Shown: positions 1 through 29,689 of the stretch, piece by piece
How positions within the stretch are numbered: the first letter of the stretch is position 1
Layout: every line of letters starts with the position of its first letter
Assembly: GCA_021739805.1 (NCBI GenBank)
Contig: JAIPBB010000020.1
Location: 1 to 29,689 of the forward strand
DNA: 29,689 nt
Source of the DNA: Saprospiraceae bacterium
GTDB lineage: Bacteria; Bacteroidota; Bacteroidia; Bacteroidales; JAIPBB01
Reading direction: 5' to 3'
The notes under the pieces: generated by a model
Seen by the model: the letters and a program-made list of their open reading frames with translations, nothing else
What the model was told of the DNA's origin: nothing
The model's database searches: none
Position numbers and translations under genes: made by a program

Positions 1-19
1 GTTCCGGCGAAGCCGGAAC
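1..19. other. perfect 8-bp hairpin at window edge
   Basis: GTTCCGGC (1-8) and GCCGGAAC (12-19) are exact reverse complements around a GAA loop. No T-run follows (the next bases are C-rich), so it does not look like an intrinsic terminator on the + strand. It could be an intergenic repeat unit or the end of a longer structure cut by the window boundary. Confidence 0.6.
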
Positions 20-363
20 CCGACCCCCTCCCAAGCCATAACATACGTAAACCCTGTCATTGCTGTAGATGTTAAGTAATTCGAGGACAGTTTTCTAAAA
101 ATTTAGCTGTCGTTAAAAAAAACCGGCCTTCAGAAACTACAATTCCTTAAAAACGGGTATTGAAATTTATTCAGAATACTTACTTTAAGTTATAAACAAT
201 TGATTTATTCAGAAAGCCTTATAAATGCCCATAATTTCAAAATATGCTAAAGATTTTACTTTCAGGTTGAACATTTAATTAACACTATGTGATAACTAAT
301 GTTTTTAAAATAAATATAAAACTGTAATTTAGTTTAACATAAGACAGCTGAACATTTATTTTT
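20..363. other. non-coding stretch before the SiaC-like gene
   Basis: I see no convincing reading frame on either strand. The stretch turns AT-rich after about position 100 and runs straight into the ATG at 364. It probably holds the promoter of the SiaC-like gene, but I found no clear match to the Bacteroidota -7 element (TAnnTTTG), so no promoter is called. Confidence 0.5.
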
Positions 364-735
364 ATGAAGAATTTAATTATTGAAGAAGGAGATAAATCTC
401 TCGCCGTTGACTTAAGAATGGGGATTCTTAATTTTTCGGGTCGGTCCATTATCAACGATCCCAGGAAGTTTTTTACACCCATAAAAGATTGGGTGGATGT
501 ATATGTTCATAAGGCACCCAAGCTTACCATAATCAATATTAAGCTTGAATACATGGATACGGCCTCGGCGAAGTCTTTTCACGAAATCCTCGACTCCCTC
601 ACCAAAATCAACAGTTCAAGAAAGGTCATCGTAAACTGGCATTATAGTGTTACCGATCCCGAAATTATGGAATTGGGAGAAATTATTGCCGGTAAAATTG
701 GCTTTGACTTTGTGTATCATGAGTGTGGGGATTAG
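364..735 (+). CDS. SiaC-like (DUF1987) regulatory phosphoprotein
   Basis: This 123-aa protein has the DUF1987/SiaC pattern: a strand with GxLxxxGRSI and DPxxFFxPI (residues about 20-40), then LEYMDTASAK (61-70), then a VxWHY strand and an acidic MELGE segment. In SiaC proteins the threonine/serine in the loop equivalent to DTASAK is the phospho-switch site, here T66 or S68. The family works by partner switching: a SiaB-like kinase and SiaA-like phosphatase set its phosphorylation, and it controls a diguanylate cyclase and aggregation in Pseudomonas. No partner kinase, phosphatase or cyclase is in the window, so its output here is unknown. It is full length for the family. The ATG at 364 is the first in frame. 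Its nearness to an exopolysaccharide locus fits a role in surface attachment, but that is inference. Confidence 0.8.
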   Translation: MKNLIIEEGDKSLAVDLRMGILNFSGRSIINDPRKFFTPIKDWVDVYVHKAPKLTIINIKLEYMDTASAKSFHEILDSLTKINSSRKVIVNWHYSVTDPEIMELGEIIAGKIGFDFVYHECGD

Positions 736-736
736 T

Positions 737-770
737 AAGAGTGATTTTTTTTAAATTCAACACTCTTTTA
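737..770 (+). terminator. possible terminator after the SiaC-like gene
   Basis: AAGAGTG (737-743) is the exact reverse complement of CACTCTT (761-767), two bases after the stop codon. The loop is long (17 nt, T-rich) and the 3' arm continues into a T/A-rich stretch with a further T-run near 780. The position is right, but the 7-bp stem is weak. Confidence 0.4.
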
Positions 771-1018
771 TTAATTATCTTTTTTGAATTCATCGAAAAA
801 AATTCCTCACTAAACTCCTCCCTAACTCCCGAAACAAGTTTGGGACAGGCTCTCCCCTTTTGCTTCCGCACGCTGTCGCTGTCTCTGAAGCTTCAGCGGC
901 ACGCGGAAAGGAGCGTGAATGGTCACCGCTTTTAAGAAAAAACACCTTAAAGCTCTTCCTCAGGGCCAAAGGTCCGAAATCAGCACACTAGCCCACCCAT
1001 GCACTACCACACCATCCC

Positions 1019-1435
1019 CTACCGCCTATAAAACGTCCTCCCATAACTCCGAAAATGTCTCTTCCAAGCCTCCCGACTTCCAATTCTCGAGAACTGATGA
1101 TCTCTCGTTTTTTTATCCCATATAGCGCGAAACGGCCTCACAAAATAGTGCAAGAAGGCTTTTTTTGGAATCCGGGTTATAAAAAACCTGAAATAAGTTA
1201 AAAACCCAAACTTAAGATTCATACCGTGTTTCTGCAGAAAGCGTATGGTTGAAGTTGATTGCTTGTATTTTGCTGGAATAAGAGATGAGCAAAAAGATTT
1301 TTTCATCAATGCCAAATAAGCCATCCCCTCCTTTTGGAAATGCCCATATTCGTTTATAATGTCATAAGGCGCAGCCCTTTTTGATAAAAGCAGCATATCA
1401 TAAATAGACCACCCCACCAAAATAAACTTGCACAT
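1019..1435 (-). CDS. doubtful hypothetical protein
   Basis: A 138-codon open frame reads leftward, starting ATG TGC AAG at 1435. I do not recognise it. The first 75 residues look plausible as protein (mixed codons, a helix-like SIYDMLLLSKRA and an IRFLQKHGMNLKFGF segment). The last 60 residues are basic and aromatic-rich and read like translated non-coding DNA, and a possible + strand terminator hairpin falls inside them. No signal peptide or clear membrane segment is visible. It is the only candidate minus-strand gene in the window. One point in favour: its 3' end is G-rich on the sense strand, as at the ends of the neighbouring real genes. It may be a decayed gene whose original 3' end is lost. 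Confidence 0.2.
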   Translation of the reverse strand: MCKFILVGWSIYDMLLLSKRAAPYDIINEYGHFQKEGMAYLALMKKSFCSSLIPAKYKQSTSTIRFLQKHGMNLKFGFLTYFRFFITRIPKKAFLHYFVRPFRAIWDKKTRDHQFSRIGSREAWKRHFRSYGRTFYRR

Positions 1436-1486
1436 CTAAAATAAAACGAGTAATTTTCCTACTCAAAAACCACCCAAAAACCCACA

Positions 1487-2028
1487 ATGCTCGACGCCTT
1501 AATCACCTCCAAGACAAGAATCAAGCTGCTTTTGAAGTTTTTCCTCAACAGCAATTCAGTGTCGTATTTAAGGAATCTGGAGTCGGAGTTCGGCGGATCC
1601 TCCAATGGAATACGGTTGGAACTCAACAGATTCGAAGAAGCCGGCCTGCTGACCTCTTCCACCAACGGAAACAGAAAATATTATCAGGCAAATTCCACCC
1701 ATCCCTTATATCCCGACATAAACAATATCGTTCGCAAATATGTTGGGATTGATATTATAGTTGAAAATGTAATTAATAAGCTTGGGGAATTGGAAAAAGT
1801 ATACCTTTGCGGCGAATTTGCCAAAGGACTCGACAGTAGTATTATAGATTTAATTTTCGTTGGAAGCAAAATCGACCGTGATATTTGTACCGGCTGGTGG
1901 AAAAAGTGGAAAAGTTGATTAAAAGAAGACTGAGATATATAGTATATTCGAAATTGGAATGTGATGAATATATGGAGAGTGTGAATGGGGAAGGGGTTTT
2001 TGTGTTGTGGATGATGGATCATAGATGA
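1487..2028 (+). pseudogene. frameshifted winged-helix / nucleotidyltransferase-fold regulator
   Basis: The N-terminal 70 residues form an ArsR/MarR-like winged helix (KTRIKLLLKFFL, then LRLELNRFEEAGLL-type recognition helix and wing). They are followed by a linker and the start of an MNT-like nucleotidyltransferase fold (VYLCGEFAKGLDSSIIDLIFVG). Genes of this type often stand at the head of Bacteroidota polysaccharide operons. The open frame stops at 1918 after an odd GWWKKWKS tail. Moving to the next frame at 1885 restores a natural continuation, LYRLVEKVEKLIKRRLRYIV, ending in VFVLWMMDHR at the TGA at 2026-2028. One missing T inside the codons at about 1880-1886 (GAT-TAT-TTG expected, GAT-AT-TTG seen) explains it. 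The intact product would be about 180 aa. The alternative is a sequencing error; nothing suggests programmed shifting. Confidence 0.75.
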
Positions 2029-2109
2029 TAGATTTTGGACCATAGACCATGGACGATTGAACATTGTTGTAGTTGAGGGTGGGTATGTTTTTTTGGCAGA
2101 GGAGGAAGT

Positions 2110-2157
2110 GGAGGAAGAGAAAGAGAAAGAAGGAGAGGGAGAAAGAGGGGGAGAAGG
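2110..2157 (+). repeat. homopurine tract of 48 nt
   Basis: Every base from 2110 to 2157 on the + strand is A or G, with degenerate GAGAAA/GGAGAG units. The tract is interrupted just upstream by single pyrimidines at 2097 and 2109. Tracts like this can slip during replication or form triplex DNA, and this one sits between a broken regulator and the export gene. Confidence 0.8.
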
Positions 2158-2293
2158 TGAGTGTATATATAGCTGATAATTAGAGTATTACAACGCATTT
2201 TCAAAATAGAAAATGTGATTAACGGGGCGGAGCTGTGAAAGGATAGTAAGTTTGCTCATTAGAATAGAGGTTCTAAGAAGGTCCGAAAACCAA

Positions 2294-2357
2294 TAAAAAA
2301 AGTAAGCACACAGATTAAACGGATTAACCAGATTACACAGATAACCCCAAACCCAGT
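2294..2357 (+). repeat. leader block shared with the wzc-like gene, copy 1
   Basis: The order AAAAAAGTAAGCACACAG, TTAAACGGAT, AACC..., ATAACCCCAAACCCAG is repeated with gaps at 3763-3804 (AAAAAAGTCAGTACTCAG, TTAATCGGATAAC, GCCCAACCCAG). Both copies end within about 25 nt of an ATG. It could be a regulatory leader or only a drifting intergenic repeat. Confidence 0.55.
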
Positions 2358-2372
2358 AACTCAGAAAAAATC

Positions 2373-3143
2373 ATGAAACACCTAAAACACACTCTAATCA
2401 TAGCGGCAATAATCCTCTCAACAACTAGCTGCACCCAACAACGCCAACTCACTATTCTCCGAGACATAGGCACCGAGTCTGACACCCTATATCAAAAATA
2501 CAAACCCGCATACCACCTTCAGCCCTCCGATATACTATACGTGAGGGTGATAACCCAGGATAAGGAGGTAAACGATCTTTTTAATCCTATGTTTTCAGGA
2601 GGGGCCTCAAATTTGCAGGTCGGAACTATGTATTTGCTCGGTTATGAAGTAAAAGACTCCGGCTATATTGAAATGCCCATATTGAAAAAGATACAGGTGG
2701 CAGGATTAACACTCGATGCCGCTCAGGACAGCATTACCGCGGTAGCCTTCAGGTATTTAAAGAATCCGCAAATAATTGTAAAGCTTCATTCTTTTGAATT
2801 TGCCATACTGGGAGAGGTAGAAACACCGGGCATGAAAAGCTACGGAACTTACGACCTCAATATCTTGGAAGCTATTGCCCTCGCTGGTGATATAACCTAC
2901 AACGGAAACCGGCAAAACATTGTCCTTATGCGACCCTCACAAAACGAATACCAGATCTTTCGCCTCGACTTAACCGACAAAGACATAGTAAGCAGCGAAC
3001 AATTCTTCATACAACCCAACGATGTTATCTACGTAGAACCACTAAAATCAACCATCTTGAGTGAAACCACTTCAGACTGGTTGTTTTTCATAAGTGCAAT
3101 GGGGTCGGTGTTGTCTCTTGTTCTGCTGGTATTGAAATTGTAG
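2373..3143 (+). CDS. polysaccharide export outer-membrane lipoprotein (Wza-like)
   Basis: The 256-aa product begins with a lipoprotein signal peptide (KH, hydrophobic LIIAAIILSTTS, Cys20 as likely lipidated residue). A poly-export domain follows (about 45-140, starting YHLQPSDILYVRV), then one SLBB-type β-grasp region (about 143-225, AILGEVETPG...NILEAIALAGDI). A hydrophobic C-terminal helix (about 233-254) matches the membrane-crossing helix of Wza. By family it forms the outer-membrane channel through which the finished polysaccharide leaves, working with the Wzc-like kinase encoded next. It is shorter than E. coli Wza (about 380 aa), as is usual in Bacteroidota. The 5' 160 bp and 3' third are C-rich, the middle is not. 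The ATG at 2373 gives a complete signal peptide. Confidence 0.9.
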   Translation: MKHLKHTLIIAAIILSTTSCTQQRQLTILRDIGTESDTLYQKYKPAYHLQPSDILYVRVITQDKEVNDLFNPMFSGGASNLQVGTMYLLGYEVKDSGYIEMPILKKIQVAGLTLDAAQDSITAVAFRYLKNPQIIVKLHSFEFAILGEVETPGMKSYGTYDLNILEAIALAGDITYNGNRQNIVLMRPSQNEYQIFRLDLTDKDIVSSEQFFIQPNDVIYVEPLKSTILSETTSDWLFFISAMGSVLSLVLLVLKL

Positions 3144-3162
3144 TAGGGAGCTCAGTGAAACT

Positions 3163-3192
3163 CAACTTTCGTGAGGGACGAAACGAAAGTTG
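3163..3192. other. 10-bp stem-loop plus short palindrome after the wza-like gene
   Basis: CAACTTTCGT (3163-3172) and ACGAAAGTTG (3183-3192) pair perfectly around a 10-nt loop. A second palindrome, CTAGTTGAACTAG (3193-3205), follows at once. No T-run follows, so it looks like an RNA-processing or repeat structure rather than a standard terminator. Confidence 0.65.
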
Positions 3193-3293
3193 CTAGTTGA
3201 ACTAGTCCCGGTACTCCAGGAGCGTTCAGCGTTTTACGTTCTAGGTTCGACGCGGTTCCTGAGCCTGCCGAAGGATGAGCAAACTAGATAAAA

Positions 3294-3728
3294 ATGAAGA
3301 TTGAGAAGTTTGAAGATCAAGAGGTTCTGGGTTCTACGTTTTATGTGAAGATTGAAAAATTTGAGGATAAAAAGATATGGAAGGAAGCAAAGGAGCTTAA
3401 TAAATTGATTTTTCGACTTACTTCTAAGGAACCATTTTCTAGAGATTTTAAATTTTCCGACCAAATAAGAAGAGCAGGCTGATCGGTAATGGACAATATA
3501 GCAGAAGTCTTTGGACGAGGAGGGAATAGGGAATTCATAAATTTTCTGACAATTTCAAAAGGATCAAACGATGAAGTCAGATCTCAATCTTATCGAGCAT
3601 ATGACTTTCAATACATATCAGACGAAAACCTTAAAGAGGTTTTAGAAAGAACAGACAAAATATCTCGAAAAATCATCACATTCATTCAATATTTAAAAAA
3701 ATCTACCTTCAAAGGCCCAAAGTTCTAA
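3294..3728 (+). pseudogene. four-helix-bundle protein (S23/IVP-like), nonsense mutant
   Basis: The frame reads KIEKFEDKKIWKEAKEL...SDQIRRAG, then TGA at 3480-3482, then in the same frame [22 protein letters not shown]...[13 protein letters not shown] to the stop at 3726-3728. The family motif is RAGGSVxDNIAEGFGRGG, so the TGA replaces a GGA glycine codon by one base change. The family is a small all-helical protein of about 120 aa, encoded in 23S rRNA intervening sequences and often between genes in Bacteroidota; its function is unknown. The 5' end is also rearranged: the first 24 nt (3294-3317) recur at 3345-3368 with 4 mismatches, adding 17 codons. The related copy at 6281 keeps GGA at this position but is broken elsewhere. 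Confidence 0.85.
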
Positions 3729-3762
3729 CGCAGAACGCAAAACATAGAACGAATAACCTATT

Positions 3763-3804
3763 AAAAAAAGTCAGTACTCAGTTAATCGGATAACGCCCAA
3801 CCCA
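3763..3804 (+). repeat. leader block shared with the wza-like gene, copy 2
   Basis: Resembles 2294-2357 (see there). This copy is shorter and runs directly into the right inverted-repeat arm at 3805-3824, so the wzc leader is partly built from the element. Confidence 0.5.
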
Positions 3805-3830
3805 GAACCCAGAACGTAAAACGCAAACCC

Positions 3831-6221
3831 ATGGACCCACAATACCCAAACAACAGCAAATACACCCCCCATTCCCCCTTCGAAGAAGACAATTTAGACC
3901 TACGTAAATACTTCTCGCTACTCTTTGCCAATTATTACTGGGTTATCATCTCTGTCTTTTTAGGCCTCAGCGTCGCTTTTGTAATAAACCGATACACCGT
4001 TCCCACATACAAGGTAAGCTCCACTCTGGTTATAAGCGAGAACATCCGGGGCTCAGGTCTCTCAGGCTATGAAAACATTATTCCCGGTATGGAGATATAC
4101 CGCACACGAAAACTGGTTGCCAACGAGCTGGAGATTCTAAAATCTTTTGCCCTCGCGGAAAAGGCTATTGAGCTATTGGATTTTGACATTACTTATGTCG
4201 GAGTAGGCAGAAGCGGAATAAAAAAGAATTTTATGTATCAATCTGGGCCCTTTTATATTGAATTGGATACCTCAAAGGCCAATATTATTGGTCAACCCAT
4301 AAATATTAGATTGTTGTCAGATAAAGAATATGAGGTCACGGTTAATAATAATTATGACTTTAGTAAAAAAGGAGAAATTGGTAAAGTTTTTGAAAGCGAG
4401 CCACTTAATTTTACCTTGTTTTTAAGGGATAAAGGGAATTTTATTTCTGAAAAAGCTTATGCCTCTTATTATTTCATTATAAATAATAAATCCTCTATAG
4501 CAAAAATATATCAGTCAAAACTTAAGGTGATTCTAAACAACGATAAAGGTTCCGTATTGTTTTTAAGCTCTAGTGGTAATAACCCAACTCAAGAAGCAGA
4601 TTACCTCAACACAATAATGCAGGTTTATATTCAGGAAGGCTTAGATGAAAAAAACCTTACGGCAACCAATACAGAGGCCTTTATTGATAGTCAACTTAAA
4701 TTAATAAATGAAGGTCTGCAATCTGCCGAATCCGATCTTGAACAATTCAGACTAAATAATAGCGTAATCGATTTATCTACTGAGGGAGAAATTATTTATG
4801 ATAAAGTAGAGGGCATACAACAGGAAAAAATAAGACTGGAGCTACTCGACAGATATTATGATTATTTACTCGATTATGTGAATAACACTAAAGATTTAAA
4901 TTCCATTTTTGCCCCTGCAATAATGGAAAAACTCGATCCTTTATTGGTTTCATTGATTACAAATTTAAATGACCTCATAAGGAAAAAAGAAGAGATGTCT
5001 TTTAGTGTTCAACCGGAAGATTTACAAATTAAATATTTAAACAGTCAGATAATATCCGCACAGATAGCATTAACTGAGAGCATAAAAAACATTAAAATTG
5101 CCCACGGAGTGAAACTGAAGAATATTAACTCCCAATTAAGACTGGCCGTTGAAGATTTACAAAAGCTACCCCTTACAGAGAGGCTTTTAATTAATATGCA
5201 ACGACAGTATAATGTGAATTCCGAGTTATATACCTTCTTACTCAAAAGGCGGGCAGAGGCTTCACTGGCTAAGGCAGCTAATGTACCTGACAATAAAATA
5301 CTCGATTATGCCAGGCCGGACGCCGCTGCACAAACAACCCCCAAACCCAATATGAATTATATGTTGGGCTTATTATTTGGAATAGGTGTTCAACTTGCTT
5401 TGCTTTTGCTCATGGAAGCCATGAATAATAAAATCATAAGCCGTGGAGAAATTGAATCCAAAACTAGAGTTCCGGTAATTGCCAATATCGGACATAGTGA
5501 AAAGGGAGATGTATCCGTATTTGAAAATCCGAAGACATCAATAGCAGAATCATTCCGGGGATTAAGAACAAATTTAAAATACCTGCTAAGAGAAAAAGAA
5601 CAAAAAATAATTGCAGTCACTTCAATTGTAAGTGGTGAAGGAAAAACCTTTGTCTCTCTGAACCTGGCAGCCATTTTCGCCCTTTCCGGCAAGAAAACAC
5701 TTATAGTTGGGCTTGACCTCAGGCGACCAAAGTTACACAAGGTTTTTAACTTGGATAACGACAAGGGCGTTAGCACCTACTTAATAAATAAGAATACATT
5801 CAGCGAAATTATTTCAGAAACCTATATTTCCAACCTTTTTATCGCACCATCCGGCCCCGTTCCTCCAAATCCGGCAGAACTATTGGAAACACAGGCTATG
5901 AAAGACTTCCTAAACGAAGCCCGCGAAAAATTTGACTTCGTCATACTCGACACCCCCCCATTCGGAGTAGTAACAGACTCTCTCATAGTTGGTGGGCTTT
6001 GCGACGCAAACCTATTCATCATAAGACAAAACTACTCATCCAAGGAAATCCTCGACCTACTGAATGAAACCGAAGCAAAAGGAAATATAAAAAATATCGG
6101 CATTGTATTCAACGATCTCAAAATGAAGGGATATTATAAATCGGGCTATAGGTATTATAATTATAACTATGCATATCGGTATGGCTATGTTTATGGGAGT
6201 GATTATTATGGGAAGGAATAG
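3831..6221 (+). CDS. Wzc-like chain-length regulator and bacterial tyrosine kinase
   Basis: The 796-aa inner-membrane protein has a Wzz domain with a first membrane helix at about 34-54, a long periplasmic coiled-coil region (about 270-470), a second helix (about 511-532, MNYMLGLLFGIGVQLALLLL), and a cytoplasmic BY-kinase domain. Walker A is SGEGKT (601-606), A' is VGLDLRRP (626-633, Asp629) and Walker B is VILDTPP (704-710, Asp707). The last 32 residues hold 13 tyrosines, the autophosphorylation cluster that in this family tunes kinase assembly and polymer length. It partners with the wza-like channel. No low-molecular-weight phosphatase gene is nearby. The leader comes from an IVS-like element, so its expression may depend on readthrough from the wza-like gene. 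The ATG at 3831 is the start; residues 20-30 carry the usual DLRKYFSLLFANYYW entry into the first helix. Confidence 0.93.
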   Translation: MDPQYPNNSKYTPHSPFEEDNLDLRKYFSLLFANYYWVIISVFLGLSVAFVINRYTVPTYKVSSTLVISENIRGSGLSGYENIIPGMEIYRTRKLVANELEILKSFALAEKAIELLDFDITYVGVGRSGIKKNFMYQSGPFYIELDTSKANIIGQPINIRLLSDKEYEVTVNNNYDFSKKGEIGKVFESEPLNFTLFLRDKGNFISEKAYASYYFIINNKSSIAKIYQSKLKVILNNDKGSVLFLSSSGNNPTQEADYLNTIMQVYIQEGLDEKNLTATNTEAFIDSQLKLINEGLQSAESDLEQFRLNNSVIDLSTEGEIIYDKVEGIQQEKIRLELLDRYYDYLLDYVNNTKDLNSIFAPAIMEKLDPLLVSLITNLNDLIRKKEEMSFSVQPEDLQIKYLNSQIISAQIALTESIKNIKIAHGVKLKNINSQLRLAVEDLQKLPLTERLLINMQRQYNVNSELYTFLLKRRAEASLAKAANVPDNKILDYARPDAAAQTTPKPNMNYMLGLLFGIGVQLALLLLMEAMNNKIISRGEIESKTRVPVIANIGHSEKGDVSVFENPKTSIAESFRGLRTNLKYLLREKEQKIIAVTSIVSGEGKTFVSLNLAAIFALSGKKTLIVGLDLRRPKLHKVFNLDNDKGVSTYLINKNTFSEIISETYISNLFIAPSGPVPPNPAELLETQAMKDFLNEAREKFDFVILDTPPFGVVTDSLIVGGLCDANLFIIRQNYSSKEILDLLNETEAKGNIKNIGIVFNDLKMKGYYKSGYRYYNYNYAYRYGYVYGSDYYGKE

Positions 6222-6280
6222 GGAAGAGTTGGGAGTTTGAGGTTTGACGTTGGGAGTTTGACGTTAATTCGTAAATCTGG

Positions 6281-6660
6281 ATGAAGATAGAGAAATTTGA
6301 GGATTTAGAGGTTTGGCAGGAAGCCAGGGAATTGCGTAAGTTTATTTTTAAAATTACTTCTGAGGAACGGTTTTCACAAGATTATATATTTAAAGATCAA
6401 ATACGAAGAGCAGGAGGATCGGTTATAGATAATATCGCGGAAGGATTTGGCAGGGGAGGCAATAAGGAATTCATAAATTTCTTATCTATTGAAAAGGCTC
6501 CAATGACGAAGTCCGTTCTCAATCATATTGAGCCCTTGATTTTAAATACATTTCAGAGGAAACACATAAAGACATTCTTGAGCAAACAGAAAAAATCTCA
6601 CGAAAAATAAGCTCATTTATACAATATCTTAAAACCCCAACCTTTAAAGGACCAAAGTTT
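6281..6660 (+). pseudogene. four-helix-bundle protein (S23/IVP-like), frameshifted
   Basis: The start is clean: MKIEKFEDLEVWQEARELRK, then RAGGSVIDNIAEGFGRGG and KEFINFLSI. After about 6500 the family sequence moves to another frame, where [30 protein letters not shown] and FIQYLKTPTFKGPKF can be read. One base is missing near 6499-6503 (GCN-TCC expected, GCTCC seen), and a CGA codon in the restored frame has become TGA (about 6531). The normal stop after GPKF is also lost. The unshifted frame ends at 6610 after 109 codons with an unrelated tail. Two or three independent lesions show long neglect. Confidence 0.85.
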
Positions 6661-6667
6661 AATCAAA

Positions 6668-6690
6668 CGTCCAACGTCCAACGTCCAACG
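6668..6690 (+). repeat. three tandem CGTCCAA units
   Basis: CGTCCAA occurs three times in a row (6668-6674, 6675-6681, 6682-6688) and is followed by CG. It forms the right arm of the second IVS-like element. Confidence 0.85.
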
Positions 6691-6743
6691 CTTTACCAAA
6701 ACCGATTTTTCTCATCAATTTAATTAATCCTAAGCGTTTTAGC

Positions 6744-7112
6744 ATGGCATATTTCTATATTTTTGGAACTCTTCTTTTTACAGTTTATGGGCAAATGATT
6801 CTTAAATGGAGGCTAAACGCCTTACATTTTACTATACCTGATGCTAAGGCAACTGATATTATTTTATCTTTTGCTAAATTATTAATTGATCCATATATTT
6901 TATCTGGCTTTATTGCAGCATTTATAGCCTCAATATTTTGGATGGCGGCAATGAGCAAGTTAGAGATCACCGTAGCATACCCTTTTATGAGTTTAGCTCC
7001 CGCCATAGTTTTCATTTTGGGGGTTTGGCTATTGGGAGAAACCTTTACTATCGGTAAAATTATTGGCTTAGTATTTATAATTATTGGGATTTTCATGACA
7101 GTAAAATTTTAA
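6744..7112 (+). CDS. small four-helix SMR/ArnE-like membrane protein
   Basis: The 122-aa protein is almost all membrane. Four hydrophobic segments lie near residues 2-20, 45-66, 68-90 and 98-120, with the SMR/EamA-half pattern EITVAYPFMSLAPAIVFILGVWLLGE followed by GKIIGLVFIIIGIF. ArnE/ArnF-type members of this superfamily flip undecaprenyl-phosphate-linked amino sugar to the periplasm. It ends 2 nt before a polyprenyl-phosphate glycosyltransferase, the arrangement expected of a synthase/flippase pair, so lipid-sugar flipping is the best guess; drug efflux is less likely in this setting. ArnE and ArnF act as a pair, and only one such gene is seen, so it may act as a homodimer. It is the first gene after the second IVS-like element, where composition becomes more AT-rich. 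Confidence 0.7.
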   Translation: MAYFYIFGTLLFTVYGQMILKWRLNALHFTIPDAKATDIILSFAKLLIDPYILSGFIAAFIASIFWMAAMSKLEITVAYPFMSLAPAIVFILGVWLLGETFTIGKIIGLVFIIIGIFMTVKF

Positions 7113-7114
7113 AT

Positions 7115-8041
7115 ATGGCACATATTTCAATCGTCAGCCCGGTTTATAAAGCAGAAACCATTGTTGATGAACTGGTTAAAAGAATAATTGAATCAGTTTC
7201 AAAAATTACAGCCGATTTTGAAATTATCTTAGTTGAGGATAGGAGTCCTGATAATTCCTGGCAAAAAATTGAAGAAAACTGCCAAAAAGATAAAAGAGTA
7301 AAAGGAGTGCAGCTTAGCCGTAATTTTGGACAACATCATGCAATTACGGCAGGCTTAGATTATGCCAAAGGTGATTGGGTGGTTATAATGGATTGTGATT
7401 TGCAAGACAGGCCGGAAGAGATTATTAATTTGTATAGGGCGGTGAGCGCCTCCACAATGGATGGAATAATTGCCAAAAGGTATTATAGAGAGGATAATTA
7501 TTTTAAGAAATATTTTTCACGTCTGTTTTATAAAATTCTGTCCTTCTTGACAGGAGTTCATCATGATCATTCAATTGCAAATTTTGGTATTTATAATCAA
7601 AAAATAATAGAATCAATTAAAAGATTAAAAGAAAGCATAAGATATTTCCCCACTATGGTAAAATGGGTGGGGTTTGACATTGGCTTTCTTGAAGTTGAGC
7701 ACTCTTCCCGGGTGGCTGGTAAAACGAGTTATAATTTTAGGAAATTATTGAATTTAGCACTTGATATATTTTTAGCATATTCCGATAAACCAATCAGACT
7801 TGTTATTAAATTAGGCACAATTATTTCAACATTTTCATTTTTATTTGCCATTTACAATATTTTGAAAGCCCTGAATGGAGGGATTGCGGTGGTTGGTTAT
7901 GCAAGTTTAATTATTTCTGTATGGTTTCTATCCGGGATTATTATTACAATTCTCGGAGTTGTTGGCTTATATGTTGGAAAAACATTTGAAGATGTTAAAA
8001 AAAGACCGATATATATAATTGATAAGATAATAAATGATTGA
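7115..8041 (+). CDS. GT2 polyprenyl-phosphate glycosyltransferase (GtrB/ArnC/DPM1-like)
   Basis: The 308-aa protein begins with a GT-A domain (SIVSPVYKAE; VEDRSPDNSW; LSRNFGQHHAITAGL) with the metal-binding DCDLQD at 93-98 and a later GKTSY motif. Two C-terminal membrane helices (about 228-253 and 262-290) complete the GtrB/ArnC plan. Such enzymes move a sugar from a nucleotide donor to undecaprenyl phosphate at the inner face of the inner membrane. With the small SMR-like protein just upstream, it would supply a flipped donor for a periplasmic GT-C enzyme. The sugar cannot be told from sequence; the dideoxy-amino sugar made by the WecE/WecD-like pair is a candidate. It overlaps the next gene by 8 nt. 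Confidence 0.88.
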   Translation: MAHISIVSPVYKAETIVDELVKRIIESVSKITADFEIILVEDRSPDNSWQKIEENCQKDKRVKGVQLSRNFGQHHAITAGLDYAKGDWVVIMDCDLQDRPEEIINLYRAVSASTMDGIIAKRYYREDNYFKKYFSRLFYKILSFLTGVHHDHSIANFGIYNQKIIESIKRLKESIRYFPTMVKWVGFDIGFLEVEHSSRVAGKTSYNFRKLLNLALDIFLAYSDKPIRLVIKLGTIISTFSFLFAIYNILKALNGGIAVVGYASLIISVWFLSGIIITILGVVGLYVGKTFEDVKKRPIYIIDKIIND

Positions 8042-8717
8042 AAAATTAGATTGGGATTCTGAATTTTTTGGCTATCCGGTTGGGAGAATAATACTCGATG
8101 AATCAGAAAATAATGAATTAGCATTGCTTCTTAAAGAGCAAAACCAGTATAGATTAGTTTACATTGTATCAAAAAAAGTTTTACCTGTTTTGGAGAACAT
8201 TTTCCTCACAGATAGAAAGGTTGTTTTTGTAAAATCTTTAAACAAAGATACTAAAGCTTGCAGCCTGATCGAATTCGATACTGCCATTCATTCATATAGC
8301 GAATTACTTGATTTGGCACTTTTAAGCGGCATCTATTCGAGATTTAGAAATGATAAGAATTTTCGTAATAATGAATTTAGCAGACTATACAAGCAATGGA
8401 TTGACAATAGTATTTCCAACGATAACACAAATGTATTAATAGAAATTAAGAAAGGGCGAATCGCCGGATTTATTACGGTTGAAAATAAACCAGAAAAGCG
8501 TGCTCAAATAGGCTTAATTGCCGTCAATGAAGAATTTCAGGGGCAGCAAATAGGCAGCTTACTTGTGAAAGAAAGCGAATATAAAGCAATTGAGAACGGT
8601 AATGAATTCATGCAAGTTACAACACAATCATTAAATATACCTGCGGTACGGTTGTATGAAAAGAGTAATTATCACATTAGTTCAATATCGTATATATATC
8701 ATTACTGGAACAGATGA
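8034..8717 (+). CDS. WecD-like GNAT N-acyltransferase
   Basis: The 227-aa protein opens with MIEKLDWDSEFFGYPVGRI, the N-terminal signature of WecD/RffC-like enzymes, and carries a GNAT core in its second half: IAGFITVE, GLIAVNEEFQGQQIGSLLV with acyl-CoA binding loop Q169-S175, then VTTQSLNIPAVRLYEKSNY. WecD acetylates the 4-amino group of dTDP-4-amino-4,6-dideoxygalactose. The matching aminotransferase is encoded at 13332, about 4.6 kb downstream. Because two carrier-protein loading systems are encoded in the same cluster, the donor might be an unusual acyl group rather than acetyl-CoA; that is speculation. It starts inside the 3' end of the preceding GT2 gene. Confidence 0.8.
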   Translation: MIEKLDWDSEFFGYPVGRIILDESENNELALLLKEQNQYRLVYIVSKKVLPVLENIFLTDRKVVFVKSLNKDTKACSLIEFDTAIHSYSELLDLALLSGIYSRFRNDKNFRNNEFSRLYKQWIDNSISNDNTNVLIEIKKGRIAGFITVENKPEKRAQIGLIAVNEEFQGQQIGSLLVKESEYKAIENGNEFMQVTTQSLNIPAVRLYEKSNYHISSISYIYHYWNR

Positions 8718-8789
8718 TTCCTTTCAAGAAGCACCTAAATATAGAGTAAAAGCCAATTTCAGCGAGGATAGGTACAATTAAATACTAAA

Positions 8790-9899
8790 ATGAGAAGATT
8801 AGCTATTATAGGAGCAAGTTATTTGCAATTACCATTGGTTCGTAAAGCAAAAGAAATGGGCATAGAAACTCATTGTTTTGCCTGGGAAGATGGTGCGGTT
8901 TGTAAAGACGAAGCCGATTTCTATTATCCGATTTCTATTATCGAAAAAGAGCAAATACTTGAAGTTTGTAAAGCTATTCAGATTGATGGAATTACTTCTA
9001 TTGCTTCCGATGTGGCTGTTCCAACGGTTTGTTTTGTAGCCGAGAAATTGGGGCTAACAACAAATAGTTACAAAGAATCACTTATCACTACAGATAAATA
9101 TCTAATGCGACTGCGATTTACAGAATATAATGTATTATCACCTCGATATGTAATTGCCAATGAAAATTATTCCCTGGAAGGCTTAAATTTCCCACTTATC
9201 ATTAAGCCGACCGACCGCTCCGGGAGTAGAGGCGTAATAAAAGTAAAATCAGAGTCGGAAGTTATGGCCGCTGTGGATCGCGCAAAAAAGGAATCTTTTA
9301 AACGCAATGCTATAATAGAAGAATATGTAATGGGTTCGGAAGTAAGCGTTGAAACAATTTCCTGGCAGGGAAAACATTTTATATTGGCTATTACTGACAA
9401 AGTAACAACAGGGGAACCCTATTTTGTTGAAATAGAACATCATCAACCAAGTCAATTATCTGAGAATATACAGAGAAAAATTAATACTATAACTTTGAAT
9501 GCCTTGGATGCGTTGAATATTAAATTTGGAGCAAGCCATTCAGAATTTATTATTACAGAAAAGGAAGAAGTATATGCGGTAGAAGTCGGCGCAAGGATGG
9601 GTGGAGATTTTATTGGTTCTAGTTTAGTTCAACTTTCAACCGGTTTCGATTTTGTAAAAGGCGTAATTGAAAATGCTTTAGGAATATTTACTGAACCAGT
9701 ATATACTGAACAAAGTTGTTCGGGCGTTTTTTTTATATGTGAAGAAACAAAGCATTTGTTGCAAATTGTTCAGAATTCAAATTTCAATAAAGACATAATA
9801 GAAGCTGAATTGCCAGATAAAGAATTAAATAAAATACAGTGTAGCGCGGATAGAAATGGGTATTTTATATATCATACAGAAAAAAGAATTGTAATATGA
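8790..9899 (+). CDS. ATP-grasp ligase 1
   Basis: This 369-aa protein has a Rossmann-like pre-ATP-grasp domain (RRLAIIGASYLQLPLVRKAKEMG), then the ATP-grasp core: PLIIKPTDRSGSRGV with ATP-binding Lys139 and the glycine-rich loop, IIEEYVMGSEVSVE, and the metal-binding EVGARMGGD (Glu265). This layout belongs to the carbamoyl-phosphate-synthase/biotin-carboxylase-like group, which joins a carboxylate to an amine or thiol through an acyl phosphate. In sugar clusters such ligases can attach amino acids or other acids to amino or uronic sugars. The substrate is unknown. A 72-nt gap precedes it, and it overlaps the next GT2 gene by 4 nt (ATGA). Confidence 0.8.
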   Translation: MRRLAIIGASYLQLPLVRKAKEMGIETHCFAWEDGAVCKDEADFYYPISIIEKEQILEVCKAIQIDGITSIASDVAVPTVCFVAEKLGLTTNSYKESLITTDKYLMRLRFTEYNVLSPRYVIANENYSLEGLNFPLIIKPTDRSGSRGVIKVKSESEVMAAVDRAKKESFKRNAIIEEYVMGSEVSVETISWQGKHFILAITDKVTTGEPYFVEIEHHQPSQLSENIQRKINTITLNALDALNIKFGASHSEFIITEKEEVYAVEVGARMGGDFIGSSLVQLSTGFDFVKGVIENALGIFTEPVYTEQSCSGVFFICEETKHLLQIVQNSNFNKDIIEAELPDKELNKIQCSADRNGYFIYHTEKRIVI

Positions 9900-10825
9900 A
9901 AAATCCTGATTTGTCAATAATAACTACATTGTATAATTCTGAAATATTTTTAGATGATTTTATAAGCCAATGTATATCTGCATTAGCTGAAATACAATGT
10001 AATAGTTACGAAATAATATTTGTGAATGATGGATCACCTGATGATTCTTTGAATACTATTTTGAATCTGAAGAAAAAGAATGAAAATATTGTTTTGATTG
10101 ATTTATCTAGAAATTTTGGACATCATTATGCAATATCAGCAGGTTTGTCTGTTTCTAAAGGGGATTTAGTATTTTTAATTGATTGCGACATGGAGGTGTC
10201 ACCTAAAGTATTAATTGATTTTAAAAATATAATAGATAATTCGGATACCGATGTTGTTTATGGCGTTCAAAAAGTAAGAAAAGGTAGTTTTATTAAGCGT
10301 GAATTAGGAGGAATATTTTGGAAAGCCTTCAACTTGTTTAGCGAAACTAAAATGCCGAAGAATGTAATAACAGAAAGATTAATGAAAAGACCTTATGTGG
10401 ACTCATTGAAAACGCTTGGCGATAAAAATCTTTTCTTAGGTGGGATGATGTATTGGGTGGGTTATAATCAAAAAAGTATTGAAGTAAATAAGAAAAATAG
10501 AAAGGGAAAAAGTTCCTATAGCTTTTCAAAAAGATTAAACCTTTTTGTTGAGGCAATTACATCATTCTCTGAGCAACCATTGAAGCTTATTTTTAAATTA
10601 GGTGTTTTAATAACTTTAATGGCAATTTTAGTTATAATTTTTATGATAATTCGTAAAATATTTTATCCGGAATCAATTTTATTAGGCTATACTTCAATTA
10701 TTATTTCTGTATTTTTCAGTTTGGGTATTTTGACAAGTTCAATTGGTATTATTGGCATTTATTTATCAAGAATATTTAAACAAACTCAAAACAGACCAAA
10801 TTATATAATAAAAAAAATATACTAA
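9896..10825 (+). CDS. second GT2 polyprenyl-phosphate glycosyltransferase
   Basis: At 309 aa it is a diverged relative of the protein at 7115: SIITTLYNSE, VNDGSPDDSL, LSRNFGHHYAISAGL, DCDME (96-100) as metal site, a GKSSYSF motif, and two C-terminal membrane helices (about 235-260 and 268-295). It should make another undecaprenyl-phosphate sugar. Two such synthases plus two GT-C-like proteins (19237 and 27053) suggest two separate lipid-sugar routes. Its start overlaps the ATP-grasp gene (ATGA), so ligase and transferase are probably translated together. The methyltransferase at 10827 starts right after its stop. Confidence 0.87.
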   Translation: MKNPDLSIITTLYNSEIFLDDFISQCISALAEIQCNSYEIIFVNDGSPDDSLNTILNLKKKNENIVLIDLSRNFGHHYAISAGLSVSKGDLVFLIDCDMEVSPKVLIDFKNIIDNSDTDVVYGVQKVRKGSFIKRELGGIFWKAFNLFSETKMPKNVITERLMKRPYVDSLKTLGDKNLFLGGMMYWVGYNQKSIEVNKKNRKGKSSYSFSKRLNLFVEAITSFSEQPLKLIFKLGVLITLMAILVIIFMIIRKIFYPESILLGYTSIIISVFFSLGILTSSIGIIGIYLSRIFKQTQNRPNYIIKKIY

Positions 10826-10826
10826 T

Positions 10827-11573
10827 ATGAATCATAAAGAGAATTTAGACAATTATGCTAATTCATACAAATCAGACTTTAAGTATAATAATGAAAATTC
10901 TTGGTTTTTGACTAGATATGCTCAATACATGAGCGAATCAATAAGATATAATAACCTAAAAAATATCCTGAGTTTGGGAATAGGTCAGCGTATAGTCGGC
11001 GATTTGTTGTCTGAAGAGTTAAATTTTACACTTGAAAAGTATATCGTTCTTGAAGGTTCTAAGTCAATTATAGACAACTTTGTGATAAAACCAAAATATA
11101 AAAATAAAATATCTGTTATTCACACTTATTTTGAGGATTATCAAACGGATGAAAAATTTGACGCTATTGAAATGGGATTCATCCTAGAACATGTTGACGA
11201 TCCAGTATATATATTAAACAAATACAAAGAGTTATTAAGCAAAAATGGAAGAATGTTTATTGCGGTCCCAAATGCTCGCTCGCTCCACCGACTAATTGGT
11301 TATGAAGCTGGTTTATTGGCTGATTTATATAAATTAAGTTCTTATGATTTAGAGCAGGGTCATAAAAGATATTTTGATTTAGAATCAATTAGTGATGTTG
11401 TTAAGGAATCGGGTTTAAAGATTAATAACAAAATTGGATTGCTTCTCAAGCCTATTACGACAAATCAAATAGAGCAATTAGGTTGGAATAAAAATATTAT
11501 TAATGCATTGGTAAAAATTGGAAATAGTTATCCAGATATTGCGAATTGTATTTTGTTGGAGGCAAGTTTATAA
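10827..11573 (+). CDS. SAM-dependent methyltransferase (class I)
   Basis: The 248-aa protein shows the class I fold: motif I LSLGIGQR (residues about 48-55; GIGQ replaces the usual GxGxG), an acidic strand end (VLEGSKS), FDAIEMGFILEHVDDP as motif II/post I, and a NGRMFIAVPNARSLHRLIG segment. This matches SAM-dependent methyltransferases of polysaccharide clusters that methylate a sugar hydroxyl or carboxyl. The partner substrate is unknown. It starts one base after the preceding GT2 stop codon, and a 78-nt gap separates it from the next gene. Confidence 0.75.
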   Translation: MNHKENLDNYANSYKSDFKYNNENSWFLTRYAQYMSESIRYNNLKNILSLGIGQRIVGDLLSEELNFTLEKYIVLEGSKSIIDNFVIKPKYKNKISVIHTYFEDYQTDEKFDAIEMGFILEHVDDPVYILNKYKELLSKNGRMFIAVPNARSLHRLIGYEAGLLADLYKLSSYDLEQGHKRYFDLESISDVVKESGLKINNKIGLLLKPITTNQIEQLGWNKNIINALVKIGNSYPDIANCILLEASL

Positions 11574-11651
11574 GAAATTTAAGCAATATTCAAAAAACGA
11601 AATTTATTATATCCTTAACCCAATTATTATAAAAAAACAGATTCTGTATTA

Positions 11652-12617
11652 ATGAGCAAAGTGTATAACATTTTGGTAACTGGTATTGGTGCAATCATCG
11701 GGTATGGGATTATTGAAAGTCTTAGGATTTCAGGTATTGCGTGCAAAATTATTGGCACAGATATTTATAATGAAAATTATGGAAAGTATATGTGTGACAA
11801 CTTTGTACAAGTGCCCCTTACAAGCAGTAATAAATACAAAACTGTAATTAGGGAAATAATAGATCAGTTTAATATTGATTTAGTTTTTCCCGGTATAGAA
11901 CAAGATGTTTTTTTTTTTAATGAAAATCATTCTATTTTTAATACTCGCTTTGTTATAAACCAAAAGGAACTTATTGATTTGACAAAGGATAAATGGTTGA
12001 TGTATAAATATTTGGAGAAAGTTTCTTTTCCAAATTTAATACCAACATTTGAAAATCTCGATTACGAAATAGCAAAGAAAAAATTCGGTCTACCTTTTAT
12101 TGTTAAACCAAAGCAATCTTATGCTTCAAAAGGTTTTCATGTTGTTGATAATGAATGTAATTATCGAGACATTGAGAATGAAATAAACGGCGACACTATT
12201 TTTCAGCCCTATATTGGTACAATCGATGAGGAATATACAGTATCTGTTTTTGGTGATGGCGGGGGAAATTATATTGACGCCTTAATACTAAAAAGATATT
12301 TGTCAAAAGCAGGGGCATCTGAAAAGACTTTTGTAATTAATCACGACGATGATTTATTTAGAAGCATTGACAAATTAACACAAATTTTCAAGCCGGTAGG
12401 ACCAACTAATTTTCAGTTTAGAAAAGAGGGAAAAAATGTTTTTTTATTAGAAATAAATGCAAGAATCTCAAGTGCTTGTTCTATTAGAACTAAATTTGGG
12501 TATAATGAACCAATGTACTGTATTCAACATTATTTAGAAAACCGAACATACAAAATTCAACAAAAGAGAACAGGTAAAGCGATCAGATATATTGCAGATG
12601 AAATAATATATGAATAG
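11652..12617 (+). CDS. ATP-grasp ligase 2 (PylC/CPSase-like)
   Basis: The 321-aa protein has an N-terminal nucleotide-fold domain (YNILVTGIGAIIGYGIIESL), an FPGIEQD segment, then the ATP-grasp core: FIVKPKQSYASKGFHVV (Lys152), FQPYIGTIDEEYTVSVFGDG, and LEINARISS (Glu267, Asn269) as metal site. It belongs to the carbamoyl-phosphate-synthase-like ATP-grasp group but is shorter than ligase 1 and clearly diverged from it. It overlaps the metallophosphoesterase gene by 8 nt, so the two probably act on the same branch. The substrate is unknown; amide coupling of a small acid or amino acid to a sugar is a reasonable guess. Confidence 0.8.
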   Translation: MSKVYNILVTGIGAIIGYGIIESLRISGIACKIIGTDIYNENYGKYMCDNFVQVPLTSSNKYKTVIREIIDQFNIDLVFPGIEQDVFFFNENHSIFNTRFVINQKELIDLTKDKWLMYKYLEKVSFPNLIPTFENLDYEIAKKKFGLPFIVKPKQSYASKGFHVVDNECNYRDIENEINGDTIFQPYIGTIDEEYTVSVFGDGGGNYIDALILKRYLSKAGASEKTFVINHDDDLFRSIDKLTQIFKPVGPTNFQFRKEGKNVFLLEINARISSACSIRTKFGYNEPMYCIQHYLENRTYKIQQKRTGKAIRYIADEIIYE

Positions 12618-13335
12618 AATAGCTTTTATTTCAGATATACATGGCAACCTTCCTGCATTAGATGCAGTATTGGAGGATATTGCCAAGCGAGGGATTAGTA
12701 AAATATATTGTTTGGGTGATCTTGTTGGCTATTACTGTTTTTTTAATGAGGTTGTTGAGCGAATTAGTCAATTAAATATTCCTACAATAATGGGAAATCA
12801 TGATTATGCCTTTGTGAATAATAAAGGTATAATTAATTATTCAAAAACATGTACCAGAATTCTGAAATGGCAATTAGAACATTCTAATATAGATACTCAA
12901 GTATTTTTAAAAACATTACCTGTTAGCCTTGATTTTAAATTTGAGGGCAAATCAATATTTTGCGTTCATGCAGGACTTAATAATTTCTTAGACGAATATG
13001 TTTATGATATAACAGAAGAATATTTAAAAGCCCAAAACTTCGATAAAGATGTGCTTATTACAGGACACACTCATTTAATTTCTTATAAAACACTTTTTAG
13101 CGGGCAAACCTGGGTAAACACAGGCTCAGTAGGTCAACCGAGAGACCTTGATAATAGGGCTTCTTATTTAATAATTGACGAAAGTTTTAATGTTGACTTT
13201 GTTAGAATATCTTACGACTATATGAAAGTTGTTGATGCTATGAAGAAAAATGGTTTTGAAGATTACATATCTGACACATTGATTACGGGTAAAAAAATTG
13301 GATATCAAGATAAATTACTAAGCAAAAACAAATGA
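12610..13335 (+). CDS. calcineurin-like metallophosphoesterase (YfcE/MJ0936-like)
   Basis: All five metal-binding blocks of the fold are present in 241 aa: SDIHGN (Asp9, His11), GDLVG (Asp37), GNHD (Asn63, His64), VHAG (His120) and GHTH (His153, His155), then NTGSVGQPRD. It is a cytoplasmic, two-metal phosphoesterase. In this operon it could dephosphorylate a sugar phosphate or cleave a phosphodiester intermediate made by the adjacent ATP-grasp ligase. It is translationally coupled on both sides (8-nt overlap upstream, 4-nt downstream with the aminotransferase), which argues for a pathway role and not a housekeeping one. Confidence 0.83.
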   Translation: MNRIAFISDIHGNLPALDAVLEDIAKRGISKIYCLGDLVGYYCFFNEVVERISQLNIPTIMGNHDYAFVNNKGIINYSKTCTRILKWQLEHSNIDTQVFLKTLPVSLDFKFEGKSIFCVHAGLNNFLDEYVYDITEEYLKAQNFDKDVLITGHTHLISYKTLFSGQTWVNTGSVGQPRDLDNRASYLIIDESFNVDFVRISYDYMKVVDAMKKNGFEDYISDTLITGKKIGYQDKLLSKNK

Positions 13336-14477
13336 TTCCTTTTAACAAACCATATATCACAGGCAAAGAAGTCCATTACATCTACGATGCCGTTTCCACG
13401 GGCAAGATTTCCGGTAACGGGAAATATACCCAAATGTGTCAACACTATTTTGAAGATCGTTGGGGTTTCAAAAAAACATTGCTTACCACAAGTTGCACTG
13501 ATGCGCTAGAGATGTGCGCATTGCTTTTGGATATAAAACCCGGTGACGAAGTTATCATACCATCCTATACTTTTGTTAGTACTGCCCTGGCATTTGTAAG
13601 GCAAGGGGCAAAAATTATTTTTGCTGATAGCCGATCAGATCATCCGGGAATAGAAGAGGATAAAATAGAAGCGCTTATTACTTCTAAAACTAAAGCCATT
13701 GTTCCTGTTCATTATGCCGGTATTGCTTGCAACATGGATAAGATTATGGGCATTGCTAAAAAATACAAGCTATTTGTGGTAGAAGATGCGGCACAAGCCA
13801 TTGATAGTTACTATACAGGAAAAGATGGTGTAAAAAGAGCGCTTGGAACCATTGGACACCTATCAGCGTTTTCATTCCACGAAACCAAAAACATTCAATG
13901 CGGTGAGGGGGGTTTATTGGGGATAAATGATGATAGATTTGTTAAACGGGCTGAGATTATATGGGAGAAGGGAACAAATCGGGCAGAGTTTTTCAGAGGT
14001 GAAGTGAATAAATATGGATGGGTTGACACTGGTTCAAGTTTTCTTCCTTCCGAAATTACTGCAGCATTTCTATGGGCACAATTGGAAGAGTTGGATAAAA
14101 TTCAGAAAAAACGGAAAGAGATTTGGGCGAAATATTTTTATGGTATAAAGCCCTTGATCGAGAAAGGCATCATCTCCGGGGCAGTAATTCCTGAAAATGC
14201 CATGAACAATGCCCATATGTTTTATATTGTATTGTCAAATATTGAAACACGAAATGCTCTGGTAGATCACATGAAAAAAGCCGGGTTTCATACAGTCTTT
14301 CATTATCAAAGCCTGCATCAAAGTGAGTATTATAAAAATCAATATATGGGATTTGAACTCAACAATGCTGATAAATATACAGATTCCCTGCTAAGATTAC
14401 CTCTATTTTATGAGTTGGATGAAATTGAGATAAATGACTGTGTTTCTGCCATAAGTATGTTTTGCCTTAATAGATAG
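13332..14477 (+). CDS. dTDP-4-keto-6-deoxy-hexose 4-aminotransferase (WecE/RffA-like)
   Basis: The 381-aa protein is a DegT/DnrJ/EryC1-family PLP enzyme of full length. The start MIPFNKPYITGKE and the PLP-lysine context SFHETKNIQCGEGG (Lys186) are typical of the WecE subgroup; GDEVIIPSYTFVSTA and VEDAAQAID are also in place. WecE converts dTDP-4-keto-6-deoxyglucose to dTDP-4-amino-4,6-dideoxygalactose with glutamate as amino donor. A WecD-like acyltransferase is encoded at 8034. The dTDP-glucose genes (rmlA, rmlB) that make its substrate are not in the window. The gene reads in a somewhat more GC-balanced codon style than its neighbours. It overlaps the previous gene by 4 nt (ATGA). Confidence 0.88.
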   Translation: MIPFNKPYITGKEVHYIYDAVSTGKISGNGKYTQMCQHYFEDRWGFKKTLLTTSCTDALEMCALLLDIKPGDEVIIPSYTFVSTALAFVRQGAKIIFADSRSDHPGIEEDKIEALITSKTKAIVPVHYAGIACNMDKIMGIAKKYKLFVVEDAAQAIDSYYTGKDGVKRALGTIGHLSAFSFHETKNIQCGEGGLLGINDDRFVKRAEIIWEKGTNRAEFFRGEVNKYGWVDTGSSFLPSEITAAFLWAQLEELDKIQKKRKEIWAKYFYGIKPLIEKGIISGAVIPENAMNNAHMFYIVLSNIETRNALVDHMKKAGFHTVFHYQSLHQSEYYKNQYMGFELNNADKYTDSLLRLPLFYELDEIEINDCVSAISMFCLNR

Positions 14478-14481
14478 ATAT

Positions 14482-15966
14482 ATGAACTACAACACCCTAG
14501 AAAAAATTTCACAAAATTTTGAAAAGGAGGGAGATAAAGTGGCATTTCATATAAATGACAAAGATTATTTATACAAAGATCTCTCCCAATTAGTAAGCGA
14601 TTATCAAGCTATTTTAAAGAAAATTGAAAGTAATTCCATTGGCGTTCTTGTTTCTAATTCCATAGAATGTTATGCTATACAGTTAGCAATATGGCTGACA
14701 GGTAAAACCTTTATCCCTTTAAATCCAAAGAACCCAATAATTCGCAATCAAAAAATTTTAGAGGAGGCATCCATTATAGTTTTATTTCATAATTATCATC
14801 AAGGCATAGAAAATTATCGCGATGACTTACTAAATATCATTAACCTCTCAGAAATTGAATCTGTTGCTGATAGTTTTCCCTCAATAATAAATGTAAAAGA
14901 GGATACAATTGCTTATATTCTATTTACATCAGGAAGTACCGGTGTCCCAAAAGGAGTTGCCATTAATTGGCGGAATATTAACTCTTTTGTTGATTCATTT
15001 CTAAGTTATGACTTTCTGTATTTAGAAGAAGAGCGATTTTTACAAATGTTTGACTTTAGCTTTGATGTTAGTGTTGCATCCACAATTATTCCTTTGATTC
15101 TGGGATTTTCAATTTATACCGTTTCTGATACCGGAGTTAAGTTTACAGAAGTATATTCTATTCTTGAGGAGAAGGAAATCACTTTTGCCGCCCTTGTTCC
15201 TTCGACACTTTCATTCCTGAAGCCGTTTTTCGAAGAAATTAATCTGCCCCACTTAAGAAATTGTATTCTTACGGCTGAGGCTTCTGATAATGGGATAGTA
15301 AAGCAATGGAAAAAATGCATCCCCAATGCACGTATATTTAATTTTTATGGACCCACTGAAGCCACTATTTGGAGTACTGCTTTTGAGTGGGAGAAATGGG
15401 ATAACATAAAGGATTATCATGGCATGCCACCCATTGGGAAACCACTTAAGAATGTTAATGCTATAATAATAGATAAAAGTGAGAATATTCTTGGGGCGAA
15501 TATAAAAGGAGAGCTTTGTTTGAGTGGTGATCATGTTACTTTGGGTTACTCAAATGACAATGATAAAAATATAACTAGTTTTATTTATATAGAGGGGATT
15601 AGATATTACAAAACAGGTGATATTTGCTTTTTTGATTTAGATGGCGACATAATGTATTGTGGCAGACTGGATCATCAAGTGCAATTAAGAGGGTATCGGG
15701 TTGAACTTAATGAAATAGAATTTATAATCAAAAAACAATTTAAAGTTAACAATGTAATTGCAATTCCCCACAAAAAGGAGGATGGTGCGACGAGTGTAAT
15801 TTTATTTATTGAGGGCTATAGTGGGGGCTCCCATGAGCCCATGGAATATTTAAAGACGGTTTTGCCAGATTATATGCTACCAAAAAAAATTATTATGCTT
15901 GAAAAATTTCCCATAAATAATAGCGATAAAGTTGATCGAAAGAAATTACAGGAATTAATTACCTAA
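14482..15966 (+). CDS. DltA-like adenylation enzyme (carrier-protein ligase)
   Basis: The 494-aa enzyme is a stand-alone ANL adenylation domain the size of DltA. Core motifs: TSGSTGVPKG (149-158), a FSFDVSVAS block with the Asp that in DltA and NRPS A-domains contacts the substrate amino group, FYGPTEATIW (Tyr289-Glu293), YKTGD, GRLDHQVQLRGYRVE (394-408) and the catalytic lysine in NNSDKVDRKKL (Lys483). It should activate an acid as acyl-AMP and load it on the carrier encoded at 16439. The conserved Asp favours an amino acid, but the thioesterase next door suggests a hydroxy or fatty acid is also possible. It starts 4 nt after the aminotransferase and is the first gene of acylation module A. 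Confidence 0.85.
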   Translation: MNYNTLEKISQNFEKEGDKVAFHINDKDYLYKDLSQLVSDYQAILKKIESNSIGVLVSNSIECYAIQLAIWLTGKTFIPLNPKNPIIRNQKILEEASIIVLFHNYHQGIENYRDDLLNIINLSEIESVADSFPSIINVKEDTIAYILFTSGSTGVPKGVAINWRNINSFVDSFLSYDFLYLEEERFLQMFDFSFDVSVASTIIPLILGFSIYTVSDTGVKFTEVYSILEEKEITFAALVPSTLSFLKPFFEEINLPHLRNCILTAEASDNGIVKQWKKCIPNARIFNFYGPTEATIWSTAFEWEKWDNIKDYHGMPPIGKPLKNVNAIIIDKSENILGANIKGELCLSGDHVTLGYSNDNDKNITSFIYIEGIRYYKTGDICFFDLDGDIMYCGRLDHQVQLRGYRVELNEIEFIIKKQFKVNNVIAIPHKKEDGATSVILFIEGYSGGSHEPMEYLKTVLPDYMLPKKIIMLEKFPINNSDKVDRKKLQELIT

Positions 15967-16004
15967 ATTATTTATAGATAAGAATTTTATTCTAATAAAA
16001 TTAT

Positions 16005-16427
16005 ATGGAGGTTTTAAAGGATTTCAAAATTAAGATTAGCGTTGAGGTTTCATGGGGGGATATGGATGCCATGAAACATTTAAACAATGTCGTTTATCTA
16101 AAATATTTTGAGGATTCCAGAATAGCATACTATGATGCAATAGGACTTGGACATGCTATGGATGATATGACCTTAATAGGAATTGTGAAATCAATTAGTT
16201 GCGAATATCTCATACCTATAAGCTTTCCTGATATGGTTGAAGTTGGGGCGAAAGTCATTTCTTTATCAGATATGGCTTTTACATTAGAGCATTATGTGCT
16301 TTCCAAAACGAAGGGAATTTGTGCTTATGGAGAAACTGAAGTAGCCATAGTTGATTCTTTATCCTTAAAGCCAGCCAAAATTCCGCAAAATATTATTCAC
16401 GCAATAAGGGAAATAGATACATTTTAA
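16005..16427 (+). CDS. hotdog-fold acyl thioesterase (YbgC/4HBT-like)
   Basis: The 140-aa protein has the 4HBT/YbgC signature WGDMDAMKHLNNVVYLKYFEDSR near the N-terminus, with the usual Asp in the W-G-D-M-D stretch and the N-x-x-Y-L-x-Y-F-E helix, and full family length. Such enzymes cleave acyl thioesters of CoA or carrier proteins. Its place between the adenylation enzyme and the carrier protein suggests either release of a free acid from CoA for the adenylation enzyme, or clearing of wrongly loaded carrier. Classical dlt operons have no thioesterase. A 38-nt gap precedes it and an 11-nt gap follows. Confidence 0.83.
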   Translation: MEVLKDFKIKISVEVSWGDMDAMKHLNNVVYLKYFEDSRIAYYDAIGLGHAMDDMTLIGIVKSISCEYLIPISFPDMVEVGAKVISLSDMAFTLEHYVLSKTKGICAYGETEVAIVDSLSLKPAKIPQNIIHAIREIDTF

Positions 16428-16438
16428 TTAGTTATTAT

Positions 16439-16681
16439 ATGGAATTAAATGAAATATTATCCGATCTTAATTCTCTCTATCAAAGGGTTTTAGAGAATGA
16501 AAAGGTGGTTTTAGAATTTGAAACCACAGCAAATGATGTAGATGGTTGGGATTCTTTGAACCACATGATTTTAATTACAGAAATTGAAAAACAATTCAAA
16601 ATAAAATTTGCCCTTAAAGAAATTATGAGGCTTAAAAATATTGGAGATGTATGTTTTTTAATTAAAAACAAATTGGTTTAA
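16439..16681 (+). CDS. carrier protein A (DltC/ACP-like)
   Basis: This 80-aa acidic helical protein has the phosphopantetheine site DSLNHM with Ser39. By position it carries the acyl group loaded by the adenylation enzyme at 14482 and presents it to the MBOAT at 16688, as DltC does for DltB. It is clearly paralogous to the carrier at 22599: same length, same Ser39, similar flanks (ANDVDGWDSLNHM against [13 protein letters not shown]). A phosphopantetheinyl transferase is not encoded here, so a general one must modify it. Confidence 0.88.
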   Translation: MELNEILSDLNSLYQRVLENEKVVLEFETTANDVDGWDSLNHMILITEIEKQFKIKFALKEIMRLKNIGDVCFLIKNKLV

Positions 16682-16687
16682 GAAAAA

Positions 16688-18130
16688 ATGATCTTCAATT
16701 CATTTGAGTTTCTTCTTTTTTATTGTGTAGTGTTTTTGCTATACTATTTCATTAATCCAAAATTGCAATGGGGCTTGTTGATTTTAGCCAGTTCGTTTTT
16801 TATAATGTACTATATGCCGACTTTTATATTGGTCGTGGTAGTAGTAATCTTTTTTAATTTTTTTACAGGAATCCAAATAGATAAAGCAAAGACAGACCTA
16901 TTAAAGAAAACGATATTTACAATAAGTACAGTAGTAAATATTTCAGTACTCGTCTTTTATAAATATATTAATTTCATTATTGAAAATCTTAATTTTCTGA
17001 CCAGCAACGCAGATTTGGATATAAGCCTACCTTACCTTTCCATATTGCTCCCACTAGGAATTTCTTTTTATGTGTTTCAGGTTATTAGCTATAATTACGA
17101 CATTTATTGGGAAATTGAGAAGCCTGAACGTCATATCGGGCATTTTGCCACGTATCTACTATTTTTTCCAAAATTTATCTCAGGACCGATTGAAAGAGCG
17201 AATTTATTTCTTCCACAAATTAAAGTACCTAAGAAATTTGAGGTAAATAATGTCGTATCAGGGCTCCAGCTCATCTTATGGGGGCTTTTTAAAAAGTTAG
17301 TTATTGCGGACAGAATTGCCACTACAACTAATTTAGTATTTAATGATGTTGGTAATTATCATGGACTCTCTATTATAATTGCCACTGTATTGTATACAAT
17401 TCAATTATATGCTGATTTTTCGGGTTATACCGATATAGCTTTGGGGTTAGCAAGAACGCTAGGTTACAAATTAACGGATAATTTTAATCGACCATTCTCG
17501 GCCACTTCAATATCTGATTTTTGGCGCAGGTGGCATATTACGCTTTCTTCCTGGGTTATAGATTATATTTATACTCCCGTATCGGCAGAAAGAAGAAGTT
17601 GGAATAGATTTGGTATTGTTTATGCTTTATTTATAACCTTTATTGTTCTTGGTGTATGGCATGGAGCATCATGGAATTTTGTGATTTATGGTGTTTTGCA
17701 TGCCCTTGCGGTAACATACGAATTTCTCACTAAAAAATTTAGAAGGAATTTGAGTGTGAAAATCCCATCATTAATTTATAATAGCCTGAGTAATTATTTA
17801 ACCATAGCATACTTTGCTTTTACGCTGATTTTTTTTAGAGTAGTTTCTTTAAGTGGTGCAATTACTGCAATTAGAAACATATTTACAGGTTTTTCTTTTA
17901 CTTCCAGCGGATTAGGTCTTGGTCTTTCTTTGAAAGATGTAATAATAATCAGCTTAGGTACCATAATTATTATTCAGCTTGAAAGGCTTAAAGCTCAGAA
18001 AGGGAGTTTCGGAATATTATTAGCATCAAAATCATCGCCAATTCGATGGACTTTTTATTATCTCGTAGTGCTAAGTATTATGATCTTTGGTTCTTTTGGC
18101 GCAAATAATTTTATATATTTTCAATTTTAA
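16688..18130 (+). CDS. MBOAT membrane acyltransferase A (AlgI/DltB-like)
   Basis: The 480-aa polytopic protein carries the MBOAT pattern: FFPKFISGPIERAN, LYADFSGYTDIALGLARTLGY, DFWRRWHITLSSW (His283) and GVWHGASWNF with the invariant catalytic histidine (His325). Local sequence is closer to the AlgI/PatA group than to DltB. AlgI and PatA use acetyl groups for O-acetylation of extracytoplasmic polysaccharide, while DltB takes D-alanine from DltC. The carrier protein 6 nt upstream points to a DltB-like donor. It should pass the acyl group across the inner membrane to the SGNH protein encoded next; the two overlap by one base (TAATG). Confidence 0.9.
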   Translation: MIFNSFEFLLFYCVVFLLYYFINPKLQWGLLILASSFFIMYYMPTFILVVVVVIFFNFFTGIQIDKAKTDLLKKTIFTISTVVNISVLVFYKYINFIIENLNFLTSNADLDISLPYLSILLPLGISFYVFQVISYNYDIYWEIEKPERHIGHFATYLLFFPKFISGPIERANLFLPQIKVPKKFEVNNVVSGLQLILWGLFKKLVIADRIATTTNLVFNDVGNYHGLSIIIATVLYTIQLYADFSGYTDIALGLARTLGYKLTDNFNRPFSATSISDFWRRWHITLSSWVIDYIYTPVSAERRSWNRFGIVYALFITFIVLGVWHGASWNFVIYGVLHALAVTYEFLTKKFRRNLSVKIPSLIYNSLSNYLTIAYFAFTLIFFRVVSLSGAITAIRNIFTGFSFTSSGLGLGLSLKDVIIISLGTIIIIQLERLKAQKGSFGILLASKSSPIRWTFYYLVVLSIMIFGSFGANNFIYFQF

Positions 18131-19203
18131 TGAAGCCTTTTTTAAAAAAAATAGGCTTTTTTTCTTTGTTCCCCATCCTTCTGATGCTTAGTATCAATTA
18201 TATATACGATCCGGCAAATTTATTTGACCCCGATTATAAGTATGAAAGATCCGTTGCAAATTATTTGAATGAGGGATGGAATGTTACCAATGTTGGAAAT
18301 ATGGATGAGAGAATTTTTCAAAAATATTTTATTGAAGGAATGAAACAATCTCCCGATGTCGTAATAATGGGCTCCAGCAATTCCATGTATATCGATTCAA
18401 GTTTCTATCCTAATCAAAAGTTAATCAATAATGCCGTTTCCTCAGCCACCTTCATTGATTTTATGGCAATTTACGAATTATACGAGAGGAAAGGATTTAA
18501 ACCAAAGAAAGTAGTAATAGGAATAGACCCATATATGTTAGTTTACTCGAAAAATGAATTTTGGAAATCATACCAGGAGAATTACATATCAATGAGACTC
18601 AAAATGGATTCAACACTTTTAGTTGAAGTTTTTAATTATTCCAATAGTTCGACTTATAAATGGAAGGAATTATTTTCGCTTAGTTATTTTCAATCATCGA
18701 TCAAGCTAATAAATAATTCGAATAATATTTTACCCGTTAAAAAGCAGTTTAATGAGGCCCCCACAAAAGTTTGCGATGGCTCTTTCAATGCAGTAGCTAG
18801 CTATAAAGACAAAACAAAATCTCAAATAGAGCTAGGTGTCATGCGATATATTGGAGGGGTTAAAAGTGTTTTTAATGAATCACAGAAGATTGATTCAGAA
18901 AACAGACAACATTTTGAATTATTTGTTCAATATTTATTAGATAATGATGTGGGCGTTGAATTTTATTTTATTCCCTACCATCCTTTATACTATAATTATA
19001 TTGTAGAGAAATATTTGGTAATAAGGGAAATTGAGGACTACCTAGCACAATATGCAAAAAACCAAGGTATTAGAGTAACAGGAAGTCTTAACCCAACGAG
19101 CTGTGGTTTGACAAGTGAAGATTTCACAGATTATAGTCATATTAATTTAGAAGGATTTAACAAATTGTTTTTACTTCAAGAAGATACTGAAGAGGTTAAA
19201 TAA
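18130..19203 (+). CDS. DltD-like SGNH acyltransferase, module A
   Basis: The 357-aa protein has one N-terminal membrane anchor (about 7-27) and an extracytoplasmic SGNH-like domain: VIMGSSNSM (Gly81, Ser82, Ser83), very like the GSSE block of DltD, and a late DYSHINLEG with Asp334 and His337 as the remaining catalytic pair. DltD and AlgJ/AlgX/PatB proteins of this fold complete acyl transfer to the cell-surface polymer after an MBOAT has moved the acyl group. Ser83 is the likely nucleophile by alignment to DltD. It is coupled to the MBOAT by a one-base overlap and closes module A. It shares only fold-level features with the second SGNH protein at 25678. Confidence 0.8.
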   Translation: MKPFLKKIGFFSLFPILLMLSINYIYDPANLFDPDYKYERSVANYLNEGWNVTNVGNMDERIFQKYFIEGMKQSPDVVIMGSSNSMYIDSSFYPNQKLINNAVSSATFIDFMAIYELYERKGFKPKKVVIGIDPYMLVYSKNEFWKSYQENYISMRLKMDSTLLVEVFNYSNSSTYKWKELFSLSYFQSSIKLINNSNNILPVKKQFNEAPTKVCDGSFNAVASYKDKTKSQIELGVMRYIGGVKSVFNESQKIDSENRQHFELFVQYLLDNDVGVEFYFIPYHPLYYNYIVEKYLVIREIEDYLAQYAKNQGIRVTGSLNPTSCGLTSEDFTDYSHINLEGFNKLFLLQEDTEEVK

Positions 19204-19236
19204 ACAATTGATTGTCATTAAAATGAACGTGTATAT

Positions 19237-20868
19237 ATGAGGGTGGTTAATTTTTTAGGAAAATATTTTAATAATGAGAAAAATAGCAATTTCTCATTAT
19301 TAATATTTGCGCTCTTGTATTTTTTAGTGATAGGATTAATATATGGGTTTACATATGAATCTAATGATGACTCTGTATTTGAAAATATGCTTAGAGGTCT
19401 GTATTGGGATACCCCTATATCTAATTTCTATTTTTTTCATAGAGGCATTTCACATTTTTTTATTTTTTTATATCAACATTTAGATCTTGGAATTAATTGG
19501 TATGGCTTAGTTCTGATTTTTCTTAATTTCCTTTCCTTCTACATTCTTTTATTAGTCATTAAAAAAGAGACCAATAATTATTTCATAATCGTTCTCTTTT
19601 TCCTAATTTTCTTCCAAAATGTCTATTTAGTTTCATTTACTCGGGTTTCAATTTTTCTTGCAGTTTCAGGTTTATTATTATTCAATGATTTGTACAGAAG
19701 TAAGAAAAGTAAATTTTTATATGCAATTCCCATTCTGATTTTTTTAGTAGCATATTGCCTTCGACCAAATGCGGCAATTTTGGGGGCGATTCTTATAATT
19801 CCATATCAACTGATTACCAATCACAAGAAAAAGTTATTATTATCATTAAGCTATATAATCCTCATTGTTTTGTCGTCAATTATGGTAAATACGATAATCA
19901 AAAATGTTCAAGACCCTGATTATACTAAACAAATATCAGAAGCATCAAAAATATTTCTTCCTATTGTGGATTATGATTACAACCCAAAAGGCGTTGATGT
20001 TGAGGGCCTTGAGAACATTGTTTTTGAACTGGAAAATGTGTTTTATTTTGATATAAGGACAACTAGCATTGAGAACATCAAAAGGCTTAGAAATGATTCG
20101 CTCTTAATATCTCAAGATGTAATAATAAAAAAATTGGTGAAACTGGGAAAAATGATTTTTCATAAGCCGTTTTTTGTGTTTTGTATTCTTTTATGCATCG
20201 GGCTAGCTTTTTATGAAAAGAAATATATCTATCCAGTTTTCTTTGGAATAGTTTATTTCTTAGGAGTCTTATTTGCTTTAACGGTATTGAAGAAAATGGA
20301 GTATAGGCTTTTAATTCCAATTATGACAATAATGCTTGTTTTTTTACTAATTGTATTAAGGGATTCTATAAAAAATTTTATTTCCAAAAATGCACTTTTT
20401 TATAAAGTAGTTGTATTCACAATTATTTTTATTTTTTTATTTCAATCGAAATTATACTATGATAGTATAAGTCAATTAAATGATCAACAATTAAATAGTT
20501 TTGCTTTGACTAGAGAGGATTTACCTGATAAGAAAATATTTTTACTTTCCGATCCTTTTCTAAACTTTAACCCACTAAAGCACCAGACAAATATTAGTAA
20601 GGCTTTATTAATTCCAATTATCGGATGGAGTGCATATAATGAAGCATCCTATAATTTTCAATTAAGGGAGTTTGGAACAAACGATATTTGCGATATATTT
20701 AAGTCAATAAGCGCTTCTAAGGATTTTTTATTTTTAGGGACAGCTCCAGAGATTATTAAGCTGAATAAGATATTAAATATGAACGGAATTGACAGAGGAT
20801 TCACAATGGAGCAACAATTAGATGAAGGTGTAACTTTCCTATATAGTTTTAAAATGAATCAAGAATAG
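19237..20868 (+). CDS. polytopic GT-C-like membrane protein 1
   Basis: The 543-aa protein has about ten to eleven hydrophobic segments between residues 20 and 410 and a soluble C-terminal part of about 130 residues. Right after the first helix comes YESNDDSVFENMLRG, with acidic residues Asp44 and Asp45 in the first external loop, where GT-C enzymes keep their catalytic acids. I propose a periplasmic transferase that takes sugar from an undecaprenyl-phosphate donor, matching the two synthases upstream. The protein at 27053 has the same plan (YAEGDD after helix 1). A Wzy-type polymerase is the main alternative. It starts 33 nt after module A and ends 1 nt before the FkbH-like gene. Confidence 0.6.
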   Translation: MRVVNFLGKYFNNEKNSNFSLLIFALLYFLVIGLIYGFTYESNDDSVFENMLRGLYWDTPISNFYFFHRGISHFFIFLYQHLDLGINWYGLVLIFLNFLSFYILLLVIKKETNNYFIIVLFFLIFFQNVYLVSFTRVSIFLAVSGLLLFNDLYRSKKSKFLYAIPILIFLVAYCLRPNAAILGAILIIPYQLITNHKKKLLLSLSYIILIVLSSIMVNTIIKNVQDPDYTKQISEASKIFLPIVDYDYNPKGVDVEGLENIVFELENVFYFDIRTTSIENIKRLRNDSLLISQDVIIKKLVKLGKMIFHKPFFVFCILLCIGLAFYEKKYIYPVFFGIVYFLGVLFALTVLKKMEYRLLIPIMTIMLVFLLIVLRDSIKNFISKNALFYKVVVFTIIFIFLFQSKLYYDSISQLNDQQLNSFALTREDLPDKKIFLLSDPFLNFNPLKHQTNISKALLIPIIGWSAYNEASYNFQLREFGTNDICDIFKSISASKDFLFLGTAPEIIKLNKILNMNGIDRGFTMEQQLDEGVTFLYSFKMNQE

Positions 20869-20869
20869 T

Positions 20870-22606
20870 ATGAAGAATTATTCACAGCTTAAAAAAAATT
20901 TAAAAAAAGATTTTTCAGGTTTAAGAATCGTCAGAATTGCGTTGCTGGGAGATACTGCAACCCAGTTCTTAACACAGGCTTTAAGAGGCTTGGGATATGA
21001 CTGTGGTTTTAATCTCGAAATATGGGAAGCCGATTTTAATCAAATAGAAAGACAAGTTTATGATCTCTCTTCTGAATTGTATGAATTTAACCCTGAATTG
21101 GTAATTGTTTTTCAATCGTCACACAAGCTCCTAGGGAAATACAATAAAATTAAGCCGGAACAACATATATTATTTGCTTCACATGAATTAGAAACAATAG
21201 AAAATATTTATTCCAATTTAACCAACAATCTCAATGCGAAAGTAATTTTTTATAATTATAATGAGATTGATGATTCCATTTTTGGGAATTATGCCAATAA
21301 AACCGAGTCCTCTTTTTTGTATCAATTGAGAAAACTTAATTATGAGTTAATGGCATTGGCATCAAAAAAAACAAATTTATATTTGTGTGAACTTTCCACA
21401 ATTCAGAACCAAGTTGGCAAATCCAATTTTTTTCAAACATCAATTTATATTAATACAGAAATGGTATTGAGTATTGATGTAATACCCAAGGTTGCTAATA
21501 GGACAATGGATTTGATCAACACCCTATATGGTAAGTTTAAAAAATGTATAATTCTGGATTTAGATAACACAACTTGGGGTGGAATTATAGGTGATGATGG
21601 GATTGAAAATATTCAAATAGGAAGTTTGGGAATTGGCAAGGCTTTTTCAGAGTTTCAATATTGGATAAAGAAGTTAAAAAATAGAGGGATAATAGTGGCG
21701 GTTTGTAGTAAGAATACAGAGTCTGTTGCCAAAGAGCCATTCGAGAAACATCCTGATATGGTATTACATTTAGAAGACATTTCTGTATTTATGGCCAATT
21801 GGGAAAACAAAGCAGACAACATCCACCAAATACAAAATATCCTAAATATTGGTTTTGATTCGATGGTGTTTTTAGATGACAATCCTTTTGAAAGAAATAT
21901 GGTTAGAGAAAATATTCCTCAAATTTGTGTTCCAGAACTTCCGGAAGATCCTGCAGATTATTTAGAATATTTATATAGCTTGAATCTTTTTGAAACAATT
22001 TCATTTTCAAATGAAGATACTGAAAGAACAAAACTATATCAAATAGAAGCGCAAAGAACTGCTATTCAACGAAAATTTGCTAATGAAGATGATTTTTTAA
22101 TGAGTTTGAACATGTGTTCATTAATTGAACCTTTTAATAAATTCAATTCACCAAGAGTTGCGCAACTATCCCAACGTTCAAATCAATTCAACCTCAGAAC
22201 TGTGCGCTATACGGATTCTGAAATTGAAAAACTGAGTATTGATAAAGATTTTTTCACATTTACATTTACTTTAGAGGATAAATTTGGAGATAATGGATTG
22301 ATATGTGTGTTAATATTAAAAAAAGAAAATAGTAAAATATTGTTTATTGACACTTGGTTTATGAGCTGCAGAGTTTTGAAACGCGGGATGGAAAATTTTG
22401 TACTAAATACCCTGGTTAATTATGCCAAAGGAGAAGGATTTACGATTTTAAAAGGCGAATATATTCCTACTGTAAAGAACGAAATGGTAAAAAATCATTA
22501 TCTTAATTTAGGTTTTGAGAAACAAGACGAGAACTGGATTCTTAATGTAGGAACCTACACACCAAAAAATAATTATATTAAAATTAAGAAGCAAAATAAT
22601 GAATAA
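20870..22606 (+). CDS. FkbH-like HAD-IIIC enzyme
   Basis: The 578-aa protein matches full-length FkbH-type proteins: an N-terminal α/β domain (about 1-215, [17 protein letters not shown]), a HAD phosphatase core with [18 protein letters not shown] (Asp230, Asp232) and [10 protein letters not shown], and a GNAT-like C-terminal part (about 400-560; [28 protein letters not shown]). FkbH-family enzymes take 1,3-bisphosphoglycerate, remove the phosphate and load a glyceryl group on a carrier protein. The carrier is encoded next, with an 8-nt overlap. So module B starts from a glycolytic intermediate and not from an acyl-AMP. Glyceryl loading is family knowledge, not shown here. Confidence 0.88.
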
Positions 22607-22841
22607 AGAAGAATTAATAATACAAATCAACGATATATTTATAGATATACTTGATAACGAAGAAATTATTATTGAGGAAACAACCTCGGCCAATGATATA
22701 GAAGAGTGGGATTCATTGACCCACATTCAACTAGTGGTGGCAATTGAAAAGCATTTTAAAATACGTTTTACTTCCAGCGAGATTCAAAGCTGGACTAATG
22801 TCGGCACCATGCTGGTTTCTATTCAAGACAAAATAAAATGA
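22599..22841 (+). CDS. carrier protein B (ACP-like)
   Basis: The 80-aa acidic protein has the phosphopantetheine site EWDSLTHI with Ser39. It overlaps the FkbH-like gene upstream by 8 nt and the MaoC-like gene downstream by 4 nt, so it should be the carrier on which the glyceryl group is loaded and then altered. It is a paralogue of carrier A at 16439, yet the two have diverged in the helix II region that talks to partner enzymes (NHMILITEIEKQF against [13 protein letters not shown]). That fits separate partners and little cross-talk. Confidence 0.88.
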
Positions 22842-23236
22842 TTTTAAAGTTAGGCGATATATTTGAAGAGCATTTCATTATGTCAAATGAAACTTATGAA
22901 GGATTTGTTAATGTTTTCAAAGATAAAAACCCTTTACATACTAATCATCAATTTGCAATTGAAAAAGGGTTTAAAGGACGAGTAATGCATGGAAATATTT
23001 TAAATGGTTTTTTGTCTTATTTTATCGGTGAAAAATTACCTGTTAGGGAGGTAATTATTCATTCGCAAGAAATCCAATTTAAAAACGCAGTTTATTTAGA
23101 TGATGAATTGCAATTCAAAGCTGAAATAGTTGGAGTCTTTGAATCGGTAAACGCAATAGAGTTTAAGTTTAGTTTTAAAAATTTGGAAAAAAAAGTAGTG
23201 GCAAAAGGTTTAATACAAATAGGATTTTTAAAATGA
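22838..23236 (+). CDS. MaoC-like (R)-specific hydratase/dehydratase
   Basis: The 132-aa hotdog protein has the hydratase-2 motif [20 protein letters not shown] followed by RVMHG, with Asp29 and His34 as the catalytic pair. The family adds water to, or removes it from, enoyl thioesters. Together with the next gene (an SDR) it could dehydrate and reduce a carrier-bound 3-hydroxyacyl group, turning a glyceryl unit or an extended chain into another short acyl group. It is coupled on both sides by ATGA overlaps. A non-catalytic double-bond-binding role cannot be excluded, but the catalytic pair is intact. Confidence 0.85.
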
Positions 23237-23955
23237 ATATATTAATCACAGGAGGGGCTTCGGGTTTGGGTAAAGCTATTTCAATAATTCTTGCAAAAAA
23301 TGCAGAAAATACGATATATTTTACTTACTCAAATTCAGAACTAAATGCAAAGAAAATAGAATTAGATTTTAAGAATGCTTTTTCTATTAGGTGTGATTTT
23401 AGGGATCCAAATTCTATAAAATCTTTAAGGGATAAAATAAGCCAATTGGATATTGATGTTTTGATAAATAACGCTTATTTAGGAAATCCAATAAATAACT
23501 ATTTCCATAAAATAAGTGAAGATGATTTTTCTTCCAAATTTTTGATAAATGTTATGCCAACAATTCAAATAACCCAATCTGCGATTAGCTATTTTAGAAA
23601 GAAGAAAAAAGGGAAAATAATTACAATTTTAACTTCATTTTTACTTAATACTCCCCCTATAGGAGCATCTGGATATGTGGCAAATAAAGCCTATTTAGCA
23701 TCTCTTGTTAAATCATGGGCAAATGAAAATTCGAAATTTAATATAACATCTAATTCTGTTTCCCCATCATTTATGCAGACGAACTTCACTTCAGAAGTCG
23801 ACGAAAGAATTATTGAACAGATGATATCAGATCATCCTTTAAAGAAACTTCTGACAGTAGAGGAAGTTGCTGAAACGGTATTTTTTTTAACAAATGCTTC
23901 TTCACAAATTAACGGGGTTGACATAATTTTAAACTCGGGAACTAATATTAAATAA
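23233..23955 (+). CDS. short-chain dehydrogenase/reductase (FabG-like)
   Basis: The 240-aa SDR has TGGASGLGKA (cofactor loop), LINNAYLG, a catalytic Ser135 in ITILTSF, and the YVANK motif (Tyr148, Lys152). It is of classical SDR length and probably uses NADPH or NADH on a β-keto or hydroxy group of the carrier-bound acyl unit. It overlaps the MaoC-like gene by 4 nt and closes the soluble part of module B. The sequence then runs into a decayed MBOAT fragment, not directly into the intact MBOAT. Confidence 0.87.
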   Translation: MNILITGGASGLGKAISIILAKNAENTIYFTYSNSELNAKKIELDFKNAFSIRCDFRDPNSIKSLRDKISQLDIDVLINNAYLGNPINNYFHKISEDDFSSKFLINVMPTIQITQSAISYFRKKKKGKIITILTSFLLNTPPIGASGYVANKAYLASLVKSWANENSKFNITSNSVSPSFMQTNFTSEVDERIIEQMISDHPLKKLLTVEEVAETVFFLTNASSQINGVDIILNSGTNIK

Positions 23956-23989
23956 ACTGATTGATTAGGGCTAGCTGAAAACTACAAGA

Positions 23990-24202
23990 TACGGAGTAGT
24001 ATTTTTCAATTACCCTTCATGTCTCCTAACCCTCATTACAGGCCTTATTGACAGAGCAAATTTATTTATTCCTCAATTGAAAAAAGAAATCGCGATTGAT
24101 TACAATCCAGATATAGTTGGAATTGATCAGATTTTATGGAGACGATTTAGAAAAAGTTTTTTTCCATATAATTGTGCAACAATTATTAACAATGCTTATT
24201 GA
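23990..24202 (+). pseudogene. fragment of an MBOAT gene
   Basis: In the frame ending at the TGA at 24200-24202 one reads a degraded but recognisable MBOAT piece. LITGLIDRANLFIPQLKKE corresponds to FISGPIERANLFLPQIKVP of MBOAT A and LLSGPIERAHNFIPQLYKK of MBOAT B. ILWRRFRKSFF...CATIINNAY corresponds to ILWGLFKKLVIADRIA...NLVFND. About 70 codons remain. There is no start, and the regions with both active-site histidines are missing. It lies directly between the SDR and the intact MBOAT. It probably marks an earlier MBOAT replaced by the present one. Its RANLFIPQ wording is slightly nearer to MBOAT A. Confidence 0.8.
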
Positions 24203-24211
24203 GAATCCTTT

Positions 24212-25669
24212 ATGTTATTTAATTCTAAAGCATTCCTTCTTTTCTTTATATTAGTATTTGTTTTATACTATTTATTCTCGCATAAGTACCGATGGTTATT
24301 ACTATTGATATCAAGTTGTTTATTTTACATGTATTCCGTACCGGGAAATATTACAGTCCCCTTATTCATAATAATAACAGCATATTTAGGAGGGGTAAAT
24401 ATTGAAAAAACATTTACAAAAGATAAAAAAAGGTTATTTTTAATAATTAGCTTACTACTAATTCTCGGAGCACTTGTTTTTTTTAAATATGCTAATTTTT
24501 TGACGACCACGGGGGTCGGCATTTTTTATTTTCTTTCAAACGCCACCAATATCAAATTAATCCCAAATACCAATCCCATTTTATTAAATATTATAGCACC
24601 CATAGGAATTTCTTATATTTCTTTCCAGGCAATAGGCTACCTTATTGAAATATATAGAGGTAATCACCCTCCTGAAAAGAATATTGGAATATTTGCATCC
24701 TACGTGATGTTTTTCCCAAAGTTATTATCTGGGCCTATTGAGAGAGCGCACAATTTTATTCCTCAGCTATATAAGAAACATGAGTTTGAATACCAACAGA
24801 CTGTTGATGGTCTAAAACTAGTTGCGTGGGGATTTTTCAAGAAGCTTGTTATTGCAGATAGGATTGCAATCCTAACAGATCAGGTATTTAATAATGTGCA
24901 ACAATATACCGGGATTCCCCTCATCATTGCAGTTTTATTATTTACAGTTCAATTGTATGCTGATTTTTCAGGATATACAGATATTGCGTTGGGCATTGCC
25001 CAGACACTTGGATTTAAATTAATGAATAATTTTAATATCCCATTTGTTGCCAAATCAACAAAGGAATTATGGAGACGATGGCATATCTCGCTATCAACAT
25101 GGTTCAATGATTATGTTTTTAATACTATCGTTATTAATAGAAGAGACTGGAATAAATGGGCCATCGTATATGCAACTATTGTAACATTTTTAATACTTGG
25201 CTTGTGGCACGGTTCAAGCTGGAATTTTGTGATATTCGGTTTTGTACAAGGGCTTATTCTATCACTGGAGTTTCTGACTATGAAAATCAGAAAGAGACTA
25301 AGATCTAAAATCCCAGTCTTTCTTAACAATTCCTTCGGAATCATTTTCACCTTTTTCTTTTTTAGTTTTGCATTGATTTTTTTCAGGGCAAACAATTTTA
25401 GTGATGCCATTTATACAATATCGCATTTGTTTGATATACAATTTGGTTTTAATGAAAATCTTGGAATTGAAGGTAGGGATATATACTTAATTCCGGTCTT
25501 GGTTTTCTTTTTATTCTTTATTCAATTCCTTCAAATAAAAGGCAGTATAATAACACGGCTTTCAAGGAAACCAGTTTATTTTAGATGGATGCTATATTGC
25601 ACTTTATTACTATCTATTTTGTTCTTTGGTCTATTTAGTAAATCATCCTACATTTATTTGCAATTCTAA
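24212..25669 (+). CDS. MBOAT membrane acyltransferase B (AlgI/DltB-like)
   Basis: The 485-aa polytopic protein is a paralogue of MBOAT A, with FFPKLLSGPIERAHNF, LYADFSGYTDIALGIAQTLGF, LWRRWHISLSTW (His291) and GLWHGSSWNFVIFG with catalytic His333. It should carry the acyl group of carrier B over the inner membrane to the SGNH-like protein encoded 8 nt further on. It starts 9 nt after the stop of an older MBOAT fragment, so it may have come in by gene replacement. Donor and acceptor are unknown; carrier B is inferred only from gene order. Confidence 0.9.
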   Translation: MLFNSKAFLLFFILVFVLYYLFSHKYRWLLLLISSCLFYMYSVPGNITVPLFIIITAYLGGVNIEKTFTKDKKRLFLIISLLLILGALVFFKYANFLTTTGVGIFYFLSNATNIKLIPNTNPILLNIIAPIGISYISFQAIGYLIEIYRGNHPPEKNIGIFASYVMFFPKLLSGPIERAHNFIPQLYKKHEFEYQQTVDGLKLVAWGFFKKLVIADRIAILTDQVFNNVQQYTGIPLIIAVLLFTVQLYADFSGYTDIALGIAQTLGFKLMNNFNIPFVAKSTKELWRRWHISLSTWFNDYVFNTIVINRRDWNKWAIVYATIVTFLILGLWHGSSWNFVIFGFVQGLILSLEFLTMKIRKRLRSKIPVFLNNSFGIIFTFFFFSFALIFFRANNFSDAIYTISHLFDIQFGFNENLGIEGRDIYLIPVLVFFLFFIQFLQIKGSIITRLSRKPVYFRWMLYCTLLLSILFFGLFSKSSYIYLQF

Positions 25670-25677
25670 TTAGATTT

Positions 25678-26622
25678 ATGAAGCGTTTTATTTCAAATTT
25701 AATTTTATTGATTGCAATTACGTCGATTAGTTACATCTTTATTTACCAAATATTTTACAAAGTTACAATACCCAAAAACATTAATGCCTGTTATATTTGG
25801 GGGGATTCTCAAATGGTTCAGGATTTAGACTTAGACTATCTTAATAACAATAGCCCCTATCATTTCTATTCATCTGCACAACATGGAGCCGGAATTTACG
25901 ATTTCTTAGTTTTTACTGAATTAGTGCCGGAAAATTCAAATGTCATTATTTCTATTGGGAAAGGCGTTTTTGTGAGAGGGAAAAACATGGATAGAAATGA
26001 GTCAGCAATAAATATTAAGGTATTATTAAAATTATGGGATAATAATTATACTATAAAAGAAATATATGGCATAATCAGGAAAAACCAACAACCAATGATT
26101 TTTTTCCACAAGAAAAGTGCATACCCGCTTTTCCCTAATGAGGATGCTACCAAAAAAATAGAAACGGTTGCTAATTTGGAAAAATTATATGCTCAAAAAC
26201 TACCTTATTTTAGTAGCCTGGAAAATCTATATATCGATGGTATAAGAGGCCTGCTCAATAAGAATTGTAAAATAATTGCAATCGAATTCCCATTTCATCC
26301 AATTGCAAATGAAATTGAGCTTAAATCGCCCTATAATGAAGCATTCATTTCCTTTGAAAAGAAAATATCAGAATTATTTGAGAAAAAAGAAATAATAGAA
26401 ATTAAATCTAAGGAAAACATATTTAGGGAAACACCTTATAATGCAAAAGGGAATAGACAGTTGAGCATAGGATTAATTGAAATTAAATCAGATGATAATA
26501 TTTTTAGGGATTTAACTCACTTTAACAAAAGGGGAGCAATGTGTTTTACAAAAAATATATTACCATTTATTGATTTTAAAGATGAATCCTTGATAATAAA
26601 AGTCAAGCAAATAGAGGAATGA
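25678..26622 (+). CDS. SGNH-like acyltransferase, module B, with a duplicated C-terminal block
   Basis: The 314-aa protein has an N-terminal anchor (about 4-26) and then YIWGDSQMVQDLDL with a GDS block (Ser44 as nucleophile). The Asp-x-x-His pair comes late, in FRDLTHFNKRG (Asp278, His281). It is thus the likely AlgJ/DltD-like partner of MBOAT B. Residues 240-261 (IEIKSKENIFRETPYNAKGN...) and 267-288 (IEIKSDDNIFRDLTHFNKRG...) are a tandem duplication 27 residues apart. The first copy has Glu251 and Tyr254 where the second has the catalytic Asp and His, so only the second can be active. I rest the SGNH call on motifs and neighbours; overall sequence similarity to known members is low. Confidence 0.65.
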   Translation: MKRFISNLILLIAITSISYIFIYQIFYKVTIPKNINACYIWGDSQMVQDLDLDYLNNNSPYHFYSSAQHGAGIYDFLVFTELVPENSNVIISIGKGVFVRGKNMDRNESAINIKVLLKLWDNNYTIKEIYGIIRKNQQPMIFFHKKSAYPLFPNEDATKKIETVANLEKLYAQKLPYFSSLENLYIDGIRGLLNKNCKIIAIEFPFHPIANEIELKSPYNEAFISFEKKISELFEKKEIIEIKSKENIFRETPYNAKGNRQLSIGLIEIKSDDNIFRDLTHFNKRGAMCFTKNILPFIDFKDESLIIKVKQIEE

Positions 26623-27052
26623 AGAAGTAAAGTGGCTCTAGAATGCAAACGAGTTCTCATTATGATGCAAAAAAAACAAGAATATAAAACGTCAAAAGTA
26701 ATTCATAGTATTTACTTGTGATTGAAATAATTCTCTAATAAAAGCAGAACCCATTCAAAAATTTTAAGGAATAAAAAATACATTAATACAGACTTTGCAA
26801 TATCATAATGTAGCAGGCCAGATAGCTCCCACCGAAATCTTAAATTTAGACTGTTGATGTGCTATTGCAAATTTGAAATACAAAAAATGAATAATAAAAT
26901 TCTCTCCTTTGATTAAATTATAGATATAAACTATTGATTTTTATATTGGTATATTAAATCTTCAACAGAACCTGACTGTTAAGTAATGAATGGTTCATTT
27001 TCAGTATAATTTAGCGGAAAATTCTGTCGTATAAGCAAATTAAACTCAGCTA
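26623..27052. other. 430-bp AT-rich gap, no gene seen
   Basis: No frame of useful length and no clear RNA gene. A short peptide-like stretch (about 26792-26857, TLQYHNVAGQIAPTEILNL then stop) may be a scrap of a lost gene but is too short to judge. It separates module B from the last two genes and may hold a promoter for them. Confidence 0.5.
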
Positions 27053-28666
27053 TTGAAACTCACGCAATCGACATTTAATAAAATTCATTTTAGTTGGATA
27101 GTATTTCTATTTTTTGCTCTTGTATATGCATGTAGCCTAACTTTTTACTATGCTGAAGGAGATGATGCAGCTACGGCCTTATATCATGTTATTGGTCGAA
27201 TTCCTGAAATACAAAAACCCTACGAACCTTACCACAGCGGCTTTGACTTTATCTTAAGTTTTTTGCCCGCCAATGAAGCCACCATAAGGGCCGCAATGAT
27301 TGGGATTACTGCTATGGCCCAGCCAGCTTTGATTATTGGATTATTCTACCTTGTATTTAGCTGGTTGTCAATTGGCAAGAAGTCGTTATTGGCTTCCTGT
27401 ATTGTTTTTCTTACTTTGCTATCCATTCCTGAGCTCTTTTTTATGGGTTTATATTATAACCCAACCACCGTTTCACTTGCCTTCCTTACCCTCTCTCACC
27501 TATTGCTTAGAAAGAGCTTTAATCAAACGAAACAATGGAACTATCTTTATTTAATCTCCATAATCCTTTTTGCCTTTGGGGCAACCATCAGATGGAATAT
27601 GGCCATATATGGATTGGTAATTTTCTTAGATTTCATTTTTAATGAGAAATATTCTTTAAATAAATTGATACGGTATTTAGTATGGTCCTTTTTTGCCCTG
27701 TTTTTCTTTTTTTTCTTTTTATGGCTTGAAGGAATAAGGCTTGCAGACATTCAATATATTTTAAGTTTCAAAGAAACTAATTTAGATGTTTTGGTTCGGC
27801 CTTTGTCGGAAAAAATAAGACAGAATATATCCTTTTTTACACCTTCACTTATATTTCTATTATTTATTGGTATTGTTTATAAATTTAAAGAGGGATATAA
27901 ATTTATTATCTATGCAAGCATTGGCTTTTTTATAAATTATATCTATTTCGACAGTTTATTCTTTAAAGTAATAGCCCCTTTCTTTGTGTTTATATTTTAC
28001 TTTATGACCAAAGGGCTTATGGCTTTGATCGATTTTAAATGGATTTCAAGAAAATATTCTATCCTCATAATGTTTGTGGCGGCTTTATTACCATGGATAG
28101 TGGGTATTCAAATTCAAAATAGTAGGGTTTGGGGGCCTGGATTTGAACTAAAAGAAAAATACTTTCAATTAGAGATTGATAAAAATATTGAAAAAGCAAG
28201 TGTTAAAAAATACAATTGGAATTTTGCATTATTTGATGGGGTTGGTTTTGCGCATCCCGAAGGACCAAGACCAATGTATGGTTATGGAGGAATACTTTTG
28301 GGTGGTAAGTGGAGAGCTTTGGTTAATCAAGACCGAAGGGAATATAAGCAAATGGTTTATACAGCCATAAATACTGGCTACCCATTTTTAAAAATTGGGT
28401 TTAATAATAATATAGAGAACATATTGTATTCAGAGGGATACAAAACAAATCAAAAAGAAAAGGATGTAATCTATCCAAATATTCATAGCCGTGTATTTTA
28501 TAATCAAACACATGATTCGATAGTTATTTTGCATGTAGATAAGCTGTCTTTTTTATTTGACTCAATACTTTTGAATGAGATTATTTCAGAGGCTCCAAAA
28601 AGCATGGCAATTCCCTATGGCGAATATTATGGGAAGCCTATTTTATTGGCAAACCTATTCAAATAG
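27053..28666 (+). CDS. polytopic GT-C-like membrane protein 2
   Basis: The 537-aa protein has about ten hydrophobic segments up to residue 360 and a soluble tail of about 180 residues. After the first helix it has FYYAEGDDAATALYHVIGR with Asp37 and Asp38, the place of catalytic acids in GT-C enzymes and the same plan as the protein at 19237. A periplasmic glycosyltransferase using a lipid-linked sugar is the best guess. The start is TTG at 27053: an in-frame TAA lies at 27041-27043, and the next in-frame ATG is far inside the membrane domain, so no ATG start is possible. It follows a 430-bp gap and may have its own promoter. Confidence 0.6.
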   Translation: MKLTQSTFNKIHFSWIVFLFFALVYACSLTFYYAEGDDAATALYHVIGRIPEIQKPYEPYHSGFDFILSFLPANEATIRAAMIGITAMAQPALIIGLFYLVFSWLSIGKKSLLASCIVFLTLLSIPELFFMGLYYNPTTVSLAFLTLSHLLLRKSFNQTKQWNYLYLISIILFAFGATIRWNMAIYGLVIFLDFIFNEKYSLNKLIRYLVWSFFALFFFFFFLWLEGIRLADIQYILSFKETNLDVLVRPLSEKIRQNISFFTPSLIFLLFIGIVYKFKEGYKFIIYASIGFFINYIYFDSLFFKVIAPFFVFIFYFMTKGLMALIDFKWISRKYSILIMFVAALLPWIVGIQIQNSRVWGPGFELKEKYFQLEIDKNIEKASVKKYNWNFALFDGVGFAHPEGPRPMYGYGGILLGGKWRALVNQDRREYKQMVYTAINTGYPFLKIGFNNNIENILYSEGYKTNQKEKDVIYPNIHSRVFYNQTHDSIVILHVDKLSFLFDSILLNEIISEAPKSMAIPYGEYYGKPILLANLFK

Positions 28667-28711
28667 GCAAGTTCTTCATTAATTTTAATAGCACCTATAT
28701 TTTATCATAAA

Positions 28712-29563
28712 ATGAATAAAAAATGTCCTGCATGTGAAAGCTCAAAAGTCAATGGGCCTCTCCAAGAATACGTGGATTTTACCAGTCAAAATGATTATAC
28801 ATTATTTCATTGCAATGAGTGTGATATAGAATTTTGGCATCCTCTAATTATGCCTCCTCCTGAGTATTATGAGCAAAATACTACAGGTGAATATTTTAAT
28901 ATGCATCATGGAAATGAATTGAAATTAAGGTCATATCATAAATTATTTATAAAGAAGTATGAGGGAATTCATAAAAACGGTAGAATTCTAGAAATAGGAT
29001 GTGGCGATGGTCGTTTTTTAAATAAAATGCAGAATCTAGGCTGGGATATTACTGGCCTTGATTTTGATAAATTATCTATTGAAAACGCGATTCGAAAATG
29101 TAACTCTAATAAATTGTTTCATTGTAATTTTGATGATTTTTTAAAGAAGTATTATGATGGTAATAAGTATGATCTGATTGTCTTTTTTGAAGTATTAGAA
29201 CATCAGCCCAACCCTGTCGATTTTATTGCAAACATTAAAAAAATAATAAAAGAAGACGGCGTTATTGCCGGAAGTGTGCCCAATCGCGATAGGTATATTG
29301 TCTCTAAACGATTTAGTCCGGATAATCCTCCTCATCATTTTATTATGTGGACAGCTAATAGTTTAAAACAATTCCTAGCTAAAAGCGGATTTCGTATGAA
29401 TAAAATATTATATACTAGATTCGAACCCATTTTTATTGACCAAATAATCAATCAATTATTTTGGAAAGATAAACAGCAGCTCAGAAAAAGGGACAGTTCT
29501 AAGGCAAAAATGCCGCTAACATTTAAACAAAAGGTTAAAAGATTAATCAACTGTGATCGGTAA
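28712..29563 (+). CDS. zinc-ribbon SAM-dependent methyltransferase
   Basis: The 283-aa protein starts with a small zinc ribbon (Cys5, Cys8, Cys34, Cys37), then a class I methyltransferase domain with motif I ILEIGCGDGRF (about 92-101), DLIVFFEVLEHQPNP, and a VIAGSVPNRDR strand. The basic C-terminal tail ends TFKQKVKRLIN. This two-part plan is common in polysaccharide clusters, where such enzymes methylate a sugar or the end of the chain. Its substrate is unknown. It begins 45 nt after the GT-C-like gene. Its stop is followed within about 10 nt by the repeat array that looks like an insertion-sequence end. Confidence 0.83.
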   Translation: MNKKCPACESSKVNGPLQEYVDFTSQNDYTLFHCNECDIEFWHPLIMPPPEYYEQNTTGEYFNMHHGNELKLRSYHKLFIKKYEGIHKNGRILEIGCGDGRFLNKMQNLGWDITGLDFDKLSIENAIRKCNSNKLFHCNFDDFLKKYYDGNKYDLIVFFEVLEHQPNPVDFIANIKKIIKEDGVIAGSVPNRDRYIVSKRFSPDNPPHHFIMWTANSLKQFLAKSGFRMNKILYTRFEPIFIDQIINQLFWKDKQQLRKRDSSKAKMPLTFKQKVKRLINCDR

Positions 29564-29570
29564 ATAACAA

Positions 29571-29648
29571 TGTACAACTTTTCGCAATTAGGAATGTACA
29601 GGTTTTAGCAATTAGCGATGTACAGGTTTTAGCAATTAGCAATGTACA
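29571..29648 (+). repeat. 24-bp direct repeats, three full units plus a TGTACA
   Basis: Units start at 29571, 29595 and 29619. The second and third differ at one base (GCGA against GCAA at the end); the first differs at a few more. A fourth TGTACA (29643-29648) opens a diverged unit. There are no spacers, so it is not a CRISPR array. Confidence 0.85.
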
Positions 29649-29689
29649 CTTTTTTCTTTCTCCTTCCGCTTTTCCATTAAATGTACGAT
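29571..29689. mobile_element. probable end of an IS21-like element (partial, cut by window)
   Basis: TGTACA stands at 29571, 29595, 29619 and 29643, exactly 24 nt apart. Three full units read TGTACA-(AC/GG)-TTTT-(C/A)-GCAATTAG. A related TGTACG occurs at 29682. Multiple direct repeats at the tips are typical of IS21-family elements, and their transposase genes (istA, istB) would lie beyond 29689. The family name is inference; the array is plain in the sequence. Confidence 0.5.

What the first reader, a model, noticed from the sequence alone, without database searches (positions are those of the whole stretch)
14482..26622. Two complete Dlt-like acylation modules side by side, with different activation chemistry
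Seen: adenylation enzyme, carrier, MBOAT, SGNH (14482-19203), and FkbH-like enzyme, carrier, MaoC, SDR, MBOAT, SGNH (20870-26622). The carriers are paralogous (both 80 aa, Ser39), the MBOATs are paralogous, and each MBOAT is followed by a membrane-anchored protein with a Ser block and an Asp-x-x-His block. Known: DltA/DltC/DltB/DltD move D-alanine across the membrane onto teichoic acid, and AlgI/AlgJ-type pairs acetylate polysaccharide. Inferred: a Gram-negative polysaccharide receives two different carrier-borne acyl groups in the periplasm. Joining AlgI-like MBOATs to dedicated carriers, one loaded from ATP/acid and one from a glycolytic intermediate, would be an unusual system.
Basis: partly seen in the sequence, partly recalled or inferred. 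Interest (0 to 1): 0.85.

Follow-up and report, generated by a model that had tools for sequence, protein, structure and literature searches.

The report
Two carrier-fed surface-sugar acylation modules
This stretch of a Bacteroidota-type genome holds two neighbouring gene sets that each appear to load a small acid onto its own carrier protein and pass it through the inner membrane onto a surface sugar, working much like the Dlt system of Gram-positive bacteria but with different loading enzymes.

Summary
The untested claim that the carriers feed the MBOATs is well supported. (i) 32 of 43 relatives of carrier 1 in 395 Bacteroidota genomes have an MBOAT downstream, 30 within 500 bp; 43 of 59 close FkbH relatives have one nearby. 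(ii) On a 94-row MBOAT tree carrier linkage needs 4 changes, 23-38 in 500 shuffles; both window MBOATs sit in one carrier-linked clade. (iii) Carrier-linked MBOATs lack a Gly-Gly loop that the others have (58 of 60 against 6 of 65); by alignment it is where DltB docks DltC, and DltBs lack it too. (iv) DltD ranks first for both SGNH models. (v) A degraded MBOAT of another carrier-linked clade lies before MBOAT2, so the MBOAT was swapped. Cargo is inferred: an amino acid; glyceryl turned into lactyl. Against: few independent switches (3 to 0, p 0.25); 9 of 14 FkbH genes in the random draw have no MBOAT nearby; module 1's ligase is not beside an MBOAT elsewhere. New variant of the Dlt/MBOAT-SGNH kind.

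The parts
14482..15966 (+). Module 1 activating enzyme: stand-alone amino-acid-adenylation-type enzyme (DltA-like, below the DltA cut-off)
   Evidence: PF00501 175 bits; TIGR01733 287 bits (cut-off 317), TIGR01734 DltA 272 (cut-off 560); the FDxSV aspartate aligns with the adenylation domains of LgrA (its role in binding the alpha-amino group is recalled)
16005..16427 (+).
   Evidence: PF13279 80 bits; role inferred
16439..16681 (+). Carrier protein 1 (80 aa, Ser39)
   Evidence: PF00550 above cut-off; 32 of 43 relatives have an MBOAT downstream
16688..18130 (+). MBOAT1, carrier-type transmembrane acyltransferase, C-terminal FIYFQF shuttle peptide
   Evidence: PF03062 91 bits; carrier-linked clade, support 100/99; no GG[SN] loop
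18130..19203 (+). SGNH1, membrane-anchored DltD-like transferase
19237..20868 (+). 543-aa multi-pass membrane protein between the modules, function unknown; weakly similar to 27053-28666
   Evidence: no Pfam hit; BLASTP 1e-5 to 27053-28666
20870..22606 (+). Module 2 activating enzyme: FkbH-type HAD-IIIC protein, expected to load glyceryl from 1,3-bisphosphoglycerate
   Evidence: TIGR01686 295 bits (cut-off 147); FkbH_N 250 bits; DLDNT kept in at least 95% of 56 relatives
22599..22841 (+). Carrier protein 2 (80 aa, Ser39), overlaps the FkbH gene
   Evidence: PF00550 24.2 bits; a carrier is among the three genes after FkbH in 54 of 59 loci, plus one fusion (L055)
22838..23236 (+). MaoC-like hot-dog dehydratase, proposed to dehydrate glyceryl-carrier
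   Evidence: PF01575 42.6 bits; D-x-N-P-L-H kept in at least 90% of 23 relatives
23233..23955 (+). SDR reductase (FabG-like), proposed to make lactyl-carrier
   Evidence: PF13561 114 bits; YxxxK kept in at least 90% of 21 relatives
23957..24211 (+). Degraded internal fragment of a former cassette MBOAT
   Evidence: tblastn 5e-18, best to MBOATs of the other FkbH clade (L003, L013); 0 hits in 20 shuffles
24212..25669 (+). MBOAT2, carrier-type; C-terminal YIYLQF; His333 aligns with DltB His336
   Evidence: PF03062 76 bits; clade and loop; DltB alignment
25678..26622 (+). SGNH2, membrane-anchored DltD-like transferase

Best explanation
Two Dlt-like but non-Dlt relays work side by side on an envelope polysaccharide of a Gram-negative (Bacteroidota-type) cell. 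Module 1: an adenylation enzyme loads an amino acid (side chain not predictable) onto carrier 1, a 4HBT thioesterase may edit wrong loads, MBOAT1 takes the acyl group from the carrier's phosphopantetheine arm to its own C-terminal tyrosine on the periplasmic side, and SGNH1 passes it to the sugar. Module 2: FkbH loads D-glyceryl from 1,3-bisphosphoglycerate onto carrier 2; MaoC removes the beta-hydroxyl as water, giving 2-hydroxyacrylyl (the enol of pyruvyl); the SDR reduces it to lactyl; MBOAT2 and SGNH2 move it outside. Shown here: gene content and order, recurrence, clade membership, loop type, SGNH fold. Inferred: every catalytic step, the acyl identities (lactyl about 0.4, unmodified glyceryl or another small acyl otherwise), the acceptor, and strict pairing of each carrier with its own MBOAT.
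For: Operon: genes on one strand, mostly overlapping or under 40 bp apart, inside a polysaccharide cluster. Adjacency: 30 of 43 carrier-1 relatives within 500 bp upstream of an MBOAT and 2 more through MaoC-SDR; 43 of 59 close FkbH relatives. Tree: 4 changes against 23-38 in 500 shuffles, still 4 with the loop cut out. Paired control: in L024, L035, L047, L055, L187 and L188 the carrier-side MBOAT is in a carrier-linked clade and the other MBOAT of the locus is not. Loop: 58 of 60 scored carrier-linked MBOATs lack GG[SN], 59 of 65 others have it; the three DltBs read lack it; the Gly-Gly columns align with DltB Val305/Ile306, residues reported to touch DltC. L187 independently shows two carrier-MBOAT-SGNH sets side by side. 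DltD first in fold comparison. Tailoring swap at one chromosomal site, L005 against L028. MBOAT remnant.
Against: Loop and carrier linkage change together in only about 3 independent pairs (0 the other way), sign test p 0.25; on the 128-row tree about 2, p 0.5. With a looser carrier label the tree needs 7 changes, not 4, and carrier-linked L103 and L110 lie outside the two FkbH clades. The loop pattern was found on the same rows on which it was then counted. Sixteen of 59 FkbH loci lack a same-strand MBOAT: four are cut within 1.3 kb, two have an MBOAT on the other strand (L030, L032), three have KAS III, one AT3, one an HGSNAT-like protein, five nothing I identified. In the 395-genome draw 14 genomes have FkbH at E <= 1e-80; 5 of the 14 have an MBOAT in the stretch read and 9 do not. 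The module 1 ligase has relatives at E <= 1e-60 in 6 of 395 genomes, none with an MBOAT in the stretch read. Two carrier-side MBOATs keep the GG loop and six non-GG MBOATs have no carrier by the rule used. MBOAT2's shuttle peptide starts with Tyr, not Phe. No chemistry was measured.
Confidence: 0.7

Rival explanations
1. The carriers serve cytoplasmic transferases (for instance N-acylation of an amino sugar before export) and the MBOAT-SGNH pairs are ordinary acetyl-CoA O-acetyltransferases that happen to lie beside them.
For: FkbH-carrier pairs occur without an MBOAT, with KAS III (L007, L045, L056) or hexapeptide proteins (L190, L191) nearby, and in 9 of 14 cases of the random draw; the window has a DegT aminotransferase and a GNAT upstream; the module 1 ligase is not beside MBOATs elsewhere.
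Against: Carrier-linked clades and missing GG loop; loci with both kinds of MBOAT split accordingly; in Flavobacterium L005 the six genes stand alone between housekeeping-type neighbours, with no sugar cluster seen in the stretch; the window's GNAT ends almost 6 kb before module 1, and none of the 30 window proteins scanned matched KAS III.
Confidence: 0.15
2. Carrier feeding is right, but the module 2 acyl is not lactyl: glyceryl is passed on unmodified, or MaoC and SDR make another small acid, or they run in the opposite direction.
For: Thirteen MBOAT rows have FkbH and carrier but no MaoC/SDR, methyltransferase or VOC gene before them, so glyceryl alone may be a cargo; in methoxymalonyl pathways glyceryl-ACP is oxidised instead (PMC7489565 passages).
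Against: MaoC directly follows the carrier in 23 loci and SDR follows it in 21 of them; with dehydratase and reductase residues kept the shortest route from glyceryl-ACP is 2-hydroxyacrylyl/pyruvyl, then lactyl.
Confidence: 0.5
3. The two modules are not separate channels: either carrier can feed either MBOAT, and the pair gives graded mixtures.
For: The carriers are 38% and the MBOATs 45% identical and the MBOATs lie in one clade; the module 2 MBOAT seems to have been exchanged for one of the same clade as MBOAT1.
Against: The SGNH proteins are unrelated in sequence, which points to different acceptors or cargoes; L187 also keeps two carriers with two MBOAT-SGNH pairs.
Confidence: 0.2

Closest known systems
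Dlt pathway (DltA/DltC/DltB/DltX/DltD), D-alanylation of teichoic acid
   Same: Loader, dedicated carrier, MBOAT, SGNH-fold transferase; no GG loop in the DltBs read
   Different: Scores far below the DltA and DltB equivalog cut-offs; shuttle peptide fused to the MBOAT instead of a DltX protein; module 2 is loaded by FkbH, not by an adenylation enzyme; cluster looks Gram-negative (export and chain-length genes)
PatA/PatB, AlgI/AlgJ and WssH/WssI type MBOAT-SGNH O-acetylation
   Same: MBOAT with C-terminal acyl-shuttle peptide plus separate membrane-anchored SGNH protein (PMC12148441, passages)
   Different: Those are held to use acyl-CoA and to lack a carrier; here each pair has a carrier and the MBOAT lacks the GG[SN] loop
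AerO/AerP/AerQ (A domain, PCP, MBOAT) of varlaxin, and FkbH-OMT-PCP loading modules of suomilide and varlaxin
   Same: Proposed adenylation-carrier-MBOAT set; FkbH loads glycerate on a carrier where it is methylated (PMC10143770 and PMC13122637, passages)
   Different: Cyanobacterial peptide pathways; the passages mention no SGNH partner and no polymer, and the MBOAT is not said to take the FkbH cargo
FkbH glyceryl-ACP systems of polyketide and tetronate pathways
   Same: FkbH plus stand-alone carrier, with tailoring enzymes acting on glyceryl-ACP (PMC7489565, passages)
   Different: Cargo goes to a transmembrane acyltransferase here, not to a polyketide synthase; tailoring is MaoC+SDR (in relatives methyltransferase and VOC protein)
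BF1531 (PDB 3slr), uncharacterised FkbH-like protein
   Same: Only solved relative of the window FkbH found (E 4e-148)
   Different: Solved chain is 387 aa and its function is not assigned

Membership tests
Dlt system | DltA equivalog score (TIGR01734, cut-off 559.85) | tested here: not met
   272.3 bits
Dlt system | DltB equivalog score (TIGR04091, cut-off 375) | tested here: not met
   159.2 and 169.3 bits
Dlt system | Carrier with Asp-Ser phosphopantetheine site | tested here: met
   Both PF00550 above cut-off, WDSL with Ser39
Dlt system | DltD by sequence family | tested here: not met
   No accepted Pfam or NCBIfam match for either SGNH protein
Dlt system | DltD-like fold | tested here: inconclusive
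Dlt system | Carrier-type docking helix in the MBOAT | tested here: met
   By alignment: no GG[SN]; Val307/Ile308 of MBOAT2 align with DltB Val305/Ile306 (contacts from PMC11035591, passages)
Dlt system | D-alanine esters on teichoic acid | not testable with these tools
   needs chemistry
Bacterial MBOAT-SGNH acyltransferase pair | MBOAT family and catalytic His | tested here: met
   PF03062 above cut-off in both; WHG present, His333 of MBOAT2 aligns with DltB His336
Bacterial MBOAT-SGNH acyltransferase pair | C-terminal FxYxxF shuttle peptide | tested here: met
   MBOAT1 exact; MBOAT2 has YxYxxF, so one residue off; 122 of 128 MBOAT rows end in FxYxxF
Bacterial MBOAT-SGNH acyltransferase pair | Separate SGNH partner with Ser and Asp-x-x-His blocks | tested here: met
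Bacterial MBOAT-SGNH acyltransferase pair | Acyl-CoA as donor | not testable with these tools
   Predicted not to be the donor here, from carrier linkage and loop
FkbH glyceryl-carrier loader | FkbH domain score (TIGR01686, cut-off 146.65) and HAD DxDxT motif | tested here: met
   295.2 bits; DLDNT
[quoted passage not shown]
   inferred from the family

The most novel reading that the evidence does not exclude
Carrier-fed MBOATs are not a Dlt speciality. A large class of carrier-fed MBOAT-SGNH transferases exists in Bacteroidota (and probably beyond), with at least three kinds of loader (FkbH, DltA-like, FAAL-like ligase) and exchangeable tailoring enzymes (MaoC+SDR, methyltransferase, VOC protein). 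It can be recognised by loss of the Gly-Gly-Ser/Asn loop, whose place is the carrier-docking helix of DltB, and some cells run two such channels at once.
Probability: 0.6. Interest if true: 0.85.

Novelty: new variant of a known kind. Interest (0 to 1): 0.72.

Why it matters
A 2023 MBOAT review states that all MBOATs except DltB use acyl-CoA (PMC10213974, passage), and the 2025 PatA/PatB paper that other MBOAT/SGNH pathways lack a carrier (PMC12148441, passage). If the reading is right, both need revision, and surface polysaccharides may carry esters (lactyl, glyceryl, methylated glyceryl, aminoacyl) that are easily overlooked in clusters annotated as O-acetylation. The loop gives a sequence rule to tell carrier-fed from CoA-fed enzymes, testable by swapping one loop, and the modular loaders are a possible toolbox for adding chosen acyl groups to glycans.

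Tried and rejected
Organism: no genome is held for the window. FkbH relatives at 80-84% identity lie in Flavobacterium psychrotolerans, a Bacteroidetes MAG and a Paludibacter MAG; the window is taken as Bacteroidota from that.

Adenylation pocket: I read the specificity positions from the alignment with LgrA, numbering recalled; only the amino-group aspartate is firm and no amino acid can be named. The high total score to LgrA is the sum of two domains, so I dropped a glycine reading.

Second phylum: searches were meant to sample another phylum through L052 (titled Beijerinckiaceae), but the draw returned the same genomes as the Bacteroidota draw; one search adds only the centre genome and repeats the rest. 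No random sample of another phylum was obtained. Outside evidence is the plasmid set only: 136 records matched, 60 listed, 15 fetched, 13 analysed, 2 unannotated Subdoligranulum loci not.

Phylogenetic independence: the loop-carrier association is not significant by independent pairs (p 0.25 on 94 rows, 0.5 on 128).

Cargo from MBOAT lineage: the tailoring type changes 10 times among the FkbH rows of the 128-row tree, so the MBOAT lineage does not predict cargo.

None of the five has an MBOAT, which made the random-draw count 5 of 14; of the two carrier hits, one has none and one (G012) has a distant MBOAT two genes on, not counted.

Literature: ten searches. Two natural-product papers hold both FkbH and MBOAT (passages read); none that I saw links FkbH to an MBOAT in a polysaccharide cluster. 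Subscription papers and preprints are not held, so this is not proof of absence. The bryostatin D-lactyl precedent is recalled; one search found nothing. Gram-negative Dlt loci (Bordetella, Dickeya) are recalled; the two papers listed were not read. The name FAAL-like is my own for ligases that matched PF00501 (one scanned).

Promoters and terminators near chance level; no tRNA, no Rfam match.
Full report
What is there. The window is a polysaccharide cluster from a Bacteroidota-type genome: export protein 2373-3143, chain-length/tyrosine-kinase-like protein 3831-6221, glycosyltransferases, ATP-grasp enzymes, a DegT aminotransferase. The genes from 13332 to 26622 run on the + strand, mostly overlapping or under 40 bp apart, with one gap of 256 bp. 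Module 1 is adenylation enzyme, 4HBT thioesterase, carrier, MBOAT, SGNH-type protein; module 2 is FkbH, carrier, MaoC, SDR, MBOAT, SGNH-type protein. A 543-aa membrane protein separates them. The carriers are 38% identical, the MBOATs 45%, and the SGNH proteins are not detectably related.

Do the carriers belong to the MBOATs? (a) Neighbourhood. One scan of the genome collection with the FkbH protein, which finds close relatives only, gave 59 loci (some share an assembly, e.g. L013/L015/L025 and L001/L053). A carrier gene is among the next three genes in 54, and L055 has it fused. An MBOAT lies on the same strand within about seven genes in 43 of 59; of the 16 without, 4 end within 1.3 kb of FkbH (L039, L053, L054, L059). 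Twenty-three loci have MaoC directly after the carrier, 21 of these followed by SDR, and in 17 of the 21 an MBOAT follows directly; of the other four, two are cut, one has KAS III and one has the MBOAT upstream. Relatives of carrier 1 were sought in 395 Bacteroidota genomes: 43 hits in 39 genomes, 30 within 500 bp upstream of a listed MBOAT, 2 more through MaoC-SDR, 11 not; the 11 neighbourhoods were then read and one has a distant MBOAT further on. Fifteen of 129 MBOAT rows follow a ligase that I call FAAL-like and a carrier, a third loader.

(b) Tree. On 94 MBOATs (careful maximum likelihood; 46 carrier-linked, 48 not) the label needs 4 changes; 500 shuffles gave 23-38. Removing the loop described below leaves 4 (300 shuffles, minimum 25). 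With a looser label (carrier within four genes either way) it needs 7. Both window MBOATs sit in a 9-row clade (support 100/99) whose other seven members lie beside FkbH; L055, first labelled 'none' by the script, was relabelled because its carrier is fused to a methyltransferase. A second clade of 27 rows (100/100) is all carrier-linked. L103 and L110 are carrier-linked outside these; L103 groups with L010, L022 and L044, whose MBOAT stands upstream of FkbH. In six loci with more than one MBOAT (L024, L035, L047, L055, L187, L188) the carrier-side ones are in a carrier-linked clade and the remaining one is not. Rows were thinned from 128 to 94, partly at random, among the FAAL-type and unlinked rows; the 128-row quick tree gave 5 changes.

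(c) A loop. Between the conserved R-W-H and the catalytic W-H-G, MBOATs without a carrier typically read Y-I-P-L-G-G-(S/N)-R, whereas carrier-linked ones have no Gly-Gly and mostly an Arg followed by Asp, Asn or Ser. Scored over 128 rows by 'carrier within four genes on the same strand, no MBOAT between': 58 without and 2 with GG among carrier-linked; 6 without and 59 with GG among the rest; 3 rows were missed by the pattern. Of the six, L030 and L032 lie in FkbH-carrier loci on the other strand and the two of L123 flank an adenylation enzyme; L125 and L142 are unexplained. By the earlier labels, 0 of 53 carrier-linked and 61 of 72 others had GG. The pattern was found on these same rows, so the plasmid records are the outside check: three DltBs lack GG, nine MBOATs with no annotated carrier in the stretch have it, and a Sinorhizobium MBOAT with a carrier two genes downstream lacks it. 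The DltB structure paper places DltC on Met302, Val305, Ile306, Met309, Lys312 and Arg317 of DltB (PMC11035591, passages); in the alignments Val305/Ile306 fall on the Gly-Gly columns and on Val307/Ile308 of MBOAT2. By alignment the region that differs is the carrier docking site. Limit: about 3 independent pairs to 0, p 0.25.

Modularity. In Flavobacterium L005 the genes FkbH-carrier-MaoC-SDR-MBOAT and a 313-aa protein stand between a 585-aa ABC-transporter-like protein and a 462-aa dihydrolipoyl-dehydrogenase-like protein; L028 has FkbH-methyltransferase-carrier-VOC-MBOAT and a 313-aa protein between the same two neighbours (neighbour names are my reading of their first residues). L006, L013 and L023 look like L005 by gene lengths. 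L055 has a methyltransferase-carrier fusion. L187 reads MBOAT(GG)-SGNH-carrier-MBOAT-SGNH-FkbH-carrier-MaoC-SDR-MBOAT-SGNH, the SGNH proteins judged by motif: two carrier-fed sets side by side in another genome. In the window itself the 256-bp gap after SDR holds about 80 codons of a degraded MBOAT (tblastn 5e-18) whose best relatives are MBOATs of the 27-row FkbH clade, where the cassette's MBOAT normally stands. The loader half was kept and the MBOAT replaced by one of another carrier-linked clade, most likely with its SGNH partner.

Chemistry. [quoted passage not shown] The window FkbH passes the FkbH cut-off. MaoC and SDR keep their catalytic residues. Glyceryl-ACP is a 3-hydroxyacyl thioester, so dehydration followed by keto-reduction gives lactyl; this is inference. 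The adenylation enzyme keeps the aspartate that binds the alpha-amino group (role recalled); which amino acid is open.

Against. FkbH-carrier pairs also sit near KAS III (L007, L045, L056), AT3 (L029), HGSNAT-like (L052) and hexapeptide (L190, L191) proteins, so FkbH does not imply an MBOAT. In the 395-genome draw 14 genomes have FkbH at E <= 1e-80; 5 (G003, G192, G276, G288, G402) have an MBOAT in the stretch read and 9 do not. The module 1 ligase is rare (6 of 395) and has no MBOAT in the stretches read; its link rests on the window operon, on the carrier-1 relatives and on MBOAT1's clade and loop.

Literature. The 2023 MBOAT review says that except DltB all MBOATs use acyl-CoA (PMC10213974, passage); the 2025 PatA/PatB paper says other MBOAT/SGNH pathways lack a carrier (PMC12148441, outline and passages). 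The aeruginosin review describes AerO (A domain), AerP (PCP) and AerQ (MBOAT) for one residue of varlaxin (PMC10143770, passage), so a carrier-fed MBOAT outside Dlt has been implied once in a peptide pathway; I saw none for a surface polysaccharide in the ten searches listed under Tried and rejected.

Verdict. It works like Dlt; it is not a member of Dlt by the curated scores. New variant of a known kind, with a testable sequence rule.

Noticed in passing
23957-24211: Degraded internal piece of an MBOAT of the other FkbH clade between SDR and MBOAT2: trace of an MBOAT swap inside the cassette.
   Followed up: yes
25678-26622, residues about 245-272 of SGNH2: An internal repeat just before the Asp-x-x-His block, shared only with homologue P0002 among the 29 aligned sequences; low-confidence stretch in the model.
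   Followed up: partly
3489-3728 and 6281-6610: Two partial 23S-rRNA-intervening-sequence-family ORFs flank the chain-length gene; one matches only the second part (43-105 of 106) and the other only the first part (1-64) of the model.
   Followed up: no
L151, L152, L153, L156, L194-L201, L203, L204, L206: A ligase (FAAL-like by my naming), carrier and MBOAT set recurs in Bacteroidota (15 rows), mostly without an SGNH-sized gene right after the MBOAT.
   Followed up: partly
L029:11969-13015 and L052:5002-6156: FkbH-carrier pairs followed by an AT3 or an HGSNAT-like membrane acyltransferase: other transmembrane transferase types may also be carrier-fed.
   Followed up: no
L237, L238 (Sinorhizobium meliloti plasmids): VOC protein, non-GG MBOAT, 409-aa protein and carrier in a row, no FkbH seen: a carrier-MBOAT set in a model alphaproteobacterium.
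   Followed up: partly
L055:7091-8263: Methyltransferase fused to the carrier between FkbH and MBOAT.
   Followed up: partly
L052 (genome G407): Record titled Beijerinckiaceae, yet its phylum draw returned the same genomes as the Bacteroidota draw; the title may be wrong.
   Followed up: no
L123 (MBOATs at 6681 and 10651): Two non-GG MBOATs flank an adenylation enzyme but no carrier gene was found in the stretch.
   Followed up: partly
L239, L241, L242, L243: More distant FkbH-carrier pairs without MBOAT, three of the four with a VOC-protein gene close by; their acyl acceptors are unknown.
   Followed up: no
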